Below are positions 1-64,000 of a stretch of DNA of 64,000 bases, one piece after another. The DNA is from a virus. Positions within the stretch are counted from its first letter, which is position 1. Every line of letters starts with the position of its first letter. The notes beneath the pieces are model-generated. The model was not told where the DNA came from. It saw nothing but the letters and a program-made list of their open reading frames with translations, and did not search any database. The stretch lies in IMG/VR virus record IMGVR_UViG_3300020548_000009, positions 1-64,000 of that record; one strand, written 5' to 3'. Position numbers and translations under genes: made by a program.

Positions 1-19
1 CCCTCCCCCTTTCGGGCTT

Positions 20-94
20 CTAGTCCTCGTCGCACTCTTTGAGTGCTTCTCGGATTGCCTCGGCTACTTGCTGCCAGAACTGTTCTTCGGTCAT
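20..94 (-). CDS. 24-residue acidic protein, TExxFWxxV family
   Basis: Read directly from the minus strand: ATG at 94-92, stop TAG at 22-20, with GGAGAACACA just before the start. The product begins MTEEQFWQQV and is acidic. The same TExxFWxxV pattern occurs in the small proteins at 661-819 and 5363-5515, so this looks like a paralogous micro-protein family. Function unknown. The strong ribosome site and the promoter at 141-169 support it despite its length. Confidence 0.6.
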   Translation of the reverse strand: MTEEQFWQQVAEAIREALKECDED

Positions 95-140
95 TGTGTT
101 CTCCTATTGTGTTAGGTGGAGCGGTTGCCCCACTAAGAAC

Positions 141-169
141 AGGATACCACACTTGTTAGACAGAAACAA
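141..169 (-). promoter_or_regulatory. Promoter with TGTCTAACA spacer motif
   Basis: TTGTTT, 17-base spacer, TATCCT on the minus strand. The spacer contains TGTCTAACA. The leader forms hairpin GTGGGG/CTCCAC (116-133) before the gene at 20-94. Confidence 0.65.
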
Positions 170-326
170 CCTCTGCGAGCAGATTTCCGAAGAATCTTGT
201 CAGGGGGCTTTCACCCCATGCGAGCCGGCTATCTCACCTTGCGCTCTCTAGGGATTGTTGCCTAGGGGGTGAGCCTTACCTAACTCTCTGGCTCAGGGGG
301 CTCGTCTTGAGCAGCCTGACCCGATA
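166..326 (-). ncRNA. Candidate small structured RNA, no ORF
   Basis: The promoter at 332-360 faces a stretch in which every ATG or GTG frame I checked on the minus strand closes within a few codons. The RNA could form three local hairpins: TGAGCC/GGCTCA, CTAGG/CCTAG and GGGG/CCCC. It runs into the promoter of the gene at 20-94, so it could be either an independent RNA or a long leader of that gene. The 3' end is not defined by the sequence. Confidence 0.4.
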
Positions 327-331
327 AGACC

Positions 332-360
332 AGTGTATCACACTTGGCAACGCTTCGCAA
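332..360 (-). promoter_or_regulatory. Promoter, AAGTGTGATACACT class
   Basis: TTGCGA, 17-base spacer ending AAGTGTGA, TACACT on the minus strand. It faces the non-coding stretch 166-326. Confidence 0.7.
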
Positions 361-398
361 CTCCTAGCGAAGATTTTTTTAGGGGCTCCTCGGGCATT

Positions 399-600
399 GC
401 GAGAATGAAACTAAGCCCTTAGTCACGGCTTTGAGAAACGAACGCTCTGGGGGCTCTCGGGCGCGTCTGGTGGGTCATCTGGTCGTGGTCGTCCGTGTGT
501 AATACAAGCGTTTAGACTGCCCTGGTGGCGAGCGTTTAGGAAACCTTGCCCTTAGTCAAGGCTTTTCCCGCGCGCCGCTCTTGGGGCTCTCGGGCGCGGC
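399..600. repeat. Two copies of a local intergenic repeat
   Basis: Two related blocks (about 399-462 and 538-600) share GCCCTTAGTCA (415-425, 548-558) and a following GCTCT-GGGGCTCTCGGGCGCG stretch. A third, partial copy lies at 933-990. The 95-660 gap otherwise holds a weak minus-strand promoter-like TATTAC near 500 and a possible 19-codon ORF (419-478) without a ribosome site, which I do not call. Confidence 0.6.
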
Positions 601-604
601 TAAC

Positions 605-647
605 GCACCCCACGCTGCCCCGTCGGGGTAGTACCAGCGTGGGGTGC
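605..647. terminator. GC-rich 13-bp hairpin after the gene at 661-819
   Basis: Perfect inverted repeat GCACCCCACGCTG / CAGCGTGGGGTGC (605-617, 635-647). No T-run follows on either strand, so it could be a weak terminator or an RNA-stabilising hairpin. Confidence 0.5.
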
Positions 648-660
648 TGAGCCGTGTGCG

Positions 661-819
661 CTATTCGGCGTGGCGTATCTGGTCTGCGGCGCAGATTTCG
701 CAGAACGACTGTCCGAACGGCGGGTTGCACTCGTGGTCGATGTGAGTCATCAGCCCTGCATCCATCAGGCTGATTATTCGCTCAACTTCTGCCCAGAACT
801 CGGCTTCAGTGCGTACCAT
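661..819 (-). CDS. 52-residue Cys/His-containing protein, TExxFWxxV family
   Basis: ATG at 819-817, stop TAG 663-661, with AAGGAGCAAGACA upstream. The N-terminus MVRTEAEFWAEVERII matches the motif of the micro-proteins at 20-94 and 5363-5515. The second half has HIDHEC and CEICAADQ, a possible small zinc site. It has its own promoter (867-895) and leader hairpin (843-860). Function unknown. Confidence 0.65.
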   Translation of the reverse strand: MVRTEAEFWAEVERIISLMDAGLMTHIDHECNPPFGQSFCEICAADQIRHAE

Positions 820-866
820 TGTCTTGCTCCTTCATTGTGTTGGTGGGGCTTGTTCCCCACACTCTT

Positions 867-895
867 AGTGTATCACACTTCTAGCGATTTCGCAA
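867..895 (-). promoter_or_regulatory. Promoter, AAGTGTGATACACT class
   Basis: TTGCGA, 17-base spacer, TACACT. Leader hairpin GTGGGG/CCCCAC at 843-860. Confidence 0.75.
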
Positions 896-932
896 CTTCA
901 CCGAGCGCCGCCCGCCGTGTCGTAGTGCGACG

Positions 933-990
933 CCAGAATGAAACCTTGCCCTTAGTCACGGAAACTTTTCAGCGCCGCTCTGGGGGCTTC
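933..990. repeat. Third copy of the GCCCTTAGTCA repeat
   Basis: GCCCTTAGTCA at 948-958 followed by CAGCGCCGCTCTGGGGGC, matching the blocks at 399-462 and 538-600. It lies in the gene-free stretch 820-1109, which also holds the hairpin at 1074-1102 and a TGTTAGACA at 1009-1017 without an obvious promoter. Confidence 0.55.
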
Positions 991-1073
991 CTATTGCGTC
1001 TGGTTGGCTGTTAGACAGCGCTCGCCGATTGCGTATGCTGGCGGATTTCTGCCTCCGCCGCTCTATCGGGGTT

Positions 1074-1102
1074 GGGCTTGGCGGGGGTTGCCCGCCAAGC
1101 CC
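1074..1102. terminator. 12-bp GC-rich hairpin after the gene at 1110-1376
   Basis: GGGCTTGGCGGG (1074-1085), five-base loop, CCCGCCAAGCCC (1091-1102), a few bases after the stop of the upstream gene. No T-run. Confidence 0.55.
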
Positions 1103-1109
1103 TGCCCGA

Positions 1110-1376
1110 TTAGTCCAGTTGGGGCTTGGCGCTGGTGTCGGCGTAACGCTTGCCGAGCGAGCCTTGCGGGGCGAACAGTGGGTGCTGTTGCGTACCCTTA
1201 TCGGGGTCACCATAGGTAACCTTTGTGCCGAGCACGAACAGCGTCACGCCGTTGCGGGTGTAACGCATGGCACCCTTACGGGCGTTGTCACGGAGCCAAG
1301 CCGTTGGATTGGCTGGCGTTGGGTGGAATGTAATCACTTCGGTAACCTTCCTTCGTGGGTACTTCGTTTTCGCCAC
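1110..1376 (-). CDS. Small basic hypothetical protein, leaderless start
   Basis: An 88-residue protein starting with GTG at 1376-1374, which lies 7 bases after the -10 hexamer TACCCT, so the mRNA would be leaderless. An alternative GTG at 1337-1335 has AAGGAAGG upstream and would give 75 residues (start MITFHPTP). The N-terminal MAKTKYPRRK is basic. No recognised domain. Followed by the hairpin at 1074-1102. Confidence 0.7.
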   Translation of the reverse strand: MAKTKYPRRKVTEVITFHPTPANPTAWLRDNARKGAMRYTRNGVTLFVLGTKVTYGDPDKGTQQHPLFAPQGSLGKRYADTSAKPQLD

Positions 1377-1383
1377 TAATACA

Positions 1384-1412
1384 AGGGTACACTATTGTTA
1401 GACACTTTGCAA
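1384..1412 (-). promoter_or_regulatory. Promoter with TGTCTAACA spacer motif, leaderless
   Basis: TTGCAA, 17-base spacer containing TGTCTAACA (1396-1404), TACCCT. The GTG start of the next gene is 7 bases downstream. Confidence 0.7.
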
Positions 1413-1421
1413 CTTCTGCGA

Positions 1422-1444
1422 CCATTTGTCACACAATTGTCATA
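1422..1444. repeat. 23-bp repeat, copy 1
   Basis: CCATTTGTCACACAATTGTC plus ATA is repeated exactly at 5148-5170. Each copy lies just upstream of a promoter and about 80-160 bp before a copy of the dispersed element. It contains palindrome ACAATTGT and two TGACA half-sites. Confidence 0.75.
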
Positions 1445-1585
1445 CTTCACTGAGAGTGGTCGGTAGTCACGGAGAGTGGTCGCCGTCCTTGGGGTAGGAA
1501 ACTTTGCGATTGTGCGCACTTTCACAAGCCCGTGTCCGCGCCCGTGCCCGGGGCGAACACCTGTTCGCTTCTTGCCTCCGGCCTG

Positions 1586-1650
1586 CCCAAAATATGGTGT
1601 TCCTTGATTATTGGATTTATTTTCGTGCGGAGCGTTCCTTCGGGGCAGTT
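1586..1650. repeat. Dispersed intergenic element, copy 1
   Basis: First of nine copies with conserved blocks AAAATATGGTGTTCC, ATTGGATTTATT and GTTCC(C)TTxGGGGC, all in the same orientation in this window. A block GTGCGCACTTTCACAAGCCC lies about 70 bp to the left. The gene-free gap 1377-1690 is filled by this element, the 23-bp repeat and the promoter at 1384-1412. Confidence 0.8.
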
Positions 1651-1690
1651 GGGCTCCCGCTCGCGGCGGGTAGCCCCTCTGCCTTTTGGT

Positions 1691-1834
1691 TTAGTCCCAC
1701 TCGCCCAGAGTTCGGAGGATGTCCTCAGTCCACCTTCTGAAGTCGGGATTTAGGTCAAGGTCTAGCGACCAATCGTAAATCTCTACTCGCTCGTGGTCCT
1801 CTCGGGTGATTTTGTTTTGTTCTCTCGGTGTCAT
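1691..1834 (-). CDS. 47-residue charged hypothetical protein
   Basis: ATG at 1834-1832 with AGAAGGAGAAAACA upstream; stop TAA at 1693-1691. The product begins MTPREQNKITREDHERVE and ends RTLGEWD; it is rich in D, E, R and W. Its promoter at 1855-1883 is close to consensus. No family recognised. Confidence 0.65.
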   Translation of the reverse strand: MTPREQNKITREDHERVEIYDWSLDLDLNPDFRRWTEDILRTLGEWD

Positions 1835-1854
1835 TGTTTTCTCCTTCTGTTTTT

Positions 1855-1894
1855 AGTATAACATGGCTCGGGCTGTTTGTCAACCCGAGCCATG
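1855..1894 (-). promoter_or_regulatory. Consensus promoter built inside a hairpin
   Basis: TTGACA, 17-base spacer, TATACT (1855-1883). A perfect 11-bp inverted repeat CATGGCTCGGG / CCCGAGCCATG (1862-1872, 1884-1894) has the -35 hexamer in its loop. It sits 5 bases after the stop of the gene at 1899-2138, so one segment may serve as that gene's end hairpin and the next gene's promoter. Confidence 0.75.
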
Positions 1895-1898
1895 TTTT

Positions 1899-2138
1899 TT
1901 ATTTTTCCGTGATTCCTGCCAGACGGCAACCCTTGCGGATTTTGCCCATTCCTTGCTTGTCGCTCATTGAGCCCCAACCGTTGCTTACTTGCGTAAGTGT
2001 TCCGTTGGCGATTTCTGCCATGAGCGTTGAATAGTGCCAGATTTGGCGGACGCCTTCAACCTCAACGGCTCTCCATGAAGAAGCCTTGACGGTCTTGCCG
2101 TTTCGCAATGGCACTGTTGCTAGTTCCTGTATTTTCAT
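1899..2138 (-). CDS. 79-residue phage hypothetical protein (WHYSTLMA)
   Basis: Starts MKIQELATVPL at 2138 with AAGGAGAACAACACA upstream. The central WHYSTLMAEI segment and the length resemble small proteins often seen in actinophage early regions; this is from memory and no domain name applies. Own promoter at 2178-2206. Confidence 0.75.
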   Translation of the reverse strand: MKIQELATVPLRNGKTVKASSWRAVEVEGVRQIWHYSTLMAEIANGTLTQVSNGWGSMSDKQGMGKIRKGCRLAGITEK

Positions 2139-2177
2139 TGTGTTGTTCTCCTTGTTTTGGTTTTGCCTTACACCTTC

Positions 2178-2206
2178 AGTATAGGGTACTGTTAGACATT
2201 TGTCAA
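2178..2206 (-). promoter_or_regulatory. Consensus promoter with TGTCTAACA spacer motif
   Basis: TTGACA, 17-base spacer with TGTCTAACA (2190-2198), TATACT. Confidence 0.8.
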
Positions 2207-2241
2207 CCTTATCCGACAGAAACTTATTTTTCTTTTTGAGG

Positions 2242-2270
2242 TTGCTTTTTGTCTGCCGTTGTGTTATACT
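2242..2270 (+). promoter_or_regulatory. Plus-strand promoter for a small RNA
   Basis: TTGCTT, 17-base spacer, TATACT on the plus strand, against the direction of the surrounding genes. No plus-strand ORF follows. Confidence 0.7.
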
Positions 2271-2276
2271 ATTATT

Positions 2277-2407
2277 AGTGGGGGGAGGAGACGACTCGCG
2301 CCCCTCTCCGGTAAGACGCAGCCCGTGCGCCCCTCTTCGCCCTAGGTCGCCCGTGGTGGCCTCTGGCCGCCCCTTCGGGGGAGGGCTCTCACCCTCCCCC
2401 TTTCGGG
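2277..2407 (+). ncRNA. Plus-strand small RNA candidate A
   Basis: About 130 bases between the plus-strand promoter and the hairpin GGGGGAGGG/CCCTCCCCC near 2378-2400. It starts with SD-like GGGGGGAGGAG but has no following ORF. It shares GGGGGAG-GGAG and GCGCCCCTCTTCGCCC with the RNA at 3860-4017. Its last 16 bases (2392-2407) are repeated exactly at bases 1-16, suggesting another copy just outside the window. Confidence 0.6.
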
Positions 2408-2408
2408 A

Positions 2409-2651
2409 CTACTTCGCCTCTTGCGTGTTGAGCAAGGTTCCGTATGCGTACACGATGTCGTAGGCGAGGTTGCTACAACGTCGCTGTACGACCCTCAGTG
2501 CGCCCTGAATGAGGATGCTCTTCTCTTCGTCGTGGGGTGTGTCGGCTGCCTCTGCTTCGGCTGCCTCTACTTGGTCAATTAGTCGACGCAGAATAAACTT
2601 GACTTCCTGCGCCCTCTTCTGTGCTATTTCACTCTCGGTCATTGTGTCCAT
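2409..2651 (-). CDS. 80-residue acidic helical protein
   Basis: Start chosen at ATG 2651 (MDTMTESEIAQKR), with CAAAGGAGAAAAGCA upstream; the open frame extends further but has no ribosome site there. The sequence is Glu/Ala/Arg-rich and likely alpha-helical, with one Cys. A second ATG at 2642 is possible. No family recognised. Convergent with the plus-strand RNA ending at 2407. Confidence 0.7.
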   Translation of the reverse strand: MDTMTESEIAQKRAQEVKFILRRLIDQVEAAEAEAADTPHDEEKSILIQGALRVVQRRCSNLAYDIVYAYGTLLNTQEAK

Positions 2652-2697
2652 TGCTTTTCTCCTTTGTGTTGGGTGAGGCGGTTGCCCCACTACTTCT

Positions 2698-2726
2698 AGT
2701 GTATCACAACTACTTCTCTTCGTCAA
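2698..2726 (-). promoter_or_regulatory. Promoter, TGTGATACACT class
   Basis: TTGACG, 17-base spacer, TACACT. Leader hairpin GTGGGG/CCTCAC with loop CAACCG at 2673-2690. Confidence 0.75.
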
Positions 2727-2783
2727 CCTGAAACGCAAATTATTTTCATTCTTTGCCCCTGCGCACTTTTTGCCCTGGGTGGG

Positions 2784-2918
2784 TCAGTCCCACTCTCGGC
2801 GGTCGGGTGCCGGCTTGCGCTTGTGGTGGATAGTTACCGCACGGGTGCGCAGTCCGTCTGCGAACGCCTGCTTATCCGCGGGGTTCCAGCCCCTCCGCTT
2901 GCTCTTTTGGTTTTTCAT
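2784..2918 (-). CDS. 44-residue basic protein
   Basis: ATG at 2918-2916 directly after GGAGGTGAAG, one of the strongest ribosome sites in the region; stop TGA at 2786-2784. The product begins MKNQKSKRRGWNPADKQ and carries many Lys/Arg, with a HHKRKP stretch, so nucleic-acid binding is plausible but not shown. Own promoter at 2937-2965. Confidence 0.65.
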   Translation of the reverse strand: MKNQKSKRRGWNPADKQAFADGLRTRAVTIHHKRKPAPDRREWD

Positions 2919-2936
2919 CTTCACCTCCATAAGACC

Positions 2937-2965
2937 AGTGTATCACACTTTTAGTGGTTTCGCAA
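2937..2965 (-). promoter_or_regulatory. Promoter, AAGTGTGATACACT class
   Basis: TTGCGA, 17-base spacer, TACACT. Confidence 0.75.
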
Positions 2966-3042
2966 CTCGTTCCGCAAGATTTTGCCCCTGCGCGAACTTC
3001 GGGCTGAGAGGGCACTTCTCGTCCCCCTCAGCCCTTGCGCTC

Positions 3043-3240
3043 TTAGGCGTTGGCGTTTTCTTTCTTTGCCTTCACGGTTGGGTTTCCCAACTTGCGAGCG
3101 ACATCTACGATGTCACCAGTCAGGTTCAGGAACACCGTTCCGTTCTCTCCGTCTCGGAGTTCAATGCTCAACATTCCGTTGGTCATTTCTGCCGTGACAT
3201 CGTCCGCGGTGAGGTGGACGAATAGGTGTGTGCTTATCAT
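3043..3240 (-). CDS. 65-residue hypothetical protein
   Basis: Start at ATG 3240 (MISTHLFVHLTADD), with GGAAGGAAACAGAA upstream; the longer open frame runs through the promoter and is not used. Alternating hydrophobic residues suggest a beta-strand core (SIELRDGENGTVFLNLTG). Function unknown. A hairpin GGGCTGAG/CTCAGCCC region lies just after its stop. Confidence 0.7.
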   Translation of the reverse strand: MISTHLFVHLTADDVTAEMTNGMLSIELRDGENGTVFLNLTGDIVDVARKLGNPTVKAKKENANA

Positions 3241-3286
3241 TTCTGTTTCCTTCCTTGTTGTGTAAGGCGGTTGCCCTACTACTATT

Positions 3287-3315
3287 AGTGTATCACACTT
3301 GCGAGAGTTTCGCAA
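3287..3315 (-). promoter_or_regulatory. Promoter, AAGTGTGATACACT class
   Basis: TTGCGA, 17-base spacer, TACACT. Leader hairpin GTAGGG/CCTTAC with loop CAACCG at 3262-3279; its second and third pairs differ from the other leaders in a compensatory way. Confidence 0.75.
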
Positions 3316-3416
3316 CTCTTTGCGCCACCTTTTTTAGATTCTGCCCCAGCGGCCTTCGCTGGGCGAGTTTGGGGTGGCAAGGCAAGGAGGTAGAACCCTG
3401 CCACCCTCACTCGTTC

Positions 3417-3704
3417 TTATCGGGCTACGGCGAGCGAAGCCTTGTTCAGGGCATCGCTACTCTCTCGCCATGCGTCGCTATCGGCTGTCTCTCCGTAGAA
3501 CGCTTGACGATAGATACGCTTGCCTTTGTGGTACAACTCAACCATAACGGCGTTTGCCTTTATGCTGTCGTCGTATGTCACTTCGGCTTCGTAGGTGACT
3601 TTGGTAATCTCGTCGTAAGCCCACCCCGTAGGGAATAACTCACTGGATACCTCAATCCACTCGCCCGTTCGTTTTGCGCCTCTCGGCAGTCTGTAATAAC
3701 TCAC
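3417..3704 (-). CDS. 95-residue hypothetical protein
   Basis: GTG start at 3704 (MSYYRLPRGAKRTGEW) preceded by GAGAGAGGTAATGAA. A competing ATG just upstream closes after two codons. The middle has a predicted beta pattern (VTYEAEVTYDD), followed by a basic helix. No family recognised. Promoter at 3753-3781. Confidence 0.7.
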   Translation of the reverse strand: MSYYRLPRGAKRTGEWIEVSSELFPTGWAYDEITKVTYEAEVTYDDSIKANAVMVELYHKGKRIYRQAFYGETADSDAWRESSDALNKASLAVAR

Positions 3705-3752
3705 TTCATTACCTCTCTCTCTTGTAGGTACTTCGGTTTCCCTACTAACTAC

Positions 3753-3781
3753 ACTATACCAGATTGTTAGACACTTGACAA
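3753..3781 (-). promoter_or_regulatory. Promoter with TGTCTAACA spacer motif
   Basis: TTGTCA, 17-base spacer with TGTCTAACA (3765-3773), TATAGT. Confidence 0.75.
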
Positions 3782-3824
3782 CCTTATCGGGCAGATTCCC
3801 GAAGAATCTTTTTGCCGGCTCAGG

Positions 3825-3853
3825 TTGACTTTTCGCTCATTGTGTGATACAAT
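3825..3853 (+). promoter_or_regulatory. Plus-strand promoter for a small RNA
   Basis: TTGACT, 17-base spacer, TACAAT on the plus strand, divergent from the promoter at 3753-3781. Confidence 0.75.
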
Positions 3854-3859
3854 GATAAT

Positions 3860-4017
3860 AGACGGGGGAGAGGAGAGCCCGCCGCGGCCTCCGCCCGAAC
3901 GTATGTTCGCCCGCGCGCCCCTCTTCGCCCGGGGGTCGTTCTCTTCCCTCAATCTACTTTTATTTTACAGTGGGGGTGTAACACGGTTTCCCGCGCTACA
4001 CCCCCATTTTTTATTTT
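3860..4017 (+). ncRNA. Plus-strand small RNA candidate B
   Basis: A roughly 158-base unit with both a near-consensus promoter and a stem plus T-run terminator (3972-4017). It opens with SD-like GGGGGAGAGGAG but no ORF follows. It shares blocks with RNA A (GCGCCCCTCTTCGCCC) and with the segment at 4410-4516 (a 21-bp GC-rich block and the terminator sequence). Its 3' end overlaps the end of the minus-strand gene at 4011-4322. Confidence 0.65.
3972..4017 (+). terminator. Rho-independent terminator of RNA B
   Basis: GGGGGTGTA (3972-3980) pairs with TACACCCCC (3997-4005), followed by ATTTTTTATTTT on the plus strand. Confidence 0.8.
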
Positions 4018-4322
4018 GCGAAACTCGCTACTGCTACCGCTATGTCCCAAGCATCAAACTCATCTGCTGTACCGTAGTTTTCAGTAGCGTTTTTACCGAA
4101 GTACGGCAGATTATCTTCTAGGTGTTCACGCAACGCTTCAAGCGTTGAGGGACTATCGATAATCTCTTTCAGAACCTCACCTACTTGGCGGAGTCTGTTT
4201 CCGTTGTTGGTGTTCCGAAACTGATAAGCCTCGAACCAATAGGTTCGGCTTTCTTCTGCTTGTTTTAGTGCTTTGCGTAACTCATCAACATACTCTTGGG
4301 TAATCGGCTGTTCGGTAATCAT
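4011..4322 (-). CDS. 103-residue helical hypothetical protein
   Basis: Start at ATG 4322 (MITEQPITQEYVDELRKALK) with CAAGGAGAAAAAACA upstream. The sequence is mostly amphipathic helix with a likely coiled coil in the first half. No family recognised. Its stop overlaps the plus-strand terminator of RNA B by 7 bases. Confidence 0.7.
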   Translation of the reverse strand: MITEQPITQEYVDELRKALKQAEESRTYWFEAYQFRNTNNGNRLRQVGEVLKEIIDSPSTLEALREHLEDNLPYFGKNATENYGTADEFDAWDIAVAVASFAK

Positions 4323-4363
4323 TGTTTTTTCTCCTTGTTGTTTTGGTTTTGCCTTACACTCTA

Positions 4364-4392
4364 AGTATAGCATCTGTTAGACACTTTGTCTA
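4364..4392 (-). promoter_or_regulatory. Promoter with TGTCTAACA spacer motif
   Basis: TAGACA, 17-base spacer with TGTCTAACA (4375-4383), TATACT. Confidence 0.7.
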
Positions 4393-4409
4393 CTCAGAAT
4401 AGACATTGT

Positions 4410-4516
4410 GAAATGTTTCTTTTGCCCGCCGCGGCCTCCGCCCGCGGGCAATTTTCTCCCACACCCTATTTTAGCGTGGGGGTGTTACACAGTTATTTTT
4501 TACTGTGTAACACCCC
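4410..4516 (+). ncRNA. Degenerate third plus-strand RNA locus
   Basis: Contains the same 21-bp GCCCGCCGCGG-type block as RNA B and a related 3' hairpin (4479-4516). The only upstream promoter candidate on the plus strand is TTGTCT, 17 bases, TGAAAT, which is weak. It may be a decayed or differently controlled copy. Confidence 0.35.
4479..4516. terminator. 15-bp hairpin after the gene at 4524-4802
   Basis: GGGGTGTTACACAGT (4479-4493), loop TATTTTT, ACTGTGTAACACCCC (4502-4516). Perfect arms; could serve both strands. Confidence 0.65.
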
Positions 4517-4523
4517 TTTGCTA

Positions 4524-4802
4524 CTAGGCGTTTGCCGTTGCGAGTTTGTCGTAACGGTGTACGGGCTTTATGTCTTCATTCACTGCTCGCCCGATGCTCT
4601 TAGCATTGAGTAGGTCAGTGAGAGTGCCAAGCATGACATCGTAGTAGACATACTCGCTACCGTTTGTGTACTCAATTACCAATTCACCGTAGGCGAGTTC
4701 GTAATTGTCCGACTCGCCATGTTGGGCGAGGTCAATCTCGCTCACCGTATAAGTGAGTTTCCTCACTGCCGTTGAGTTGAGTTGGGTTACTTCTATTTTC
4801 AT
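4524..4802 (-). CDS. KTSC-domain-like protein
   Basis: 92 residues from ATG 4802, with AAAGGAGAAACAAA upstream. The second half fits the KTSC domain pattern: a strand with YTNGSEYVYYDVM, then LLNAKSIGRAVNEDIKPVHRY (read as two adjacent blocks, AKSIGRAVN and DIKPVHRY). KTSC proteins are small and often phage- or genome-defence-associated, with no settled function. Recognised from pattern only. Confidence 0.7.
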   Translation of the reverse strand: MKIEVTQLNSTAVRKLTYTVSEIDLAQHGESDNYELAYGELVIEYTNGSEYVYYDVMLGTLTDLLNAKSIGRAVNEDIKPVHRYDKLATANA

Positions 4803-4843
4803 TTTGTTTCTCCTTTGTTGTTTTGTTATTGCCTTACACTTCT

Positions 4844-4884
4844 ACTATACCGTTGGTGGGGCAGATTTCCAACCTGCCCCACCA
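4844..4884 (-). promoter_or_regulatory. Promoter built inside a hairpin
   Basis: TTGGAA, 17-base spacer, TATAGT (4844-4872). Inverted repeat TGGTGGGGCAG / CTGCCCCACCA (4854-4864, 4874-4884) places the -35 in its loop, as at 1855-1894. The hairpin follows the stop at 4891. Confidence 0.65.
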
Positions 4885-4890
4885 GATTTT

Positions 4891-5073
4891 TTAGCGTCCG
4901 AATTCTTCCTGCCAGAGTTCTTCTGCTTTGTCTAGGATTCTGTCGGCGTAGCGAGTGCTCATGTAGTCGTCGTCAATCCACGGAATGAATCCGTTTCCTG
5001 CGAGGTGCTCTATGGCTCTCTCTACGAATCGCTCTTGCTCTTCTTCGCCTAGTTCACTGAATTCGGTAATCAT
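4891..5073 (-). CDS. 60-residue acidic protein
   Basis: Starts MITEFSELGEEEQERFVERA at 5073 with AAAGGAGAAACCA upstream. Very acidic and probably helical, ending WQEEFGR. No family recognised. Confidence 0.65.
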   Translation of the reverse strand: MITEFSELGEEEQERFVERAIEHLAGNGFIPWIDDDYMSTRYADRILDKAEELWQEEFGR

Positions 5074-5109
5074 TGGTTTCTCCTTTGTGTTGTTTTGCCT
5101 TACACTCTA

Positions 5110-5138
5110 ATTGTACAGCATGGGTGTACCATAATTGC
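5110..5138 (-). promoter_or_regulatory. Weak promoter for the gene at 4891-5073
   Basis: TACAAT with a poor -35 (GCAATT) at 17 bases. Inferred mainly from position. Confidence 0.35.
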
Positions 5139-5147
5139 GCATTTACG

Positions 5148-5170
5148 CCATTTGTCACACAATTGTCATA
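5148..5170. repeat. 23-bp repeat, copy 2
   Basis: Exact copy of 1422-1444. Confidence 0.75.
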
Positions 5171-5246
5171 ATCGGCTGTTAGGCTCACCTAACAAGTGAT
5201 AGTGCGAATTTTCACAAGCCTCCGACCGAAGGTCGGCTCCCGGTAG

Positions 5247-5309
5247 CCCAAAATATGGTGTTTCCTGATAATCGGATTTATTTAGTGCTGTGGCGTTTCC
5301 CTTGGGGCT
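5247..5309. repeat. Dispersed intergenic element, copy 2
   Basis: AAAATATGGTGTTTCC, ATCGGATTTATTT and GTTTCCCTTGGGGC in the usual order. With the 23-bp repeat it fills the gene-free stretch 5074-5362. Confidence 0.8.
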
Positions 5310-5362
5310 GAGCGAAGGGGGTGAGCGCCCGGCCTGGTCGCCCACCCCACATCATTTTGCTC

Positions 5363-5515
5363 TTAGAGCCACTCAGAGACGTCGCCGTCGGCGATTTCTG
5401 AGTAGTCCAATCCATGAGCGTCGGCTACTGCTTGCCAGAAGTCTTCTTCTGTAAGCGGTGCTTGACCCTCTTGAACGTCTTCTGGGAGATGCTCCCACCA
5501 CGTTGTTTTATTCAT
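5363..5515 (-). CDS. 50-residue acidic protein, TExxFWxxV family
   Basis: ATG at 5515-5513 with GGAAAGGAAACACA upstream; stop TAA 5365-5363. Contains LTEEDFWQAVADAHGLDY, matching the micro-proteins at 20-94 and 661-819. Ends GDVSEWL. Function unknown. Its promoter (5544-5572) lies inside the end of the preceding gene. Confidence 0.65.
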   Translation of the reverse strand: MNKTTWWEHLPEDVQEGQAPLTEEDFWQAVADAHGLDYSEIADGDVSEWL

Positions 5516-5539
5516 TGTGTTTCCTTTCCTGTTGGGTAA

Positions 5540-5740
5540 TTACAGTGTATCACACTCTAGGAGTTTTAGCAACTCTTTCTGGGTCATTTCCTGAATCTGT
5601 GCCGCGTCTAGGTCTGCGGGTTTGATGACCTCAATGATTTGGCCCCTGCCTTGCGCGACTTCGCGGGCTGAGTAGAGGCTGAGGTACGGGCCGAGGTAGA
5701 TATCTCCCGCGGCTGTGTTGAGTTTGATGATGTAGTTCAT
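5540..5740 (-). CDS. 66-residue hypothetical protein whose end encodes a promoter
   Basis: Start at ATG 5740 (MNYIIKLNTAAGDIYLGPY) with CCAAGGAGAAAC upstream. The C-terminal codons LLKLLECDTL are the promoter of the next gene: TGTGATACACT is read as CysAspThrLeu. Beta-rich N-terminus, helical C-terminus. No promoter fits between it and the upstream gene at 5804, so it is probably co-transcribed through the hairpin at 5765-5796. Confidence 0.7.
   Translation of the reverse strand: MNYIIKLNTAAGDIYLGPYLSLYSAREVAQGRGQIIEVIKPADLDAAQIQEMTQKELLKLLECDTL
5544..5572 (-). promoter_or_regulatory. Promoter inside a coding end
   Basis: TTGCTA, 17-base spacer, TACACT. Drives the gene at 5363-5515. Confidence 0.7.
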
Positions 5741-5764
5741 GTTTCTCCTTGGCCTCCGGGCGGC

Positions 5765-5796
5765 GGCTGGTGGGGCACTTCTCGTCCCCACCAGCC
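5765..5796. terminator. GGCTGGTGGGG hairpin
   Basis: GGCTGGTGGGG (5765-5775) and CCCCACCAGCC (5786-5796). The same arms recur at 6724, 7681 and (shorter) 9095. Here it lies between two genes of one apparent transcript. Confidence 0.6.
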
Positions 5797-5803
5797 TGAC
5801 CCG

Positions 5804-6268
5804 TTAGGCGTTGATTAGTTCTTTCTGAGCCTTGACCCACTGCTCGTAGTTCCAGGCTTCGGTTGTCACGATTGCCTTGATTACCTTGAGGGGAATCTCG
5901 GCTTGGTTATTGCCGTACTTCACGGCGTTGTTTGCCCACTCAGTGATGCTGTAGGTGCTGTGGTTGGTGCTGAGTCCGACCATCTCATCTACCATCGCTG
6001 GCGTGATGTAGAGGTTGTGGCGTTCGCCATCTTCTCTCCACTCGTACATCATCGGGCTTTGGCTCATCGCCTCAACAGCCTTAGACCGACCGTAGTAGTC
6101 AGCCGCGTTGGCTTCGGTGATGCGCCCGTATCCGACTACGCCACCCCAGAAGATGAACGTCTGAATGTCGCCGCGTACGTTGTCATGACCGTACTCGTCT
6201 TTGACCCAGACTCCCTCGGGGTTCTTGGCGTAAGCCTTTGTATTTCCGATATCCCATGTCAATGGCAT
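5804..6268 (-). CDS. 154-residue hypothetical protein
   Basis: Start at ATG 6268 (MPLTWDIGNTKAYAKNPEGV), with AAAGGAAAGGTAAACACA upstream; the longer frame runs through the leader hairpin. The sequence is a mixed alpha/beta protein with several Trp/Tyr and no cysteine, no signal peptide and no membrane segment. It resembles uncharacterised actinophage early proteins of similar size; I recognise no domain. Promoter at 6318-6346. Confidence 0.75.
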   Translation of the reverse strand: MPLTWDIGNTKAYAKNPEGVWVKDEYGHDNVRGDIQTFIFWGGVVGYGRITEANAADYYGRSKAVEAMSQSPMMYEWREDGERHNLYITPAMVDEMVGLSTNHSTYSITEWANNAVKYGNNQAEIPLKVIKAIVTTEAWNYEQWVKAQKELINA

Positions 6269-6317
6269 TGTGTTTACCTTTCCTTTGTTTGTGTGGGGCG
6301 GTTGCCCCACTACTAAT

Positions 6318-6346
6318 ATTGTATCACCTATTCTGCTGTCTCACAA
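6318..6346 (-). promoter_or_regulatory. Promoter, GTGATACAAT class
   Basis: TTGTGA, 17-base spacer, TACAAT. Leader hairpin GTGGGG/CCCCAC, loop CAACCG, at 6293-6310. Confidence 0.75.
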
Positions 6347-6384
6347 CCTCGGCGGCAAGGTTTTGCCTCCGGGCGGTGCTCGCC

Positions 6385-6621
6385 CTACCTTTCGGTAGGG
6401 ACGAGACCAGCGGGCTTCAGTGAGTTATTCAGCACGAGGCCGTAGAAGTGGCCTGTGACTGCATCCTTCACGAACGAGTGTCCCATTGTGCCGTTTGGCG
6501 GTGCGCCAAGGCCACCTGAGCACTTCACCACGAGGGTTCCACGCTTTGGCTGGTGTGGGCGGGCATCAAAGATGTCCATCCCGACGGGTTCGTATCGGTA
6601 TTGCCTGATTTTCTTGGTCAT
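6385..6621 (-). CDS. 78-residue hypothetical protein
   Basis: Start at ATG 6621 (MTKKIRQYRYEPVGMD), with GGAGGAAAACACA upstream; an ATG 15 bases earlier overlaps the ribosome site. The centre is Gly/Pro-rich (CSGGLGAPPNG) and basic. No family recognised. Confidence 0.7.
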   Translation of the reverse strand: MTKKIRQYRYEPVGMDIFDARPHQPKRGTLVVKCSGGLGAPPNGTMGHSFVKDAVTGHFYGLVLNNSLKPAGLVPTER

Positions 6622-6642
6622 TGTGTTTTCCTCCATGATGTT

Positions 6643-6671
6643 AGTATAACAGATGTTTTGCGGTATTGCAA
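6643..6671 (-). promoter_or_regulatory. Promoter
   Basis: TTGCAA, 17-base spacer, TATACT. Confidence 0.75.
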
Positions 6672-6723
6672 CCTTCTTTTATTCCTTTATTGCCCCTGCC
6701 GGCTTTGCCGGAGGGAGGTCTTG

Positions 6724-6760
6724 GGCTGGTGGGGGAAGGAGGTAAGGAACCCCACCAGCC
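6724..6760. terminator. GGCTGGTGGGG hairpin
   Basis: GGCTGGTGGGG (6724-6734) and CCCCACCAGCC (6750-6760), 15-base loop. Lies on the short transcript expected from the promoter at 6780-6808. Confidence 0.6.
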
Positions 6761-6769
6761 GCACTCGAC

Positions 6770-7036
6770 CTATGCTTTCAGTGTATCACACTTTTCACGC
6801 TCTCGCAACTCTGCCAGCGTGATTTCACCCTTTATCAAGGATGCCCACTCTGATAGGTCTGCGACATTGAGACGCTCCGGCTCGGTGCCGCAAGGGTACT
6901 TGGCGGCTTGGTGCCAAGCCTTTGCGTCACATTCTCCGCAAACGGGCGTGCCGTCAAACGACCACCACGAATGCGTGAGGTAGTTAGCCTCAGCCTCTTC
7001 TTTAGTTCCCTGAAACGGGACTGGAACATTTGCCAT
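6770..7036 (-). CDS. 88-residue Cys-containing protein whose end encodes a promoter
   Basis: Start at ATG 7036 (MANVPVPFQGTKEEAEANY), with AAGAAAGGTAAGAAA upstream. CGECDAKAW plus a later PCG could bind a metal. The C-terminal EREKCDTLKA encodes the promoter at 6780-6808. Function unknown. Confidence 0.7.
   Translation of the reverse strand: MANVPVPFQGTKEEAEANYLTHSWWSFDGTPVCGECDAKAWHQAAKYPCGTEPERLNVADLSEWASLIKGEITLAELREREKCDTLKA
6780..6808 (-). promoter_or_regulatory. Promoter inside a coding end
   Basis: TTGCGA, 17-base spacer, TACACT. It faces a 110-base stretch with the 6724-6760 hairpin and no good ORF, ahead of another promoter at 6643-6671. Confidence 0.7.
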
Positions 7037-7081
7037 TTTCTTACCTTTCTTGTGTTGGTGGTGCTTCTGCCCCACATCTAC

Positions 7082-7110
7082 AGAATACCAGATGTGGGGC
7101 AGAATGACAA
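7082..7110 (-). promoter_or_regulatory. Promoter followed by inverted repeat
   Basis: TTGTCA, 17-base spacer, TATTCT. CTGCCCCACATCTG in the spacer is complementary to AGATGTGGGGCAG in the leader. Confidence 0.65.
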
Positions 7111-7112
7111 CC

Positions 7113-7490
7113 TTATTTTAGGATTTTTTCTAGTGTCTGTTGGTAGGTCTGCCATTGTGACGGGATACCGTTTTTTCCCATTGCCACAGCCTTGTCAAAG
7201 TCTGTTTCGCCAGAGCCCAGGATTTTTCGGACTGCCAGAATGCGGTCACGGACTGCTTCACGGTCTGCGCTATCACCGTCAAACGGGAATAGCGGGGACG
7301 GGTCAGTCAGATGAGCCATTGCCGCATCACAGATTTCGTCGTATGTGGCAAACGGATACAGCGAGGTTTCTTCACTGCTGAATAGATAGAACTCACAGCA
7401 GTATTCGCTGAACTGTTCGTATCGGTCTATTCTCTCTAATCTCTCTATTGCGCTTCCAGCATACGGGCTGGTACCTTGTGTGGTGGTCAT
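7113..7490 (-). CDS. 125-residue hypothetical protein, leaderless
   Basis: Starts MTTTQGTSPYAGSAIERLER at 7490; the ATG is 6 bases after the -10, so the mRNA should lack a leader. The protein is acidic with aromatic-rich CCEFYLF and a helical C-terminus. No family recognised. The -35 and -10 of the next promoter (7082-7110) lie immediately after its stop. Confidence 0.75.
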   Translation of the reverse strand: MTTTQGTSPYAGSAIERLERIDRYEQFSEYCCEFYLFSSEETSLYPFATYDEICDAAMAHLTDPSPLFPFDGDSADREAVRDRILAVRKILGSGETDFDKAVAMGKNGIPSQWQTYQQTLEKILK

Positions 7491-7496
7491 ACATAC

Positions 7497-7525
7497 ATTA
7501 TGCCGTACTGTTAGACAGATTACAA
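7497..7525 (-). promoter_or_regulatory. Leaderless promoter with TGTCTAACA spacer motif
   Basis: TTGTAA, 17-base spacer with TGTCTAACA (7509-7517), CATAAT; ATG 6 bases later. Confidence 0.75.
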
Positions 7526-7616
7526 CCTTATTCGTATTACAGAAGTATTACATTTGGCTTGTGCTTGTTCGCACTTTCACAAGCCCGGGGCCGGTGAAAT
7601 TGATTTTTGCCCCTGC

Positions 7617-7680
7617 CCCAAAATATGGTGTTCCTTGATTATTGGATTTATTCTGCTTTGCGCCGTTCCCCTTGGGGCTG
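7617..7680. repeat. Dispersed intergenic element, copy 3
   Basis: All blocks present: AAAATATGGTGTTCC, ATTGGATTTATT, GCGCCGTTCCCCTTGGGGC. Block GTTCGCACTTTCACAAGCCC lies at about 7567-7586 and forms hairpin GCTTGT/ACAAGC on the minus strand. Confidence 0.85.
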
Positions 7681-7707
7681 GGCTGGTGGGGGATTGCCCC
7701 ACCAGCC
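7681..7707. terminator. GGCTGGTGGGG hairpin
   Basis: GGCTGGTGGGG (7681-7691) and CCCCACCAGCC (7697-7707), just after the gene at 7721-8131. Confidence 0.65.
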
Positions 7708-7720
7708 TCGCTGACCATTC

Positions 7721-8131
7721 TTAGAGGTACTTGGCTACTGCGCCGTAGGAAGAAGTACGGACATACTCTTCGTCGGACAGTTCTAGCACTCGGATTGCGT
7801 TCGCAAGTTCCTCTTGCGCTTCTTTATTGATGCGCTCGCTGAAATTGCTTTCCAAAGTGGGAAGTGAAATCTTGTGACTGAAAGTCACGGTGACTTCATT
7901 TACTTCTTCTTGGTTGTAGCGGTAAGGGTAAGCAAACGATACCTCTTTCGGCGTGAGTTTGCCAGACTTCACAAGCGCGGCGACAGACTTCTTGATGTCT
8001 GCGATTGCCTGCTTCTGAGCCTTCTCAGCCTTAGCGTGGTTGTTCGCTTCCTCAACCTTGCGGTTAAGTGCCTCGTTGAGCGCTTTGAGCAACTTGCCCT
8101 TGGCTACCCGTACATTGATTGTCTTACTCAT
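7721..8131 (-). CDS. 136-residue Lys/Ala-rich helical protein
   Basis: Starts MSKTINVRVAKGKLLKALNE at 8131, with AGGAAAGGCAATAAACACA upstream. Residues 10-60 are Ala/Lys/Glu-rich and likely coiled coil; then a beta-like VTVTFSHKI segment and an acidic helix. No family recognised. Confidence 0.75.
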   Translation of the reverse strand: MSKTINVRVAKGKLLKALNEALNRKVEEANNHAKAEKAQKQAIADIKKSVAALVKSGKLTPKEVSFAYPYRYNQEEVNEVTVTFSHKISLPTLESNFSERINKEAQEELANAIRVLELSDEEYVRTSSYGAVAKYL

Positions 8132-8159
8132 TGTGTTTATTGCCTTTCCTGTTTTGTTG

Positions 8160-8216
8160 GTAGTGGGGAGGTTTCCCCACTACTATTATTGTATCACAGG
8201 TTGCGCTCTTTGGCAA
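8160..8216 (-). promoter_or_regulatory. Promoter overlapping a stop codon, plus leader hairpin
   Basis: TTGCCA, 17-base spacer, TACAAT (8188-8216). The TGA of the upstream gene (8196-8194) is part of TGTGATACAAT. The leader has a 10-bp hairpin GTAGTGGGGA/TCCCCACTAC (8160-8183). Confidence 0.75.
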
Positions 8217-8592
8217 CCCGTGACGCGATTTTCTTTCGCTGGTTGTTGGTACGCCAGCATGACGCTTGGTAGGCGATTTCGCTTACCTCGTCGCAGTAGA
8301 TGCCGACAAACTCGGTCTCGATGACTGCCTGATTGCGCTTTGCGCCGCTGGTGACACGGCGAACGCAACGCACACGGTAGGTGTCGTTGAAGTCCAGCGT
8401 GATTTCCACCATGCGAGCACGCCCGACAGGGAGCCATACGCCGATTGTGTTTTGTTCAGCGTCACGGAGAGAACCCCAACGACCACCGGAGATGGCGAAT
8501 AGGTTCATCATGCCGACTTGACGGATGATTTCCGCTGGGTCGCATTCACGACCTTCACGGTTGAGTATTGGGAGTGTGTATGTGTTTGTCAT
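8194..8592 (-). CDS. 132-residue hypothetical protein, leaderless
   Basis: Starts MTNTYTLPILNREGRECDP at 8592, 6 bases after a perfect -10 TATAAT. The product looks like a mixed alpha/beta protein (ISGGRWGSLRDAEQNTIG; MVEITLDFNDTYRVRCVRR). Its last codons (AKERNL, stop) form part of the next promoter. No family recognised; the compact fold and RCVRR segment could suit nucleic-acid binding, unproven. Confidence 0.75.
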   Translation of the reverse strand: MTNTYTLPILNREGRECDPAEIIRQVGMMNLFAISGGRWGSLRDAEQNTIGVWLPVGRARMVEITLDFNDTYRVRCVRRVTSGAKRNQAVIETEFVGIYCDEVSEIAYQASCWRTNNQRKKIASRVAKERNL

Positions 8593-8598
8593 ACTCTC

Positions 8599-8627
8599 AT
8601 TATACGACCTGTTAGACAAATTAGCAA
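8599..8627 (-). promoter_or_regulatory. Leaderless promoter with TGTCTAACA spacer motif
   Basis: TTGCTA, 17-base spacer with TGTCTAACA (8610-8618), TATAAT; ATG 6 bases later. Confidence 0.8.
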
Positions 8628-8687
8628 CTCTTTTAGTGAACTTTCTGAGTGGCCGGCTGACCACGGAGAGTGACCTCGGCCCCTGTG

Positions 8688-8714
8688 GCTTATTTGCATG
8701 GCTTGCAAATAAGC
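8688..8714. repeat. 11-bp hairpin or operator
   Basis: GCTTATTTGCA (8688-8698), loop TGGCT, TGCAAATAAGC (8704-8714). Perfect arms in an intergenic gap, not next to a T-run. Confidence 0.55.
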
Positions 8715-8776
8715 AACTGTTGTGATTTGCCCCTGGGATGGGCGGGCAGGAAAGGATTGCCTGCCCACCCTCCGCG

Positions 8777-8995
8777 TCAGGAGTTTGCCTCCATTTCGCA
8801 GAATCGTTCCCATAGGTCTTCTTCGGTGTTGTAGCGGTCGCCCAAGTCATCGACGCCAATCGGTCTGCCCGTGGCACCGCACCATTCGTAGAAGCGGTCT
8901 ACCTTTTTCTTCCAGTTAGCGTAAGTGCTAACAAGTTGAGGGTCGCCCATCCAGACAAATCCCCGGTACGGACGGCTCACTATTTTGCTATTCAT
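8777..8995 (-). CDS. 72-residue hypothetical protein
   Basis: Starts MNSKIVSRPYRGFVWMGDP at 8995, with AGAAAGGAAAACACA upstream. Trp-rich and acidic toward the end. No family recognised. Followed by a GGGCAGG/CCTGCCC-type hairpin around 8747-8772. Confidence 0.7.
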   Translation of the reverse strand: MNSKIVSRPYRGFVWMGDPQLVSTYANWKKKVDRFYEWCGATGRPIGVDDLGDRYNTEEDLWERFCEMEANS

Positions 8996-9025
8996 TGTGT
9001 TTTCCTTTCTTGTGTTGTTACTTCT

Positions 9026-9054
9026 ATTGTATCACACTTATTGTCAGTTTGCAA
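9026..9054 (-). promoter_or_regulatory. Promoter, AAGTGTGATACAAT class
   Basis: TTGCAA, 17-base spacer, TACAAT. Confidence 0.8.
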
Positions 9055-9094
9055 CTCCGGTTGGAGATTCTGCCCCTGCGCTCGGGCGAGCCGT

Positions 9095-9118
9095 GGGCTG
9101 GTGGTTTCCCACCAGCCC
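9095..9118. terminator. GGGCTGGTGG hairpin
   Basis: GGGCTGGTGG (9095-9104), loop TTTC, CCACCAGCCC (9109-9118), just after the gene at 9126-9572. Confidence 0.65.
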
Positions 9119-9125
9119 GACAGAC

Positions 9126-9572
9126 TCAGCCGAAGATTGCTCCTACTGCGTCAGCGAGTGCGCCTTGCGCCTTGCCTTCGTCAATAGTCAGTTCGTCGTT
9201 GCCTGCCATTGAGAGTGCGCTGGCGATAGAACCGTCACGGCTCACCACGACCAGCAACTCCACACGCCGACGCTCAGGGTGCTGAGACGGGGGGGTGTTG
9301 TCACCGTCTGCGACGGGCGAAGCCCAGCCAGCAGTAATAACGCCGTAGTAGTTTGCTGACTTGTCTGGGGTGACATTGTCCAGCAGGTCGTAGACATCTC
9401 CACCACACTGCTCCATGTCCTTTATCCAGATTGGGTGTCCGTCATGGAACGCCACGGGTGCTACCCGAGCCTTTGACGGGGTATTGGTTGGGTTGGTGTT
9501 GAGACAGTCCACGCCGAGCAGTGCGACGATTTCCGCCACGCTCAGGTCTGTCGTATTCGTGAGTGTATTCAT
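9126..9572 (-). CDS. 148-residue hypothetical protein
   Basis: Start at ATG 9572 (MNTLTNTTDLSVAEIVALLG), with AAGGAAAGGCAACACA upstream. Helical N-terminus, then PVAFHDGHPIWIKDMEQCGG and a beta-rich ERRRVELLVVVSRDG segment. No family recognised. Promoter at 9622-9650. Confidence 0.75.
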   Translation of the reverse strand: MNTLTNTTDLSVAEIVALLGVDCLNTNPTNTPSKARVAPVAFHDGHPIWIKDMEQCGGDVYDLLDNVTPDKSANYYGVITAGWASPVADGDNTPPSQHPERRRVELLVVVSRDGSIASALSMAGNDELTIDEGKAQGALADAVGAIFG

Positions 9573-9596
9573 TGTGTTGCCTTTCCTTGTTTTGTT

Positions 9597-9650
9597 GTGG
9601 GCGGGATTGCCCACTACTTAGATTGTACCACCGTGTTAGACATTTGTCAA
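9597..9650 (-). promoter_or_regulatory. Consensus promoter with TGTCTAACA, plus leader hairpin
   Basis: TTGACA, 17-base spacer with TGTCTAACA (9634-9642), TACAAT (9622-9650). Leader hairpin GTGGGC/GCCCAC at 9597-9614. Confidence 0.8.
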
Positions 9651-9666
9651 CTCGGCCAGCGAGAAT

Positions 9667-9892
9667 CCACTACGAAGCCACCGACAGCAAGCGTCCTTGC
9701 CCATTCCGTTGCGACTCATCGGGTAGCAAGCCCGATTGCCGCCAATAGCAGGGACTAGCAGGGACGGCTACATCGCAGGAGAGGAACTGAGTGTGTGCCG
9801 CGGCACTTCTCTCGTACATCGCTGGTGATACAACGTGTGTCTGGTAATGCTATTCGTATGTTGTCAGTAACTTCGTAGTGGTTTCCCACTAC
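9667..9892 (-). ncRNA. Candidate large structured RNA
   Basis: A promoter (9897-9925) faces 230 bases without a gene that has a ribosome site; a 49-codon frame (9670-9819) exists but has none. The 5' hairpin GTAGTGG-GAAA-CCACTAC (9875-9892) competes with a perfect 11-bp long-range pairing between 9871-9881 and 9667-9677, so two folds are possible. Inner palindromes GTGCCGCGGCAC and ATCGGG/CCCGAT add structure. Function unknown. Confidence 0.45.
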
Positions 9893-9896
9893 TAAT

Positions 9897-9925
9897 ACTG
9901 TATCACATTCTAGTCGCTCTCGCAA
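9897..9925 (-). promoter_or_regulatory. Promoter of the structured RNA
   Basis: TTGCGA, 17-base spacer, TACAGT. Confidence 0.75.
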
Positions 9926-9944
9926 CCTTATTCTGAATTATTTT

Positions 9945-9999
9945 TGTGGGGTGGTGCCGACTACGACACTCTTACTCGGGTATCATTGCGAACCCCACA
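9945..9999 (-). ncRNA. Candidate short RNA
   Basis: Faced by the promoter at 10005-10033. The first ATG frame closes after four codons. TGTGGGG near the 5' end pairs with CCCCACA at 9951-9945. I found no tRNA T-loop. Confidence 0.35.
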
Positions 10000-10004
10000 C
10001 TTAG

Positions 10005-10033
10005 ATTGTACCACATCAGGGGCATGATTCCAA
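10005..10033 (-). promoter_or_regulatory. Promoter
   Basis: TTGGAA, 17-base spacer, TACAAT. Confidence 0.7.
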
Positions 10034-10090
10034 CCTTGTGCAAAGATTCTTTTGCTGGTGCCGGGCCCGGCAACAAACTCTGCCCCTGCC

Positions 10091-10157
10091 CCGAAAAAAT
10101 GGTGTTCCTTCATGTTCGGATTTATTCTGTTGTGCTGGCGTTTCCCTTGGGGCCGGG
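10091..10157. repeat. Dispersed intergenic element, copy 4
   Basis: GAAAAAATGGTGTTCC, TTCGGATTTATT and GTTTCCCTTGGGGC. Confidence 0.8.
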
Positions 10158-10219
10158 TTCTGCCCCTGCGCGCGCCGGTGCGCTCGCGGCCCGAACATCT
10201 GTTCGCCGAACGCGTGTTC

Positions 10220-10241
10220 GGGTGGGGCTTTCGCCCCACCC
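10220..10241. terminator. GGGTGGGGC hairpin
   Basis: GGGTGGGGC (10220-10228), loop TTTC, GCCCCACCC (10233-10241), after the gene at 10251-11294. Confidence 0.6.
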
Positions 10242-10250
10242 TTTACGCGG

Positions 10251-11294
10251 TCAGACTCCGAGGAGTTGGAGAACCTTTCGGTCACTCTGCTCGGTCTTGC
10301 CCATGAGCGCGTTCATCATGTTGCGTTCTGCTCGGTTGTCCGAGTTTCCAACGACATGGTGGTTGTAAGTGTTGAACGCTTGAAGAACTCCAAGTGCTGA
10401 ACCCTTCCACGGTGCGACGCGCACATCGTAGTTGTAAAGACTGACAATTTCTTCGCGCTTGTTCTCTGCGCGAGTCACTGCCGCTTTATTCTTATCGTCT
10501 GGCATGAGCGTCGGAATCGGCGCGAGTGCTTCAAGCACTTTCTGCCATTCTGCGTCGCTCACTTTGTGCTCGGACAGTTTCGTAATCTCTGCCATGATGT
10601 TGTCGGTCATCTTGTGAACGATGCCGAGCGCATCACGCGCTGACTGAATCCGCATTGCCGAGTTCTTGCTGTGGCGAGTCTTGAATTGACTCGTGTTCTC
10701 TTTCATCGCCATTGCGTGAGTGTTGTCGCACACTACGAAAGTGGAGACACTCTTGTAGGTGGTTGCCAACATTCCGTTGTGCGATGTCGTGGCGAGCAAG
10801 TGAGGACGGACGCTGAATCCTTCCAACACTTCTACCGACTCTGGCATTTCCAAAGATACGAACGCGACTGCGCCGTTCTTCAAGATGCCTGCCGAGCCAA
10901 AGTTGATGTCATCATCAACGATGTTCGCCAAGTTCTGAACGAGCCATTCTGGATACTGGTGCGAGCAGTAATCTTTGCCGAAGATTTCCATCAGGTCGTT
11001 AGTGTCTGAGCGCAAGATTGCCTGACGCTCTACCTCTACGAACTTGATTGGGTTTCCGTTATCGTCCACGCCTGTGGCATCGTCAAGCGTTGCTGGAACG
11101 CGAACGAACACTGGCGCGCTGACTGCCGACCACGCGAAGAGCCGACGCAAGATGTCATCGGTCGGAATTGCGCCTTCGTAGTGGTTGGGCTCGGTGCCTT
11201 GTAGGTCGGCGCGGTAGTGCCACGCGTTGCCACGCTCGGCGGTGAACCCGACGAGGATGTTGGAGTTGAGCCACTCCATGGTTTCTTTGGACAT
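10251..11294 (-). CDS. DUF932 family phage/plasmid-like protein
   Basis: 347 residues from ATG 11294, with AGAAAGGTAATACACA upstream. It fits the DUF932 / TIGR03299 family in layout: N-terminal AERGNAWHYR, a central TSHNGMLATTYKSVSTFVVCDNT block, a helical segment, and C-terminal WKGSALGVLQAFNTYNHH. Members are common in phages and plasmids and lack a firm role. It is the largest gene of the early region and stands alone between a promoter (11346-11374) and a hairpin. Confidence 0.85.
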   Translation of the reverse strand: MSKETMEWLNSNILVGFTAERGNAWHYRADLQGTEPNHYEGAIPTDDILRRLFAWSAVSAPVFVRVPATLDDATGVDDNGNPIKFVEVERQAILRSDTNDLMEIFGKDYCSHQYPEWLVQNLANIVDDDINFGSAGILKNGAVAFVSLEMPESVEVLEGFSVRPHLLATTSHNGMLATTYKSVSTFVVCDNTHAMAMKENTSQFKTRHSKNSAMRIQSARDALGIVHKMTDNIMAEITKLSEHKVSDAEWQKVLEALAPIPTLMPDDKNKAAVTRAENKREEIVSLYNYDVRVAPWKGSALGVLQAFNTYNHHVVGNSDNRAERNMMNALMGKTEQSDRKVLQLLGV

Positions 11295-11345
11295 TGTGTA
11301 TTACCTTTCTGTGTTTGGTTGTTTGGGTTGGTATTGCTATTACTA

Positions 11346-11374
11346 AGTGTATCACATTGCTGTTGCTTTCGCAA
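11346..11374 (-). promoter_or_regulatory. Promoter, TGTGATACACT class
   Basis: TTGCGA, 17-base spacer, TACACT. Confidence 0.75.
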
Positions 11375-11461
11375 CCTTATCGGAAACTATTTTTGTAGTT
11401 CCCGCTACTGATACCACTGTATAGGCGAAACAATCAAAGCACAACCTATTTACAGAATTAT

Positions 11462-11482
11462 TTATCCACAGGCTGTGGATAA
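11462..11482. other. Paired DnaA boxes, possible replication origin
   Basis: TTATCCACA (11462-11470) and its inverse TGTGGATAA (11474-11482) three bases apart, both matching the classic DnaA box. AT-rich flanks (ATTTACAGAATTATT; GTTGTTTATATACAAAG) lie on both sides in a gene-free gap (11295-11732). A hairpin or regulator site is the alternative. Confidence 0.45.
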
Positions 11483-11539
11483 CTTTCGGCCCGGGCCCCC
11501 GTTGTTTATATACAAAGCGTTATGGGTTTTGCCCCTGCG

Positions 11540-11600
11540 CGAAAATATGGTGTTCCATGAATATTGGTTTTATTTGGGCAGCGGCCGTTCCCTTGGGGCC
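11540..11600. repeat. Dispersed intergenic element, copy 5
   Basis: GAAAATATGGTGTTCC, ATTGGTTTTATT and GCCGTTCCCTTGGGGC. Confidence 0.8.
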
Positions 11601-11605
11601 AGGGG

Positions 11606-11645
11606 GCCCGCCCAGGACAGAAAGGGAATAAGAACCTGGGCGGGC
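11606..11645. terminator. GCCCGCCCAGG hairpin
   Basis: GCCCGCCCAGG (11606-11616) and CCTGGGCGGGC (11635-11645). Confidence 0.5.
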
Positions 11646-11732
11646 GCCACACCCGACGACTGGGACACAAGGAAGGAAAGACCCAGCCGCGTTGTCAAGT
11701 ATGACAGTTATTTTATTTATGTCAAGCAGCCG

Positions 11733-12236
11733 CTACTCGCCACCCTCAAAGTTGAGGATTGCTTTGATGAGTTTCTCTGCTTCTTCTGGTGTGAACTCAT
11801 CTGGCTGTTTGATGGCCGCGCGAGTCTGTTCGTGCTGAATGAAACTATCCACGTCCCACAGAATGTCTGCGGTACGGCGGAAGAGTTCTACGTCAACGCG
11901 ACCCAACTTCTGGACGTACGAGACGTGCTCAGCCGGAGTTCCACTGATTCCTATTTCGTGGACTTTAATCCAGCCCGTAGGAGTGAGGTATTCCAGCCGC
12001 GCGTATGACTGGTCGTCGTACGCGTTGCGGGCGATGTAGACACGCCGCGCGTTCGTATTCGTCTTGCGCATCACTTCTGTGAAGTGCCACGTTTGATGGT
12101 GGTTCCACAGACTGATGAGTCTGTTGTCTTCTACGTACGTGACGCCACTATCTGTCGCATCGGACAGATAGACAACGTCTTCGTACTTGGTTCCGCGTTT
12201 TTCGGTGTATCCGTTTGTTTCGGTGTAGTTGTTCAT
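11733..12236 (-). CDS. 167-residue hypothetical protein
   Basis: Start chosen at ATG 12236 (MNNYTETNGYTEKRG): it overlaps the TGA of the upstream gene as ATGA and has AAGAAGG 7 bases before. A second in-frame ATG lies 6 bases earlier. Beta-rich N-terminal half (VTYVEDNRLISLW) with a basic TNTNARRVYIARN strand, helical acidic C-terminus. Probably translationally coupled to the upstream gene. No family recognised. Confidence 0.75.
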   Translation of the reverse strand: MNNYTETNGYTEKRGTKYEDVVYLSDATDSGVTYVEDNRLISLWNHHQTWHFTEVMRKTNTNARRVYIARNAYDDQSYARLEYLTPTGWIKVHEIGISGTPAEHVSYVQKLGRVDVELFRRTADILWDVDSFIQHEQTRAAIKQPDEFTPEEAEKLIKAILNFEGGE

Positions 12237-12703
12237 GACCATACCTTCTTTACGCACGTAAGGACATTGAGTGTGACTCCGTCAAACAGCCAGCGCCACT
12301 CAGCACCGTCTTCGCCGCGCCAGTCAACAACACTGTCTTTCTCAACGTATTTTGCGATTGCTGAGAAGAAGTGGTCTTCTGAACCCGTCTTGTTGTCGTA
12401 GTAAATAGCGAACAGGTCACCATCGTCGTTGTACTCGGCTTCAAATCCAAGAGCGTCAATGATTTCCTGAAAGGTCTTGTATTTATTTGGGTAATCCGCT
12501 GGCATCCACGCGAACCACTTGGCAGGATGATGGTCCATGCCTTCTGGTCGTGGGCTGCGAGCATCAACTCCGTCGCCGCCGTACGAGCCGCCAGACTTCA
12601 AGTCGTCGCGGTCGTTGAGAGCGCACATTGCCTCGTAACACTTGACAAAGTGCTCTTTCTTGATTGTTATGTCATTGTTGGTTGTTTGAACAAAGTATCC
12701 CAT
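12233..12703 (-). CDS. 156-residue hypothetical protein
   Basis: Starts MGYFVQTTNNDITIKKEHF at 12703. The C-terminal half (EDHFFSAIAKYVEKDS, then GEDGAEWRWLFDG) follows a pattern I have seen in uncharacterised phage proteins of Gram-positive hosts. First gene of a two-gene transcript from the promoter at 12752-12780. Confidence 0.8.
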   Translation of the reverse strand: MGYFVQTTNNDITIKKEHFVKCYEAMCALNDRDDLKSGGSYGGDGVDARSPRPEGMDHHPAKWFAWMPADYPNKYKTFQEIIDALGFEAEYNDDGDLFAIYYDNKTGSEDHFFSAIAKYVEKDSVVDWRGEDGAEWRWLFDGVTLNVLTCVKKVWS

Positions 12704-12727
12704 TGTTTTCTCTTTCTATTGAGTTGG

Positions 12728-12780
12728 TGAGGCGGTTGCCTCATTACTTACATTGTATCACGTTGTTGGTTGGTTTGCAA
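12728..12780 (-). promoter_or_regulatory. Promoter inside a coding end, plus leader hairpin
   Basis: TTGCAA, 17-base spacer, TACAAT (12752-12780). It overlaps the last codons and TGA of the gene at 12758-12928. Leader hairpin TGAGG/CCTCA, loop CAACCG, at 12728-12743. Confidence 0.75.
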
Positions 12781-12928
12781 CTTCTGCTTCAAGGTGTAGG
12801 CGAATATCCAGCAGCAGGTCTGTCATCTCCGAGGAGGAGACAAGGTCTCTGCCGGAGATTTCCGACAGAGCCTCATCCACGAGTTTTCTTGCTGCTTCGT
12901 ATTTGTCGCCAGTCATAGGCTCAGACAT
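12758..12928 (-). CDS. 56-residue acidic helical protein
   Basis: ATG 12928-12926, stop TGA 12760-12758; below a typical length cut-off but well placed. The start overlaps the TAA of the upstream gene as TAATG. The product begins MSEPMTGDKYEAARKLVDEA and is helical. It is the third gene of the operon led by the HTH regulator at 13143-13376, so an operon-specific partner or antitoxin-like role is possible but unsupported. Confidence 0.65.
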   Translation of the reverse strand: MSEPMTGDKYEAARKLVDEALSEISGRDLVSSSEMTDLLLDIRLHLEAEVANQPTT

Positions 12929-13146
12929 TAGTGCTTCCCGATGTCTAGAAAACCTGTTTCGTTGCCTTCTGGGTCAGACATTACGAGAGCGTCGGTCCCA
13001 TCAGTGAACTCCAAAATGCATGTTGGTGTTTTTGAATAAAGCCAACCTGTTTCTTTGTTCTCTTCGTCCGTCAGTTCACGAACGTTCTTGATGGTCTTGC
13101 CGACAAGCGACTCAGCGTAATGAGTTTTGTTTATTACTGTGCTCAT
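12928..13146 (-). CDS. 72-residue hypothetical protein in the HTH operon
   Basis: Starts MSTVINKTHYAESLVGKT at 13146, with ATGA overlap to the upstream HTH gene and TAATG overlap to the next gene. Beta-rich C-terminus (CILEFTDGTDALVMSDPEG). No family recognised. Tight coupling to a regulator suggests a related function. Confidence 0.75.
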   Translation of the reverse strand: MSTVINKTHYAESLVGKTIKNVRELTDEENKETGWLYSKTPTCILEFTDGTDALVMSDPEGNETGFLDIGKH

Positions 13147-13376
13147 ACCTTGATGCCTGTCACGAGTTCTTCTGGACGCGTATCAAGCGCGTAGCAGATA
13201 CGGAAAAACGTATCCAGCGACGGAGAGAAGTGTCCATTCTCGATTCTGTTGATGGTCTTGCGGTCAATGCCTGCGCTCTTAGCCAAATCGCCCTGAGAGA
13301 GACCGATGGTCTCGCGCAGGCTCTTTACTCGGCTTGCAACTTCAAGCAGTGCCTTTTTGTTCATTGCGTTGTTCAT
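13143..13376 (-). CDS. XRE-family HTH transcriptional regulator
   Basis: 77 residues from ATG 13376 (MNNAMNKKALLEVASRVKS), with AGAAAGAAAGACAAACA upstream. Residues about 15-70 form a classic five-helix XRE/Cro fold: LRETIGLSQGDLAKSAGID, then KTINRIENGHFSPSLDTFF. Likely a DNA-binding repressor. Its promoter spacer contains a dyad TGACTCGGTCA, a good autoregulatory operator candidate. Heads a three-gene operon with overlapping starts. Confidence 0.9.
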   Translation of the reverse strand: MNNAMNKKALLEVASRVKSLRETIGLSQGDLAKSAGIDRKTINRIENGHFSPSLDTFFRICYALDTRPEELVTGIKV

Positions 13377-13415
13377 TGTTTGTCTTTCTTTCTGTGGGTG
13401 TTGTGCCACACTTAC

Positions 13416-13444
13416 ATTGTACCATGACCGAGTCAGGCTTGCAA
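13416..13444 (-). promoter_or_regulatory. Promoter with dyad operator candidate
   Basis: TTGCAA, 17-base spacer, TACAAT. The spacer holds TGACTCGGTCA. Confidence 0.75.
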
Positions 13445-13511
13445 CCTTCCCGAAAAAATATGTTCGCGGATATTGTTGCCGTCTGACCCGGCCAAGGATT
13501 TTGCCTCTGGC

Positions 13512-13571
13512 CCGGAAATATGGTGTTCCAGAGAAATCGGATTTATTTTCGTAGCGCCGTTCCCTTGGGCT
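13512..13571. repeat. Dispersed intergenic element, copy 6
   Basis: GGAAATATGGTGTTCC, ATCGGATTTATTTT and GCGCCGTTCCCTTGGGC. Confidence 0.8.
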
Positions 13572-13598
13572 GGTTGTACAGCCGCAAGGGACAGGTGC

Positions 13599-13769
13599 CT
13601 AGCCGCGCTTCTTGAGGTAAGCCTCAATAGCGGACTTGATGACTGCGGACTTGCTGACCTTGTCCTCTTTGGAAACGGTCGCGATTTTGCGAGCCATGTC
13701 CTCGGAAAGACGGAAGGCGATAAGTGGGTACTTAGCCTTTGGGGTAGTTGCTGTCTTGGTCTTGCTCAT
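13599..13769 (-). CDS. Ribbon-helix-helix DNA-binding protein
   Basis: 56 residues from ATG 13769 (MSKTKTATTPKAKYPLIAF), with AAGAAGAAAGCA upstream. LIAFRLSEDMARKIATVSK gives the RHH strand and first helix, and VSKSAVIKSAIEAYLKK the second helix. A basic N-terminal tail precedes the fold. RHH proteins act as repressors or as partition proteins that bind repeat arrays. The palindrome array at 13972-14104 lies just upstream of its promoter and is the obvious candidate target. Confidence 0.85.
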   Translation of the reverse strand: MSKTKTATTPKAKYPLIAFRLSEDMARKIATVSKEDKVSKSAVIKSAIEAYLKKRG

Positions 13770-13807
13770 TGCTTTCTTCTTTCTATGTGTGTTGGTATTA
13801 CATCTCA

Positions 13808-13836
13808 ATTATACATTGTGTCTAACGCATCTACAA
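13808..13836 (-). promoter_or_regulatory. Promoter of the RHH gene
   Basis: TTGTAG, 17-base spacer, TATAAT. The spacer has TTAGACA, the inverse of the TGTCTAA motif in other promoters. Confidence 0.75.
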
Positions 13837-13874
13837 CCTCTGTGCGCGAGTTCACTCGCGCTTTGGGGTTAAGT

Positions 13875-13904
13875 GACGGTTATATGACGGTTAAGGGACG
13901 GTTA
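13875..13904. repeat. Three GACGGTTA repeats with 11-bp period
   Basis: GACGGTTA at 13875, 13886 and 13897: helically phased direct repeats, as expected of protein-binding iterons. Confidence 0.7.
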
Positions 13905-13911
13905 GATAGAA

Positions 13912-13964
13912 ATGGTACAGGCTCAAACCCTTACTGGGTAAGGGTTTCCGGGCTTTTGTACCAT
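13912..13964. repeat. Nested palindrome
   Basis: Outer arms ATGGTACA / TGTACCAT (13912-13919, 13957-13964) and inner arms AAACCCTTAC / GTAAGGGTTT (13925-13934, 13938-13947) around TGG. Confidence 0.7.
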
Positions 13965-13971
13965 ATTTGCG

Positions 13972-14104
13972 GGTGACAATCTGTCACCTTGGGGGTGACA
14001 ACCTGTCACCCCGGGGGTGACAACCTGTCACCCCCTAGTGACAATCTGTCACTACTTGTGGCGGCCGTCACATACTACATGTAGTGGGGTGACAACCTGT
14101 CACC
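13972..14104. repeat. Array of GGTGACA-N3-TGTCACC palindromes
   Basis: Perfect 7-bp dyads start at 13972, 13994, 14016, 14037 (AGTGACA/TGTCACT) and 14088, with a degenerate half-site near 14067. The first four are spaced 21-22 bp, about two helical turns. Possible operator array, centromere-like site or origin iterons next to the RHH gene. No array gene lies between 13770 and 14121. Confidence 0.8.
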
Positions 14105-14121
14105 CCCTACATCTAGAGAGG

Positions 14122-14802
14122 CTAGACGCCAAGAAGTTCGGCTACTGCCTCGCTTCTCTTCTCTCTGTAGACATCCGAATACTCGGTTCGCCAGTCGCTC
14201 TGCTGGTCCAAGGCTTCGTCTATGTCATCTTTGTCAAAGAGTTTCGCAAGTTTCTTTGGCATCTGTGGCTCTTCGCCCTCTTCGTATGTCATCTCGCCGT
14301 TACGGAATACGGAACAGCCGACAAAGGCGTCTCCTTCTTCCGTGTAAACAAGTGAGAACACGAGCGTTGGGAACTGCTTGGAAATCTGTCTGATGAGACC
14401 TTCGGCAGGCGACCACGCACTCTCAAAGTATGCGCCGATGTATTTGGCATCATCGTTTACTTTGTCGTTCTTGGTGACAAACGAGGTCCAGTCAAATTGG
14501 CAAGCACCCCACTTGGTTCCCCAATTGGCGTTACACCACGAGTACCAGTCTCTGTGACCGTACTTCTTGATGTTCTCTTGCTGTTTGTCTTCCAGTTGCT
14601 TCTGCTCTTGCTCGTCACTGAACCAGCCAGATGTCGTGTTGGTGAGTTCTTCTGGGCAAGGGAAGAGGTGGTTGAGACCGGTAGTTTCTTTGGTCTCGCC
14701 AGTCTCTTCGTCTTTGTGGGTTGTCTTGGTGGCGTCAACGAGCCTTCGCAGTTCGCTGACCTCACCGTGTACTTCTAATTCGTTATAGCACCAGTTTGGC
14801 AT
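14122..14802 (-). CDS. YubB/Api92 ferredoxin-like fold protein
   Basis: 226 residues starting MPNWCYNELEVHGEVSEL. The opening MPNWCYN, the WYSWCNANWGTKWGA centre, and the FESAWSPAEGLI segment fit the YubB / Api92-like (DUF1281) family from plasmids and phages. Acidic C-terminal tail after residue 180. Cellular role of the family unknown. Confidence 0.8.
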   Translation of the reverse strand: MPNWCYNELEVHGEVSELRRLVDATKTTHKDEETGETKETTGLNHLFPCPEELTNTTSGWFSDEQEQKQLEDKQQENIKKYGHRDWYSWCNANWGTKWGACQFDWTSFVTKNDKVNDDAKYIGAYFESAWSPAEGLIRQISKQFPTLVFSLVYTEEGDAFVGCSVFRNGEMTYEEGEEPQMPKKLAKLFDKDDIDEALDQQSDWRTEYSDVYREKRSEAVAELLGV

Positions 14803-14844
14803 TTCTTATTCCCTTTCATTGAGTTGGTTATTGCTTACACTTAC

Positions 14845-14873
14845 ATTGTAGCACAATAATCAGCCATCTCCAA
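14845..14873 (-). promoter_or_regulatory. Promoter overlapping a coding end
   Basis: TTGGAG, 17-base spacer, TACAAT. The -35 is in the last codons (GEVGDG, stop) of the gene at 14860-15090. Confidence 0.7.
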
Positions 14874-15090
14874 CCTCTCCACGACAGTATTCCCGAGGAG
14901 AAGGCATTTCTTCGACAGTTCCGTTCATTTGTGCGTTTGTATATTGCTCTGAGTAGGCACCGCGGTCTGCGTCGGACATCACATTGTCCCACGCATTCCA
15001 GTCGGCGTCATCCCAGTTTTGTGTCTCGATGCGTACCGGCGGGGCAAGAAACCACGTCCCACTTTCAGCATCACAGTAGACAATGCTCAT
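14860..15090 (-). CDS. 76-residue acidic Trp-rich protein
   Basis: Starts MSIVYCDAESGTWFLAPPV at 15090, with AAAGGAACAAACA upstream and ATGA overlap with the previous gene. Acidic, with ETQNWDDADWNAWDNVM in the centre. Last of a four-gene operon. No family recognised. Confidence 0.75.
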   Translation of the reverse strand: MSIVYCDAESGTWFLAPPVRIETQNWDDADWNAWDNVMSDADRGAYSEQYTNAQMNGTVEEMPSPREYCRGEVGDG

Positions 15091-15179
15091 TGTTTGTTCC
15101 TTTCGTTTATTTTGATGTCAATCGCTATTACTGCCGCCACTAAAGCAAACAACATGGCCACCACGATGATGTCAATCAT
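15087..15179 (-). CDS. 30-residue single-pass membrane peptide
   Basis: ATG 15179-15177, TGA 15089-15087, overlapping both neighbours by four bases (ATGA). The product begins MIDIIVVAMLFALVAAVIAI, one membrane helix followed by a short charged tail. The coupling on both sides makes it very likely to be translated. Possible roles include membrane anchoring or holin-like activity. Confidence 0.7.
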   Translation of the reverse strand: MIDIIVVAMLFALVAAVIAIDIKINERNKQ

Positions 15180-15448
15180 TCGTGACCCCACGATGCTTCG
15201 CCGTGTTTTGTTTTGTTGTAGCACTCAGTGTGGTAGTTGCCGTAGTTGTAGATGTTTCCTTTTACGGACTCAACACGAACTTCGGTGTCTAGGTAAATCT
15301 GTTTTCCACACTCGTCGCACTCAAAGCCTGAGCACTCAGCGCAACCCCAGCCGTCATCGACTGGAATACGGTTCACGAACAGGCCGTTGCCGCTACCAAA
15401 CGCCGTTGAGCGTTGGCAGTAGACACATGGGTCAATAGTCGTTATCAC
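15176..15448 (-). CDS. Zinc-ribbon-like protein
   Basis: 90 residues starting MITTIDPCVYCQRSTAFG. Cys pairs CVYC, CAEC, CDEC plus HTEC give two possible zinc sites. ATGA overlaps join it to both neighbours in the operon 15696-14860. Partner or nucleic-acid binding is plausible. Confidence 0.75.
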   Translation of the reverse strand: MITTIDPCVYCQRSTAFGSGNGLFVNRIPVDDGWGCAECSGFECDECGKQIYLDTEVRVESVKGNIYNYGNYHTECYNKTKHGEASWGHE

Positions 15449-15696
15449 AGCATCCCCAATTCCTTGAGGTCGTTGTTTACTTGCTCTTGAACCCAGACGC
15501 GGTTGGCTTCAGACGCCGCGTAATAGGCGACTGCCTGCTTGGTTTGGGTCTGCTTGAGTTGCTCGCCGTAGCCAGCCTTCTCAAGCAGTCCCCAAACTTC
15601 GTCTAAGCACTCGCCGTCATTCGCCTCGTCTCCGTGGCGCGTAAGGGCTGTGATGATGTCGTTGATAAGGGTTGGGTAATCGGTTGTGTTGGTCAT
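15445..15696 (-). CDS. 83-residue helical protein, leaderless
   Basis: Starts MTNTTDYPTLINDIITALTR at 15696, 6 bases after the -10 TACACT. Predominantly helical. First gene of a four-gene chain whose members overlap as ATGA. No family recognised. Confidence 0.75.
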   Translation of the reverse strand: MTNTTDYPTLINDIITALTRHGDEANDGECLDEVWGLLEKAGYGEQLKQTQTKQAVAYYAASEANRVWVQEQVNNDLKELGML

Positions 15697-15702
15697 ACTT
15701 AG

Positions 15703-15731
15703 AGTGTATCACACCATTTGCCGTTTGACAA
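15703..15731 (-). promoter_or_regulatory. Leaderless promoter
   Basis: TTGTCA, 17-base spacer, TACACT; ATG 6 bases later. Confidence 0.75.
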
Positions 15732-15733
15732 CC

Positions 15734-15922
15734 TTATTCGGCATCAAGTGGCTGAATATTCCACTTGGTACACCAGTGGTCGTAGCAACCATCGCACAGA
15801 TAAGTGTTGTCCTGGTAAATACGCTTAGTGTTGTTCTCGCCGGAGCCAACCGGTGCCAAGTTCCAGTCGTCAATCATGACAACATCGCACTCGGAACAGA
15901 TTCGCTGTTTTGTTTTTGTCAT
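15734..15922 (-). CDS. 62-residue zinc-finger-like protein
   Basis: Start chosen at ATG 15922 (MTKTKQRICSECDVVMIDD), five bases after the stop of the upstream gene. CSEC and CDGCYDHWC give a four-cysteine site. Last gene of the transcript from 16673-16701. Confidence 0.7.
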   Translation of the reverse strand: MTKTKQRICSECDVVMIDDWNLAPVGSGENNTKRIYQDNTYLCDGCYDHWCTKWNIQPLDAE

Positions 15923-15927
15923 CTCAA

Positions 15928-16398
15928 TCACCACGAACTCTGGTAGGTAAACTCCCACTCATCAGGCATCTTGAGGATGTCTGTAAGCATGGAGATACTT
16001 CTCTTTAGTTCCTCAAAGTAATACTCGTCGTAGTCCTGAGAGCCGAAGAAACAGCCAGCAGAAGTTGGCAAGAGTTCATCCGCCTTCTTCGGGTTCTTCT
16101 TGACTTCTTTGCACAAGCCGAGAAGTTCCTGAAGTTTTTCACGGGAGACATAAGTCGTGCGACAGTCGTCCTCTCCGTTTTGGCAGTTTTCTACAAACCA
16201 TTGGTGGATTTGATTTGCCTTACGCCAGTAGCCGACTGAGATTTCCAGATAGGCAGATGGCATAAAGGTATGTTTCATGTAACTGTCAGGAATATTGGCA
16301 AACTCCTTGAGTTCGTCAAACGCCTTCTTGCTTTCTTCACCACGCCAGTTCGCACTTGAGTAGAACTTCTTGGCATTGAGGTACATATCCAGTCCCAT
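15928..16398 (-). CDS. 156-residue phage hypothetical protein (MGLDMYL family)
   Basis: Starts MGLDMYLNAKKFYSSANWRG. The MGLDMYL start, SVGYWRKANQIHQWFV and the TTYVSREKLQELL segment match a widespread uncharacterised phage protein type known to me. Its ATG overlaps the preceding stop by one base (TAATG). Confidence 0.8.
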   Translation of the reverse strand: MGLDMYLNAKKFYSSANWRGEESKKAFDELKEFANIPDSYMKHTFMPSAYLEISVGYWRKANQIHQWFVENCQNGEDDCRTTYVSREKLQELLGLCKEVKKNPKKADELLPTSAGCFFGSQDYDEYYFEELKRSISMLTDILKMPDEWEFTYQSSW

Positions 16399-16640
16399 TA
16401 GAGAACTCCTGCTTCAATCCACTTGGCAAGGTCTGTTGCTGGCATCGGCGTCAGTTTTTCAACTTCGTTGATTTCAACAACATCCCAAGCCTTGTCCCAA
16501 TCAAGAACTTCAACCCAAAGGATTTTGTTTCTGTCAAAGGGCTCGTTGCTGTATTTCTCCATAGCCTCATCCGCATCGTTGGCTTCAACGATGTATTGGA
16601 GGTTTATGTCAATTGACTGCTGAATAATAAATTGTTTCAT
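16398..16640 (-). CDS. 80-residue hypothetical protein
   Basis: Start at ATG 16640 (MKQFIIQQSIDINLQYIVE), with AGAAAGGCAAACACA upstream. A strand-helix-strand pattern with ANDADEAMEKYSNEP suggests a small mixed fold. First gene of a three-gene transcript. Confidence 0.75.
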   Translation of the reverse strand: MKQFIIQQSIDINLQYIVEANDADEAMEKYSNEPFDRNKILWVEVLDWDKAWDVVEINEVEKLTPMPATDLAKWIEAGVL

Positions 16641-16672
16641 TGTGTTTGCCTTTCTATTTGGTTGGTACTTAC

Positions 16673-16701
16673 ATTGTAGCACAATCTAGGTCGTTTTCCA
16701 A
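16673..16701 (-). promoter_or_regulatory. Promoter
   Basis: TTGGAA, 17-base spacer, TACAAT. Confidence 0.75.
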
Positions 16702-16702
16702 C

Positions 16703-16909
16703 CTAGATGTCGTTGCCGTCCTCATCTTGGAAGATGAGTTCGTGGCGGGACGGGGCTGAGCGCATATCTTCGTATGCCAACCTAGCCACCATCTCCATCA
16801 CATCGTCGTCGGATACTTCCAACTCGGGGTCGTTGTTGTTTTCCCGAATTGACTCTTTGACTGACTCCACATCGTAGGTGAAGGTACGGATGACGTTAAT
16901 TGTCTCCAT
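16703..16909 (-). CDS. 68-residue acidic protein
   Basis: Start METINVIRTFTYDVESVKE at ATG 16909, overlapping the upstream stop as TGATG; a GTG three bases earlier is an alternative. Beta start, then acidic helix. No family recognised. Confidence 0.7.
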   Translation of the reverse strand: METINVIRTFTYDVESVKESIRENNNDPELEVSDDDVMEMVARLAYEDMRSAPSRHELIFQDEDGNDI

Positions 16910-17238
16910 CACGCATACTCCTCTTCCTCTTCCTCGCGGCGCGCCTCATCTTCGGCGCACTGAGGAATGAGACTGGTGAAGCCTTCGTTGGGGTCAGCCT
17001 CGTTGGTTTCCACTGCTGAGATGAACTTGAGTGGGCATGAATCTTCGTACCACTTCTCAAGCGTTGCCAGCATTACATCTGGATACGCGGTCTGAGTGTG
17101 TTCGTAGTTTTCTCGGAACCACTGAGCCTGAGTCTCGTCAAGAGCAAGATAAATCTTGTGGCAACCGTCAAACGCGATACATTTCGCGTATTCCAGTTGT
17201 TCCTTGACTTCGTGCCAATAATCTTCCATTACAGCCAT
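16909..17238 (-). CDS. 109-residue hypothetical protein
   Basis: Starts MAVMEDYWHEVKEQLEYAK; the ribosome site is weak. Mixed alpha/beta with two Cys, ending in an acidic EEEEEEYA run that doubles as the purine-rich ribosome site for the next gene. Confidence 0.75.
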   Translation of the reverse strand: MAVMEDYWHEVKEQLEYAKCIAFDGCHKIYLALDETQAQWFRENYEHTQTAYPDVMLATLEKWYEDSCPLKFISAVETNEADPNEGFTSLIPQCAEDEARREEEEEEYA

Positions 17239-17282
17239 TGTGTTTTCTTCTTTCTGTTGAGTTGGTTATTACTTACAATTAC

Positions 17283-17311
17283 AGTATAGGGGTCTGTATC
17301 ACAGTTTGCAA
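17283..17311 (-). promoter_or_regulatory. Promoter
   Basis: TTGCAA, 17-base spacer, TATACT. Confidence 0.8.
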
Positions 17312-17313
17312 CC

Positions 17314-17634
17314 TTATTGGTCAAATATTCCCTCATCGTGCCAACGATAGGACTCGTTTTGCTGAATTACTTCTTCTGAAGGTACGCCAATTATCTGAAG
17401 TGTGTGTTGGTCAATGATACGGAAACACCGTTCACATAGGTAGTGGGTTCCGTCCCACCCTTGCTCGTCGGGCTCGCACCTCGCGCCAATTTCGCTACAA
17501 GGGCTGAATCCGTCAAAGTGTGGCTCGTTCTTACACTTACAAATCCACCAGTCTTCACTGTCTTCAATGATGTAGTCAGGAATACTTTCTGGTGGGGCAA
17601 GGAGCATGTCCGTCCAGTCTGGTTTATTTTCCAT
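17314..17634 (-). CDS. 106-residue Cys-rich protein
   Basis: Start at ATG 17634 (MENKPDWTDMLLAPPESIP), overlapping the upstream gene by 11 bases. Cysteines in WWICKCKNEPHFDGFSPC, GARCEPDEQGWDG and LCERCF could bind two zinc ions. Function unknown. Confidence 0.7.
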   Translation of the reverse strand: MENKPDWTDMLLAPPESIPDYIIEDSEDWWICKCKNEPHFDGFSPCSEIGARCEPDEQGWDGTHYLCERCFRIIDQHTLQIIGVPSEEVIQQNESYRWHDEGIFDQ

Positions 17635-17872
17635 TCTTAGCCGCCCAGTACGCCTGTACCTCGGTTTGTTCATCGTCTGTGCCGTCCGATAGGACAATCT
17701 CAAACTGGTGAAGCCCGTTGATGACGCGGAAGGTCTCGGCGTTCGCCACACTGTCCCAAGTGAGAGCATTACGAAGCGAATTGGTAGTTCCGCCTCGGTC
17801 TCCCAAGAGTTTTGCGCAGAAGCGTCGGTAGCCTTTGTCGTTGGTTTTCTGTAATAGGTATTGTGTTGTCAT
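17624..17872 (-). CDS. 82-residue hypothetical protein, leaderless
   Basis: Start at ATG 17872 (MTTQYLLQKTNDKGYRRFC), 6 bases after TACAAT. Basic N-terminus, beta-like LHQFEIVLSDGTDDEQ C-terminus. No family recognised. Confidence 0.75.
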   Translation of the reverse strand: MTTQYLLQKTNDKGYRRFCAKLLGDRGGTTNSLRNALTWDSVANAETFRVINGLHQFEIVLSDGTDDEQTEVQAYWAAKNGK

Positions 17873-17878
17873 GACTCT

Positions 17879-17907
17879 ATTGTAGCACAAACAATCCGGT
17901 TTCGCAA
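17879..17907 (-). promoter_or_regulatory. Leaderless promoter
   Basis: TTGCGA, 17-base spacer, TACAAT; ATG 6 bases later. Confidence 0.8.
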
Positions 17908-17983
17908 CCTTGTTCACAATTTCACAAATACTTTCAGGTATTTTATTTGAGACACTTTTCAGTTTTTGTCTTATTTGCCCCTA

Positions 17984-18048
17984 GCCAAAAATATGGTGTT
18001 CCATGGAAAATGGTTTTATTTTTAGGGACAGGCCGTTCCCTTGGGCCC
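17984..18048. repeat. Dispersed intergenic element, copy 7
   Basis: AAAAATATGGTGTTCC, AATGGTTTTATTTT and GGCCGTTCCCTTGGGCC, ending at the stop of the gene at 18049. Confidence 0.8.
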
Positions 18049-18285
18049 CTACGGGCGGTCTGCGTCCTTCACCGATGCAAGCACGCCCATGTCGTTGAAT
18101 TTATTCCGAAGTTCTCGGACGGCATCTACCGACATGCAGACGTGCCCGGTGACAGTCCAACCCATGCCGCGCTTTGCTTCATGCAGCATGAGTTCTCCTG
18201 TTTCATCTAACTCGCGAAGAACTGCAATTACTTTCAGTCCCTCACTCCGAGTGTTGACAGCAGCGCTGACAGTGATTGGCTTCAT
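18049..18285 (-). CDS. 78-residue hypothetical protein
   Basis: Start at ATG 18285 (MKPITVSAAVNTRSEGLKV), 10 bases after the upstream stop. An alternating strand/helix pattern with LRELDETGELMLHEAKRG. Last gene of the operon from 20190. No family recognised. Confidence 0.65.
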   Translation of the reverse strand: MKPITVSAAVNTRSEGLKVIAVLRELDETGELMLHEAKRGMGWTVTGHVCMSVDAVRELRNKFNDMGVLASVKDADRP

Positions 18286-18295
18286 GTCCGGCAAT

Positions 18296-18538
18296 CTAGC
18301 CCACCCATCTTCCAAAGACGGTGTAGCCGTCTTCTTCGCGCCGCACAATCCATTCCGTGCCCGGATATCGCTTCTTATACTGCTGGGCTTTTGAGTGACC
18401 CGTGCGTGCGATGTTTCCGGTGCAGTACACCGCCCACGCGCCTGGAGTCTCTTTGAGTTTGTCTACGAACTGCTTCACCTGATACGGGCTGCCGTTGCGC
18501 GGTCCCGGCGGCTGCCGGAACTCCGTTTTCCTTGTCAT
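18296..18538 (-). CDS. 80-residue basic hypothetical protein
   Basis: Start at ATG 18538 (MTRKTEFRQPPGPRNGSPY). Central segment AWAVYCTGNIARTGHSKAQQ and basic YKKRYPG suggest a small nucleic-acid-binding fold, unproven. In the operon 20190-18049. Confidence 0.65.
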   Translation of the reverse strand: MTRKTEFRQPPGPRNGSPYQVKQFVDKLKETPGAWAVYCTGNIARTGHSKAQQYKKRYPGTEWIVRREEDGYTVFGRWVG

Positions 18539-18561
18539 GTTATGTATCTTTCTTTGTTTTA

Positions 18562-19023
18562 TTAAAAGGGAAGTCTGAACCACATGTCCTTGCCGCGCGC
18601 ACAGTCATGCACGCTGCTTAGCCCAATCCGCTTGTACATCGCCCGCGTATTCGCGTTTGAGTCAATGGCGTGGTATTTACCTGTGTCGTTACCAAACTTT
18701 TTAAATACTCGATTGACCATCTGATACTCCTTGATTGCCGGAGCATCTTGTCCATCGATGTCTGTGTCGTTGAAGAGGGCGAGGTCTGGCTGCCATCCGG
18801 TACGGTCATAGATGCGCTTCAACGTGGGAATGGCCCACTTGATGTTGCGTGCCGTAATCAGGATGGTGAACTCCGGTTCAAGGAGTTCTGTCATCCACTT
18901 GCGATAGTCCTCGTGATTGCTCACGAAGTCATCAAAGGCGTGGTTACGCATCTCGCTGAAGTTGGACGACAAAGCCACGTTCAAGTCCATCAGTACGATG
19001 CGCTCGGTTGACTTCTTAGCCAT
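18562..19023 (-). CDS. HAD-like hydrolase, degenerate active site
   Basis: 153 residues from ATG 19023 (MAKKSTERIVLMDLNVALS). The layout fits a small HAD phosphatase: strand RIVLMDLN, ILITARN (motif II Thr), a Lys in PAIKEYQ and HAIDSNANTRAMYKRIG near motif IV. Motif I is normally DxDxT; here it reads DLNVA, so the second Asp is Asn and the Thr is lost. Substrate unknown; activity doubtful. Confidence 0.6.
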   Translation of the reverse strand: MAKKSTERIVLMDLNVALSSNFSEMRNHAFDDFVSNHEDYRKWMTELLEPEFTILITARNIKWAIPTLKRIYDRTGWQPDLALFNDTDIDGQDAPAIKEYQMVNRVFKKFGNDTGKYHAIDSNANTRAMYKRIGLSSVHDCARGKDMWFRLPF

Positions 19024-19516
19024 TCTTCTCTCGTTCTCTATCCGCTTTCGGGTCTCTGACTTCCCACGAACCACGCTGTATTTTGCGGAAGTAAGGGGAT
19101 GTTTTGAGATAGTTTAGAACCGTCGGATAGGAAAATCCCGAAAGGCCGACAATCTCTTCAGTGGTTACTTCCTTGTAAAGATTGTTCTTGCACCACTCTT
19201 CAAGGGCTTTCCACTTGTCTGCGCGTCGCTCCGGCTTCTTTTCCTGAACGGCCTCTTTTAGCCGTTCTTTTCCAAGATATTCCGAAACCAGATACTCAAT
19301 GACTGGTGTGGAGATTGAGTAGTCGCGCATAAAGCGAACCACGTTGCCTGCGGACGGCGTCTGCTGCCAGACCTGCATGACATACAGCCCGCGGATGAGT
19401 TCGCCCATACGGGCCGACTCGTCGCGCGGAACTTTGTATATCGTGCCGTGCTTGGCTGCAGCGTCGCGCCACAGTTCTGCGTTTTTCTTATCAACTATTT
19501 CGTCTGTAATTTTCAC
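19016..19516 (-). CDS. 166-residue protein with C-terminal winged-helix-like domain
   Basis: Starts MKITDEIVDKKNAELWRDAA. Residues 115-160 (TTEEIVGLSGFSYPTVLNYL, then RKIQRGSWEVRD) look like a helix-turn-helix with a wing. N-terminal half is helical. ATGA overlap with the upstream gene and 8-base overlap with the next. A DNA-binding regulator is likely. Confidence 0.65.
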   Translation of the reverse strand: MKITDEIVDKKNAELWRDAAAKHGTIYKVPRDESARMGELIRGLYVMQVWQQTPSAGNVVRFMRDYSISTPVIEYLVSEYLGKERLKEAVQEKKPERRADKWKALEEWCKNNLYKEVTTEEIVGLSGFSYPTVLNYLKTSPYFRKIQRGSWEVRDPKADREREKNG

Positions 19517-19767
19517 CAGCCGTCTCCTGCTGCATCGTAGATTCCGTTAAAAAATGCCATATTCCAAAACGCGCTATTGCCACGTGAGAGCCCTGCGCAC
19601 ATCTCGCAAATCCATGCGCCGCCTTCTTGCTCTATGAGCATTGGGCGAGGCATGCAGCACGCATCACACTCAGCATCCGGCTCATGCGCCACGGTCACGG
19701 TGTACGTGACGATGGGCGTGGTCGGTGCACTCTTGTGACGACTGGGCCTTTTCTTACGACGGGCCAT
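19513..19767 (-). CDS. 84-residue zinc-finger-like protein
   Basis: Starts MARRKKRPSRHKSAPTTP, a very basic tail, then CDACC and CEMC around GGAWI, a likely four-Cys zinc knuckle. Its first 73 bases overlap the membrane-protein gene 19695-19985 in another frame. Confidence 0.7.
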   Translation of the reverse strand: MARRKKRPSRHKSAPTTPIVTYTVTVAHEPDAECDACCMPRPMLIEQEGGAWICEMCAGLSRGNSAFWNMAFFNGIYDAAGDGW

Positions 19768-19985
19768 AAGCGCTTGAATCCTCTCAGTAGTTGAAATGGG
19801 GTTGGGAATTGATGGAATTTGAGGAATTTAAATACTCCTCCAGTGAATTGCATACTCGGGAAAAAGATAGCCCACAGCATGGACACGGCAACCAACGTTG
19901 GCGACGCATCCGTCACTGGCAGTATCCCAAAGGACAGCACCAAGATGACGAACCACTGGAACCACTTGTTCTTGATTAATTGCAT
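19695..19985 (-). CDS. 96-residue membrane protein
   Basis: Starts MQLIKNKWFQWFVILVLSFG at 19985, with AGAGGAGTAACCGA upstream; that site includes the stop of the preceding gene. Two likely membrane helices (WFVILVLSFGILPV; LVAVSMLWAIFF) and a basic C-terminus. The 73-base out-of-frame overlap with 19513-19767 is unusual. Confidence 0.65.
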   Translation of the reverse strand: MQLIKNKWFQWFVILVLSFGILPVTDASPTLVAVSMLWAIFFPSMQFTGGVFKFLKFHQFPTPFQLLRGFKRLWPVVRKGPVVTRVHRPRPSSRTP

Positions 19986-19989
19986 TCGG

Positions 19990-20190
19990 TTACTCCTCTG
20001 GGATTAGGTTGGTATTGAGTGTAAGCCAGTGGCGAAGGTATGACGACATGTCTGCATACATTGCGCCTTCCAGCATCGGGTCAAAGTCGCCGCCGAATGA
20101 TTCGGGGAAATGCTTGACGATGGTCGTCCAGAAAGACTCAAGGCCCTTGTCAACGGCCTCTTCTACACGTGCTTCTAGTTGGATATTCAT
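19990..20190 (-). CDS. 66-residue acidic hypothetical protein
   Basis: Start at ATG 20190 (MNIQLEARVEEAVDKGLES), with GAAGGAGGTGAACCAA upstream, an excellent ribosome site. Helical, acidic. First gene of the operon running to 18049. Its promoter is flanked by GCTCTATCA operators. Confidence 0.75.
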   Translation of the reverse strand: MNIQLEARVEEAVDKGLESFWTTIVKHFPESFGGDFDPMLEGAMYADMSSYLRHWLTLNTNLIPEE

Positions 20191-20217
20191 TTGGTTCACC
20201 TCCTTCATTGGGTTGGT

Positions 20218-20325
20218 TATCATGCTCTATCACAGTATATCATGCTCTAGCACAATCAACAACCCGGAACAACCAGATTCTTGATTGCGTAGTCACCCTA
20301 TCCATGATAGAGCGTGATAGAGCAT
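20218..20325. promoter_or_regulatory. Operator cluster GCTCTATCA
   Basis: Two 17-bp direct repeats TATCATGCTCTA(T/G)CACA at 20218-20234 and 20238-20254, 20 bp apart, and two inverted TGATAGAGC sites at 20305-20313 and 20315-20323. They bracket both minus-strand promoters here. Confidence 0.7.
20234..20262 (-). promoter_or_regulatory. Promoter overlapped by operators
   Basis: TTGTTG, 17-base spacer, TATACT. Confidence 0.75.
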
Positions 20326-20332
20326 ACGACAA
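20304..20332 (-). promoter_or_regulatory. Second minus-strand promoter
   Basis: TTGTCG, 17-base spacer, TATCAT, overlapped by the inverted operators. Confidence 0.55.
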
Positions 20333-20427
20333 CCTCGTTCCGGAAATATTTTTGACTCTCGGTAGTTTTATTTTGAGTGACGCTCGTGAAAGTGCGCACA
20401 AGCACAATCACGTATTTCTGCCTCTGT

Positions 20428-20482
20428 CCCAAAAAAATGGTGTTCCAGCCAGGATGGCTTTATTCTGCTCGCGCCGTTTCTT
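20428..20482. repeat. Dispersed intergenic element, copy 8
   Basis: CAAAAAAATGGTGTTCC, GATGGCTTTATT and GCGCCGTTTC. It ends 11 bases before the plus-strand gene at 20494. TTTATT, 17 bases, TAGACT, then ATG after 6 bases would make a weak plus-strand leaderless promoter within this copy. Confidence 0.75.
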
Positions 20483-20493
20483 AGACTGTTTTC

Positions 20494-21081
20494 ATGCCGC
20501 GCCCACGAGACAATCAGCGCAGCCGCCTGTACGCAGCAGAGTGGGAGTGCTTTGGGTGGACACACATGCAGTTCAAAGACTTTCCGGCAACCGAGAAATA
20601 CCTGTGGAAGGTTTTATCAAACAGATATGTCCAGCGTAAATACCAAATCGCCCGCGATATCAAGTCTGGAATCATTCCGTTGAAAATATCCAAGGGCGAC
20701 GGCTCTCGTGTTGCATGGGCCCGGATACTCCCAGAAAAAATGTGGGTGTCATTCCCGCGCAAATGGAGGAACGACTTCACCGTCATCCATCAAATCGCCC
20801 ATCTGCTCACACCACCGGATGTTCAGGAACACGGAAGAGAGTTTTGCCGAACGTACCTGCATTTAGTACTTGTCATGATGGGCCGGGAAAAGCAAAAACA
20901 ACTGAAGGCCGCGATGAAGAAACATAACTGTAAGTACTCCAAGAGACACACGCCATACAAAAGACCATTCACTCAGGAGGAAAAGGACGCAATGCTCGCT
21001 AGATTGATGAAGAACAACTATGGCAACAAATCACAAATGGAACACGCTGAACATCATGCGCTTTTACGCGCGAATCGGTAA
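20494..21081 (+). CDS. TIGR04338-like metallohydrolase with HQxxH
   Basis: 195 residues starting MPRPRDNQRSRLYAAEWECF. The opening, the PRKWRNDFTVIHQIAHLLTP centre and EHGREFCRTYLHLVLVMMG fit the actinobacterial TIGR04338 putative metallohydrolase family. The usual HExxH zinc motif reads HQIAH: the catalytic Glu is Gln (codon CAA), so peptidase activity is doubtful while zinc binding may persist. Basic C-terminal half. First of two plus-strand genes. Confidence 0.8.
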   Translation: MPRPRDNQRSRLYAAEWECFGWTHMQFKDFPATEKYLWKVLSNRYVQRKYQIARDIKSGIIPLKISKGDGSRVAWARILPEKMWVSFPRKWRNDFTVIHQIAHLLTPPDVQEHGREFCRTYLHLVLVMMGREKQKQLKAAMKKHNCKYSKRHTPYKRPFTQEEKDAMLARLMKNNYGNKSQMEHAEHHALLRANR

Positions 21082-21346
21082 GCAATTCAACGCTGATATC
21101 TACCTACAGTTCATTGGACCACAGGAAGCATCACACGCAAAGGTCAAAACACTCCCATCACGCTCTGAAATCCTCAATATCATCAGACGACACGTCGAAA
21201 ATGGTTGGTGTATCAGAGTGGGGAACAATGTGGTGATTACCGACAAGGGGATTGCTGCACTGATGGCGTGGGAAAAACAAAAATATCTACGGGAAGCAGA
21301 AGTTTCTTCCGAAACACTACGACGGAGAAAATTATTGCAGGACTAG
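21020..21346 (+). CDS. 108-residue winged-helix-like protein
   Basis: Starts MATNHKWNTLNIMRFYAR and overlaps the upstream gene by 62 bases in another frame; an internal ATG at 21056 is an alternative start. LPSRSEILNIIRRHVENGWC followed by VVITDKGIAALMAW resembles a small winged helix. Its end adjoins copy 9 of the dispersed element. Confidence 0.65.
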   Translation: MATNHKWNTLNIMRFYARIGKQFNADIYLQFIGPQEASHAKVKTLPSRSEILNIIRRHVENGWCIRVGNNVVITDKGIAALMAWEKQKYLREAEVSSETLRRRKLLQD

Positions 21347-21351
21347 GTTAC

Positions 21352-21400
21352 GAAAAAATGGTGTTCCAGCCGATTTGGGTTTAATTCGCGCCGTTTCTTC
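21352..21400. repeat. Dispersed intergenic element, copy 9
   Basis: GAAAAAATGGTGTTCC, GATTTGGGTTTAATT and GCGCCGTTTC. It flanks the plus-strand pair on its right side. Confidence 0.7.
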
Positions 21401-21458
21401 AAAAAATTATCGCGCACACACGTGTCGATTTTTTAACCTTTCGCCTAACTAATTGTAC

Positions 21459-22013
21459 TTATCGCCGTTTTTTCGGCTTCAACGGTCTCTTCCTGACAGT
21501 CTTTTTACCGGACTTATTTACTTTCTTCCCATTTGACTTTCCAGATTTTTTGCTCGCTCGTGTGCGAGAGTATGCTACTGTATGCGACAGTGTGCTTGAC
21601 GTACGGCGTACCGGCACTTTTGGCAGAGTCAAGTGCGGTGCAATCATCTCTGCCAGCGCATCCGTTACCCTCTCATTGACGTAATCAATTCCCTTCTTGC
21701 GTTCTGAGAACGTACGGGGTGATAACTCTTCCAAGTGTTCTTCTGCGATTTCGTTTATTGCGTTTAGGTGGCAGTGCATAAGTTCGTGAGCAATCGTGCT
21801 TCGCATCACGCTTGGTGACCACTTACGCCAGTCCCGGCATAGCGAGAGTTGTGCGGAGTGTTGTGCGGGGGAGACCAAGATTTCTGCGAATGCTGTATCG
21901 ATGCAATAGTTGTTTTCAAACTCGATGTTCCAGTGAGCCAGTTTCATCTCGTTCTGGAGCCTCTTGACATAGTTCTTCAGCCAGGTCGGGTAAGAGGTTT
22001 TCCGTCCAGTCAT
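21459..22013 (-). CDS. SprT-like zinc metallopeptidase with basic tail
   Basis: 184 residues starting MTGRKTSYPTWLKNYVKRLQ. STIAHELMHCHLNAINEIAEE has an intact HExxH zinc motif (HELMH), as in SprT/Spartan-like and other phage gluzincins. Residues beyond about 155 are a Lys/Arg-rich tail (KKSGKSNGKKVNKSGKK) suited to DNA or RNA contact. Could process DNA-protein crosslinks or virion proteins; inferred. Confidence 0.75.
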   Translation of the reverse strand: MTGRKTSYPTWLKNYVKRLQNEMKLAHWNIEFENNYCIDTAFAEILVSPAQHSAQLSLCRDWRKWSPSVMRSTIAHELMHCHLNAINEIAEEHLEELSPRTFSERKKGIDYVNERVTDALAEMIAPHLTLPKVPVRRTSSTLSHTVAYSRTRASKKSGKSNGKKVNKSGKKTVRKRPLKPKKRR

Positions 22014-22103
22014 GTGCCTCAGTGTAGGGTCATGCCTTGTGTATCGTTGTGATAGTACCGCGAGTATAGAGTCTATGTATGAATCGAATTGTGGGGTTTG
22101 AGG

Positions 22104-22700
22104 ATGAGTTCAACAGCCATCGGTAACAGAACGGGCGTCAACAAAGGCACCCACATGGAGTTCATGATGTTCACGCCCGAGGAGTGCCAGCACATCGTGG
22201 ACTGGGCTATCCGGCATGGCTATGCCCAACCTGGCCTTGTCCACCGATATAAGACCGGAGAAGCCGTAGGAACCGATTTAAGGCGTTGTAAAGAGTATTT
22301 GGTAGAACCGGGCGATATTCGCTTTAAAAACGATTCTACGCTCTCTGAGAGGGTTCTGGCGGGGTTTGAGCGTGGAAATGTCTGGGGCCTGTCCTATACC
22401 GGGGTTCCTTCCATCCGAGTACTGGAGTATCAGGCCGGAGACGGGTACGGCTGCCATACCGATTGGTCATACGGTGCAGCACGGGAGCGCAAGTTGTCCA
22501 TGACCGTGCAGTTGTCTTCCCACTACCACTACAAGGGCGGGCGGGTTGTGTTGTATGCGGGGCCGCAGGATGACTCCATCTCCGTTGTTCAGGGGATGGC
22601 GACCGTGTGGCCGTCATGGACCCTTCACGAGGTCTTGCCAGTGGAGTCGGGGGTTCGCTATGCCCTAACGACGTGGGCACATGGAGAGGCGTACCGATAG
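22104..22700 (+). CDS. 2OG-Fe(II) oxygenase, prolyl-hydroxylase-like
   Basis: 198 residues from ATG 22104 (MSSTAIGNRTGVNKGTH), preceded by TTTGAGG. Double-stranded beta-helix motifs: iron ligands H and D in CHTDWSYGAA, distal H in SWTLHEVLPV and the 2-oxoglutarate Arg in SGVRYALTTWAHG. A plus-strand member of the window's large oxygenase set. Substrate unknown: protein or nucleic acid. Confidence 0.85.
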   Translation: MSSTAIGNRTGVNKGTHMEFMMFTPEECQHIVDWAIRHGYAQPGLVHRYKTGEAVGTDLRRCKEYLVEPGDIRFKNDSTLSERVLAGFERGNVWGLSYTGVPSIRVLEYQAGDGYGCHTDWSYGAARERKLSMTVQLSSHYHYKGGRVVLYAGPQDDSISVVQGMATVWPSWTLHEVLPVESGVRYALTTWAHGEAYR

Positions 22701-22725
22701 CGTTTGAGGTGAGAGAGGAAAACTT

Positions 22726-23016
22726 ATGGCAAACAAAAAACAGCATGGCACGTTAGGCAAAATCTCAATCAAAGGACAACTGACTGATTGTGTTTACGTG
22801 ATTTGGCATACCAGGGACCCAAGGAAGACTTGGTTCGTGAATGCAAAATCTAAAGACGGCTTTTTTAGATGCAGACTCAAATCACTTATTGACCGGCGTC
22901 CTCATGAAGTGAACAGCGGGTTCACTCAGGATGCGTGGTCGTACGAGATTGTCGACGAAGATACGTTTTTGCAGATTCAAAGGGGTGGCGTTCCGATACC
23001 ACCCAGGGACTTGTAA
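22726..23016 (+). CDS. 96-residue basic hypothetical protein
   Basis: Starts MANKKQHGTLGKISIKGQLT, with GAGAGAGGAAAACTT upstream. Beta-rich first half (CVYVIWHTRDPRKTWFVN), then basic RCRLKSLIDRRP. Follows the oxygenase by 25 bases and is probably co-transcribed. No family recognised. Confidence 0.75.
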   Translation: MANKKQHGTLGKISIKGQLTDCVYVIWHTRDPRKTWFVNAKSKDGFFRCRLKSLIDRRPHEVNSGFTQDAWSYEIVDEDTFLQIQRGGVPIPPRDL

Positions 23017-23017
23017 C

Positions 23018-23230
23018 TCAGTAGTCGTCGCGTTCTTCGCGGCGCTTTTTTTCTGCCCAGAGGCGCAGTCTCTTGAGGTGTGGGTTGTAAGACTCATACA
23101 AATCGCGCATTGAGGTTTTATATGCCTTGCCTGCGTAGTCAAAGCCCATTTGCTTGATTGCACTGTTGTACTCATTGAGTATCCGCATTCTCTTGGAGAT
23201 TGGCGGGTGTGTGACTGTCTCGTCGTTCAT
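23018..23230 (-). CDS. 70-residue basic helical protein
   Basis: Starts MNDETVTHPPISKRMRILNE; helical and ending in a Lys/Arg/Glu-rich KKRREERDDY. Convergent with the plus-strand gene two bases away. Last gene of the large minus-strand cluster. Confidence 0.7.
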   Translation of the reverse strand: MNDETVTHPPISKRMRILNEYNSAIKQMGFDYAGKAYKTSMRDLYESYNPHLKRLRLWAEKKRREERDDY

Positions 23231-23272
23231 ACCGTAATACTACCGGGGTAGCAAAATGATGTTCGGGGTTTC

Positions 23273-23488
23273 TTAGTCTTCTTGGCTTCTACGCTGACTC
23301 TTGGTCAACTTCTTCTTTTTCCCGACGGGGCCGTGAAGGTCGTGGGTGCGTAGTGGGTCTCCGTAAGAAAGTCGCGTCCGGCGTTTTCCGGCTTTTGTTC
23401 CGGGAACAATCTCGGTCTTTCCGGTCAGGTAGTTGAAGCGTTCGCGCTGTTGTGCGCCGCGGGCGACCTTCTTATTCTTCTTACCCAT
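23273..23488 (-). CDS. 71-residue very basic protein
   Basis: Starts MGKKNKKVARGAQQRERFNY. Lys/Arg-rich throughout with KTEIVPGTKAGKRRTR, suited to nucleic-acid binding. Two bases separate it from the SpeD-like gene upstream. Confidence 0.7.
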   Translation of the reverse strand: MGKKNKKVARGAQQRERFNYLTGKTEIVPGTKAGKRRTRLSYGDPLRTHDLHGPVGKKKKLTKSQRRSQED

Positions 23489-23490
23489 GA

Positions 23491-23880
23491 CTACACGCGC
23501 TGGCCTGTTTTCTCAATCACGAAGCCATCTTCGCGGTTCAGTACGACATAGTGATAATCGACCAAGTCAAAGTACTTTTCGCATGCTTCAAGTACTGCGT
23601 CGGTTGGGAGTGTTGAGCATGTGTAGAGGTCAAATTGCACGCGCGCCGGAACTTCTTCATCCCACACGTGAAATGCGATGTGAGAAGTTTCAATGCACAC
23701 TGCTGCAGTGATGCCGCGGTTGCCTTCTGCTTCTACGTAGTGAGCATGAGGACCTGTAACAATCTTCATGCCGATATTGCTAACTAATTCAGTCAACCAA
23801 GCCTTGACTGATTCGACGTCGCGCGGTGGCTGATAAGCCTGACCGTTCATCAAAAGGTGGTTGTGCAAGATTTTTGTCAT
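23491..23880 (-). CDS. speD-like: SpeD-like pyruvoyl-dependent decarboxylase
   Basis: 129 residues, the size of class 1b S-adenosylmethionine decarboxylases. The block CIETSHIAFHVWDEEV aligns with the SpeD processing site (usual ISESHLTIHTWPE): the Ser that becomes the pyruvoyl group and both His are kept, but the Glu before Ser is Thr. The later DLYTCSTLP keeps the catalytic Cys. Known phage SpeD homologues may decarboxylate AdoMet, arginine or ornithine, so the substrate is open. The 5' end overlaps the WhiB gene by 92 bases. Confidence 0.75.
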   Translation of the reverse strand: MTKILHNHLLMNGQAYQPPRDVESVKAWLTELVSNIGMKIVTGPHAHYVEAEGNRGITAAVCIETSHIAFHVWDEEVPARVQFDLYTCSTLPTDAVLEACEKYFDLVDYHYVVLNREDGFVIEKTGQRV

Positions 23881-24343
23881 GGGCTACTTTCTTGATAAAT
23901 GCAATATCTTCTGGATGGACAATATAGTCGACAATGTTCCTATACCTCAAGAAGGATGCCCTGATGTTCCACGTCCTTTTGTTTTCGATTCCCCAAAAGC
24001 GTCCGACTATCGCCCTGACCTGTTCTGGGAATCCACCCCAAATCCCTTGTGGCTCAAACTCCAGGGAGTACAAAAAGCACTCTTGGCGGATAGGGCAAGA
24101 GCGGCACATCTCAATGGCTTCTCTTCGCTTTGACACTTGGTCTTTTGTGTAGTGCCCGTTCACCTGAGAGGGGAAGAACATTGAGGTGTCTTGACCTTCG
24201 CAGGCGCCGCCGCGCGGCGCTTTCTGATTTCCTTCAACCAGATATTTGTTGTTCTGAAGAAACAGGTCTTGCGGTACCTGCATTCGAAACTTTGGGTCCG
24301 GGCTAAATGCTCCGTTTTCGCGCATTCGATTTTGTGTGGTCAT
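23789..24343 (-). CDS. WhiB-family iron-sulfur regulator
   Basis: 184 residues starting MTTQNRMRENGAFSPDPKF. Four Cys in the WhiB arrangement: GACEGQDTSMFFP, then MCRSCPIRQEC, followed by the GIWGG turn in EFEPQGIWGGFPEQVRA. WhiB proteins are restricted to Actinobacteria and their phages, and bind sigma factor via a [4Fe-4S] cluster. The C-terminal 70 residues are longer than usual and basic. Overlaps the SpeD-like gene by 92 bases out of frame. Confidence 0.85.
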   Translation of the reverse strand: MTTQNRMRENGAFSPDPKFRMQVPQDLFLQNNKYLVEGNQKAPRGGACEGQDTSMFFPSQVNGHYTKDQVSKRREAIEMCRSCPIRQECFLYSLEFEPQGIWGGFPEQVRAIVGRFWGIENKRTWNIRASFLRYRNIVDYIVHPEDIAFIKKVAHDKNLAQPPFDERSGLSATARRRISQGLVD

Positions 24344-24570
24344 TATTCTTCTTCCTTATCGTTGGATTGTTGGCCATTACCATACGACCATGTATGTCGT
24401 TCTTCCAACATCAATACGGCAATTTTGAACACGACATCTTCTTCGTCGGTAAAGATTCCGTTTGATGTGCAGAGATGATGTATTTCCTGGCTTCTCAGCA
24501 TCTGGCACTCACTGGGGTCAAGTGAGTGGCGCTGGAGAGTGTGAGTTAGTACAACCGCCGAGGCGTACAT
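24343..24570 (-). CDS. 75-residue hypothetical protein
   Basis: Start placed at ATG 24570 (MYASAVVLTHTLQRHSLDP); the open frame extends to 24654 but only from a TTG deep in the neighbour. Helical, acidic tail SNDKEEE. Its stop touches the WhiB start. No family recognised. Confidence 0.6.
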   Translation of the reverse strand: MYASAVVLTHTLQRHSLDPSECQMLRSQEIHHLCTSNGIFTDEEDVVFKIAVLMLEERHTWSYGNGQQSNDKEEE

Positions 24571-24824
24571 GCGCTGCCAGTATTTCGCGCTGCCGCCTTC
24601 AGAACTAAAGGGGATACCACCCTCTTTGAATACAAATCGATGACGTTGTCCCAAGTTTCTTCTGATGGTGCGGGGAATCCTGCTTCGTTGGCAATTTTCG
24701 CACGGTACTTGATTGACATATTTTTTACATTGAATAAGTGAAGTCCGAGTTGTTCAATTCGGTCAACAATTCTTACTGCCTTGTAGAATCGGTTTTGACG
24801 CCGATATGGGTTTGGTTCAGTCAC
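24546..24824 (-). CDS. 92-residue basic hypothetical protein
   Basis: GTG start at 24824 (MTEPNPYRRQNRFYKAV) with AAGGAAG 9 bases upstream, overlapping the previous gene by 8 bases. Helical and basic (NRFYKAVRIVDRIEQ). No family recognised. Confidence 0.65.
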   Translation of the reverse strand: MTEPNPYRRQNRFYKAVRIVDRIEQLGLHLFNVKNMSIKYRAKIANEAGFPAPSEETWDNVIDLYSKRVVSPLVLKAAARNTGSACTPRRLY

Positions 24825-25014
24825 TGAATGGGACTTCCTTTCGTAACGCCCATACGCTAGTGCTTGACTTTGGCTTCTCAAAATCCTTTGTCTTGTTTTT
24901 CAATTCCTCGTGCTCAGCCAAGAGAGCGCCGAAAGATAGAGAAACTACCGCAAGCATTGACATCAATAAAATTGCGCCGAACCATCCAAGGATGGCAGCA
25001 ACCATCCAAAACAT
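24817..25014 (-). CDS. 65-residue single-pass membrane protein
   Basis: Starts MFWMVAAILGWFGAILLMSM: one long or two short membrane helices, then a charged helix EHEELKNKTKDFEK. Two bases after the upstream stop. Possible membrane anchor or small holin-like protein. Confidence 0.7.
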   Translation of the reverse strand: MFWMVAAILGWFGAILLMSMLAVVSLSFGALLAEHEELKNKTKDFEKPKSSTSVWALRKEVPFSD

Positions 25015-25016
25015 AT

Positions 25017-25301
25017 TTACTCCAGAGGTGCGCGACCACCAGCAACGATTTTGCGGGCAAGCGCAACCATCTGCTGGATGAGTGGCTTTGATACGGTGAG
25101 TTCGCCAGCCATTTCAGAGTAAGAAAGTCCTTCTGCGTCTGCTCCGCCAAATTCGCATGACTCTTTGATTGCAAGAGCGCGCTGCTCGATGATGTTGCGA
25201 CGGATTTCTGCAACTGCAGGGAGAAGTTCAAAATGAAGAACGCGAGCGCGCTCGACTGGGTCAGAAATCTTTGTGACCTCTTTTAGTTTGTTCTCAATCA
25301 T
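25017..25301 (-). CDS. HTH DNA-binding protein
   Basis: 94 residues starting MIENKLKEVTKISDPVERAR. Residues 58-85, LSYSEMAGELTVSKPLIQQM, form a helix-turn-helix of the sigma-region-4 or Actinobacteria small-HTH type, preceded by a long helical dimer segment. Probably regulatory. Confidence 0.7.
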   Translation of the reverse strand: MIENKLKEVTKISDPVERARVLHFELLPAVAEIRRNIIEQRALAIKESCEFGGADAEGLSYSEMAGELTVSKPLIQQMVALARKIVAGGRAPLE

Positions 25302-25304
25302 GTC

Positions 25305-25679
25305 CTACTCCAACTCGATAATTTCTATAGTCGCCTTACTCTCGCCAGAGATGACCGGCGCCTCGAATATCAGTCTACGCACAGTATCCGGTCCATCGCC
25401 AGTAAGGATGCCGGCATCTACGAGCCCGTCAATCATGGCTTTTGCTACTGGGAAGTGCCCACCAGTGTCTGCTAGGCCCCGTTTGTTCACACGGTGGGGG
25501 GTGAAGCGGACCTCGATTGCCGTCATCTTGGGAATCTTGCGGGCAATGGCAGACACGCAGGCGGCCTCACGCCATTCCTTGACCTTCTTGGCGCGGGTGA
25601 AGTGATGAAGCGTGCGTTCTTTGTTGAGGGTCCACATTTCACCCCAAACCTCAAGCGTGTAGGTCTTTGGCTTCTTCAT
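25305..25679 (-). CDS. RusA-like Holliday junction resolvase
   Basis: 124 residues from ATG 25679, overlapping the CmoA-like gene as ATGA. VRFTPHRVNKRGLADTGGHF and AKAMIDGLVDAGILTGDGPD follow the RusA pattern of acid, DaL...G.i..Dg, seen in divergent actinophage RusA proteins. Some usual Asp residues are replaced by Gly, so catalytic detail is uncertain. Would resolve branched DNA before packaging. Confidence 0.65.
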   Translation of the reverse strand: MKKPKTYTLEVWGEMWTLNKERTLHHFTRAKKVKEWREAACVSAIARKIPKMTAIEVRFTPHRVNKRGLADTGGHFPVAKAMIDGLVDAGILTGDGPDTVRRLIFEAPVISGESKATIEIIELE

Positions 25680-26395
25680 TTGAATGCCACCCAACCAGCA
25701 AAGTTCAGGCACTGCCAGAAACGCTGCACATTGGTGAACCCAGCGTCTTTGAGCATCTGCTCGTTTTCTGAACCACGCAACGGGACGAGCACACCCTGAA
25801 GTGCCTTTCTCTTTTCCTCTATCTGTTCTTGTGTATAACCTTTATCGGCTTTGAATGTGTGATAAATGTCAACCAACAAATCCTGACAAAGCGGTGTCTC
25901 GCCAAGTATCTTCTCCACGAGAATAAACGCACCATTTAAGGACAAACCATTATGCACTTGCTGATAGAAGTTTTGGCGAATATCAAGGTGAATGAATTGC
26001 GCGGTGAGTACCGACGTGATAAGCGAGTATTCGAGGGGCCGTATCTCGATATCGCTGACATCCGCACAAACAAAACGAACGTTGTTAAAGTTCCCAAAAA
26101 GTTTAGTAGCAGCGTCAATCATGGGCTGACTGGAGTCGACACCAACAGCGGTAGCCGGAACGTCGGCAGGAAGAGCGTCAAGGATTTGGTAGATAGTTTC
26201 ACCACGGCTGCAACCAATATCCAAAAAATTTGACACGTTCGCTGAGCAGAGAATCGGCGCAGCAACTCGCACAACAGAATCGCGCATGGTCTGATACCCA
26301 GGGATTGACCTAGAAATCATGTCGTCAAATACTTTTGTTACGCCTTCATCAAAGGCCCACTTGCCAGTTGGCTTGTAGTTATCGCGCTCGCTCAT
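25676..26395 (-). CDS. cmoA-like: CmoA-like carboxy-SAM synthase
   Basis: 239 residues, close to bacterial CmoA in length. The alignment runs end to end: KWAFDEGVTKVFDDMISRS near the N-terminus, FLDIGCSRGETI for SAM binding, FILVEKILGE, YHTFKADKGYTQEQIEEKR and FWQCLNFAGWVAFK. CmoA makes carboxy-S-adenosylmethionine from SAM and prephenate; the Lys-Arg of the GYxxxxIxxKR motif, near the Arg reported to hold the carboxylate, is kept. Overlaps the ParB-methyltransferase gene as ATGA, so the two are probably coupled. Its usual partner CmoB is absent here. Confidence 0.85.
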   Translation of the reverse strand: MSERDNYKPTGKWAFDEGVTKVFDDMISRSIPGYQTMRDSVVRVAAPILCSANVSNFLDIGCSRGETIYQILDALPADVPATAVGVDSSQPMIDAATKLFGNFNNVRFVCADVSDIEIRPLEYSLITSVLTAQFIHLDIRQNFYQQVHNGLSLNGAFILVEKILGETPLCQDLLVDIYHTFKADKGYTQEQIEEKRKALQGVLVPLRGSENEQMLKDAGFTNVQRFWQCLNFAGWVAFK

Positions 26396-27939
26396 AACTT
26401 CATTCCCAAGCGCTTGGAAAATGCTGCCTTTGCCTCTTCTGCCATTCCGAGTCGGCGTCCTTCTGGATGCGGGACATTGAACTCAAACTCAATAGCGGCG
26501 CGCAATTCGTCTTCCCCAATTTGCCTAGCGTTAAACCCGACTGCCTGCACCAGTCCGTTCTTTGCGGTCAAGAACGTAAGAACCTGTTTATAGCCGTGAG
26601 AGATAAGAGCACCAAACTCTGTTTCGGTGTGGTACTTCTGGACCTTTGGCTTTAGCGCTATATCGGAGATGATGATGCGTGGCTCATAATCAAGGGCAAA
26701 TCCGTTGCTTGATGTGTCGTGACCCTTCTTTAAATCACCACGAGTGTGATTGAACCAGCGGTCTGACTCCGTGCAGATTGCGGCTGTATGGAGTTTTGTA
26801 TGCGGCGAAGATAGGGCGGCAACGATTGCGATGACGTGTTTACGGTCCTGGAGAAACGGAATGCTATTGAATACCGAGGCAATGAAGATGCTGTCCCATT
26901 CCGTACCGTCAGCCACGCGTTCTAGGAATTTTGCTGTTAGTTCGCGCGCTGCGTCGGTATCAATAGTTTCGTTATCTTTTGCAAGGAAGAATGGCTCAAA
27001 TGCAACCGCATCCACTCCCATGTTCTTGAGAATCTCTGTTTTATCGCAAAGGCCTGCACCGAAGTCGATGACATGATTGCCGTAGTAGTCCTTCCACAAC
27101 TCAACGTGACGTGGATTGTTTAGGTCAAATGCGCCGTTGCGATTGCCGGAGTTGATGAAGTGGCGGAGAAAGTCCTCCAAGAACGTCGGGGTGAGAATCT
27201 GGACTCGCTGATTCTTGCGCCGGAAAGAGTTGTAGCGCAGAAGGTCTTCGTAGCGCTCTTGAATGTTGTAGTCCATTGTGAGAAGGTTCAGCATCGCACG
27301 AACTTCTTCGGCAATTTCTGGCGCCACCTGAACCGTCTGTACGGTGTCTTCGTTTACCGATATCGCGTAGGTCAATCGAGCGAGGCCATTGAGAACCTTG
27401 TAATCAGTTGTGCAGATAACGGGCATTTGCGGGAGGCCGTTTGTCTTCAACTGGGCTGCCATTGCAACTGCGTGTTGTTCTGGCCATTTGCCGTTTAGTT
27501 GGATGAGCCTGAGCGTAGAGACTGGCTTGGTCTTCAGTACTGGATACCATTCCGGAGAATCAACAGGGATGTCCGGGAGCATCTTGATTTTCTCAAGGTC
27601 TCCAAGTTTTGTCATCAGGTCATCTTTGAGTTCTGTGGTCGAACGGGTTTTGTACATGTCGTTCGTGGCGCGGTTGTATAAAACGTTGATTCCCATGCGT
27701 CGCTCAATCTTGAACGTGGGCACCCGCACAACGGGAACCATCGTGGCTCCCATGTTCGTAGCAACCATGTGGCGCTGGTGACCACTGAGAATCTCGCCAT
27801 CTTTGTCTGCGTAGATGGGCAGCAGCCAGCCAAACTTACGCAGCGATAATTCGACAAGTTCCAGCCTCTCTGCATCCGCTTTGCGCGGGTTGTATGCAGA
27901 TGGCCTTAAGTCTGTTACTGGCGTAAGAACTGGCTTCAT
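26392..27939 (-). CDS. ParB-domain/methyltransferase-like fusion protein
   Basis: 515 residues. Residues 1-75 form a ParB/sulfiredoxin-type domain (LRPSAYNPRKADAE; EILSGHQRHMVATNMG). A second, weaker ParB-like segment appears near 150-200 (KTNGLPQMPVICTTDYKVLN). Residues about 290-480 look like a class I methyltransferase: NHVIDFGAGLCDKTEILKNM, VDAVAFEPFFL and WDSIFIASVFNSIPF. It starts one base into the tandem ParB gene's stop and is coupled to the CmoA-like gene. A DNA-modification role, possibly with carboxy-SAM, is inferred. Confidence 0.75.
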   Translation of the reverse strand: MKPVLTPVTDLRPSAYNPRKADAERLELVELSLRKFGWLLPIYADKDGEILSGHQRHMVATNMGATMVPVVRVPTFKIERRMGINVLYNRATNDMYKTRSTTELKDDLMTKLGDLEKIKMLPDIPVDSPEWYPVLKTKPVSTLRLIQLNGKWPEQHAVAMAAQLKTNGLPQMPVICTTDYKVLNGLARLTYAISVNEDTVQTVQVAPEIAEEVRAMLNLLTMDYNIQERYEDLLRYNSFRRKNQRVQILTPTFLEDFLRHFINSGNRNGAFDLNNPRHVELWKDYYGNHVIDFGAGLCDKTEILKNMGVDAVAFEPFFLAKDNETIDTDAARELTAKFLERVADGTEWDSIFIASVFNSIPFLQDRKHVIAIVAALSSPHTKLHTAAICTESDRWFNHTRGDLKKGHDTSSNGFALDYEPRIIISDIALKPKVQKYHTETEFGALISHGYKQVLTFLTAKNGLVQAVGFNARQIGEDELRAAIEFEFNVPHPEGRRLGMAEEAKAAFSKRLGMKL

Positions 27940-29258
27940 TATTCTCCGTTTGCTCTACGCGGGCTGACTTTCTTTGAGCGTCGCTGTCGTGTAGAAACCC
28001 ATGCATCGTTCTGAATATCAAGAAGAGAGACGATTCCTGCGCATACTTCGTCGTATGAGTATCCAAACTCAACGAACATTGCCTCTTCCCAATCCTCGTA
28101 AAAGTTCGGCGCCATCTTGAATTCCCACTTACCGATAATCGCAGTCACGTTTCTTGGCTTGTCGTTCTTTTCCTTAACCGGCTTTTCTTTGATGCCCCAA
28201 CCGGCGACCTCATGCATCAGTTCATCTAGGTCATCTCCTGTGTATCCAGTTCCGTCAAACACCGGGAGGGACTGAAGAATCTCTGCAAGTTCTACGTGGT
28301 CGTACGAGCCAAGGTCGGCAGTTTTGTTATCAACCAGGACAATCTTTGCCGCAGATTCTTCATCACAGTCAACAAATGTTGTGGCGATTTGCTTCCAGCC
28401 AAGCATCTTGGCGGCTTTCCATGTGTGATTGCCAACGAGAATCGAGTTATCTCGCTTGTTCACCACAATTGGCCTGAACTGACCGTTCTTGCTCAGAGAC
28501 TCTGCAATAAGGCCGATATCGCCCTGTCGTGCATTCATCGGGTATGGGAAAACACTGTTGATATCCACGTTCTCAGTGGACAGCATGACTGAGTGCATTT
28601 GCTGCCTGTCGATGTTGCGCTTTTGACGCTTGGGCTTTGATTTTTCCGGCGGCAAATGATTCACATCCGAAAGACGCAAACGCTTCTTGAGTTCCACAAG
28701 AACCTTGTCCTCATCTCCAACCTTTCCAATAAGGTCATCTGCCCAATCGGAATAAACATCGTCATCCACAAGAATTCTGTAACTGCCCACGCAAACGCGA
28801 ATCTCTTTGCCGACAGCGCCTGTTCTATCCCGATTCGGCGCTTCGAATTCTCCGTCACCACTAATCAGCGCCTCAAGTTGGTCGAGGTCAACTTGCTGGA
28901 ATCCAGTTCCCTCCAAGGTTGAAAGCGACTGAAGAAGGTCAAGCAATTTTGAATCGTCGTATGACGACATGTCGGATGTTCTGTTGTCTGCAAGGACAAT
29001 CTTCTGTGCACCGTAGTCGTCCACGTCCACAAACGAAGCAGAGATGTGAGTCCACCCAAGGCTTCTAGCGGCTCTCCATGTGTGGTTTCCGGCAAGAATC
29101 GTGTTATCGCGCTTGTTGACGACAATCGGCTTGTATTGTCCGTTGACCTGCAGCGATTGAGCAATAGCCTCAACATCTCCACGCCGTGGATTCTTTGGGT
29201 ATGGCTTTACGCTGGTGATTTCAACAACTTCAGTATTTACCTTGATATTGTCCGACAT
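27939..29258 (-). CDS. Tandem ParB-domain protein
   Basis: 439 residues with an internal duplication. Copy 1 (about 12-125) has VKPYPKNPRRGDVEAIAQSL and PIVVNKRDNTILAGNHTWRA. Copy 2 (about 232-345) has VFPYPMNARQGDIGLIAESL and PIVVNKRDNSILVGNHTWKA. Both carry GNHT where nucleotide-binding ParB proteins have a GxxR-type motif. Copies are joined by a basic linker (PPEKSKPKRQKRNIDR). The ATG lies 7 bases after TATACT but no good -35 is seen. Confidence 0.85.
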   Translation of the reverse strand: MSDNIKVNTEVVEITSVKPYPKNPRRGDVEAIAQSLQVNGQYKPIVVNKRDNTILAGNHTWRAARSLGWTHISASFVDVDDYGAQKIVLADNRTSDMSSYDDSKLLDLLQSLSTLEGTGFQQVDLDQLEALISGDGEFEAPNRDRTGAVGKEIRVCVGSYRILVDDDVYSDWADDLIGKVGDEDKVLVELKKRLRLSDVNHLPPEKSKPKRQKRNIDRQQMHSVMLSTENVDINSVFPYPMNARQGDIGLIAESLSKNGQFRPIVVNKRDNSILVGNHTWKAAKMLGWKQIATTFVDCDEESAAKIVLVDNKTADLGSYDHVELAEILQSLPVFDGTGYTGDDLDELMHEVAGWGIKEKPVKEKNDKPRNVTAIIGKWEFKMAPNFYEDWEEAMFVEFGYSYDEVCAGIVSLLDIQNDAWVSTRQRRSKKVSPRRANGE

Positions 29259-29281
29259 GCGGACAAGTATAGTTCAGGTAT

Positions 29282-29629
29282 TTACTTGGGAGCGGACAGC
29301 CCTGCTCGTATCTCAGCGATGATTGCAGAGATTCTTTGCCTGTCCTCTTCGGTTTCGGGCTTCTCAAGCGCCTTACGCTCTGAGTCACGACGCTCTTTTT
29401 CGAGCCAAATTCGATGTTCATGAAGGGGCGCGATTGCTTCCCTAAATTCAGCCCAAGATGGGAAGAATTTGCTGTGGTCTTCAATCTTCTTTACTGCGCG
29501 TCGCGCATCCTCAAAATGGAATATTTCCAGATTTTGTTCCCAACGACGAACCTCTTCTACTACAAGATTCTTTGAAGGAAAACAAATGTTGAGTTCCGCG
29601 ATAATTGCGTCTGCTTGGTCAGGTGTCAT
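29282..29629 (-). CDS. G39P-like replicative helicase loader/inhibitor
   Basis: 115 residues; start chosen at ATG 29629, which overlaps the upstream TGA (ATGA). MTPDQADAIIAELNICFPSK, VVEEVRRWEQNLE and FFPSWAEFREAIAP fit the phage G39P-like family that binds the replicative helicase. C-terminus is a charged helix. Confidence 0.7.
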   Translation of the reverse strand: MTPDQADAIIAELNICFPSKNLVVEEVRRWEQNLEIFHFEDARRAVKKIEDHSKFFPSWAEFREAIAPLHEHRIWLEKERRDSERKALEKPETEEDRQRISAIIAEIRAGLSAPK

Positions 29630-29919
29630 TTTGTGTAACTGTTTCTCCATTGGCTTGGCGAATGAGCATCCTCAACCGCCTTTTTGTGGGTGTCATCTTG
29701 GTAGAGGCGAATCATATGCATGCATGGGTCATTGGATTCAAACTCCTCAATTTCGTCTTCCGACATTGGCAGTCCATCGTGGGTATAGCAGACCGGAGGA
29801 CCGCACCAACCGCGGCTGATACCAAAGGCCATCCAATCGTCAAACGATGTTTCGCCAGGGATTGGATTTCTACCAACTCCTAGGTAATTCTTTTCGGGGT
29901 CATAAAATGACTCAGACAT
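29626..29919 (-). CDS. 97-residue acidic hypothetical protein
   Basis: Starts MSESFYDPEKNYLGVGRNP. Contains RGWCGPPVCYTHDGLPMS and acidic EDEIEEFESNDP followed by CMHMIRLYQDD; this middle part resembles a small uncharacterised actinophage protein. Eight-base overlap with the DnaD-like gene. Confidence 0.7.
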   Translation of the reverse strand: MSESFYDPEKNYLGVGRNPIPGETSFDDWMAFGISRGWCGPPVCYTHDGLPMSEDEIEEFESNDPCMHMIRLYQDDTHKKAVEDAHSPSQWRNSYTK

Positions 29920-30580
29920 TCAACTCACCTTTCACTGTTACTGTTTCGGACAGGCGTTGCTCGCGCGCAGCCTTGATTGCGTTCCAGCCTTTAGGTACGA
30001 CTCCATTGAGGCCGTTCATTGGCTGATTTGCTGGGTCACACTCTGACCAGCGATTCACAAGCGCAGACGGTGTCATCGTTGCGTTTGGAAACTTTTGTCT
30101 ATAAATAGCGGCTCTTGCCTGAATGTCTTCAGGCGTAGCCTCGCACTCATTGAGCACTCGTACCATTCGCCCATAGCGAGATGCCTCAGAAGAGTTCACT
30201 TTGTCTGGGTTTACGTTGCAGACAACCAAGAGCGTGTCCCAAATTGGGTTTCTTTCGCGCTTGGAAACTGCCTTTTTCTTCTGTGGGGCAACAACCTCAA
30301 CTTCCGTAGAGATGGAAGCCTTTTTGTGAGTCACAATTTTGTAGAGGCTTGAGGTTCCATGACGCTTTACTACTTCAAGTTCGCCAAGGGCCACCAAGTC
30401 CTGCAAACGGCGCTTCACCGTTCGCTCAGACACATTTGCGCGCCTAGCAATAACGCTGATGCGCGGAAAAGCATCCTCACCTTCGCTATTGCAATGGTCT
30501 GCAATAACCAAAAGGATTAGGCGCTCAATGCCTTGAGCCTTTGAGTTCTCAAAGACCCAGTCCATGATTTTAATTGACAT
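29912..30580 (-). CDS. DnaD-like winged-helix replication protein
   Basis: 222 residues starting MSIKIMDWVFENSKAQGIER. Residues 20-90 are a winged helix with HCNSEGEDAFPRISVIARRA and RTVKRRLQDLVALGELEVVK. A helical C-terminal domain follows (ILNECEATPEDIQARAAIYR-like block). The layout and the adjacent G39P-like gene suggest replication initiation and helicase loading. Confidence 0.75.
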   Translation of the reverse strand: MSIKIMDWVFENSKAQGIERLILLVIADHCNSEGEDAFPRISVIARRANVSERTVKRRLQDLVALGELEVVKRHGTSSLYKIVTHKKASISTEVEVVAPQKKKAVSKRERNPIWDTLLVVCNVNPDKVNSSEASRYGRMVRVLNECEATPEDIQARAAIYRQKFPNATMTPSALVNRWSECDPANQPMNGLNGVVPKGWNAIKAAREQRLSETVTVKGELNV

Positions 30581-30749
30581 TCTTCCTCGCTGATTCTGTT
30601 GCTATCCGAACTAATGACTGCGCAATGACCTCTCGACTGTACCGGAGTGCGGAAGCAATACCGTGTATTGAGGGCGTCTTTTTTGCTTTGCGCAAGTACT
30701 GAAAAACCGTTATATCCACAATATCTGGATTGTCGCGTGTAGGAATCAT
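30570..30749 (-). CDS. 59-residue HTH-like protein
   Basis: ATG 30749 overlaps the upstream TGA (ATGA); stop TAA 30572-30570, overlapping the DnaD-like start by 11 bases. KKTPSIHGIASALRYSREVI reads like a small helix-turn-helix. Short, but fixed at both ends by coupled neighbours. Confidence 0.7.
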   Translation of the reverse strand: MIPTRDNPDIVDITVFQYLRKAKKTPSIHGIASALRYSREVIAQSLVRIATESARKNVN

Positions 30750-31288
30750 TGTTTCTTCCTAATCGAAACCCGCTCACTCTTTTCTACTTCACAAAAATCG
30801 TCTGGGTTGAGGCCCGGAATCATTGCCCGCAAGGCAGTGACACGCCAGTCGGCGACTCGCGCCGCCTTCGTTACGTGGTCAACGACAGTGTCAATAAGTG
30901 GCTTTGCCACCGTTGATAGGTCGATTACTTCGCCAGTGGCTGGGTCAACGACAATTGATGATTCCTCAGCAAGAGCCTTGTTTACTACAGCCTCAAGAAG
31001 AACCTGATGGTCCCAATTCTTTCTGGTTGAAGCAATTTTTCGCTCAGCGGTGTAACTGCCACGCTCAAGGAACTTATCGCCGTTCATCCTCATGTGCTCG
31101 GTAAGAAGAGCATTAAGTTTGCCTTCCACATCACGAACAATGTGCTTTAGTTCGCCAATGTGGACGAGCGTGTCAAACACCTCGTCCTGATTGATTTCTT
31201 CTGCTCCACGCTCAATTCTGGCAATTGTCTTGCCAAGCGAGTCAGAAAGTGTTTCTGATACTGAATCAATTACTTCGTGCATTTGCAT
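30746..31288 (-). CDS. 180-residue helical phage protein
   Basis: Starts MQMHEVIDSVSETLSDSLGK, with GAGAGTGAA upstream; a second ATG follows two codons later. Long amphipathic helices, GEVIDLSTVAKPLIDTVVDH, and a C-terminal ALRAMIPGLNPDDFCEVEK. Sits between recombination and replication genes. No family recognised. Confidence 0.7.
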   Translation of the reverse strand: MQMHEVIDSVSETLSDSLGKTIARIERGAEEINQDEVFDTLVHIGELKHIVRDVEGKLNALLTEHMRMNGDKFLERGSYTAERKIASTRKNWDHQVLLEAVVNKALAEESSIVVDPATGEVIDLSTVAKPLIDTVVDHVTKAARVADWRVTALRAMIPGLNPDDFCEVEKSERVSIRKKQ

Positions 31289-31289
31289 T

Positions 31290-31637
31290 TCACTCTCTCC
31301 AAACGTTGATTTTTAAACCTGGTTGATTGACATTTGTGCTTGATACGACAATGGAATGGACGGATGCATTCCATTTTTCTCCAGCATCAAGTTTTGGCGC
31401 CATGATTAACGCAATAAGTCGTGGCAAATGGCCAATCGTGCCATTTGCTGTGTCCACGCGAATTGAGTTTTCGTCGTGCTCGTTGTCGGGCTCACGCACC
31501 AAGGAGCACGGAGCATTCATGACTGCCGTATCTTTGGCAAGTGCATAAATGTTTTCCGGATAGTCCTTGGAGAACGATACCCCTACAACTTTGGTGACGA
31601 ATTGTTCTGGCATTGTTCCGTCGATGTACGACGTCAT
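31290..31637 (-). CDS. HIRAN-domain protein
   Basis: 115 residues. VVGVSFSKDYPENIYALAKD, CSLVREPDNEHDENSIRV and GTIGHLPRLIALIMAPKLD match the HIRAN domain, which binds 3' ends of single-stranded DNA in Rad5/HLTF. Here it stands alone, ATGA-coupled to the upstream gene. The phage's SNF2 ATPase (47229-49421) could be a functional partner, by analogy with the HLTF fusion. Confidence 0.85.
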   Translation of the reverse strand: MTSYIDGTMPEQFVTKVVGVSFSKDYPENIYALAKDTAVMNAPCSLVREPDNEHDENSIRVDTANGTIGHLPRLIALIMAPKLDAGEKWNASVHSIVVSSTNVNQPGLKINVWRE

Positions 31638-32482
31638 TCAGTTTCCGAAGCAGCCTCGAATACCTGAACCATCTTGTCGTACTCTTGCTCGCTCAACTCA
31701 GCAGGCCAAGTTGTTGGGTCACCAAGTTGCTCGCGAACAATTTCCTGAATCCGAGGCGAGGAAAAATCAAACATTGACTTAACAGCCATGACGTCAATCT
31801 TTCCGTCATCATCTTTCTTGTTTGCACGGATGCCTTCAAGTGTGATGATGAGGGTGTTCAATTCGGCTTTCTGCATGGGCCAAGCGCGATTGTTGAGTTT
31901 TTCATGCGCGTCACGCAGTGTCTCAAGGTCATCTGGGGAAAGGTCTGAGCAAGACTGCTTGAACAATCGGTGCGCCTCTTCGCGCTCAGTGTCTGAGCGC
32001 CAATCCATAAGCGGCTTTACTGGCTGTTCTTTTGACTCAATCGGGAGTTGTGGCTGTGTCAGCGCAACGCCAGCGACAACGGATTTGGTCTCAGTCTGTG
32101 GCGCTTGCTTTGGCGGTGTGGGAGTTGCACTTCCAGTTGCTTCGCGAAAACGCATCCACACCTTGAGGTCGTTCATGTTGTCTGGGTAGCCAGCCTTCTT
32201 TAGTGCTCGCCCCATTGCCTTTGAGCAAAGGACGTTCCACGAATCGGTATCGCGACCTTTAGCGTCAGAAAGGGTCTTGTAGCCAATCATTTGGCGCTCG
32301 TCACCAGAGAAGCGAGTGATGGTCGCAATACATACCTTCTCGTCTTTCTTGGAAAACGATGAGGGGATTCCGGCTTCGCCAGCGGTCCCTTCCGAGAATT
32401 CGACAGTGGCATCAGGCCAATCTGCCTTGAACATTGCCCACCTCAGTGAAGTGGAGATGTAATCGTCAAAGTTTATGGGCAT
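31634..32482 (-). CDS. Possible recombination or single-strand annealing protein
   Basis: 282 residues starting MPINFDDYISTSLRWAMFKA, with TTAGGAGGGCGT upstream. The N-terminal 115 residues (KVCIATITRFSGDERQMIG; VLCSKAMGRALKKAGYPDN) recall Rad52/Sak-type annealing proteins, in which xKAxGRAL is common. A low-complexity linker and a helical C-terminal half follow. First gene of the replication/recombination operon. Assignment is tentative. Confidence 0.5.
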   Translation of the reverse strand: MPINFDDYISTSLRWAMFKADWPDATVEFSEGTAGEAGIPSSFSKKDEKVCIATITRFSGDERQMIGYKTLSDAKGRDTDSWNVLCSKAMGRALKKAGYPDNMNDLKVWMRFREATGSATPTPPKQAPQTETKSVVAGVALTQPQLPIESKEQPVKPLMDWRSDTEREEAHRLFKQSCSDLSPDDLETLRDAHEKLNNRAWPMQKAELNTLIITLEGIRANKKDDDGKIDVMAVKSMFDFSSPRIQEIVREQLGDPTTWPAELSEQEYDKMVQVFEAASETE

Positions 32483-32522
32483 ACGCCCTCCTAACTTGTT
32501 TGTGGTTTATTCGGTTGCGAAC

Positions 32523-32551
32523 ACTATACAGGGGGTGTTCTAGTTTTGCAA
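32523..32551 (-). promoter_or_regulatory. Promoter of the replication operon
   Basis: TTGCAA, 17-base spacer, TATAGT. The -35 is in the last codons of the gene at 32540-32710. Confidence 0.8.
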
Positions 32552-32710
32552 CTCTCCGCCATCGGTAATCGAATTTTGCTGATTTTGCTCCTGAAATGCA
32601 GCAATTGTGGCCTTGAGGATTGCATTTTCCCGAACCAAGTTTGCTATCTGCATGGTGAGTTCGCCGATAACACGATTCACATCTGGGGCAATCTGACTTG
32701 AAGGGCTCAT
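32540..32710 (-). CDS. 56-residue coiled-coil protein
   Basis: ATG 32710-32708 with GGAGAATAAATC upstream, stop TAG 32542-32540. MQIANLVRENAILKATIAAF gives a leucine-zipper-like coiled coil. The end (GELQN, stop) encodes the -35 of the next promoter. Similar short coiled-coil proteins sit at the end of phage tail operons. Confidence 0.7.
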   Translation of the reverse strand: MSPSSQIAPDVNRVIGELTMQIANLVRENAILKATIAAFQEQNQQNSITDGGELQN

Positions 32711-32713
32711 GAT

Positions 32714-34069
32714 TTATTCTCCGTAGGCTTTCTTGTTTTTATAACTGTACCAAGTAACCGCAGTATGCCTATTCCCAAACAAAACTGGATTGACCCTGTG
32801 GACAAAAGGAAACGATGATGAAAAAAGGACTATTTTTCCTGCTTTTGGTTCGACAACCAAATTGTGATTTTCAAATACCAGTTCCCCACCAGAAAAATCA
32901 TCGTTCAGGAACATAATAACTGATATCACTCTTGGAAATTCAGCACAATCATCTGTGTGGTTATGAAACTTATCGCTTCGTTCATACCTCAAAAGAGACC
33001 AGGTATGAGACTCTAAATCCAAGATATTATACATTTTTGCAAAGTCTTTTACTATCGGCTCCACTCCTGCCTGAAGGCTTGAATATAAGCGGTTTGCCGG
33101 GTCGTGAGGATGGCACTCTTCCGCAGAACTGTTTAAGAAATTTACATAGCAGCGCCTTGCGTTATAGTCGACAGTCGGTTTCCTGTCCGGACTCAAAACC
33201 TCAGCGCGCTTCCAAAATCTAAAACAAACATTTCTAGTGAGTCCGTCAAGAGTGAGCGATGCTTCTCGTGGAACCATGTACTCGACAATTCCTGGAGCAA
33301 GAACCTTTTTTGACAATATTGGCAATTCGGTTATCTCCACCTCGTCATCAGTAAACTTGCTAAACATTTCCGTGTATGTTCCCAAAACATTTGAGTAGTC
33401 GTGGCACGGGCAAACTGGCTGTTCAACTGGACAATCTGGAAGTGGTATGTATCTGTTTTTATTAAAATATCGAATGTCTCCATCTCTTCCATATTTTTGC
33501 ACGCCGTTTTTTTCAGTTTGAATCCAGTGGCTTGGCTGAGTGAAATGCATGAACAAAACAACAGTGCTCAATGAGTCATCCGTGGTTGGATACGGTGGCC
33601 GTGCGTGCATGTGCTGTTGACCAGCGAAAATGATTGCGCTGTTCGCTTCTTGCTTGTAGTCAACCCTCTCAACACGAAGGTCCCAATTAGCAGTGTTTTC
33701 AATTGTTAAATCTATTGTTGTCTGGGTGCCATTCTGGTCATAGTGTTCCCAAAGAGATGGTGTGCAGCCATTTTGAATTTGATATCTAGAAACAAAGAAA
33801 TATGCCTTCTCTAATGTGTCGTCATTAAAGATTTCTCTTGCCATTTTTAGACAGTATTCCTCAATGTCTGGGTCTAGGGATATTGACGATTCCCATCTAC
33901 CTATCATCGTGTGATATTGCTTGTTGCCACTTGGGCCAAGTTTTAAATCATCTACAGATTTTTTTACTCTTTTAAATAATTCTTCTGGCAGAAAATTATT
34001 GATTAATTGTGGCTCATCAACCAGCGGCGTTGGCAAATCAAACTTAATTACGCCGTCACGCCTTGGCAT
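32714..34069 (-). CDS. Two-domain 2OG-Fe(II) oxygenase
   Basis: 451 residues. The C-terminal domain (about 300-445) is a complete prolyl-4-hydroxylase-type fold: H and D in FHNHTDDCAEFPR, FLNDDFSGGELVFEN, distal H in FPFVHRVNPV and Arg in GNRHTAVTWYSY. The N-terminal half has a second, divergent cupin-like domain (WEHYDQNGTQTTID; AGQQHMHARPPYP). It lies in the tail operon near the proline-rich tail protein, a possible substrate (inferred). Confidence 0.8.
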   Translation of the reverse strand: MPRRDGVIKFDLPTPLVDEPQLINNFLPEELFKRVKKSVDDLKLGPSGNKQYHTMIGRWESSISLDPDIEEYCLKMAREIFNDDTLEKAYFFVSRYQIQNGCTPSLWEHYDQNGTQTTIDLTIENTANWDLRVERVDYKQEANSAIIFAGQQHMHARPPYPTTDDSLSTVVLFMHFTQPSHWIQTEKNGVQKYGRDGDIRYFNKNRYIPLPDCPVEQPVCPCHDYSNVLGTYTEMFSKFTDDEVEITELPILSKKVLAPGIVEYMVPREASLTLDGLTRNVCFRFWKRAEVLSPDRKPTVDYNARRCYVNFLNSSAEECHPHDPANRLYSSLQAGVEPIVKDFAKMYNILDLESHTWSLLRYERSDKFHNHTDDCAEFPRVISVIMFLNDDFSGGELVFENHNLVVEPKAGKIVLFSSSFPFVHRVNPVLFGNRHTAVTWYSYKNKKAYGE

Positions 34070-34072
34070 AAA

Positions 34073-34330
34073 TCACCACTTATTGAGTGGACAAACAGCA
34101 TGGCCAAGCCTTGCCTTAAGCGGCATTATGCATCCACACTCGCGACATTGGCTTGTTTTGCTAATAAATGAATCGCAACCCTTGCAAATTTCAAGCCTTG
34201 CAGCAACTACATCGTCTGGGACGTGCATTCCAGGATTCAATAGATGCCATGGCCGCGCCTGACCTTGAGCAGCAAGTTTTTTCTTAAACTTATCCCAGTT
34301 TGTTTCAGGTTGGTTCTGTGAAGTTTCCAT
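34073..34330 (-). CDS. Zinc-ribbon protein (DUF6171-like)
   Basis: 85 residues. CKGCDSFISKTSQCRECGC and HAVCPLNKW give a Cys-rich zinc site typical of small phage proteins found near tail genes. Overlaps the next upstream gene by 26 bases. Confidence 0.75.
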   Translation of the reverse strand: METSQNQPETNWDKFKKKLAAQGQARPWHLLNPGMHVPDDVVAARLEICKGCDSFISKTSQCRECGCIMPLKARLGHAVCPLNKW

Positions 34331-34715
34331 TTGAGTATCCCCATCCAGCCATAACCGCGTAGTTGTCAGCCTCTATCCTTGCAAGTGTAGCCCCACTTGT
34401 TAGCGCGGCAGCAAGAAGTTCACTTGAGATATGTAATACGTATTGAGTATTGCCTTCTTTTTGAATTTCTATTACTGCGTGTCCTTCTTGAACATTGTGA
34501 TTGCCAGATTCAGTTACGTCAACAATGTTGCCACCGTTTAGGGCTTCCCAAATTGGCGGGTAGGTTGGGAATGTTGCCACTACCTGATTGCCCATTATCA
34601 CCGCAACTGCGACACCCAAAGAAGAGCCCTTTTCCAAGCCGCGTTGCTCGGAGGGAATCCACCTATACCCACACTCGACCCCATCGTAAAAAAGCCCAGA
34701 TGTTTCTGTAATCAT
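34305..34715 (-). CDS. 136-residue tail-region hypothetical protein
   Basis: Starts MITETSGLFYDGVECGYRW. Beta-rich with GSSLGVAVAVIMGNQVV and a helical LLAAALTSGATLARIEAD. Between the tail fibre and zinc-ribbon genes. No family recognised; a virion accessory protein is likely. Confidence 0.65.
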   Translation of the reverse strand: MITETSGLFYDGVECGYRWIPSEQRGLEKGSSLGVAVAVIMGNQVVATFPTYPPIWEALNGGNIVDVTESGNHNVQEGHAVIEIQKEGNTQYVLHISSELLAAALTSGATLARIEADNYAVMAGWGYSNGNFTEPT

Positions 34716-34744
34716 TTCATCCTCACAATTTCGTTAGTAAATGC

Positions 34745-34945
34745 TTATTCTTCTGGAGCGTGAAAAGAAGTCCCATCGTATGTCCACCCAGGCAAAACCT
34801 CTGGTGAATCAGTAACTTCGACAACTGTTGGATTACTAGAAAGTCCAGCGGCCCACATAGGCGCTTTTGAATCATAATCATCCTGCATTACAAGTTGCAT
34901 AAATACATCGCCTTGAGCGATAAATACGAAACGACGGCGTGCCAT
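34745..34945 (-). CDS. 66-residue tail-region protein
   Basis: Starts MARRRFVFIAQGDVFMQLVM and ends PGWTYDGTSFHAPEE, a C-terminal pattern common in short tail-fibre-linked phage proteins. Probably a tail accessory. Confidence 0.65.
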   Translation of the reverse strand: MARRRFVFIAQGDVFMQLVMQDDYDSKAPMWAAGLSSNPTVVEVTDSPEVLPGWTYDGTSFHAPEE

Positions 34946-34957
34946 AGTTGTTAAATC

Positions 34958-37900
34958 TTATCCTATGCAGGTATTGGTCGCTACACACGTAAATCCTGGT
35001 TCGCATGGCGGGTCACAGACAGGAGGAGGGCTTACTGGCGGAGTAACAGGAGGTGTCACCGGCGGAGTAACTGGCGGAGTAACTGGCGGCGTGACCGGCG
35101 GAGTAACAGGCGGCGTGACCGGCGGAGTAACAGGCGGCGTGACCGGCGGAGTTACCGGCGGCGTTACCGGGGGAGTGTAGATGCCGTTACAGTCATTCGG
35201 CGCGTTCTGGAATGGCGCAAGGCATTGATTTTCATAACCACAAATTTCGTTAATGTAAAGGAACGTCGTGCATAGTTGACCCTCATAGGAAGGTTCCACT
35301 GGAGATACTGGGTCAACCGGGGCAACTGGACCAACTGGGTCGACCGGGGATACTGGGTCAACTGGGCTTGGCGAACCAGCGCACTCTTCAAGACAATAAA
35401 TTGTTTCCGTGTTGTCATCATGAACAATGCGGGCAAATAACGTAAGGGTATCTGCGTCCCAAAAGAATCCGATTCTGTCCGTGTAATCATTTGCTTGATA
35501 TTGAATTCCTTCTTTCCATACTGCAAGTTTTTCTGTTGTTGCCGGGTTGCCATCAGATGCCCACAACTCAAGTTTTTCCCATGTCAAAATTGATTTTGAA
35601 CCAAATGAGTCAATGCTTTCTGGACCATTCAATTTCATTCCTGCCGCGTCATACCCTTGACTGTCCGCCCATCCTTCAGCAGAATCAAGGTTTCCAATAA
35701 ACATATTCCCCAAGAATGTGCCGCCAAGTTGTAGATATCCAGGTTGTATTTCCAGGTCTCCGATTTTTCCTGTTGCTGCAGTCATGTAACCAGCATTTGT
35801 TACCGAAAATGGAGCATTGCTTATGCTGGCGGAACCGGACCACATGTCTCCATTTGCACCAACGTGGAAAGATGTGGCGTCAAAACCACCAATATCAATT
35901 GTTGAACCAATAATTTGACCAGCAAAATATCCGTCAACTGTGTAAAGGTCACCAGTCACGGAACTAATTTGAGTTACCAAATCTCCGGCGTTATTGAATG
36001 CTCGGAGTCCTGAAGAATCTATGATAATTCGAGGATTAGATGTAGATGTTTGGAGCGTTGGTGCGGTAAGTGTTCCTTGAACCCATGTGCCATTTCGTAC
36101 TGTTACTGAGTTGAGTTCTGCATCTCCAGATGCTTCAATTGTCCATCCGCTTGTGTCTGCAACATAGTTGTTTGAGCGGATTGCTCCGTTGAACAAGACC
36201 TGAGCGCTTGCCGAAGCGGTGAAGGAAAACGGAGGAGATGGCACGCCGGACTGACCGTTTGTCGTATATGGAAGAATTGTAAATTGGTATTCTCGCCCAG
36301 GAGCAGCAAGATTCTCAAACACTGCAGAGTTTTTGTCTGCGGCAACCGTGGCCGAGTGACGCTCAACAATTCGAGTTACGTCTCCGACAGATGCTGTTCC
36401 TGTTGGGATGTCTGGGCCTACGTCGTCAAATGTAAAAAAAGTTGCTGACGCACTTGTCAAAAACACAAGAGTTCTGTCAAAGTATCCGTCTGTAGTGCCA
36501 GTGATATTGATTAAGTCGCCAACATTAAAGCCATGCTGGTCATCGACTTCTGCATAAGCAATATTTCCGTCACGGTAGATGTCGACAATTGGATAACTAA
36601 TTGCTATTCCAACACTGTTTTGCTCTTCTCGGTAAACAATCGCTTCGTAATGAGTAGCGCTTGTGTTGTCTGGGGATTCCCAAGAGGCAACAACTCTGTT
36701 GCTCATCCCAACAACTTCAGCGCCAACAGAAGTTCCTGTTGGCGCCAACGGCTTTGATGATGTGCCGCGAAGCGTAAATGTTGGTATTTCAGCAGCACCG
36801 AGACGCCCGTAGTTTGCTGCGTACTTTAGGTTGCTTGCAATATCCTGAAAGATGTCTCCGAAAGTGACTTCAATTGTTTCGTTGCCGTTTTCGTCGATAG
36901 AAGCACTTATCGCACTGATAATTCGTTCGCTGAATACTCCTGTATCAATTTCCACGAGTACTTTGTCGCCAATGTCAAAGTCTTCCCACGCGGTCATGCC
37001 GTCTCGCTCAGCAAATGATGTGGTTATTTGCAACTTGCCATCGCGAACCTGGCGAACCGCAGAGGCAGTGATATTTGCAACGGCCGGAGCATCTTCCGAC
37101 GTATTCTCAATAAACATTTCACGGAAACCGTAAGTTCCTGTGCGGTCAGAGATTTGCCTATCCAGATTGAACCCGTCCGAGCCATAAACAACTGTTCGTA
37201 GTTCAGAAACTGACGTTCGTGTTTCTACGGTCTCCAGCATTGGAAGACTAAAAATGAGTGCTGCAGAACCACTGGTCATGTCATCGCCAAATGGTTCGTC
37301 AAACACAATTGTGTCAGTGGTAAACGGCCTTACTGCAACACTGATAACGCCGCTTGGCGAGACATGCCAATCCACGCCAGTATTTGCGGAAACTTCGTTT
37401 ATTACATCAAGAAGAGTTCGGCCAACTGCAATGTTGAAGTTTCCTCCATCTCGAACGACTCGCCCTTTCGAGTCTGTTTTACCCAAAGATGATGTGAGGG
37501 TTGCATCAAGAGAAAGTGGCCAGTCAACCGCGTATCCGATTCCTCCACGGCCGTTAAGAGTTTTGATTGCGCCAAAGTCTTCCTTCTTTGTCGAATACTC
37601 ATAGCCAGTATCTGCTTCTGTAAAGAGGATGTAAAAGGCAGATATTCCAGTGAACGCACCAAGCGAAACTTCGGTCCAGACAATGCTTACTGAGCCAACT
37701 TGATTTGATGATGTCAGACCACCATTTGATGTAATAGCAAAAGATTTATACCCATTAGTTGTTCCTTCATTTACGAAGGCTGCGTTGCCGACTTCAAGGT
37801 CTGAGATTGGACTTCCGTCTGCCCTTGCAGTGCGCTGAATAACCCAAGGATTTGAAGAGCCACCAATAGAAACAATCCAATAGACACCGTTATGGGCTTG

Positions 37901-38518
37901 TGTTGTTTGGTTTTTTACAAGGATGGTGTCGCCGACGACCAGGTCTGTAACGCCATCAATTCCGGAGTTGTTTATAGAACCATTGGCAGTTGCTGTAAGG
38001 CGTGCTCCAGCACCAGCCACATCTGTCTGTGGACCAGATTCATAGGTGGCAGAGAGATTGCCAGTCGTTGCAACTCTTACGTTATATGCGTAACCGGGGA
38101 ACAGTCGGTCAAAAAACTTCGGTCGCTGTGTTGTGCCTGCAGTTGCTCGTGCCTGATTGCTGAAATCCTCTGGAAGGACAATTCCCCACCCAAGAGCAGA
38201 AGCAATGCCGCGCCCACCAATAACAAGCGGCTGACTTACTCCGGCGCGGTCAACTTGCACATCCTCAATAAAAAACGTAAATACCGGGTCTCCATCTCTG
38301 CGAACTTGCAGAGCGTATGGACCGTCAAGCAAAGAATCTCCACGCTCTGCTTGAAAAGCATCAAAGAATGGGTCTGAAAAATCGTGCTCCAAAGTTGCTG
38401 AGCCAACGTCGTTTAATTGGTCGGATAACTGAATTGACTTCCAGCGCGGCAAATACGCAATTGTTTGGTTTGGGTCGTTTGCTAGAACAACCCAAACATC
38501 CCAGGTTGTTTTAGCCAT
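34958..38518 (-). CDS. Large tail protein with (VTPP)n region
   Basis: 1186 residues. The N-terminus (TTWDVWVVLANDPNQTIAYL; SATLEHDFSDPFFDAFQAER) fits the siphovirus ReqiPepy6 Gp37-like tail domain. The centre has fibronectin-III-like and beta-structured segments. Near the C-terminus lie PVDPVSPVDPVGPVAPVDP and eleven VTPP repeats, then a Cys-rich end (CDPPCEPGFTCVATNTCIG) that could form a small disulfide module. Likely a baseplate/receptor-binding protein. One-base overlap with the Dit gene. Confidence 0.8.
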   Translation of the reverse strand: MAKTTWDVWVVLANDPNQTIAYLPRWKSIQLSDQLNDVGSATLEHDFSDPFFDAFQAERGDSLLDGPYALQVRRDGDPVFTFFIEDVQVDRAGVSQPLVIGGRGIASALGWGIVLPEDFSNQARATAGTTQRPKFFDRLFPGYAYNVRVATTGNLSATYESGPQTDVAGAGARLTATANGSINNSGIDGVTDLVVGDTILVKNQTTQAHNGVYWIVSIGGSSNPWVIQRTARADGSPISDLEVGNAAFVNEGTTNGYKSFAITSNGGLTSSNQVGSVSIVWTEVSLGAFTGISAFYILFTEADTGYEYSTKKEDFGAIKTLNGRGGIGYAVDWPLSLDATLTSSLGKTDSKGRVVRDGGNFNIAVGRTLLDVINEVSANTGVDWHVSPSGVISVAVRPFTTDTIVFDEPFGDDMTSGSAALIFSLPMLETVETRTSVSELRTVVYGSDGFNLDRQISDRTGTYGFREMFIENTSEDAPAVANITASAVRQVRDGKLQITTSFAERDGMTAWEDFDIGDKVLVEIDTGVFSERIISAISASIDENGNETIEVTFGDIFQDIASNLKYAANYGRLGAAEIPTFTLRGTSSKPLAPTGTSVGAEVVGMSNRVVASWESPDNTSATHYEAIVYREEQNSVGIAISYPIVDIYRDGNIAYAEVDDQHGFNVGDLINITGTTDGYFDRTLVFLTSASATFFTFDDVGPDIPTGTASVGDVTRIVERHSATVAADKNSAVFENLAAPGREYQFTILPYTTNGQSGVPSPPFSFTASASAQVLFNGAIRSNNYVADTSGWTIEASGDAELNSVTVRNGTWVQGTLTAPTLQTSTSNPRIIIDSSGLRAFNNAGDLVTQISSVTGDLYTVDGYFAGQIIGSTIDIGGFDATSFHVGANGDMWSGSASISNAPFSVTNAGYMTAATGKIGDLEIQPGYLQLGGTFLGNMFIGNLDSAEGWADSQGYDAAGMKLNGPESIDSFGSKSILTWEKLELWASDGNPATTEKLAVWKEGIQYQANDYTDRIGFFWDADTLTLFARIVHDDNTETIYCLEECAGSPSPVDPVSPVDPVGPVAPVDPVSPVEPSYEGQLCTTFLYINEICGYENQCLAPFQNAPNDCNGIYTPPVTPPVTPPVTPPVTPPVTPPVTPPVTPPVTPPVTPPVTPPVTPPVSPPPVCDPPCEPGFTCVATNTCIG
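35036..35172. repeat. 12-bp tandem repeat encoding VTPP
   Basis: Eleven 12-base units of the type GGCGGAGTAACA / GGCGGCGTGACC on the plus strand, with silent third-base differences. Expansion or contraction by slippage is possible. Confidence 0.85.
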
Positions 38519-39390
38519 TAGTAATAGGCCTTCCGATAGGAAATTGTCACTGTTCCGGACCCGGATGTGCGGCTACATGAAATCGTGTTGCTTAATGGGA
38601 ATATCTCAAACCATGATTGACGAGCGCCAGCACGATACAAATTGGCAATATCATTAACGTTATTTTTCTTTAGCGTCAAAGCGTCAGTATCAATAACAAC
38701 AGATTGTCCAGTTGGTATTGTGCCGTTGTAACCAATTGCTGTTTGACTCGAAGCGTAGGTTTCGTTAACAAGGCGAGGATTGGTCAGATTGTTAGTGGAA
38801 GTAAAAGTAATTGTCATATAGGTAATCGGCGCAGTGCCTACTGCGCTCGCGGACATCGGAACCGCAACCGGAGTGGTGGAGAAGTTTGCAGATGCTGAAG
38901 TGCTTGTAAGGGCAAACCATCTTGGGTCAGGAAACTGAACATCAACTGTAAATTCAGTTACGTTCAAGTCACGATGGTCCGAAACAGTTACTGCGCCAAC
39001 AACTTCACCGTAAGCAACTCGCGAAGAATAATTCAAAGGGTTGTCTGGATTGATGCGAACATGGGTGACCGTAAGAAGTTCAGGCATTTCGTTAAGCAGA
39101 TTAAAAACCGTGTCGTAGTTTTCGTTGAACTGTGAGCGTCGTCCAGCCTCAGTCGCTGCGACCGAGCCGCTTACTGGGTCATTGTCACTAACCCAAATGG
39201 TCCATGTTTCTGTACGTGTGTCAAGCCGTTTTTCACGCCATTGTGTTCCGTGAATAATGGCCGAGCCAACATTTTCTCCCTTTTTAGCGGGAATGCCGCG
39301 CTCAACACTTGAAAGCATGTAGCCGTGAGTGGCAAGTTCTACCCCATTGACGTCGTACCACTCAAGAACATTTGGAAGCGCTGTAGACAC
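38518..39390 (-). CDS. Distal tail protein (Dit-like)
   Basis: 290 residues starting MSTALPNVLEWYDVNGVELA. The N-terminal half (GSAIIHGTQWREKRLDTRTE; LTVTHVRINPDN) and the VQFPDPRWFAL segment fit siphovirus Dit or first minor tail proteins. Located directly after the tape measure, as expected. Confidence 0.8.
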   Translation of the reverse strand: MSTALPNVLEWYDVNGVELATHGYMLSSVERGIPAKKGENVGSAIIHGTQWREKRLDTRTETWTIWVSDNDPVSGSVAATEAGRRSQFNENYDTVFNLLNEMPELLTVTHVRINPDNPLNYSSRVAYGEVVGAVTVSDHRDLNVTEFTVDVQFPDPRWFALTSTSASANFSTTPVAVPMSASAVGTAPITYMTITFTSTNNLTNPRLVNETYASSQTAIGYNGTIPTGQSVVIDTDALTLKKNNVNDIANLYRAGARQSWFEIFPLSNTISCSRTSGSGTVTISYRKAYY

Positions 39391-39395
39391 CTATA

Positions 39396-42300
39396 TCACC
39401 CGAACAATCCACTGTTTGCCAGAACCTTCATGCGGCGGGTGATTGAATCTTCCGCTGCTGCAGGTACTGGGTTATTGACCGTGACAATAATAGGCTGGCC
39501 AGACGACGTCTGTGGTGTCGCTGTTTGACGTTGTGTGTTTCTGGTGTATCGCTCAAGAGCGGAATTCGTGACGATTGTTCCGGAAACCTTTGGAATAAAC
39601 ATTTCCGGGCCACGCTCCCCAACAACATATGGCATTTCACCGGAAACAGGCCCACCAACAGCCCTAAAGCCCGCAAGATACTTATTCCATTCACTATTCA
39701 AAATGCTCTTGTATCGAGTATCGAACGCCCCAGAGGCAACCAACTGGTTCCGGAACTCTTGGCCGCCTCCTGCATACTGGCCGCCAAAACTTGCCAATGT
39801 GGCGTTCTCGACCGACTTCTTATTTGCACTCAGCCATTGCGAATATGTCATCGGCTTTGTGCCAAGTCCGCTTTGTGATGAGTCTGGGTTTATCCCGCCA
39901 CCGCCGCCGCCATCAACGATTGCAGTAACTGGAATTCGCAAAACAAGTGGCGACTTGGCAAATGATTCGTTCGCCGAAAACTGGATTGCCTTAAAAATTG
40001 CTGGACCCAATGAGTTAAGGTCCTTCCACATTTGACTGTCTTTATTGAGGAGCCCGGCAGCAAGATTTTTAAATTCAGCCCCAATGCCGGCGGTCAGTGT
40101 ATTGAGATTTCCACCAGCCTTTACAATCTTTGCAAATACTCCGTCTGGACCGTCAAGAGTTGTGTTGAATGCTTGACCAGTTACTTCAATATTGTTACCA
40201 AGAGTAGAAACATAACCGCCAACAGTTGACACATAGCCACCGTATGTGCCAACTTGGGTTCCAAGGGTGGTTAGGTTGGTTGTGCCAACTTGCAACTTGC
40301 CACTAGCAATTCCAGTCGCTGTTGCCAAATTGTTATAAACAGTCTCAAGTTCTTTATGATTTGCGTAAAGTTCTGCTGCTGCTTCTTGTACTCCTTGGTA
40401 AGCGGAAAGGACGTTTACCGTTGCATCAGCAAGATTAAGTTGTTTGTTTTCAACATCAACAGATGCATCGATGAACTTGTTTTGCGAATCAATAACTGTG
40501 TCGTTTACCTCGGATGCTGCTGCACGCGCTTCAAATAGGGCGATTTCTGCATCTACAAGTTGGACATATGATGCGCGCCCCATTGCATAGTCGCGTGAGA
40601 CACGTTCAAATTCCAATTGCAATTCATCAAGTTGTGCTTGTTCGTACCCTGTTACTTGTGCGCCTCCACCAACGCCAAAGCGCGTTTCCGCATACTGCTG
40701 TTCACGAGCGGCTCGTTTTCTGCGGTCATCAAGCGCTCGCTGCATGTTGATGAGTTTTGCCAAGTCGGCTTGAGCCTTGCGGAAGTTTAACTGCGACTTG
40801 ATATAACCAGAAAGTGAGCCAATAATGTCCTTCATTCGACCCATTACTGCTTTTACGTAATCTGTGGCGGGTGTTTCGACATTGTCTTTTTGCTCAAGGA
40901 ACTTTTTGAAGAAAGCGCCAGCACCCCTATAGCCACCCTTCTTGTATGCGTTCATAATGGCATTTTGCATTGACTTCTCAATTACACGACCAGAACGACC
41001 AGCCATTTCTGCCTGGAATCCAACAGCGACACCTTCTGCGGACGGTGTACCAACTTCTTTTGCCATTACCGTTGACGGGCTCTTGATGCCGAGGCGGCGC
41101 TTCAGACGAGCAATTACATCATCGCCAACAGCGTCAATCGCTTGCGAAACATATGGTCGACCATTTTCAATACCCATGGCAAATCCAGCCATGAGGTCAT
41201 TGCCGACTTGTTGCATTTCCTTGCCTTGTGCATCTTTTGCGCCAAAAAGAGTTTTAATTATGTCCGGCATGATTCCATCACTGCTCGTACCAAATTGATG
41301 CATTTCCAAGAACTTAGTAATGTCCACTTCGCTCAATCCGGCTGCCATTCCGTCCCCAACGATTCGAGCAATTCCTTCGCCTAGCGCACGTGTTGCTCCA
41401 GCCTCGTCTCCAGCAAGTGCAAATTGATTTACGACCTCAAGAACACTGTCCATTGCATCAAGAAGGCCTTCTTGGGCCTTGTCGGCGTTAACACTTCCGG
41501 AGAACAGGTCGCCACCGGCTTTCGATGCATCCTCCCTGAAGTTACGCATAGAATCACGGAAGTCAATTTGTGCTTCTGTCATTCCTCTCGTGACACCCAT
41601 AAGGGCTTCTTGGCCTCGTTGGAAATTCTTAAGTGCTGCTTGCGCTGCATCAAAATCATCAACCAGACCCTGTATTTCAGGATGCAAGCCTTCAGAGAAA
41701 CGGTCGCCAAGAGCAGTTACCGCAGTATCAAGGCTGTAAACGCTGCGCACAACCTCCTCTGATTTAACGCTCATTTCCCCAAGGGCATCAACTAAAACTT
41801 TTGCCGATGCGGCAGCACCTTTTGCGCCAGATGGGATAGCCCTCATTCGGTCTCGAAGAACCTCTAATATTTCAAGTGCGCGCTGTCCCTCAACACCAAA
41901 TGTATTTTCAATAAACTTAATGGCAGCAGTTTCATTTGCAGTCTTTAGAAAAACATCCCTAAAGTTTCCGGCCGATTCGCCAACAAGTTCAAAATCTCCA
42001 GTCAGACCCTTAAGTGCTGGACCAACGATTTGAGAAATAACTTCTGCTTGAGTATTTGAGGATGTTCCAGCAGATTCAAAATATGCTTGCCACTTTCTAA
42101 TATTTGCAACAAGCGGGTTGAGTTGTCCAGTATTTTGAATTGTGTCAGTAAATGCTTGACCGTACGCACCAAGCGCTTCTTTGCTTCGGTACGCATGTTC
42201 TTCCATTTCTGTGTCGGTAACTTTTTTAATAAATGTTTCGAGTCCATCGCCAGCCTTAATTGATTCGCTGGAAATTACATCTGCCCCACTTGCCACAGCA

Positions 42301-44312
42301 GATGCAAGAGCCTGAAATGTCTCCGCATTGGTAAGTGGGTCACCAAATGCTTCGTTGTAGTCAACACTTGCGCCAAGTTCTCTAAAGGCTTTTGCAACAT
42401 CTGGTCGCACCGAAAGCATCAGGGCAACAAAAGTGTCTTTAAATTCTTTTGTATTTCCGGCAAATGCGGTATCAAGCATTGACTGGATATATAGCGCTCC
42501 TGCTTGTGCGCCCTGCTTTGTGACCATGCTCTTAAAATCAGGAATGAGGTCTGGCGACTGTTCTTCAATTTCTTCCCTCATTCGCTTAACAGCCGCCATT
42601 GCATCGGCGTTATCCGTATTAATTGTTACGTCAAATACAAGATTTGACCTTCCGTATTTAACGGCTTCGTCTAGCAACGTGTTTAGTTTTCCAACACTTC
42701 CCGCAAGAGAGTCAGCGCCTTCCTTACCACTATTGAACATTCCAGCAATAAACTTGAAACCCTCAAACAACAACAAGCCAATTGTTAGAACTGGGATGAT
42801 ATAAGCCATTGATTTAGTCAAGAAATTCATGGAGAGGGCAACCATTCTGATTGAGCCTGCCAAAAATCCGTTTGCCGCAGTCCATGCACCGATTGACTTT
42901 GTTACTGTTCCTGTAGCCGTACTAGCAGTCATTGTTGCTGTTGTGTATTTTGTAATCGCGCCAGTTGTTGCGTTGTATCTAAATTGAGTTCCGAACAATG
43001 TAATATTTAAGTTTGAGCCCAAGCGAATGAGTGCCGACATTGTTTTCATAACTGTTGCAAGTGCAGCAACAGCGATTACCGCACCAGCGGCAACACGAGC
43101 AAATCCCCTACCAAATCCAGTTCCCAAAAATGCGCCAAAAGTTTTGGTTATCGCGGTTCCAAGTTTTAACAACGATGTTATGACTGGCTTTAAGCCTTCG
43201 CCAAGTTTAATTAACATTGTCTGTTGTTCCGCCATCGCCTTATTAAATTGCGCATCTGTTGTATTCGCGTAAGCAGAAAATGCATAATCCAAGTCTCCAG
43301 TGGCAGATTGCATGCGCTCGAAGATTTGTGCATTTTCTTCTGCGGCAGGACCAACCAAAGAAAGCACTGCCGTAAGGGCTCGTACGTTTCCGAATACTTT
43401 TGTAAAGTCCGCAGCGTTTTCAATGCCGCCAAGTTGGTCTCGCAATTCAATCAGGGCCGGAAATAAACCTTTTTCTTGGATATTCTTGCGAATTTCGTCT
43501 GCGTTAGTTCCAACACCAGCAAGAACTTCTTGCGCTTGCTTTGATGGCTTTAGCAACTGAGACAATGTTTGACGAACATAAATAGCAGCAGTTCCAGCGG
43601 ACAAACCACCTCGCGAAAGAGCGGCGATTGCAGCAGATACGTCTTCAAATGATGCGCCGTATGCCGCGGCAACTGGCAAAACCTTACCGAGTGCCGGAGC
43701 AAACGTATCTGCTTCCGCCTTACCTTCACGTACAGTTGCAACAAGAATGTCAGTGGCTTTTGCCGCTGAGTAATTTTCTTGTCCGTATGCATTCAATGTA
43801 GAAGTGACGGCGTCGGCAACAGTGTTAGTTGTTCCCAGACCAGCAGCGGCCGCCTTTGCTGAAGCCTCAAGTACTTCAAGCGCAGTGCTTGCCTCTTTAA
43901 TACCGGCAGAAGTGATGTAGTAAAGAGCGTCAGCGAGTTCCAATGGTGCTCTGGTTGTTTCTCCGGCAAGAGAAAGAACCTTTTCTCGCATCGTGTCAAT
44001 GCTGTCACCACCAACGACGACCAAGCCCCTAATGCGGGAAAATGCCAACTCAAACTGTCTCTGCATTTGAATTGCCTGTTTGCCGGCATTCATAAATGCA
44101 CCAACAACCGTGTACTTCATCAGGGTCGCTGTCATTCGCATTGCATCGCCAAGAGTTCTGGTGGATATTGAACTGGCAGCAAGCGACTTGCTCATTGAGC
44201 CGCCAGCGCGCGTGACGGCGCTCATTCCGCGCGCAGCAGCATTTACACCAGTGGTGGTGATGCGCACCTGTACGTTAAGTGGGCTTACCCCACCAGTTCC
44301 TGCCGCGGCCAT
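39396..44312 (-). CDS. Tail tape measure protein
   Basis: 1638 residues, the longest ORF. The N-terminal 350 residues carry the TP901-type tape measure core (FSRIRGLVVVGGDSIDTMRE; YYITSAGIKEASTALEVLEA). Hydrophobic segments at about 390-420 and 500-530 and long helical regions follow. Length sets tail length and suggests a tail of roughly 240 nm by the usual 1.5 angstrom per residue rule. The C-terminus has Gly-rich IVDGGGGGGINPD. Confidence 0.9.
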   Translation of the reverse strand: MAAAGTGGVSPLNVQVRITTTGVNAAARGMSAVTRAGGSMSKSLAASSISTRTLGDAMRMTATLMKYTVVGAFMNAGKQAIQMQRQFELAFSRIRGLVVVGGDSIDTMREKVLSLAGETTRAPLELADALYYITSAGIKEASTALEVLEASAKAAAAGLGTTNTVADAVTSTLNAYGQENYSAAKATDILVATVREGKAEADTFAPALGKVLPVAAAYGASFEDVSAAIAALSRGGLSAGTAAIYVRQTLSQLLKPSKQAQEVLAGVGTNADEIRKNIQEKGLFPALIELRDQLGGIENAADFTKVFGNVRALTAVLSLVGPAAEENAQIFERMQSATGDLDYAFSAYANTTDAQFNKAMAEQQTMLIKLGEGLKPVITSLLKLGTAITKTFGAFLGTGFGRGFARVAAGAVIAVAALATVMKTMSALIRLGSNLNITLFGTQFRYNATTGAITKYTTATMTASTATGTVTKSIGAWTAANGFLAGSIRMVALSMNFLTKSMAYIIPVLTIGLLLFEGFKFIAGMFNSGKEGADSLAGSVGKLNTLLDEAVKYGRSNLVFDVTINTDNADAMAAVKRMREEIEEQSPDLIPDFKSMVTKQGAQAGALYIQSMLDTAFAGNTKEFKDTFVALMLSVRPDVAKAFRELGASVDYNEAFGDPLTNAETFQALASAVASGADVISSESIKAGDGLETFIKKVTDTEMEEHAYRSKEALGAYGQAFTDTIQNTGQLNPLVANIRKWQAYFESAGTSSNTQAEVISQIVGPALKGLTGDFELVGESAGNFRDVFLKTANETAAIKFIENTFGVEGQRALEILEVLRDRMRAIPSGAKGAAASAKVLVDALGEMSVKSEEVVRSVYSLDTAVTALGDRFSEGLHPEIQGLVDDFDAAQAALKNFQRGQEALMGVTRGMTEAQIDFRDSMRNFREDASKAGGDLFSGSVNADKAQEGLLDAMDSVLEVVNQFALAGDEAGATRALGEGIARIVGDGMAAGLSEVDITKFLEMHQFGTSSDGIMPDIIKTLFGAKDAQGKEMQQVGNDLMAGFAMGIENGRPYVSQAIDAVGDDVIARLKRRLGIKSPSTVMAKEVGTPSAEGVAVGFQAEMAGRSGRVIEKSMQNAIMNAYKKGGYRGAGAFFKKFLEQKDNVETPATDYVKAVMGRMKDIIGSLSGYIKSQLNFRKAQADLAKLINMQRALDDRRKRAAREQQYAETRFGVGGGAQVTGYEQAQLDELQLEFERVSRDYAMGRASYVQLVDAEIALFEARAAASEVNDTVIDSQNKFIDASVDVENKQLNLADATVNVLSAYQGVQEAAAELYANHKELETVYNNLATATGIASGKLQVGTTNLTTLGTQVGTYGGYVSTVGGYVSTLGNNIEVTGQAFNTTLDGPDGVFAKIVKAGGNLNTLTAGIGAEFKNLAAGLLNKDSQMWKDLNSLGPAIFKAIQFSANESFAKSPLVLRIPVTAIVDGGGGGGINPDSSQSGLGTKPMTYSQWLSANKKSVENATLASFGGQYAGGGQEFRNQLVASGAFDTRYKSILNSEWNKYLAGFRAVGGPVSGEMPYVVGERGPEMFIPKVSGTIVTNSALERYTRNTQRQTATPQTSSGQPIIVTVNNPVPAAAEDSITRRMKVLANSGLFG

Positions 44313-44360
44313 ATAAATATTTTCGCACAGGCTGTGGAAATGTCAAATTTGCGAAAAGCC

Positions 44361-44588
44361 TTACTTTTCTATCTTTAGCCCCATCTGAGCAGCAAAGGAC
44401 ATAAGTTGTTCTTGTCCTGCTCGCTGCTTCATCCAGCCACGCGCTTCAAAAACTACGCCCAACTGGGCCGGACTTAGTTCCCAGAATTCTTCGAGCGGCT
44501 GGCCCGTTTGGGCCCAGAGTCCGAGCCACTGTTTCCAGTCTGCAAATCCGGTAGTGCTTGGGCCAGACTTTCTGCCAGACGCTTTTTG
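44361..44588 (-). CDS. Tail assembly chaperone, -1 frameshift extension
   Basis: Open frame without its own ribosome site, in the -1 frame of the upstream chaperone gene. The conserved-looking part runs from FADWKQWLGLWAQTGQPLEE to the stop. The most likely slip point is C AAA AAG at 44588-44582 (AAC AAA AAG in frame zero), an imperfect heptamer. This is the expected gpG-gpGT arrangement between major tail protein and tape measure. The exact shift site is inferred. Confidence 0.65.
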   Translation of the reverse strand, partial: QKASGRKSGPSTTGFADWKQWLGLWAQTGQPLEEFWELSPAQLGVVFEARGWMKQRAGQEQLMSFAAQMGLKIEK

Positions 44589-45004
44589 TTTTCTTCGGCG
44601 AGTGCGATTGTCTGAGTGAGCATTCGACTCGCCACGATAGGGTCCACGCCATTGGCAATTGACCACGCCGTTCCAATCACGTTTGAGTAGCCGACAATTT
44701 CTCCATCAAGCATTGCTTCGCCAACATCGTAAATTGAGCGCTTCAGAACGAATGCAAGTGTCTGCCTGAGTGTTGTGTATGGCTTTTGCTCAAGTGTTTC
44801 TTGCCATTTTTCAAGATTGCCGAAAAATTCTTCAATGTCAGAAATTGAATTGTTTGTGAATCTGACGTGAATCGTTTCGGTGATTGGCTCACCTTCTTCT
44901 GTCGTCAGGCGACCCCAATCTTCTTCGGAAGGTCCGGTTTTTGTTGTTTTTACAAAAAGGCAAGGGACGCCTTTGTTCTTGAGTACTAGCGGTGTATAGT
45001 CCAT
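44474..45004 (-). CDS. Tail assembly chaperone (gpG-like)
   Basis: 176 residues from ATG 45004 (MDYTPLVLKNKGVPCLFVK); the frame is open for five more codons to 45019. An alpha-helical protein with IEEFFGNLEKWQETLEQKP and RMLTQTIALAEENKKRLAES. Position and the overlapping -1 frame identify it. Preceded by the 14-bp hairpin at 45041-45078. Confidence 0.75.
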   Translation of the reverse strand: MDYTPLVLKNKGVPCLFVKTTKTGPSEEDWGRLTTEEGEPITETIHVRFTNNSISDIEEFFGNLEKWQETLEQKPYTTLRQTLAFVLKRSIYDVGEAMLDGEIVGYSNVIGTAWSIANGVDPIVASRMLTQTIALAEENKKRLAESLAQALPDLQTGNSGSDSGPKRASRSKNSGN

Positions 45005-45040
45005 GCACACAGCATACATACATAGTCATAAACGCGCAAA

Positions 45041-45078
45041 CGCCAGTCTTGGGGCCACACAAATCCCCAAGACTGGCG
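45041..45078 (-). terminator. 14-bp hairpin after the major tail protein gene
   Basis: CGCCAGTCTTGGGG (45041-45054), 10-base loop, CCCCAAGACTGGCG (45065-45078); TTTGCGCGTTT follows on the minus strand. Probably partial termination between highly expressed tail tube and chaperones. Confidence 0.75.
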
Positions 45079-45104
45079 TGAACGCCAGCAGAACTATTCA
45101 GTTA

Positions 45105-45662
45105 TTAAGCGGAAAGACCCGATGCAGCCTCGCGGAGCGTGACTGTTCCGAAGCCGATACCTGTTGCAATCGGGAGGATTGCTTCGGCGTCGAACGACGG
45201 TGTCGAGAAGTTGTCTGTCGAGCCGGACATAATCGTGCCACCAGTAATCTGGCACTTGTTCAGCGTGAAGACCATTTCTGCAAGGTCGGACTCAAGGTCG
45301 TTGACCAAGACTTCAATCTTGAAGTACGGAAGGGTGTCGCCATCGAACTCGTAAGCCGCTGCTTCAGCCGAACCGCTGCCCGATGTCGTTGTCGAACCAC
45401 CGAAGATGGTTGCGAGAACATCGAGGCTCAATTCGCTGTATGTTGCGGAGAAGTTGAGACGGTCGACCTTACCCTTCTTGGCAAGAACCTTTCCGTCACC
45501 CTTCAACTCAACCGAGATGAAGTTTGGCTCAACCGAGACTTCCTGGATACCAGGAACGTCAACGGCAGCGCCGTAGGTGATGCCACCAGTGGCATCTGAT
45601 GCGACGGGGTAGACCTTGCAGTCATGAACGTCAAATGAAATTGTTGATGTGGATGCAGCCAT
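45105..45662 (-). CDS. Major tail protein
   Basis: 185 residues with AAAGGAGTCATAACA upstream. Beta-rich with SFDVHDCKVYPVASDATGG, a GSTTTSGSGSAEAAAYEFDG loop and a final TGIGFGTVTLRE. Size, position before the chaperones and a strong terminator fit the tail tube subunit. Its leader has a TTCAC-GAAA-GTGAA hairpin. Confidence 0.8.
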   Translation of the reverse strand: MAASTSTISFDVHDCKVYPVASDATGGITYGAAVDVPGIQEVSVEPNFISVELKGDGKVLAKKGKVDRLNFSATYSELSLDVLATIFGGSTTTSGSGSAEAAAYEFDGDTLPYFKIEVLVNDLESDLAEMVFTLNKCQITGGTIMSGSTDNFSTPSFDAEAILPIATGIGFGTVTLREAASGLSA

Positions 45663-45747
45663 TGTTATGACTCCTTTGTTCTGCTAGTTATTCACTTTCG
45701 TGAACGGGTAAAGTCTCACAGGTTTATATGTATAGATGAAGTATTCT

Positions 45748-46614
45748 CTACGGATTTACTTTCGCCCAAGTCTTGTGATTGACAATGCCCGTTTCTTCCA
45801 GACCAACTTTCTTCTGGAACTCCTTCACGGCCTGTTCAGTCTTTGGACCGAAGTCGCCGTCTGTTGCGCACTTCACTCCTGCTTTGTTCAGGAGTTGCTG
45901 AAGAGTTCTTACTGCGGCGCCGCTTGAGCCGACCTGCAAAATCGGATTTGACGCCGCGTTTGCTTTTCCCCTCTTGACAGCCTCTCCACCGCTCTGCGGA
46001 GCAACGGCTGGTGTTGTGATGGGGCGAGGGGCTGCAGCAGGTTCTGCTGCTGGTGCTGCAACTTCACCTGGCTTGCACACTTCGGCAGGATTTGCGTCCA
46101 TCCATGCCTTTACGGCTTCTGGAACATCATCGCCTTTGGTATAACGAATATGCCATGGCTCTTCTGGCACCACTTCCCAACTCCAGCCAAACTTGCGACA
46201 GTTTGCAATCATCCACTTGAGGCGCTCACCACTTGCCGTATGAACGTCAACAGCCAAACCGCTATTGTGCTGAGATGTGCCTGGGGCCGCAAGGCTGGCA
46301 AGTTTTTCAGACTTCTTGTACCACTTCACGCCTTCAAATGTGCGTGTGCTATTGCCGTTCGGCTCTTTTGTATAGCGCTCAAGAAACACCTTGAGTTGTG
46401 CATCGTACGAACGATACAGGTCGCCGGCAGATGTTGGCTTAAGTTCAACGCCTTCCGCAGCAGCAGCGGCTTTGAGTGCCTTCCAAGCATTTGCGGCGAG
46501 CCAGTGCAGGCGTCCACCATCGACTTTGGAAAGAAGTCCATCTGGCAATCTTCCTGGCTTGTGTCCGGCAACATCCTTTGGTGGTGTCAGTTTGTCAATG
46601 TACAGTTCGGACAT
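45748..46614 (-). CDS. Endolysin: VanY-type peptidase plus peptidoglycan-binding domain
   Basis: 288 residues. The peptidase domain (about 20-175) has YRSYDAQLKVFLERY, the zinc motif SQHNSGLAVDVHT (H...D) and EPWHIRYTK with the third ligand. A Pro/Ala-rich linker (180-220) leads to a C-terminal PG_binding_1 domain (LQVGSSGAAVRTLQQLLNKA; DGDFGPKTEQAVKEFQKKVG). Cleaves peptidoglycan peptides at lysis. Adjacent holin genes support this. Confidence 0.9.
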   Translation of the reverse strand: MSELYIDKLTPPKDVAGHKPGRLPDGLLSKVDGGRLHWLAANAWKALKAAAAAEGVELKPTSAGDLYRSYDAQLKVFLERYTKEPNGNSTRTFEGVKWYKKSEKLASLAAPGTSQHNSGLAVDVHTASGERLKWMIANCRKFGWSWEVVPEEPWHIRYTKGDDVPEAVKAWMDANPAEVCKPGEVAAPAAEPAAAPRPITTPAVAPQSGGEAVKRGKANAASNPILQVGSSGAAVRTLQQLLNKAGVKCATDGDFGPKTEQAVKEFQKKVGLEETGIVNHKTWAKVNP

Positions 46615-46624
46615 CTTCTATCTC

Positions 46625-46873
46625 CTATTGGTGTGCTGGATTTTCTTGTTCAACTTTTGCAAACACCTGGTTCACTTCATCTTCAGACAGTTTTCCGTCA
46701 GTAAGGAAAGCACGAGCCAAGCCTTCAAGAACATTCGCCACGCCGCCGATTCCTGCCATAAATACGGCCTTCTCCATTGATACGCCAGCAATGGTGCCTG
46801 CGCCAATGACTCCGAGACCGGTCACAACGAAAGTTGCGAAGATTCGCAGAATTACATTTTTGATGAGTTCCAT
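46625..46873 (-). CDS. Holin candidate
   Basis: 82 residues. Two membrane helices (ILRIFATFVVTGLGVIGAGT; KAVFMAGIGGVANVLEGLAR) and a charged C-terminus resemble r1t-type actinophage holins. Directly upstream of the endolysin in transcript order. Confidence 0.75.
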   Translation of the reverse strand: MELIKNVILRIFATFVVTGLGVIGAGTIAGVSMEKAVFMAGIGGVANVLEGLARAFLTDGKLSEDEVNQVFAKVEQENPAHQ

Positions 46874-46943
46874 AATTATTCAGCCAGAGTGTGCGCCCAG
46901 CGGAGTGTTTACGCACTGAGCGCACACACCGAGGTAGCGATAC

Positions 46944-47153
46944 CTATTTCTTGGCTTCCTCCTTTTTCGCAAGGAACGAGGCAACCGACGGGTCGCCGAC
47001 CTTTGTGCTCGCCCATGCAAAAACGGCGGCAGCAAGCGGCATCAAAAGAGCCGTGAGTGTTGGGTCGACGTTGTACTTGTCGCAAAGGTAAACAACGACG
47101 CCGAGTGCGCCACCCTTAACGACTTGGTCGATTGTCTGGTTCTTCTTGTCCAT
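46944..47153 (-). CDS. Second holin-like membrane protein
   Basis: 69 residues from ATG 47153 (MDKKNQTIDQVVKGGALGV), with CAAAGGAGTCATC upstream. Membrane segments GGALGVVVYLC and LTALLMPLAAAVFAWAS, then a Lys-rich tail. Part of the lysis cassette. Confidence 0.7.
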   Translation of the reverse strand: MDKKNQTIDQVVKGGALGVVVYLCDKYNVDPTLTALLMPLAAAVFAWASTKVGDPSVASFLAKKEEAKK

Positions 47154-47228
47154 GATGACTCCTTTGTTAGGGCATAACGCCACTAACAGTCTCAACTAAG
47201 GAGTCGTATAGCCGGACTATGGTCCGAT

Positions 47229-49421
47229 TTATTCTGCTTTAGCCAAAAGCCTCTTCATCAAATCTTTGACAACAGATTGCTGCTCAACTTCATCACCTTC
47301 TGTAACTGCATCAACGATTTTTCTCTTTGCATCAACGAGGTCATAGATATCTTCGTCAATCGTGTCTGCGGCAAGTAGATACCACGCTTGCACATTGTTC
47401 TTTTGACCGATTCGGTGACAGCGGTCTTCTGCTTGGTCATGCTCGCCTGGCGTCCAGCCCATTTGAACAAATACAACATCTGAACCAGCAGTAAGTGTGA
47501 TACCAACTCCACCAGCCTGCAAGTTGAGAACAATCACTCGTGCTTCCTTGTCATTTTGAAAAGCGTCAACTGCGCGCTGTCGCTCTTCGAGCGTGTCGCG
47601 ACCAGAAACCCTAAAGCCTCCGTATTTGTTTGAAAGGTGGTCAACTACATCAACGTTGTGGGCGAACACAACAAGTTTGCGGTCGCATGACTCCAAGAAA
47701 GAATCAATCCACTCTTCTACCGCGTCCATCTTTGCCCACGCCGCAAGTTTTTTTAGAACCTGCGTTCTTGCCAGATGTTCAGATGAGTCTTTTGCTTTGT
47801 AGCCGTTTGCGCTTAGGAATGAGACAAGGTCATTTTCTGCATTTCTGTAGTCCTTGAATCCAGCACCGGATACATCAAGGTGAACGACATTTCGCACCTT
47901 GTCTGGAAGTTCTTGTAGCACCTCGTCTTTTGTTCTGCGGATGTAGCAGTTCTGACGGAGTTTTGTATTCAGTTCAACAAGGTTGCTGGCACCACCGGTA
48001 TCCCAGCCAAATCCATTGTGATGAGCATTTGCATACCGTTTCAGGAATGACCACTTACCACCAAAGCGACTCAGCATTCCCATAATCTCCAACTGAGATA
48101 CAAGTTCTGCTGGTCGGTTCATAACTGGAGTTCCGGACAAAAGAAGAACTGCGCCAGACCTGCTTACCGAAGCGGCAATATCTTTTGCTGCCTTGGCACG
48201 TTTTGATGTCGCATTTTTTACATAGTGCGACTCATCAAGTATCAGTCCATTTGGTTCTAGGTGCTTGATTGGCTCAACAAACTTATACAGAATGTCGTAG
48301 TTCACCACGTTCACATCACATGAAACAATATCAGTTTTCCCAGATACAACATTGACCGTTCTGTGGGGCAGCCATTTTGCAAACTCTCTGCGCCAGTTTT
48401 CCTTCAGGGATGCAGGGCACACGATGATTGCCGGGAATGCATCCTTTGATTCCAGCGTTGCAATCGCCTCAACCGTCTTGCCAAGACCCATCTGGTCAGC
48501 GATAAGACACCTTCCAACTGTTGATGCATATGCAACTCCGGCCTTTTGATAAGGCATAAGAGTTCCAGAAAGAGTGGGGATTACCACATCTGCATCGGTA
48601 GATGTGGACGCCTCAAGCAATTCAGTTTCGCGCTTTGCTGCCTTTAGCAGCGTGTCGCGCAGGGACTTGGAAATCGAAAACCCGTATTTGTCTGCAATCT
48701 CAACTGCGCTCAGCGAGGGCGGGGCTGTCCATACCCGCTTCTTTACATCCCACAAGCGACCTTGAAGTTGCTTGATTTCAGCAACAATATCTTGGTCGTA
48801 GGGAAACTCAAAGACAAGACGGCCGCTCTTTGAGACCGTTATTGTTCTGGTCGTATCTACGGTTTGTTCTTCTGCAACTATTTTCATATCATCGAATTCT
48901 TTCGTTGTGTTGAACTTGTACTGCTTTATCAAAGACGCTACCTGCTCTTTGCTTGAGAGCGGAGCCAGCCACATGCTTGCTTCTTGGTTCCATAGGGCGC
49001 CAGGTATTTTTTGTAGTTCGCCTATCAGTTGCTCATCGTACTCGCACTCAATAGCAAACACTTCGCCATTTGTTGAGACCCTATTGACTCCCTTTTGGCG
49101 AAGTTCTGACATTATTGATGTTGCATCTGCACCTAAATAATTCTTGGGTCTTGGGGGCGGAACTATTTGGTCATAGTCAATTCCATGACTTTTGAGTTGG
49201 CCAACATAACGTCCAAGAACCGTCCAGGCTATGTACGAAATTGCTGGCGACCACTTTGTGTCCGGAAGCAACGAAGCGAGCGCCCCGAAACGAGAATCTG
49301 CCTTACTGAAACCAACACCATCCTGCTGCTCTGCGCCATCGCACAGACCTGCAATTTTTCTAAATGCCGTTGCTAGTGGCTTTACATCGTAGGCATTTGT
49401 TATGCCTGGACTGTCGACCAT
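47229..49421 (-). CDS. SNF2-family DNA-dependent ATPase with HARP-like modules
   Basis: 730 residues. Two HARP-like modules (about 95-165 and 190-250; both with LxxIPGALWNQEASMW / LQGRLWDVKKRVW patterns) precede a SNF2 ATPase: Walker A LIADQMGLGKT, motif II LDESHYVKN, motif III LLSGTP, and LQAGGVGITLTAGSDVVFVQ with DRCHRIGQ near the end. SMARCAL1-type enzymes anneal or remodel forked DNA. Alone it may act in replication-fork repair or anti-restriction. Confidence 0.85.
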   Translation of the reverse strand: MVDSPGITNAYDVKPLATAFRKIAGLCDGAEQQDGVGFSKADSRFGALASLLPDTKWSPAISYIAWTVLGRYVGQLKSHGIDYDQIVPPPRPKNYLGADATSIMSELRQKGVNRVSTNGEVFAIECEYDEQLIGELQKIPGALWNQEASMWLAPLSSKEQVASLIKQYKFNTTKEFDDMKIVAEEQTVDTTRTITVSKSGRLVFEFPYDQDIVAEIKQLQGRLWDVKKRVWTAPPSLSAVEIADKYGFSISKSLRDTLLKAAKRETELLEASTSTDADVVIPTLSGTLMPYQKAGVAYASTVGRCLIADQMGLGKTVEAIATLESKDAFPAIIVCPASLKENWRREFAKWLPHRTVNVVSGKTDIVSCDVNVVNYDILYKFVEPIKHLEPNGLILDESHYVKNATSKRAKAAKDIAASVSRSGAVLLLSGTPVMNRPAELVSQLEIMGMLSRFGGKWSFLKRYANAHHNGFGWDTGGASNLVELNTKLRQNCYIRRTKDEVLQELPDKVRNVVHLDVSGAGFKDYRNAENDLVSFLSANGYKAKDSSEHLARTQVLKKLAAWAKMDAVEEWIDSFLESCDRKLVVFAHNVDVVDHLSNKYGGFRVSGRDTLEERQRAVDAFQNDKEARVIVLNLQAGGVGITLTAGSDVVFVQMGWTPGEHDQAEDRCHRIGQKNNVQAWYLLAADTIDEDIYDLVDAKRKIVDAVTEGDEVEQQSVVKDLMKRLLAKAE

Positions 49422-49867
49422 AGCCTGATGTCGTGCGGTTCTGCTGTGTACTCGCCCTCAAACGACGCGCGCTTGTGTTCAATAATCGCCTTGTAAAGTT
49501 TGGCGTTTTCTTCCACGAGGTCTAGCGAAGTTGTGTCGGCAAGTATCGTTTTTACTTCGGAGAGGCGCTTACTAATCCCGTTCCGGTACCGCTGGGATTT
49601 GCGGACCCACTCGTCAAACTTTTGCTTTTCTTCGTAGTAGTCATTTGCGTCTTTGATGCCGAGTTCCACATCTTTTGCCATCATGTCAATCCGGCTCTTG
49701 TGGAACACAACCTGAGACTCGCTATCTGACAAGGCTGTAATTAGCGCATGGCACCATGCCAGCCGATTTTCTTCGGCGTGAAGCCATTCAATTTCATGGT
49801 CTGTTGCCAAGCCTTTGCACTCGCGCTTGGCCATATCGAGAACATCTAGTTCTGGTTGCATTTGCAC
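49400..49867 (-). CDS. 155-residue helical protein
   Basis: Starts MQMQPELDVLDMAKRECKGL, with CAAAGAGGTGCAA upstream. Long charged helices (YYEEKQKFDEWVRKSQRYRN). Overlaps the SNF2 gene by 22 bases. No family recognised. Confidence 0.7.
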   Translation of the reverse strand: MQMQPELDVLDMAKRECKGLATDHEIEWLHAEENRLAWCHALITALSDSESQVVFHKSRIDMMAKDVELGIKDANDYYEEKQKFDEWVRKSQRYRNGISKRLSEVKTILADTTSLDLVEENAKLYKAIIEHKRASFEGEYTAEPHDIRLWSTVQA

Positions 49868-49910
49868 CTCTTTGGGTTGGGGGTATTCGGTGCGCTTAGT
49901 CTAGCGTCAA

Positions 49911-52604
49911 TCAGCCTTCTTCAGGCTCTTTCATGTGCAAATACATGGCGGCGGCGATTGCCAGAACTGTTGATACTCCAGCAATTCTCTGAATAGGCCC
50001 AGACAAAGTTAAATACACAACAAGTGAGCCAGCAATCGTAAAGCCCATGTTGAGCAAGCCGTAGACGAACTTCTTGATAAATGCTTTCCAGTTCATAACC
50101 TTCACCCCATTTACATATCTGTAAATACTTATACTCTTAATCCAATCCAGACCGTCGCCGGCAATTTCGCCAGCAGCCTCAGATTCTTCCTCTTCATTCC
50201 GTCTAGTGGCTGTGTCTTGCTTTGTAGTCGGAGAAGAACCGCTAGGGCCACCGGAACCACCGGAACTTGGCCCGATTGGACCACTGGCGCTCAGCGCGGC
50301 TGCGGATGCCGTGAGCAGGCTTGCGGCAACGACGGTACGACGCTGTCCAACATCGATGGTTTGGCCCAGCATCGTGTAATTATCAAATGCACCCTGGAAT
50401 AGGTCCACAACCTCTTCAAACACCCCTCTAATGGCTTCTGGAGCGCTCTGGACGGCCTCTACGACTGCCTCTGCCTGCTCATCGCTAAGGCTTTCTGCGG
50501 ATACCTGCTCAAAGACCGCCTCTGCTTGGGAGGAATCTATGGACTCAAGTACGGCTGCGCTAGAGGCCAACTCTGCAGCCACCGAGGAATCAACACCAGC
50601 GCTTAAGACCGCCTCAACCACAGCGACAATCTTCTCCTTTTCTTCCTCTGTGAGTTCTTCAACTGGCTTGTCTTCTGAAATTGAGTCAAGAATGGCCCCT
50701 ACGACGGCGACCAATTCCTCTTCGTCAGTGATTGATTCTAGAACTTCCCCAACAGCCTCAATGATTTCTTCCGCCGAAGCATCATCATTAAGAACTGCAT
50801 CTAGTTCCTCAACTATTTCTGTTACAGTTTCATCTTGTGGGGATTCTGATTCTGTTTGGCTTTCTTGGTTTTCTGGTTCTGTCGTCTGTGGCTCTTCTTG
50901 CTGTCCTGCTTCTTCATCAAGTGGAAGAGTTTGCTCCTCATCAGGCTGAGTCTCAATCGGAGTAGTCGTTGCTGTTTCGTCTTCTTCTTGAGGCGGTAAA
51001 GTCGTGGGTGTCGTTACTGAAGGCTCTTCGTCTTCATCGGGAAGAGTCGTATCAGTCTCATCAGGCACAGTCGTTCCAGGCTCGGTCTCTTCTGGCTCAG
51101 GAACAGTGGTTGTCGGGGGAGGCGTTGTCTCCACGGGAGGAACAGTCGTCGTGGTCTGAGGGGCGACATAAACAGTCGTAGTTGTCGTAGTTGTGGTTGT
51201 AGTAGTTGTAGTTGAATTCGGGTCAATAACAGTTGCATCAACAGTTACTTCGGGTCCGTATACACACGGACCTACGCCTTCGCCAGAGAAGCAACTTTGA
51301 TTTCCCGCTTTAATGCCAAAGCGCACAGGTCCAAATCCAGTAGTTACGGGGTTGCTTCCAGAAAACATTCCAGTACTTAGCGAGTAGTTGGTGCCTTGGT
51401 TAGTCCACACACCCCAGCCACCTGACGTTGTTCCGCCAATTTCATCAAGGTCGTAAAAACTAACTGAGTAGCCGTAGACATTTAAGTTGCTTGATGCTGG
51501 AGCATCCCAGTCAAGGTCTATGCTTCCATCTGCGTTTGCTACAGCAGTGAGATTTGTGACTGCGTTGTAATATGGCGCAACCGTCGTTGTTGTAGTCGGC
51601 GGAACAGTAGTAGTTGTGGAAGTAGTCGTAGTTGTAGTCGTTTCAATTGCAGGGGCAGTTTCATTATTTGGCTGCACGCCACCAAATGTTGTGCAATTGC
51701 TTCCATCTGTGGCGCAACGATTTGTTACGCCAGCCGTATCATCAATCATTAACACTGGAGACAATGCGGTGTCGCCAAGGTTGAAAGATGCAAATCCAAG
51801 TTTGTATGTTCCGGTTACGGAAACTTCATAAGTGGAGGTTTGCCAGCCAGTTGAACCGTATGAATTAACCGAGTAGTCGCCAGTTCCTGGATTTGTAAAT
51901 CCCAAAAGTGCATACTGTGCTGTGTAGTTGTTAACTTTTATTACTGGAGTTGACCCAACCGTCACCGGAACAAGGGAAGTTATCGAGCCGTCGTTAAATG
52001 GAACATAGTCAGTACCGACATAGTTCCAGGACATCGTGTATGTAACATCTGCCGTCAACTCGACTTCTTTGGTAATCCAAGCAGCATTGGTTGGATTTGG
52101 GCTTCCGTTGCCGGATGCCTGTGCATCTGCTATCAATTCATTTTGTATTGCTGTTTGCGGTGAGCCGGACAAGCCGAGTGCTGACATTGCGGCCGAAAAG
52201 GTTGCCTCGTTATTCTTTGGCTGCAGTAAAGCAGCGTATGAATTGTTGTTTGGAGAAAATGTCCAACTTCCTGCTGCAACAGCAGGCGCATAATACTTAT
52301 TTGGCTGACCGTTTACCGTTGGACTGCCCATCGCGCCGTGGGGGCCATGCGTAAATGTTCTGGAACCGTTAAAAACAGAAACACCTGTTCCATTTCCGTT
52401 AATGGATGCACCAAGAGTCCCAGTCTGTGAGCCTTTGTCCCACCCAGTTAGGTTGCCAGCCTCAAATCCAGCACCTTGTATCGATTGTGATGGTATTCCA
52501 GTTGAATCTGCTACGGCCGGATACACGCCTATCAGCGCAATAAGAAGGGACACCGGGCCAAGAATGCGGGCAAGTGCTTTTCGGTGGCGGTTCAGCGTAG
52601 ACAT
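49911..52604 (-). CDS. Secreted Thr/Glu-rich membrane-anchored protein
   Basis: 897 residues. Signal peptide (ALARILGPVSLLIALIGVYP, cut near AVADS). A beta-rich region to 310 (GFEAGNLTGWDKGSQTG) resembles surface-protein ectodomains. A Thr-run linker (ETTTTTTTSTTTTVPPTTTT), one fibronectin-III-like domain (345-455), long Thr/Pro then Glu-rich helical repeats, and two C-terminal membrane helices follow. Such linkers are typical of Actinobacteria. Could be a superinfection-exclusion or envelope protein; function unknown. Confidence 0.7.
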   Translation of the reverse strand: MSTLNRHRKALARILGPVSLLIALIGVYPAVADSTGIPSQSIQGAGFEAGNLTGWDKGSQTGTLGASINGNGTGVSVFNGSRTFTHGPHGAMGSPTVNGQPNKYYAPAVAAGSWTFSPNNNSYAALLQPKNNEATFSAAMSALGLSGSPQTAIQNELIADAQASGNGSPNPTNAAWITKEVELTADVTYTMSWNYVGTDYVPFNDGSITSLVPVTVGSTPVIKVNNYTAQYALLGFTNPGTGDYSVNSYGSTGWQTSTYEVSVTGTYKLGFASFNLGDTALSPVLMIDDTAGVTNRCATDGSNCTTFGGVQPNNETAPAIETTTTTTTSTTTTVPPTTTTTVAPYYNAVTNLTAVANADGSIDLDWDAPASSNLNVYGYSVSFYDLDEIGGTTSGGWGVWTNQGTNYSLSTGMFSGSNPVTTGFGPVRFGIKAGNQSCFSGEGVGPCVYGPEVTVDATVIDPNSTTTTTTTTTTTTTVYVAPQTTTTVPPVETTPPPTTTVPEPEETEPGTTVPDETDTTLPDEDEEPSVTTPTTLPPQEEDETATTTPIETQPDEEQTLPLDEEAGQQEEPQTTEPENQESQTESESPQDETVTEIVEELDAVLNDDASAEEIIEAVGEVLESITDEEELVAVVGAILDSISEDKPVEELTEEEKEKIVAVVEAVLSAGVDSSVAAELASSAAVLESIDSSQAEAVFEQVSAESLSDEQAEAVVEAVQSAPEAIRGVFEEVVDLFQGAFDNYTMLGQTIDVGQRRTVVAASLLTASAAALSASGPIGPSSGGSGGPSGSSPTTKQDTATRRNEEEESEAAGEIAGDGLDWIKSISIYRYVNGVKVMNWKAFIKKFVYGLLNMGFTIAGSLVVYLTLSGPIQRIAGVSTVLAIAAAMYLHMKEPEEG

Positions 52605-52669
52605 TTTGCAACAAAGTTATGTTGCAAAAACAAATAGTCTTCATAAGACCCAGTACCTGTATAGGCAAA

Positions 52670-53764
52670 CTACAAACTACTTATTTCCTTAAACACAGAC
52701 ACCCATTCCGGTCCAGTCTTTGACATAGTAAATTCTTTTTCAATAATCTTGTTTATCTTTTTTGACTCTTCTTCGCGTACCTTGAACTTCATAAGTTCAT
52801 CAAAATGACCTATCCAATCGGCATCGCATTTTGCAATTCTTCCAACTCCCATCGATGAGAGATACTCATATTCCGGCAAAGCAGAAGCAACAAAAGGTAT
52901 TCCAGAGGCGGCATACTCAACGCCTTTGATAAAGGATTTTGCCCTATTAAACGGAATATCATTTAGCGGTACTACACCGATGTCAAATTTTGCGTGGGCG
53001 TCCTGCATTTCAAACAGTGGAACCATTCCGCTAACTGTGCAGTTCTTGGGATTTATGCCAAGCCTCAAGTATGCCGCTGGAGCCCATATCAGGTGGCCTG
53101 CGTGATGAAATTTTATTTTATTTTTTTCCAAGTACGAATCCAAGAAAGGTTGCATTACCTCAAGGTCCATTGACCGCCACGGTGTAGCGCCAAGCCAGCC
53201 GATTACTGGCGCTCTGTTAACCGCTTTTAAGCGCTTAAATGAATTGTTCTGTATGGCGTTGCGAACCATAAATATTGGCTTTGACGGATACTTCTTTGAA
53301 AAGTAATCGCGTATAAATGGGGTTGAGCAAATTAGCGCATCAGAGACTTTGATTATCTCTGCGTATATTTCTCTATTGTTATCTTTGTTGGAATTTGGCG
53401 AACTGGATTGATATGCCAAATTGGTTGAATGCAGTTCGTCATAAAGGTCATCTATGTCAACAACTATCTTTTGACCACGTGACTGTGCCTTTGGAATTCG
53501 CTCAAGAACTTCCTTTGACATAATAACTTTCAACACAATAATATTGTTGTTGTTAGAAAAACTTTTATTCAATCTTTTGATTGCAAACTCTCCATTTGGT
53601 TTTACTGACAAAAATCCAAAAGCAGATGCAGCGCCAGCAAGATTTAACTGCTGCGACGGAAGTATGGACCGATACCAAGTGCACCCATTTGGAACATGCT
53701 GGCCGTCAACGACTGACCAGTCAAGAGATGCAAATCCAACATTCATTTTGGATAATTTGTTCAT
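52670..53764 (-). CDS. GT-B glycosyltransferase, copy 2
   Basis: 364 residues. GT-B features: APVIGWLGATPWRSMDLEVM start of the nucleotide-sugar domain, FDIGVVPLNDIPFNRAKSFI and the E-x7-E-like GVEYAASGIPFVASALPEYE. It is a tandem paralogue of 53765-54874 (shared NGCTWYRS, IVVDIDDxxD, CSTPF). Acceptor unknown; phage virion or host surface glycan are options. Confidence 0.8.
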   Translation of the reverse strand: MNKLSKMNVGFASLDWSVVDGQHVPNGCTWYRSILPSQQLNLAGAASAFGFLSVKPNGEFAIKRLNKSFSNNNNIIVLKVIMSKEVLERIPKAQSRGQKIVVDIDDLYDELHSTNLAYQSSSPNSNKDNNREIYAEIIKVSDALICSTPFIRDYFSKKYPSKPIFMVRNAIQNNSFKRLKAVNRAPVIGWLGATPWRSMDLEVMQPFLDSYLEKNKIKFHHAGHLIWAPAAYLRLGINPKNCTVSGMVPLFEMQDAHAKFDIGVVPLNDIPFNRAKSFIKGVEYAASGIPFVASALPEYEYLSSMGVGRIAKCDADWIGHFDELMKFKVREEESKKINKIIEKEFTMSKTGPEWVSVFKEISSL

Positions 53765-54874
53765 TTACTTGATGTCCATAATATTCATGAATACGTTTTC
53801 CCATTCTTTTGCAATGACGTCCATAGAGAATTGTTCTTTAAGTATTTCTTGAGAAACTTCTGCTTCATCATTTCGCATATTGTGATTCAGTAACTCATCA
53901 AAATGGTAAAGCCAATCCGACTCTGAATAGGCTACTCTCCCAATACCGCTTTGGGCAAGGACTTCGTATTCCGGCGAATAAGAAGCAACAAAAGGTATTC
54001 CTGCCGCCGCATACTCAAGGCCCTTCAGGTAGGACTTGGCATGATTGAACGGAATATTGTTCAGGGGAACAATGCCGATATCTATTTTCTTAAAAAGTTC
54101 TGGCAAGTTGAGTATTGGAATCATTCCTTGTGTCGTTGACTTATCACTTGGAGCCCCAATAAGTTCAGATGCTTTTTGCGCGCCGTCTATGTGGCCCGAA
54201 TGGTGAAAGGTCAACTTATTTCGCAAGAGATAATCTCCAAAAAAGCCACTTAGTTGCTCCAGGTCATTGCCCCTCCATGGAGTTGCCCCGACCCATCCAA
54301 TAACCGGTTTTTTGTAAAAGTGCTTTTTCTTCTTCCATCTACCCAGGTCAATTCCATTTCTAACCATAAATATCGGCTTCGATGGGTATTTGAGTTTGTA
54401 TTGCTCATATAGAAATGGAGTTGAACAAATGAGGGCGTGGGCTCTATTAATTACTGAAAAGTAGATATCTCTGTTGTTCTCTTTATTTGTTTCTGGATTT
54501 GTAGTTTCAAATGCCCTATTTGATTCCGGCAAGCCGTCAAACCAGTCATCGATATCTACAACAATCTTTTGCCCGCTTGACTCTGCTTTTTCAATTGCGG
54601 TCAAGTTGGATATGTGCATGGCAAGTTTGAACACGATTATGTTGAGTCCACTTGCCGTTCCTTCTTGTGAATAAAGTGGCTTTCGTATACCTATGCCTAT
54701 TTCTCCGCTAGAAGATGATGCAACAGTTCCGACAACAGCACCATGTCCAAACTTTTGAAGTTCTTTTAGCGGGAGCACACACCTATACCAAGTGCATCCA
54801 TTTGGGATTAGCAGTTCTCCAACTTTGGACCAGTCCTGAGAAGCAAACCCGACAGAAAACTTAGACACATTCAC
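53765..54874 (-). CDS. GT-B glycosyltransferase, copy 1
   Basis: 369 residues. VGFASQDWSKVGELLIPNGC, IVVDIDDWFDGLPESNRAFE, PVIGWVGATPWRGNDLEQLS and KGLEYAAAGIPFVASYSPEY match copy 2 closely, a recent duplication. Its stop is immediately followed by the copy 2 ATG. Confidence 0.8.
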   Translation of the reverse strand: MNVSKFSVGFASQDWSKVGELLIPNGCTWYRCVLPLKELQKFGHGAVVGTVASSSSGEIGIGIRKPLYSQEGTASGLNIIVFKLAMHISNLTAIEKAESSGQKIVVDIDDWFDGLPESNRAFETTNPETNKENNRDIYFSVINRAHALICSTPFLYEQYKLKYPSKPIFMVRNGIDLGRWKKKKHFYKKPVIGWVGATPWRGNDLEQLSGFFGDYLLRNKLTFHHSGHIDGAQKASELIGAPSDKSTTQGMIPILNLPELFKKIDIGIVPLNNIPFNHAKSYLKGLEYAAAGIPFVASYSPEYEVLAQSGIGRVAYSESDWLYHFDELLNHNMRNDEAEVSQEILKEQFSMDVIAKEWENVFMNIMDIK

Positions 54875-54881
54875 AATGTAA

Positions 54882-55751
54882 CTATTTTGTATCTAAACCA
54901 ATGACAAAGTAATGTCCACCACCTAAATGGTCCGGCACATTTACTGGCGAAGCAAACACGTTACCGACTGGAATATGTCGATTCTCAAGGTTGCCATGCG
55001 TAAGTTTGGATGCATCTTCCCTGAGATTTTTTACCCACTTGATTGAATCGAGTTCCGATGTTTTTTGACTTGGGGATGGTGTTGATTCGTTCCTGCCTTG
55101 GGCAAACCAAGACAGATACGCATAACGAACACCTTGGATAACTGGCTTTATGCTGTGGCAGCCAGCATAAGAAGATGGGTACATGAGAATGTCTCCCACC
55201 TTTGGCTTGAATTCAATACCCCAAGGTGCATAAGAGACCTCTCCTCCAACATAATCATCATTGAGGATGACCGCTGCGGTGACAGTATTACAGATAGGGA
55301 AGGACGAAAGCGGAGTTGCGTTGTCTTCACCGTATGGCAAATCGCAGTCCGAGTGAGGTCCTATTCCTTGACCCTCTTCATATCTGATGAAATAACCTCT
55401 TGTTCTCCATCGAATTGAATTAATCACTACCGGGAATAGCGCAGCATACTGAACCATGCTTTGATAAAGGGCATTTTCCAACGAAAGAATGAAATCAACA
55501 TGCTCTTTCGGCATGTCCTGATAAAGATAATTGTTGTACCTTATTGGAGCAGATTGGATGTCTTCATCTGAATATTCGTATAAACCGTTGTTTAGTTTTA
55601 CATCTTTCGATATTGGCGATTCCGTGTACCCTTGAGGCAGTGTATTTTTTTCAATACCACTCATTACCTCTTTAAATAAATCTTGATTTATCAAAGACAA
55701 GTTTCCAAATTGGACAATTCCTGAGCCGTGATGATGGATGTTCATTACCAA
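54882..55751 (-). CDS. 2OG-Fe(II) oxygenase
   Basis: 289 residues. Ligands HSDCDLPYG (H, D), ILNDDYVGGEVSYAPWGIEF, and GCHSIKPVIQGVRYAYLSWF with H and Arg. Prolyl-4-hydroxylase-like family. First of three adjacent oxygenases with 7-8 base overlaps. Confidence 0.85.
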   Translation of the reverse strand: MVMNIHHHGSGIVQFGNLSLINQDLFKEVMSGIEKNTLPQGYTESPISKDVKLNNGLYEYSDEDIQSAPIRYNNYLYQDMPKEHVDFILSLENALYQSMVQYAALFPVVINSIRWRTRGYFIRYEEGQGIGPHSDCDLPYGEDNATPLSSFPICNTVTAAVILNDDYVGGEVSYAPWGIEFKPKVGDILMYPSSYAGCHSIKPVIQGVRYAYLSWFAQGRNESTPSPSQKTSELDSIKWVKNLREDASKLTHGNLENRHIPVGNVFASPVNVPDHLGGGHYFVIGLDTK

Positions 55752-56620
55752 ATCCTTGATACGAGTGTGTGTAGGTGAGAACTGCCAGATGGGTCTTTTT
55801 TGTTGGCAAAAGCCAAAACATCCTCACGGAGTGAAGGCATGTACACATTAGTGGCCGATGAGTTAACCGAAGGGTCCACTACATATTCTCCAACTGCCTG
55901 ATTTGGCGTTCCGTGCGCATACCAGCCCAAGTACGAGTACCTGTGCCCTCCAGTGACGGTTCTCACTTCGTGTCCTGCAACATAGTTGGAAGGAAACATC
56001 AGCACGTCACCCTTTTGTGGCTTGTATGTTATGTTCAAATAATTAAAGTGATGGTGGCCGCCAGTAAAGTTTTTTCCGTCTAATTCTTCTTCTGTATCAA
56101 CGCAATCGTTGAGATAAATCAAACATGAAACACTGTTTCTTGTGGCCAACTGTTGCTTTGGGTGGTCAAAACCATATGCATAGTCGGCACTCGTATCGCT
56201 ATGAATCCCCAAGTAAAGTCCGCCCTTTGTTGGCGAATAAGAAACGAAATGCCCCTTAACTTTCCACCACACAACCTTGTAGGCCAACGGATATTCCCAA
56301 AAATAATGAAGCAGGCATTCATCTCTTGTTGATTCAAGCGCGTTAAGCAAGTTGACAACATCGGCATCATTTGATTGGTGCGCCACCGAGCATCTGCGGG
56401 GCATGTCGCCTGCTGCGTCTTCGGAATAGATATAGTCGCTTTTGTTTGAAAGAATCTTTTCGCCAGTTTCTGGGTCTATTGCCGGCTTGTACATTGATGG
56501 CGAATCAAGGTCTACCAGTTCCTCGGCAATATCAAATACCGAGTCCCAATCCAGGGAGATTGCGTTCTTGAACAAAACTACGCCACCGCCCAAGTTCTCT
56601 ATCAAGCAATTGCTATTCAT
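55745..56620 (-). CDS. 2OG-Fe(II) oxygenase
   Basis: 291 residues. HSDTSADYAYG carries H and D; LIYLNDCVDTEEELDGKNFT, then AGHEVRTVTGGHRYSYLGWY with H and Arg. Overlaps both neighbours by 7-8 bases. Confidence 0.85.
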   Translation of the reverse strand: MNSNCLIENLGGGVVLFKNAISLDWDSVFDIAEELVDLDSPSMYKPAIDPETGEKILSNKSDYIYSEDAAGDMPRRCSVAHQSNDADVVNLLNALESTRDECLLHYFWEYPLAYKVVWWKVKGHFVSYSPTKGGLYLGIHSDTSADYAYGFDHPKQQLATRNSVSCLIYLNDCVDTEEELDGKNFTGGHHHFNYLNITYKPQKGDVLMFPSNYVAGHEVRTVTGGHRYSYLGWYAHGTPNQAVGEYVVDPSVNSSATNVYMPSLREDVLAFANKKDPSGSSHLHTLVSRIW

Positions 56621-57530
56621 TTACAATGTTCCTGCTTTGCGGTAAATATTTTTTAGTGCTTGAACTATGAGTTCTTGTTGGAACCCCAGTCATCAATGGC
56701 TTTAGTTTACTTGATGAATGCTTTTCACTAATGTACGAAACATAATCGTCAACAATAGTTGGCAGCCAAACCTGGCTTTGCTTGCCAACCGGGACACTTG
56801 GTCCTGGCTGTATGCCTCGTTCGATATGGGCTGAGCCATGCGAAAAATAAGAAATGTAAACGTATCTCTCCCCACTCAGGCATGGCCTCACTTCATGTGT
56901 GCCAAGGTAGTTTGATGGGAATATGAGCAAATCGCCAGATTTTGGTTGATGTACAGAATTGGCATATACGAATTCAATTTCTCCACCGCTGTATTCATAT
57001 TTGCCTAGTTCTTTTTGACTCCCAACGGACGAATTTAAATACAGCAACACACTCAATACATGCCTTGTAGCAAGTTGTAAATCCGGCTCAAAACCAACTT
57101 GATAATTCACTTCGTTGTCGTTGTGAGTCCCCATGCTGCTGCCTGCGCCATAAGCGGCCACATGGCCAGTTTCCGTCCACCATATATTTGGGAGAACATG
57201 CGGGTACATTTCTATGTACATCAAAAGATGTTCATAGATGGTTTTTTCACATTCATTAAAAAATTCAACCAACTCTTTCGGACTATCTTCGTTGATGAAG
57301 TCCATGATGTGACTTGCGCTCTTTTTTATGTCTTCAATTTCGTATCTGTGGCCGCTTCTGTTTATCGCATAAGGCTCTTGTCCATCCTCATGAACAATGG
57401 TGTAATCGTCTTTAATTGCCTTCTCTTTGAGCGATGAAAAATATGGAATAACCAGGTCTTGGTCAACTTCTATAGAATTTGGGAAACAGACAATGCCCAT
57501 GCCGTAATTTATTGAAGTTTCCATACACAA
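56613..57530 (-). CDS. 2OG-Fe(II) oxygenase
   Basis: 305 residues. THNDNEVNYQVG has H and D; LLYLNSSVGSQKELGKYEYS, then GTHEVRPCLSGERYVYISYF has H and Arg. Related to the genes at 55745 and 59354, so probably paralogues. Confidence 0.85.
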   Translation of the reverse strand: MCMETSINYGMGIVCFPNSIEVDQDLVIPYFSSLKEKAIKDDYTIVHEDGQEPYAINRSGHRYEIEDIKKSASHIMDFINEDSPKELVEFFNECEKTIYEHLLMYIEMYPHVLPNIWWTETGHVAAYGAGSSMGTHNDNEVNYQVGFEPDLQLATRHVLSVLLYLNSSVGSQKELGKYEYSGGEIEFVYANSVHQPKSGDLLIFPSNYLGTHEVRPCLSGERYVYISYFSHGSAHIERGIQPGPSVPVGKQSQVWLPTIVDDYVSYISEKHSSSKLKPLMTGVPTRTHSSSTKKYLPQSRNIVNE

Positions 57531-57563
57531 ATACTATATGGGCACAAACCCACAAGCAAGAAT

Positions 57564-58310
57564 CTAATTCTTTACAAAAACCGTAACCCCGTAAAATTGC
57601 GGAAAATGATACGAGGTTCCCGACAAGCCTTTGAGATTTTCATGGAACTGGTAATACGGGTGCCAAGTGTATGAGGACGAGTACATATTTGATGCATCGT
57701 TTGTTGCGGAAATAACAAGCGTCCCGCCCGGAGCCAAAGCGTTGACCAACGAATCGAGATACTCCATATCAAACGCCACATCCCAGGATTGAACTGCAAT
57801 CATTTCAAATTGTTCATCGATTCCAGAAATAAGTTCTGACTTGTCGTACACCGAGTACCCAAAGGAGGTGTGCTCGTAAACGTTTTTTAGATTTTTCTCA
57901 TACATGAAAAGGCCGACATCGTTCACAAAATTTATATTTGCATTTTTGAAACCGTCAAAAACATTTTCTGGCGCCAAAAGAAAACGAGACACCGAACTGC
58001 TAAGTCCCCCAACAAACAGTATTGATGTTGGTTGCTTGGTGCGAATTAAAAAATCCTCTATTGCCATTTGGGGAATTATCGCGCCAACCCAAAATTCATC
58101 AGTCATGTCTTTTGAAACTCGCCACTGCATTGACACGGTGGACAAACCCACAGCGTTATGGCTCAAGTCAACACTTGCCTCGGCCATCGTGTTCCAGCAC
58201 TTGGTTGACCAGTCTTCCATGTTTGTTTTAAATTCATTGGAGACCAGCGACGTGCCAGACGAAGAAAGTTGTGTACTTACCATTCCGGCGAAAAGGACTT
58301 CTGGTTTCAT
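57564..58310 (-). CDS. Class I methyltransferase-like protein
   Basis: 248 residues. SILFVGGLSSSVSRFLLAPE resembles a Rossmann motif I, IAVQSWDVAFDMEYLDSLVN motif IV region and ALAPGGTLVISATND motif V-VI region. SAM binding is plausible. Sits among oxygenase genes and overlaps the next gene as ATGA. Substrate unknown. Confidence 0.6.
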   Translation of the reverse strand: MKPEVLFAGMVSTQLSSSGTSLVSNEFKTNMEDWSTKCWNTMAEASVDLSHNAVGLSTVSMQWRVSKDMTDEFWVGAIIPQMAIEDFLIRTKQPTSILFVGGLSSSVSRFLLAPENVFDGFKNANINFVNDVGLFMYEKNLKNVYEHTSFGYSVYDKSELISGIDEQFEMIAVQSWDVAFDMEYLDSLVNALAPGGTLVISATNDASNMYSSSYTWHPYYQFHENLKGLSGTSYHFPQFYGVTVFVKN

Positions 58311-58609
58311 AGTTCTTTCCCGTATTTAGATACTTGCAAATAGAAAAAAGCATTTCTAAGTTTCGGTATAAAGAAACTGTAATTGCGATAAATAAATGGA
58401 TACGCTGGGTCTCTTCCAAATCCAGAATCTTTTGTGGAAAAAGTTTCTCTTAGGGCAGTGATAATTTGACCAATTTCGTAACTTTCAAAGTTGGCAGGGT
58501 CGAGACCGGTAACAAAAAGAATTTCAGCGATGTCTTGCCACAAATCCACAATATGCTTATCTGCGTCAAAAAGTTTTTCTGCTGAATTGGCAGCACACGA
58601 CCTTGGCAT
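58307..58609 (-). CDS. 100-residue hypothetical protein
   Basis: Starts MPRSCAANSAEKLFDADKHI. A small helical protein with IIALRETFSTKDSGFGRDP-like loop and a final YLQVSKYGKEL. No family recognised. ATGA-coupled to the methyltransferase-like gene. Confidence 0.65.
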   Translation of the reverse strand: MPRSCAANSAEKLFDADKHIVDLWQDIAEILFVTGLDPANFESYEIGQIITALRETFSTKDSGFGRDPAYPFIYRNYSFFIPKLRNAFFYLQVSKYGKEL

Positions 58610-58613
58610 ATCT

Positions 58614-58802
58614 TTACTGCTCTTTCGCTAAAAATCGGTCAGTGATATCGCAATTCATCATTTGACCGTTTTTAAATTCCCACTGCCTTGTGTCTGGGTT
58701 CCATTGAGCAACATTGTTCTCATAATCCTTATACCTCAGCATGCGCGGCTTTTCTTCCTTTGCCTCATCTAGGTGAAGTGGAACAACTGGCTTTGGAATC
58801 AT
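58614..58802 (-). CDS. 62-residue hypothetical protein
   Basis: Starts MIPKPVVPLHLDEAKEEKPR and ends DITDRFLAKEQ. A short tail-accessory-like sequence with WNPDTRQWEFKNGQMM. Two to four bases from both neighbours. Confidence 0.65.
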   Translation of the reverse strand: MIPKPVVPLHLDEAKEEKPRMLRYKDYENNVAQWNPDTRQWEFKNGQMMNCDITDRFLAKEQ

Positions 58803-58804
58803 GT

Positions 58805-59020
58805 CTAAGAGTCAGAAATCAAAACGTAATTGGCTACTTGACGCTTCAGCGATTCATGAGCAGCATATTCCGAATGCCCCTCTGGCAAATCGTGGTCGTA
58901 TGAATCATCAATTGTCGATACGTCGACGCCAAGCGACATGCACAAGACGCCGATTGAGTGCTCAAGAAGTTTTTTTGCTTCTTGTTTTGCCTTGGCAAGT
59001 TGCGCTTCTGAGAGGTTCAT
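58805..59020 (-). CDS. 71-residue hypothetical protein
   Basis: Starts MNLSEAQLAKAKQEAKKLLE. Helical N-terminus, then LCMSLGVDVSTIDDSYDHDL. The helix followed by LxxxLGVDV(D/S)T resembles the next upstream protein at 59024 (LRYGVDVDTFDE), so the two may be diverged paralogues. Confidence 0.65.
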   Translation of the reverse strand: MNLSEAQLAKAKQEAKKLLEHSIGVLCMSLGVDVSTIDDSYDHDLPEGHSEYAAHESLKRQVANYVLISDS

Positions 59021-59023
59021 TGA

Positions 59024-59272
59024 TTACCCAAGTTTTTCTAGACGTGATTTGAGGGACGCAATCGTTTCAAGTTTTTTCTTTACGTCCAGTTTCCATTGCT
59101 GAACATCTGTCTGGTTCTCGGCGAAAGACTCAGAAAAAGTGGCTTCGTCAAAGGTGTCAACGTCTACCCCGTAGCGAAGCAGTACGCCAAATACTTCTGT
59201 TTCCTGCGCTGCAATTGCCTCTTCCACAAGGCGCTTTTGTGTCGCTACGTCAATATTTGTGTTGAGTTTCAT
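59024..59272 (-). CDS. 82-residue helical protein
   Basis: Starts MKLNTNIDVATQKRLVEEAI, with AAAAGGAGACCA upstream. LLRYGVDVDTFDEATFSESF, then a coiled-coil end. First gene of a short operon from the promoter at 59312-59341. Confidence 0.7.
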   Translation of the reverse strand: MKLNTNIDVATQKRLVEEAIAAQETEVFGVLLRYGVDVDTFDEATFSESFAENQTDVQQWKLDVKKKLETIASLKSRLEKLG

Positions 59273-59311
59273 TGGTCTCCTTTTAGCCGCGTCTTGACCG
59301 TTGTTGATTCA

Positions 59312-59341
59312 ATAATAGCACTGCTACTCAAAAAAAGGCAA
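59312..59341 (-). promoter_or_regulatory. Promoter candidate
   Basis: TTGCCT, 18-base spacer, TATTAT, after the T-run that follows the oxygenase gene. Confidence 0.4.
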
Positions 59342-59353
59342 AGGTGGCGACGC

Positions 59354-60385
59354 CTATAGCGACTGAACCTTGCCTCGTTTATTGTTGGCATCAAATACGT
59401 CTGAGTGCCTGTACGCCTGCTTCAGGCCATCCTCCCCTTCTAGCGACCTATTTTGGAAAAGGGGATTTGGCTTACCGCTTAACTCCTCCTCGGATTTACC
59501 AAACTCCTCAATGCCACAGTACTTTTTATAATCTTCGTATAATGGCTCTAACCAATGCGGCTCGCACCACGCCTTTACCGTATCAACGTCGAATACTTCC
59601 ACGAGCACATTGGGGTCACTGCTTCCTTGAGCGTAAAAAGTTAAATATCCGTACCGATTTCCTTCGGTGACAGTGCGAACGCCATGAGTCGCAATGAAAT
59701 TACATGGAAACACAACTATGTCTCCTGCTTTGGCCTGATACTCAACCCCCAAATAAGGAAAGAATAATTCGCCGCCTGAATACTGGTTCTCGCCAACCGT
59801 TCCCTCATCGACGCAATCGTTGAAATAAGCCATGATTGCAATTGTCTGACGTGCACCCAATTGTCCCTTCGGTATGTACTTCTTACCTTTTTCGGCTCTA
59901 AAATTTGTGTCGTTGTCATTGTGAACTCCCAAGTAGTTGCCCTTGGAGTATCTCAAAGCATGCCCTCTAGTCCTCCACCAAAGAGTTGGCAAAACCATTG
60001 GAAATTCGTGTATGTATTTCAGTACACATTTATAAATTGAATCTTCCAGATATCGAAAGAAATCAATCATATTTTGTTCGGTGTTCTCGTTGACAACCTG
60101 AAGCACTCTCACCGGCACTTCGTTCATCTGCTCTATGGAGAATTTATTGCCGTCTTCGTTTACGGCATATTTATTTCCTTCTAGGTCGTAGTCAAATTTC
60201 CATCTTTGCTCATGCGCATGCTTCCCTTCTTTGTCAATCCATGGAAGTAATTGTTCTTGATTTACCTTGAAGGCATTTGGAAATGCGATTACACCGCCAC
60301 CAAGTTTGACCATGTCCATAGCCATGATTTCCTTGACTGCTTGGTCATCAATTGTTGGATAATAACCAAAGTATCTATCGTCCAT
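59354..60385 (-). CDS. 2OG-Fe(II) oxygenase
   Basis: 343 residues. GVHNDNDTNFR carries H and D; AYFNDCVDEGTVGENQYSGG, then IATHGVRTVTEGNRYGYLTF carries H and Arg. A charged C-terminal extension of about 70 residues is not seen in the paralogues. Confidence 0.85.
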   Translation of the reverse strand: MDDRYFGYYPTIDDQAVKEIMAMDMVKLGGGVIAFPNAFKVNQEQLLPWIDKEGKHAHEQRWKFDYDLEGNKYAVNEDGNKFSIEQMNEVPVRVLQVVNENTEQNMIDFFRYLEDSIYKCVLKYIHEFPMVLPTLWWRTRGHALRYSKGNYLGVHNDNDTNFRAEKGKKYIPKGQLGARQTIAIMAYFNDCVDEGTVGENQYSGGELFFPYLGVEYQAKAGDIVVFPCNFIATHGVRTVTEGNRYGYLTFYAQGSSDPNVLVEVFDVDTVKAWCEPHWLEPLYEDYKKYCGIEEFGKSEEELSGKPNPLFQNRSLEGEDGLKQAYRHSDVFDANNKRGKVQSL

Positions 60386-60401
60386 AAGGCAAATTATAAC
60401 A

Positions 60402-61109
60402 TTATTGATTTGGAACAGAAATTACAGGAAGTCCTGTGAATGTTGGCCCAATAGTATTGCCATCAGCGTCAAGACCTGTCTTTATGCCTTTTGTCCATGT
60501 CCATGGACGTTCATTATTGTTGTCGCTCTTTAGTTGTCCATATTTCATTCTTTGTTCCATAAGTTCTTTGTCATCCCATAAATTTGATACCGAAACGGTC
60601 GCATCCGTCATAACCCTGTTGTCGTATATGTTAAAGAAGCAAATTGGCTCACCGGCCTTGAATGTGACAGGCGCGCCAATGACATTAATTTTCCAGTTCA
60701 TTTGAACCTCGTCTGGCCACCAAAATGTAGGAACAGTTGCTGAAAGTGCCTGTGCGTCACTTCTCAAATAGTTTGGCGAACCAGAAAACCAAGTACTGTA
60801 ATTTTTTTCTGTTCTCACGACCCAGCCCATTGCAAAAGAAACCATTCCAATTATTGAGCAGTGGACTTGTGTAAAACCGCTTGATGTTTTTTCGCCAGAC
60901 AATATTTTGGGGACTGAGTTGCCGCCATCCCACTGGACAACAACATCCTCACTCAGCACCAGTTCCCAACCTAAAACATTCGCGACAGACATTGGCATGC
61001 ATTGATAAGCATGCTTTTTGTAGGTCTCATCCATCCAGTCTCGCTTGATTCGCGACTGTCTAATTTCTGGCGGGTTTTGTGTCGTTTTTACAAACTGAAC
61101 ATTTGTCAC
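60402..61109 (-). CDS. DUF6065-like protein
   Basis: 235 residues. CMPMSVANVLGWELVLSEDV, VQWDGGNSVPKILSG, and WFSGSPNYLRSDAQALSATV fit the pattern of DUF6065 proteins often beside 2OG oxygenases. Upstream ATGA overlap with the oxygenase at 61106. Function unknown. Confidence 0.65.
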   Translation of the reverse strand: MTNVQFVKTTQNPPEIRQSRIKRDWMDETYKKHAYQCMPMSVANVLGWELVLSEDVVVQWDGGNSVPKILSGEKTSSGFTQVHCSIIGMVSFAMGWVVRTEKNYSTWFSGSPNYLRSDAQALSATVPTFWWPDEVQMNWKINVIGAPVTFKAGEPICFFNIYDNRVMTDATVSVSNLWDDKELMEQRMKYGQLKSDNNNERPWTWTKGIKTGLDADGNTIGPTFTGLPVISVPNQ

Positions 61110-61795
61110 TGTGATGTGCTCACCCCACGTGTTGCCGCAACTGGAGAATAAGACTGAACCTGCTTGTGGTTCTTGTCGTTGTAGTCAAACATTGTGACGG
61201 CAGAATATTTCACTCCGCTCTGAACTGGAAGTGCTGCGTGAGCGAAAATGTATGTCGATGGGAAGAAAACAATGTCTCCTGCTTCTGGCTTGAACTTCAA
61301 GTCAAAATATGGGAAGAACAGTTCTCCACCTTCATAATCATCGTTTAGATACATGATGGACGATATCGTGCATGTGTAAGAAAATCCGTGGTCGGTGTGA
61401 GTTTGAAAGTGTTGTTTTGGTCCGTACTTGACGTAATTAATTGCTTCCATCCATTCCATTTTTACGTTGTACATTGACTCATAATGACGCAAGCACGGCG
61501 TGAGTCTTTCGATTGTGTCTGACCAAATGGCCTTTATTTCCAAGAACTCGCCTGGCGCCTGGTTCGCAAGTTGTTCGCTAATTTTGCAGTCAAAACAGTC
61601 CCTGTAGTCGGGCATCTTTTCCTGGTGTCCGACAAGGGCCTCCATCCACATGTACGGGGGTGTTGTGCTCGTCCCTATCGTCTCCTCCAAGCGCTCTATC
61701 AAACGCAGTTCTTTGGGGAGCATATTTCTGTAGACCATAATCGCGAAGCGAGGGTCTCCAAGATATTCGCACGAAACATTTATGGCTGAGTTCAT
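61106..61795 (-). CDS. 2OG-Fe(II) oxygenase, prolyl-hydroxylase type
   Basis: 229 residues. HTDHGFSYTCT gives H and D, MYLNDDYEGGELFFPYFDLK, FAHAALPVQSGVKYSAVTMF gives the distal H; a Lys replaces the usual 2OG Arg. First gene of the operon read leftward from the divergent region. Confidence 0.85.
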   Translation of the reverse strand: MNSAINVSCEYLGDPRFAIMVYRNMLPKELRLIERLEETIGTSTTPPYMWMEALVGHQEKMPDYRDCFDCKISEQLANQAPGEFLEIKAIWSDTIERLTPCLRHYESMYNVKMEWMEAINYVKYGPKQHFQTHTDHGFSYTCTISSIMYLNDDYEGGELFFPYFDLKFKPEAGDIVFFPSTYIFAHAALPVQSGVKYSAVTMFDYNDKNHKQVQSYSPVAATRGVSTSQ

Positions 61796-61810
61796 TGTAT
61801 TGGACCTTTC

Positions 61811-61838
61811 TTGACCTGGGATGTCGTGATAGTAGAAT
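61811..61838 (+). promoter_or_regulatory. Plus-strand leaderless promoter
   Basis: TTGACC, 16-base spacer, TAGAAT; ATG of the next gene 6 bases later. Confidence 0.6.
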
Positions 61839-61844
61839 GTTCTT

Positions 61845-62708
61845 ATGAGTATAGCGCCTATTTCGGGGGCAATCGAAACCCTGCCATTGTCTATTTACGA
61901 CATAAAAATCAAGTCAGCCGACGGGAAAAACAGTGACGTTTTGGGTGACGCAAGGGGTAAGGTAACCCTGCTTTTCAATGTCGCCGCAGGCTGCGGGAAT
62001 ATTCCTCAACACGGCGTAATTGAGCAACTTCATCAAATGTATAAGGGAAACCCAGATTTTAAAATTTTGGCTGTGGTTGTTGACGACTTTGTGTGTCACG
62101 GATACGAACAGTTCCAGGGCGGACTCGCTTCTTATGCTGAAAAAAATGCGCTGAGCATGACCCCAGGTCAAATAGCACAGGATTATGCCAAGACCCATTT
62201 CGGCTCAACATACGAATTCACTGAGTTGACAAACGGTAGATACGACAAGCACTCGTACAGCGAAGACTATGTTCCAAATGCTCAAAAGATTCAGGACATT
62301 CATGAATTGTGGTTTTATTTGACTGGTTGTCATTCGGCAGATTTTCAAGAAAACGGAACCCCCTATACTGACGAATTTATTCCTTGGGCAAAAGTAAAGG
62401 CGTCAAAGCCAGATGACAAAAGGGGAATGTCCAATTTGACTGGTAATTTTACAAAGTTTTTGATTGATAGGACAGGAACGCAATATTTGCGCTATCACAA
62501 TGGATTTCTTCTCGGTGAACGAACACCGCATGGCGAGCCATTCCCTTGGTGGCAGGGTGAGGGTTTGGAAAAACTCAAACAAGAATTGGGAGAAAAAGAA
62601 TTTTTTGAGTGGACAAACGCCCCGTATCCAACAAAGTTGCAACAAAAGGGAATTAACGAATCCCTGAGAATAATCAAAAACGATATCGATTACATGCTCG
62701 GGATGTAA
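61845..62708 (+). CDS. Glutathione-peroxidase-like thioredoxin-fold protein
   Basis: 287 residues, longer than a typical bacterial GPx (about 160-180). TLLFNVAAGCGNIPQHGVIE matches the GPx active-site block with the catalytic Cys in place of Se-Cys. A later segment (TKFLIDRTGTQYLRYHNG) fits the family's FLI...G block. An insertion between these and a C-terminal extension of about 60 residues are unusual. Probably peroxide defence; substrate unknown. Read divergently from the oxygenase operon. Confidence 0.7.
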   Translation: MSIAPISGAIETLPLSIYDIKIKSADGKNSDVLGDARGKVTLLFNVAAGCGNIPQHGVIEQLHQMYKGNPDFKILAVVVDDFVCHGYEQFQGGLASYAEKNALSMTPGQIAQDYAKTHFGSTYEFTELTNGRYDKHSYSEDYVPNAQKIQDIHELWFYLTGCHSADFQENGTPYTDEFIPWAKVKASKPDDKRGMSNLTGNFTKFLIDRTGTQYLRYHNGFLLGERTPHGEPFPWWQGEGLEKLKQELGEKEFFEWTNAPYPTKLQQKGINESLRIIKNDIDYMLGM

Positions 62709-63728
62709 TCACTTAATCAGAAACAACTTATTCCTATTTGGGATGGGTAGCAAAGAGTCTTTATTGTCCTCAATATTGACTTTTTCAAATATGCCAAACA
62801 GCGCGTTTCTCGTTAGTGATTTTTCGTTGTTTGGTATCGCATCGCAATACAATGACTTCCCTTGCCATGCGATTGCGTCGCCTTCCATGGGCATGTGTTG
62901 ATATATTTTCCCAACATCTGCATTTGCCAACCTGTGACAGTAGTGAATATATTCGTTGTATTTTTCATTGGAGGTTAGGTCCCCAATGATGTTTTGGTCA
63001 AGGTCCAGCGCATGCGAACCTGCCGCTATTTGTAATACTCCAGAAATTGGATGATGGTCTTCTATGGCAACCATTTCTATAACTGTGCCCGGCGAAGTGA
63101 TTGGCTCATTGCACCATGGCGCCTCCATCTTCCAATGGTGCTGCGACGACCATGTAAAAGCATGAACAAATCTAAGTCCATATGCCGTGTTCATTGAATC
63201 TGCCAATGACTCCATGAAGTCGTTGCACAGAATAGAGACAATTGACTCCGATACAAGATATTCTTTTGTTGAAAACAAATAAGACTTTTTTTTGGTGCCC
63301 GTCTTTAAAAGCATTTCTTTTGCATATTTTGATTTGTAGTCGCTAATCGCATCTTTTGGTGCTCCGCCTAAACAAACGGAATAACCCTTATCTACAAAAT
63401 CACCATGATTTTCGCTAGAGGTGTACTGCTCAAGTAATCGATAGTCAATATATGATTTACGTCCGCCATTTGTTTTATGCCCATATCCGTTGATATGAAT
63501 GTTTTTCCCAAAAGTATTTAAAGCATGAAGGAAGCCAACGGACTCAACAAAACCCACATCCAAACCAAGTTCGTCTATTTTTCCTTCTGCTATTTGTGCC
63601 CATGCATTGGCTACGGCTTGATATCCAGTTGTTTCCCCAACCCAGAAGTGTCTAGCAATAATTTCGGTAACTGTGTAGTCGTGCCACGCAGTTGATGTAT
63701 CAAAATCTTTTGGTTTATTTACACTCAC
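62709..63728 (-). CDS. PhyH-like dioxygenase, degenerate
   Basis: 339 residues, GTG start at 63728 (MSVNKPKDFDTSTAWHDY). HPISGVLQIAAGSHALDLDQ and EGDAIAWQGKSLYCDAIPNN with a final SLTRNALFGIF fit the phytanoyl-CoA dioxygenase fold with the 2OG Arg. The usual distal His is not at its place (LYCDA) and the HxD pair is not clear, so catalysis may differ or be lost. Ends one base after the plus-strand GPx-like gene, convergent. Confidence 0.55.
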   Translation of the reverse strand: MSVNKPKDFDTSTAWHDYTVTEIIARHFWVGETTGYQAVANAWAQIAEGKIDELGLDVGFVESVGFLHALNTFGKNIHINGYGHKTNGGRKSYIDYRLLEQYTSSENHGDFVDKGYSVCLGGAPKDAISDYKSKYAKEMLLKTGTKKKSYLFSTKEYLVSESIVSILCNDFMESLADSMNTAYGLRFVHAFTWSSQHHWKMEAPWCNEPITSPGTVIEMVAIEDHHPISGVLQIAAGSHALDLDQNIIGDLTSNEKYNEYIHYCHRLANADVGKIYQHMPMEGDAIAWQGKSLYCDAIPNNEKSLTRNALFGIFEKVNIEDNKDSLLPIPNRNKLFLIK

Positions 63729-63750
63729 AAATTCAGACTATCATAACTAT

Positions 63751-64000
63751 ATGGGAATAAACCGTGTCGTCGGCCTTGTTTCTCTTGGAGTAATGGGGTC
63801 ATCGCTTGCGTCATCATTGCTTTCGTCTGGGCATTCGGTTATATGGGCCTCCCATGGTCGTTCACAAAAAACAATTGACAGGGCTCGCTCTGTGGGCGCC
63901 ATTGATGTTGGGACAATCAAAGAACTTTCAGACCGTTCTGATGTAATTATGTCTGTTGGGTTTGGCAATAGCGGGCCAGAAACCGCAGAACGTTTGATAC
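63751..64000 (+). CDS. NAD-binding dehydrogenase (6PGDH/HIBADH family), partial
   Basis: The ORF runs off the window end. VVGLVSLGVMGSSLASSLLS is a dinucleotide-binding GxxxxGxxG motif, followed by a 30-residue helix-strand-helix (HSVIWASHGRSQKTIDRA) and SDVIMSVG, the pattern of 6-phosphogluconate or 3-hydroxyisobutyrate dehydrogenases. ATG at 63751, divergent from the PhyH-like gene. TATCAT lies 6 bases before the ATG. Confidence 0.7.
   Translation, partial: MGINRVVGLVSLGVMGSSLASSLLSSGHSVIWASHGRSQKTIDRARSVGAIDVGTIKELSDRSDVIMSVGFGNSGPETAERLI

What the first reader, a model, noticed from the sequence alone, without database searches (positions are those of the whole stretch)
13875..14104. Iteron-like repeat locus beside a ribbon-helix-helix gene
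Three 11-bp-period GACGGTTA repeats, a nested palindrome (8- and 10-bp arms) and five GGTGACA-N3-TGTCACC dyads spaced 21-22 bp lie together just upstream of the promoter of the RHH gene at 13599-13769. RHH proteins act as partition or repressor proteins that bind such arrays. This could be a centromere-like or origin locus, or a multi-operator control switch.
Basis: partly seen in the sequence, partly recalled or inferred. Interest (0 to 1): 0.75.

Follow-up and report, generated by a model that had tools for sequence, protein, structure and literature searches.

The report
Phage replication origin, detached from initiator
The repeats are most likely the place where this actinobacterial virus starts copying its DNA: landing sites for its own lambda-O-like starter protein plus a second repeat shared with unrelated phages, placed far from the starter gene instead of inside it.

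Summary
The repeats are real and, for the dyads, far above chance: five perfect GTGACA-N3-TGTCAC dyads (13973-14103, nowhere else in the 84.7-kb record) and three to four 11-bp AACCGTC repeats (13867-13904). Both are kept in all five related contigs.

They are best read as a two-part replication origin, not as the RHH protein's site. Dyads of this kind, found by DNA pattern alone, lie inside O-like (HTH_36) phage initiator genes in 35 of the 38 loci that have such a gene nearby. A blind search for three AACCRTC 11-mers hit 116 non-family loci; 87 lie inside an O-like gene, same sense, with dyads on the 5' side. The window repeats this order and orientation, but between genes. Its only detected O-like gene lies 16 kb away (29912-30580), as in every relative whose contig reaches that far.

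In the one relative with altered dyads, the O-like recognition helix changes (K56T) while the XRE helix and RHH strand do not.

Against: most loose TGACA-dyad arrays elsewhere have no O-like gene, GC skew shows no origin signal, and binding is untested.

Verdict: a new variant of a known kind, a detached O-type origin. The 11-mer is a general second element that my literature searches did not find described.

The parts
13972..13988 (.). iteron dyad 5 (GGTGACAATCTGTCACC)
13994..14010 (.). iteron dyad 4 (GGTGACAACCTGTCACC)
14016..14032 (.). iteron dyad 3
14037..14053 (.). iteron dyad 2 (AGTGACAATCTGTCACT)
14058..14071 (.). possible degenerate sixth site (GTGGCGGCCGTCAC), kept as GTGAC-N4-GNCAC on the minus strand in the aligned relatives
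14074..14085 (.). short palindrome ACTACATGTAGT between dyads 1 and 2; function unknown
14088..14104 (.). iteron dyad 1, the best kept dyad (13 of 17 columns invariant)
13912..13964 (.). nested palindrome between dyads and 11-mers; poorly conserved, role unclear
13867..13904 (-). second origin element: AACCGTC 11-mers, read on the minus strand, 34 of 38 columns invariant in 5 phages
13808..13836 (-). sigma70-like promoter of the RHH gene next to the origin (TTGTAG-17-TATAAT)
   Evidence: sequence; consensus match only
13599..13769 (-). 56-aa ribbon-helix-helix (CopG/Arc-like) gene; neighbour, not shown to bind the array
13143..13373 (-). XRE/Cro-type HTH gene; neighbour, rival binder
14122..14802 (-). 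Api92-like (DUF1281_C) gene whose 3' end borders the array
29912..30580 (-). O-like HTH_36 replication initiator gene, proposed reader of the dyads, 16 kb from them

Best explanation
The locus is the phage's replication origin. A dimer of the phage's O-like winged-helix initiator (29912-30580) binds each GTGACA-N3-TGTCAC dyad. Five or six such dyads, spaced two helical turns apart, load cooperatively into an O-some-like complex. The neighbouring AACCGTC 11-mer block on the RHH-promoter side is the melting or helicase-entry element. The phage has no detected DnaB helicase or family A polymerase of its own, so the host replisome takes over. Unlike lambda and most relatives, the origin is not inside the initiator gene but between genes 16 kb away, so the initiator must act at a distance. 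Shown here: the repeats, their conservation, the association of both elements with O-like genes, and the presence of the initiator gene. Inferred: binding, melting, initiation, and what the 11-mers are read by.
For: (1) Pattern-only search for tandem TGACA-N3-TGTCA dyads, with the loci, gave 123 loci; ORFs within 4 kb cluster into one dominant family, in 38 loci, which are O-like/HTH_36 initiators (4 members profiled). The array lies wholly inside that gene in 35 of 38 (about 0.11 expected per locus, binomial p about 5e-30). (2) Of 37 non-family loci with the exact 17-mer GGTGACAAYCTGTCACC, 14 have it inside an O-like ORF. (3) Pattern-only search for three AACCRTC 11-mers: 87 of 116 non-family loci have it inside an O-like ORF in the same sense; in 84 with enough flank, dyads average 1.44 in the 150 nt 5' of it against 0.24 in the 3' (Wilcoxon p 4e-12). 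The window has the same order and strand. (4) The record encodes one detected O-like protein (E 1.3e-19; PF13730 E 1.2e-11; PHROG replication-initiation families). (5) Four of five contigs with array and RHH gene encode it 16-18 kb from the array (spacing computed); the fifth contig ends first. (6) In L009 the dyad's right arm differs and, of the three candidate binders, only the O-like protein changes in its recognition element (SERTVKRR to SERTVTRK).
Against: No binding data. 85 of the 123 tandem-dyad loci have no member of the O-like cluster (four of these 85 are this phage family itself); of 50 of those records searched whole, 44 have no detectable one, so loose dyads alone are not diagnostic (full GTGACA..TGTCAC arrays: 16 of 20 with O-like, looser ones 22 of 99). 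28 of 116 11-mer loci had no O-like hit, although several look like other wHTH replication proteins or contig-end fragments by eye. GC skew has no turn at 14 kb. The helix-motif covariation is one event. The closest named O-like phages looked at (Arthrobacter Kels, Arielagos, KellEzio, Decurro) have no TGACA dyads in the gene.
Confidence: 0.84

Rival explanations
1. The array is a multi-operator switch for the neighbouring XRE (Cro/CI-like) protein, as lambda OR/OL are for CI and Cro: 17-bp odd-centred dyads with 4-5 bp spacers controlling the RHH-XRE operon.
For: XRE gene lies 0.6 kb away and is kept in the five relatives; 17-bp tandem dyads resemble lambda operators (recalled).
Against: The XRE recognition region is unchanged in L009 although its dyads changed; the same dyads recur inside O-like genes of other phages; the dyads sit about 135 bp upstream of the -35 box, not over the promoter.
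Confidence: 0.07
2. The 11-bp repeats and/or dyads are bound by the 56-aa RHH protein as autoregulatory operator or as a centromere (ParR/omega-like).
For: Adjacent and co-conserved in all 5 close relatives; RHH base-contacting strand KYPLIAFRL is invariant and so are the 11-mers.
Against: 11-mers of the same sequence and phase occur inside O-like genes in 87 of 116 loci; in L227, L228 and L230 the only window proteins with a counterpart on the locus were the O-like protein and, in L227, the ParB-like protein; no ParA-type ATPase found.
Confidence: 0.06
3. Tandem hairpins acting in RNA or single-stranded DNA (terminators, processing or packaging signals).
For: Each dyad could form a 7-bp stem; tandem TGACA-N3-TGTCA dyads also occur in AT-rich contigs without an O-like gene.
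Against: In L009 the four copies listed break stem pairs while the outer GGTG/CACC positions stay; no T-run follows the dyads; the palindromic hairpin itself is not conserved.
Confidence: 0.03

Closest known systems
Bacteriophage lambda and Shiga-toxin-phage ori (O protein iterons; PMC7466680, abstract and passages seen)
   Same: Tandem imperfect-dyad iterons (19-bp inverted repeats, 4 to 6 of them), dimeric phage initiator, flanking melting region.
   Different: Lambda ori lies inside gene O and its flank is AT-rich; here the array is intergenic, 16 kb from the initiator, with another iteron sequence and an AACCGTC 11-mer block that is not markedly AT-rich.
O-like HTH_36 initiators with in-gene TGACA-N3-TGTCA or GGTGACAC-type iterons
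   Same: Same or similar dyads, 20-24 bp spacing; where present, AACCRTC 11-mers on the 3' side in the same sense.
   Different: In those the origin is inside the coding sequence; in the window family both elements are non-coding.
Iteron plasmid origins (RepA/RepE type)
   Same: Direct-repeat initiator sites near a small repressor gene.
   Different: Recalled comparison only; no Rep_3/RepA homologue was sought, and the initiator here is O-like.

Membership tests
Lambda-type origin (iterons inside the initiator gene) | Tandem dyad iterons about two helical turns apart | tested here: met
   Spacing 22, 22, 21, 51
Lambda-type origin (iterons inside the initiator gene) | Phage encodes an O-like winged-helix initiator | tested here: met
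   wHTH in the model, residues 5-82
Lambda-type origin (iterons inside the initiator gene) | Iterons lie inside the initiator gene | tested here: not met
   All 5 exact copies at 13973-14103, none in 29912-30580; no 11-mers in that gene
Lambda-type origin (iterons inside the initiator gene) | Easily melted region beside the iterons | tested here: inconclusive
   11-mer block and promoter are in the 94th percentile of instability in 40-bp windows, not extreme
O-like initiator-dependent iteron origin (location left open) | Iterons recur with O-like initiators and follow their recognition helix | tested here: met
   35 of 38 inside the gene; the recognition-helix part rests on one covariation event in L009
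O-like initiator-dependent iteron origin (location left open) | Initiator binds the iterons and starts replication there | not testable with these tools
   needs footprinting and replication mapping
RHH partition locus (ParR/omega type) | Partition ATPase encoded with the RHH protein | tested here: not met
   No PF13614 (ParA-type) match at E<=1 in the record; ParM-type not tested; the record may be incomplete
Lambda CI/Cro-type operator array | Operator changes tracked by repressor recognition helix | tested here: not met
   XRE recognition region identical in L009 though its dyads differ; one event

The most novel reading that the evidence does not exclude
The AACCRTC 11-mer array is a general, previously unrecognised second cis-element of O-like phage origins. 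It is held nearly constant while iterons and initiators diverge, so it is probably read by something common to all these phages (host helicase-loading machinery, or a shared single-strand-binding surface of the initiator). The window family is a natural experiment that lifted both elements out of coding sequence, showing that they are DNA signals, and split initiator from origin.
Probability: 0.55. Interest if true: 0.75.

Novelty: new variant of a known kind. Interest (0 to 1): 0.62.

Why it matters
Origins inside initiator genes are hard to dissect, because changing the DNA changes the protein. Here both elements are non-coding, so each can be mutated freely. It also gives a testable iteron motif and an 11-mer element that can help locate origins in uncultured phages by sequence alone, and a natural case for the old question whether O-type initiators act in trans (PMC6022878, abstract seen).

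Tried and rejected
Near-DNA match of the 10-20 kb region to 50,697 phage records: none. RHH homologues in the same records: none. Genome-contig search with the initiator alignment: 75 stretches matched a pattern, none confirmed. GC skew for origin placement: no signal. Initiator model: confident only in parts (mean pLDDT 70, pTM 0.37); no Foldseek hit at E<=0.001; the VIA list is mixed winged-helix proteins led by LexA, with the replication initiator RctB domain 1 lower down. One search, planned as a negative control (33 single-site loci), found O-like genes in 9 of 33; in at least seven the site lies inside that gene by coordinates, so it is not a clean control; one search replaced it. Fifteen named O-like phage genes picked by protein: 3 of 15 hold one or more TGACA dyads at up to 1 mismatch inside the gene, others have other repeats or none; TGACA ranked first of 60 arms of the same letters but on 5 hits only. 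AACCRTCA 11-mer scoring in those 15 gave p<=0.05 in 8, and in the TGACA-array genes only a minority, so the 11-mer is not universal. The HMM used 34 of the 38 cluster members (L075, L076, L096, L123 dropped as truncated or spurious frames); L123 is counted among the 35 inside. Literature turned up neither the 11-mer nor a detached O-type origin; only open PMC papers are held, I read listings and, for five papers, abstract, outline or passages, and the older review of phage replication modules (Weigel and Seitz 2006, recalled) was not available. The TGACA hits in PMC7466680 are, in the passages seen, oligonucleotide flanks, not lambda iterons.

Full report
What was checked. The window is bases 1-64000 of an 84,684-base IMG/VR virus record. 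A WhiB-like gene points to an actinobacterial host. The reported repeats are present: five perfect GTGACA-N3-TGTCAC dyads, three full AACCGTC (GACGGTTA on the + strand) repeats with an 11-bp period plus a partial fourth, and a nested palindrome. The dyads occur nowhere else in the record.

Conservation. A search with the 56-aa RHH protein found five contigs with a close homologue and one weak one. One of the five (L005) is identical to the window in this region, so four are independent relatives (L006-L009). All keep dyads and the 11-mers. In the alignment without L005, the 11-mer block is the most invariant part (34 of 38 columns). Dyads vary from 2 to 13 of 17 columns, the nested palindrome 15 of 52, and the GCGCGAG palindrome 3 of 17. 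Part of the low dyad score comes from sites lost or misaligned in L007 and L008 and from L009, whose right arm has changed (GGTGACAACTGGACACC).

Who uses such dyads. With the loci, 123 loci had a cluster of two or more dyads. ORFs within 4 kb were clustered by BLAST: one family stood out, in 38 loci, next largest 11. Its members are O-like initiators: PHROG replication-initiation families for all four profiled, HTH_36 for three of the four (one of them below the curated cut-off). In 35 of 38 the dyads lie wholly inside the gene, the arrangement of phage lambda (PMC7466680). The other 85 loci lack a member, four of them being this phage family itself; 50 of those records were searched whole and 6 had an O-like match. 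So the loose dyad has other users; the full GTGACA..TGTCAC form is more specific (16 of 20 against 22 of 99 loci). Of 37 non-family loci with the exact 17-mer, 14 hold it inside an O-like ORF, 2 have an O-like ORF elsewhere in the locus and 21 have none.

The initiator of this phage. The record has one detected HTH_36 match, in a 222-aa protein at 29912-30580 that matches the profile of the 34 initiators at E 1.3e-19 and PHROG replication-initiation families. Its model shows a winged helix at residues 5-82. It lies in a minus-strand run with RusA-like resolvase and ParB-like genes. No DnaB-type helicase, family A polymerase or ParA-type ATPase was found in the record. Homologues sit in four of the five contigs that carry array and RHH gene, 16-18 kb on the same side (positions). 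The fifth (L007) ends before that point, and so do the four short contigs with a close initiator homologue but no array (L174, L175, L176, L179). Neither dyads nor 11-mers lie in the initiator gene itself.

The second element. A search for two AACCGTC 11-mers found three outside contigs, each with the repeats inside an O-like frame and beside dyads (GGTGACACAGGTGTCACC in L228 and L230, GGAACC-type in L227). A blind search with three AACCRTC 11-mers then gave 118 stretches where I estimate well under one by chance (my estimate; the collection size in bases is not stated). Of the 116 loci outside this family, 87 have it inside an O-like ORF in the same sense, 1 has an O-like ORF elsewhere and 28 have none detected. 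By eye many of the 28 look like other winged-helix replication proteins or contig-end fragments, and some are intergenic. In 84 of the 87 with enough flank, perfect dyads average 1.44 in the 150 nt before the 11-mers and 0.24 after. Since 11 is not a multiple of 3, the repeats run through all frames, so a repeated peptide does not explain them; in the window family they are non-coding and still the best conserved stretch. The element is not universal: 8 of 15 named O-like phages score p<=0.05, and only a minority of the TGACA-array genes do.

Who reads the dyads here. In L009 the dyad arm changes and, among the three candidate binders, only the O-like protein changes in its recognition helix: residue 56 is K or R in the other five aligned proteins and T in L009. 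The RHH strand KYPLIAFRL is invariant, as is the XRE recognition region. This is one event, so suggestive only.

Mechanism. Most likely dimers of the O-like protein fill the dyads at about two-turn spacing. The complex strains the DNA towards the 11-mer block, which with the adjacent promoter is among the more easily melted stretches (94th percentile), and the host replisome is loaded there. The RHH promoter just beyond it and read-through from the 14122-14802 gene could provide transcriptional activation, as at lambda ori; that is inference. The RHH and XRE genes may be an unrelated control operon or a copy-control pair; nothing here decides it.

Novelty. O-type origins inside initiator genes are known. 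Not found in my searches (open PMC papers only) were an O-type origin far from its initiator gene, or the AACCRTC 11-mer as a shared element. I therefore file this as a new variant of a known kind.

Noticed in passing
window 1593, 5254, 7624, 10099, 11546, 13519, 17992, 20437, 21358: A dispersed element of roughly 80 bp (core AAATATGGTGTTCC..GATTATTGGATTTATTT..CGCCGTTCCCTTGG) recurs at nine places in the left third of the window; possibly a shared terminator or regulatory RNA.
   Followed up: no
window 12750, 13414, 14843, 16671: Repeated CTTACATTGTA (minus strand TACAATGTAAG) upstream of minus-strand genes; looks like a shared promoter -10 region.
   Followed up: no
L081, L089, L115, L134, L148 and other AT-rich contigs: Tandem TGACA-N3-TGTCA dyads beside small heat-shock-like, ClpB-like and other genes (read by eye), without a detectable O-like gene in 44 of 50 non-O-like records searched; another reader of the same dyad, or terminators.
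   Followed up: partly
L213 (Bifidobacterium phage PMBT6) and L228: O-like genes with GGTGACAC-type iterons: a slightly different spacing of the same half-site, hinting that iteron spacing varies between phages.
   Followed up: no
window 26392-29258: Two adjacent ParB-like genes next to the initiator gene, one with two ParB_N stretches, without a detected ParA-type partner.
   Followed up: no
window 35034-35176: 12/24/48-bp coding repeat (GGCGGCGTGACC..) in the large 34958-38518 gene.
   Followed up: no

Follow-up and report, generated by a model that had tools for sequence, protein, structure and literature searches.

Carboxy-SAM (Cx-SAM), the product of CmoA, has its classical role in tRNA, where CmoA and CmoB form the bacterial cmo5U34 pathway. 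Its natural use on DNA was reported only in December 2025, and through a single enzyme class, CmoX (PMC12783734). In Synechococcus phage S-B43, the phage CmoA makes carboxy-SAM and is a proven, very active Cx-SAM synthase, CmoX is a C5-methyltransferase homolog with an SPPC motif and Arg350 that makes 5-carboxymethylcytosine, and CmoY ligates glycine to give 5-carboxymethylcytosine derivatives (PMC12783734). ParB-domain proteins occur near many CmoX genes or on their contigs, and a preliminary search in the same work brought up no N6-adenine or N4-cytosine carboxymethyltransferase candidates associated with CmoA (PMC12783734). A further point of comparison is offered by the phage DNA methyltransferases of the PHROG_498 type, predicted DNA-modifying enzymes with an N-terminal ParB domain.

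The locus described here shares something with each of these systems. It lies in the virus record IMGVR_UViG_3300020548_000009 (84,684 bases), of which the window, that is, the whole stretch of DNA that was analysed, makes up 64,000 nucleotides. As in S-B43, a CmoA gene stands beside a transferase gene, ParB-domain proteins are often near, and the CmoAs belong to one interleaved tree; the S-B43 transferase is a C5-methyltransferase, whereas here the role would fall to PHROG_5475, a class I enzyme with ParB folds, and in place of a CmoY-type ligase, of which our record holds none (PF00733 unmatched), many members of the group have a HAD-like protein. As in the CmoA-CmoB pathway, a predicted maker of Cx-SAM adjoins the gene of a class I transferase, and as in the PHROG_498 type an N-terminal ParB domain is joined to a predicted DNA-modifying enzyme. 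Our preferred reading, to which we give a probability of roughly 0.7, is that the cassette is a phage carboxy-SAM DNA-modification system with a new, non-C5 kind of transferase. The use of carboxy-SAM on phage DNA, proposed in the initial annotation, is by now established as a general idea, but through a different transferase, CmoX (PMC12783734).

Three of the genes concerned run head to tail on the minus strand and overlap, exactly at the coordinates first given for them: the tandem ParB and fusion genes share one base (TAATG at 27939), the fusion and CmoA homolog genes four (ATGA at 26392-26395). The features are as follows.

27939..29258, minus strand: tandem ParB protein, 439 aa (ParB_N, E 6e-17; phrog_723/8071)
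26392..27939, minus strand: ParB-ParB-methyltransferase fusion, 515 aa (PHROG_5475; phrog_5475, E 2e-89), candidate Cx-SAM-dependent transferase
27655..27939, minus strand: first ParB N-terminal domain of the fusion (ParB_N), residues 1-95, with GEILSGHQRH
27325..27462, minus strand: core of the second ParB-like fold of the fusion, about residues 160-205, MPVICTTDYKVLNGLARL
26395..27147, minus strand: class I methyltransferase domain of the fusion, about residues 265-515 (from the alignment, the domain model and PDB fold matches)
25676..26395, minus strand: CmoA homolog, predicted carboxy-SAM synthase, 239 aa (TIGR00740; CmoA crystal structures PDB 1im8 and 4gek; phrog_4752)
18562..19074, minus strand: HAD-like protein, PHROG_32036 homolog (phrog_32036, E 4e-15), the distal member in the window

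The repeat proposed for the tandem ParB protein is borne out by self-comparison, its halves being 44% identical over 178 columns and both matching ParB_N. The three-gene arrangement is far beyond chance and is seen again in dozens of lineages, both phage and prophage. CmoX, CmoY and CmoB were sought elsewhere in the record, across its whole length, and none was found: PF00145, PF01555, PF08003 and PF00733 have no match in the 84,684 bases, so that the lack of a visible CmoB-like protein extends to the entire record, and among PF00145, PF01555, PF08003 and PF13649 the only family to match was PF13649, at the CmoA homolog and nowhere else. A WhiB gene at 23789-24343 (PF02467, E 7e-13) suggests an actinobacterial host.

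TIGR00740 aligns with the CmoA homolog along the full length of the protein (residues 10-239 of 239; E 8e-48). Because its score of 163 bits lies below the NCBIfam equivalog cut-off of 193.3, we regard it as a divergent homolog, CmoA-like rather than CmoA proper. The FDD, GCSRG and GYxxxxIxxKR blocks are all present, as had been reported. In E. coli CmoA the residues in contact with the ligand include Tyr39, Asp62, Ser66, Asp89, Asp117 and Arg199 (PMC3663124); in the alignment all of these, together with the conserved Glu164, are identical in the window's homolog, and Asn90 and Asn132 are replaced by S and V. The initial annotation had made the carboxylate-binding arginine a test of the assignment, and the residue is indeed there (R196 aligns with E. 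coli Arg199), but Arg199 is not a clean marker: the proven S-B43 CmoA has a glutamate at this position, in a stretch with a one-residue gap where the alignment is uncertain, and some fusion-partner CmoAs are very divergent and also lack it. Both NCBIfam CmoA models (TIGR00740 and PRK15451) recognise every one of 35 diverse CmoA-like proteins, the majority of which are partners of a fusion. Family membership thus suggests that the window's homolog makes carboxy-SAM, presumably from host SAM and prephenate.

The fusion matches PHROG_5475, a family of unknown function, from end to end. Its first domain gives a weak single-sequence match to PF02195 (ParB_N; E 0.0038, below the gathering score), and the family profile matches Noc/Spo0J/ParB structures at E 3e-5, which places it in the ParB N-terminal domain superfamily. 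The description as a ParB protein joined to a methyltransferase-like domain stands in both its parts but had overlooked a second ParB-like fold, which aligns to the first with an hhalign probability of 94.8% (E 5e-8). AlphaFold2 models were obtained for the whole fusion (25 rows, mean pLDDT 85.9, pTM 0.81) and for the methyltransferase domain alone (35 rows, pLDDT 88.6); the latter has 149 PDB matches at E<=0.001 and a class I Rossmann-like fold with a cofactor motif. The best fold matches are small-molecule class I methyltransferases (such as PH0226, CcbJ and ToxA, at TM-scores of about 0.5 when normalised to the target), no DNA methyltransferase is among the 50 best, and the domain profile finds nothing but weak UbiG-type matches among PDB sequences and no convincing homology to the CmoA profile (probability 9%). 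Since the catalytic domain resembles small-molecule enzymes, the case for DNA as the substrate comes from the ParB domains and the genomic context.

The conserved blocks of the domain are VIDFGAG, FEP(F/Y), NS(I/V)PFxxDR and PKxQK in the family alignment, and VIDFGAG, FEPF, FNSIPFxxDR and KPKVQKYH in the window. Neither a C5 motif nor a DPPY motif is found in that alignment, and no cysteine is invariant or nearly so. Where N6 and N4 amino-methyltransferases have (D/N/S)PP(Y/F) at motif IV, the family reads NSxPF, and PF01555 does not match; PF00145, the family to which CmoX belongs with its SPPC motif and Arg350, is likewise unmatched. Cysteine-based C5 chemistry is thus unlikely, given that the domain is not of the C5-methyltransferase type and that cysteine is not conserved. 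No residue of the fusion is identifiable as carboxylate-binding; contacts to the substrate or to the carboxylate could fall to the invariant charged residues R235, R241, D365, R366, K432 and K435.

The co-occurrence check suggested for CmoA-like and ParB-methyltransferase genes was carried out, and our survey shows that the fusion and CmoA are near-obligate companions. Among 139 fusion loci gathered from IMG/VR, bacterial genomes and GenBank phages, a profile built from five sequences found a CmoA homolog in 132, and in five of the other seven the sequence stops at the fusion or no more than 0.9 kb from it. A count by lineage is fairer, because some loci share one contig: grouping at 80% identity gave 48 fusion lineages, of which 45 could be tested, and 43 of these have a CmoA homolog, 41 of them at 1.5 kb or less from the fusion. 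One of the 43, L137, is probably a chimeric contig end, and its single open reading frame at 7962-9131, in which the C-terminus of the fusion is joined in frame to an internal part of CmoA, was set aside on that ground; L096 and L097 have no CmoA within 8 kb of the fusion. Among GenBank phages the full-length fusion occurs in 14 (Evaa, HJ05 and 12 Pseudomonas records); each of them has a CmoA homolog, and the two genes are adjacent in all three that were inspected. The Fisher tests count related records as independent, including the window's record beside a near-identical relative, and their values are not probabilities. Prophage-like fusion loci were found in Verrucomicrobia, Clostridia, Vibrio/Photobacterium, Desulfovibrionaceae, Alphaproteobacteria and Chloroflexi, and also in Gordonia. 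We found no account of the pairing of CmoA with PHROG_5475 in the open-access literature, subscription papers and preprints being outside the scope of the search.

The partner of CmoA differs among phages. A C5-methyltransferase gene adjoins CmoA or is one gene away in PaBG, S-B43, TurkishDelight and two staphylococcal phages; PaBG has ParB, C5-methyltransferase, CmoA and an asparagine synthetase-like gene, and TurkishDelight has two ParB genes, a C5-methyltransferase, an amidotransferase/synthetase and CmoA. The order is ParB, fusion and CmoA in SM1, and fusion and CmoA in HJ05. Whole-record searches match PF00145 in six of seven CmoA phages that lack the fusion and in none of nine that have it, and the fusion itself occurs in 0/7 and 9/9, respectively; the two enzymes exclude each other, and the fusion occupies the CmoX slot in the cassette. 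The asparagine-synthetase family follows a similar division (5/7 without the fusion, 1/9 with it). An Erwinia phage is a weaker CmoX case, since its C5-methyltransferase, a 723-aa frame, lies some 16 kb from CmoA. Alcaligenes phage Afa-NA1 (L089) has a CmoA homolog but lacks a C5-methyltransferase and PHROG_5475 alike; with DNA adenine methylase genes present within 8 kb, an adenine methylase is possibly a third type of CmoA partner. The genomic pairing with CmoA that CmoX and the fusion have in common supports the view that the fusion works like CmoX, not that it belongs to the same family.

In a maximum-likelihood tree, the CmoAs with C5-methyltransferase partners and those with fusion partners interleave, the well-supported branches require at least three changes of partner, and the partner labels cluster no more than shuffled labels do. 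The CmoA of TurkishDelight (C5-methyltransferase partner), for example, is sister to that of Evaa (fusion partner) with a support of 100/100. Fusion and CmoA distances are correlated (r 0.52, reached by 0 of 5000 permutations). In many pairs the fusions are 55-73% identical and their neighbouring CmoAs just 22-32%; CmoAs of different clades have therefore come to refill the slot, as one would expect if what is needed is the activity and not a particular gene. This refilling is the strongest, though indirect, indication that the fusion may consume carboxy-SAM.

A fourth member is frequent. A protein with HAD-like features (PHROG_32036), so assigned from its motifs and from a weak match to a polynucleotide kinase, is encoded in 111 of the 139 fusion loci, often directly between the fusion and CmoA; in the window its gene is 6.6 kb from the CmoA gene. 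It has the blocks LLDLNYTL, LITAR, a lysine and IESNPKTR; in motif I the second Asp has given way to Asn, and motif IV reads Glu-Ser-Asn. It was found in none of the seven CmoA phages without the fusion, and Evaa is its only match among GenBank phages. When 72 further loci, mostly close relatives, were fetched by way of this protein, 68 of the 72 had the fusion and CmoA was present in every one. Of the four that lack the fusion, three are truncated; the fourth, L212, is not truncated and has the HAD-like and CmoA genes with no fusion detected. Because Samunavirus, HJ05 and the Vibrio members lack it, the protein is optional, and it may be an accessory to the modification system.

These observations point to a real and near-obligate system of two to four genes that would contain an undescribed transferase class within the published type of phage carboxy-SAM DNA modification. 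The proposal that the fusion uses carboxy-SAM on DNA or another substrate gains from the near-obligate pairing and from the position in the CmoX slot; as an enzyme that is paired with CmoA and takes the place of a known DNA-carboxymethylating enzyme, it probably carboxymethylates phage DNA. The methyltransferase domain would be brought to DNA by the two ParB-like folds, probably together with the tandem ParB protein encoded separately, and there the carboxymethyl group of carboxy-SAM would be transferred to a base, more likely to an N or O nucleophile than to cytosine C5, and the HAD-like protein could contribute an accessory step. No hydroxylase or ligase is consistently linked to the fusion loci, so that an unelaborated carboxymethyl group on an otherwise unmodified base is the simplest guess. 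By analogy, the modified base would shield phage DNA from host nucleases. PHROG_5475 would thereby be a strong non-C5 candidate beyond CmoX, and we see an even chance that it is a second, evolutionarily unrelated natural class of DNA carboxymethyltransferase, carried by phages and prophages across many bacterial phyla, whose target is some base atom besides cytosine C5 and whose product is an undescribed DNA base. If so, DNA would gain a further base and, at a new position, a carboxylate handle, both through a transferase class that is itself new; cultivated phages with PHROG_5475 exist (Gordonia phage Evaa, Aeromonas phage HJ05 and Pseudomonas phage SM1).

The fusion could instead be a DNA methyltransferase that uses ordinary SAM, with the CmoA homolog as an unrelated or regulatory neighbour that, for instance, blunts host defences by depleting SAM. 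Fusions of ParB domains with DNA methyltransferases are common, as the phrog_498 match of the fusion illustrates, and SAM depletion by phage CmoA has been raised as a possibility (PMC12783734). An unrelated neighbour, however, would not be expected to stay adjacent in 43 of 45 lineages, in a slot refilled by very different CmoAs, nor would the fusion be expected to alternate with C5-methyltransferases of the CmoX type, CmoX being a proven user of Cx-SAM. The relatives that share the ParB part only also differ in this respect: 43 such GenBank records are apparently without CmoA, the organism names showing no overlap among the matches listed, and the catalytic domain of the fusion is of a different family from the PHROG_498 type. 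We consider this explanation improbable.

Two further explanations accept that Cx-SAM is used, and both strike us as very improbable. The fusion might be the phage counterpart of CmoB and carboxymethylate tRNA or another RNA, in keeping with the classical role of CmoA and with the fact that the fusion domain, CmoB and CmoA are all class I folds outside the usual DNA methyltransferase families; yet PF08003 is unmatched, the profile of E. coli CmoB shows no convincing homology to the domain (hhalign probability 25%), the window has no tRNA genes, and the enzyme sits in a phage, carries two ParB-like folds, has ParB partners and is interchanged with the DNA enzyme CmoX. Alternatively, the product might still be 5-carboxymethylcytosine, made by an unrecognised or host C5-type enzyme with the fusion as a helper. 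A ParB protein beside CmoA can be an accessory, since ParB-domain proteins accompany CmoX in many contigs (PMC12783734), but the fusion carries a methyltransferase domain of its own with a conserved cofactor motif, and PF00145 is unmatched in the nine fusion phage records and in that of the window. C5-methyltransferases near the fusion in L019, L021, L022, L093 and L094 were considered as CmoX and rejected as PCQ-type enzymes; those upstream in L019, L022, L093 and L094 carry PCQ and not SPPC.

Some other features of these loci deserve mention. The cassette is often just upstream of terminase genes (L024, L037, L084, L085, L086 and L212), a neighbourhood that may link modification to packaging or late expression; in SM1 and HJ05, the second gene downstream of CmoA encodes a protein of about 645 aa that was considered as a ligase and is a terminase. 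The window encodes at least seven 2OG-Fe(II) oxygenase-like proteins (22089-22700 on the plus strand; 32714-34069, 54882-55751, 55745-56620, 56613-57530, 59354-60385 and 61106-61795 on the minus strand), none consistently linked to the fusion in other loci. Five of them cluster beside two glycosyltransferase-like genes (52670-53764 and 53765-54874), possibly a virion-protein decoration island. A large tail-region protein (34958-38518) has PPVTPPVTPPV repeats near its C-terminus (34958-35200), and a HIRAN-domain protein (31290-31637) and a SNF2/HARP-type helicase (47229-49421) reside in the same phage.
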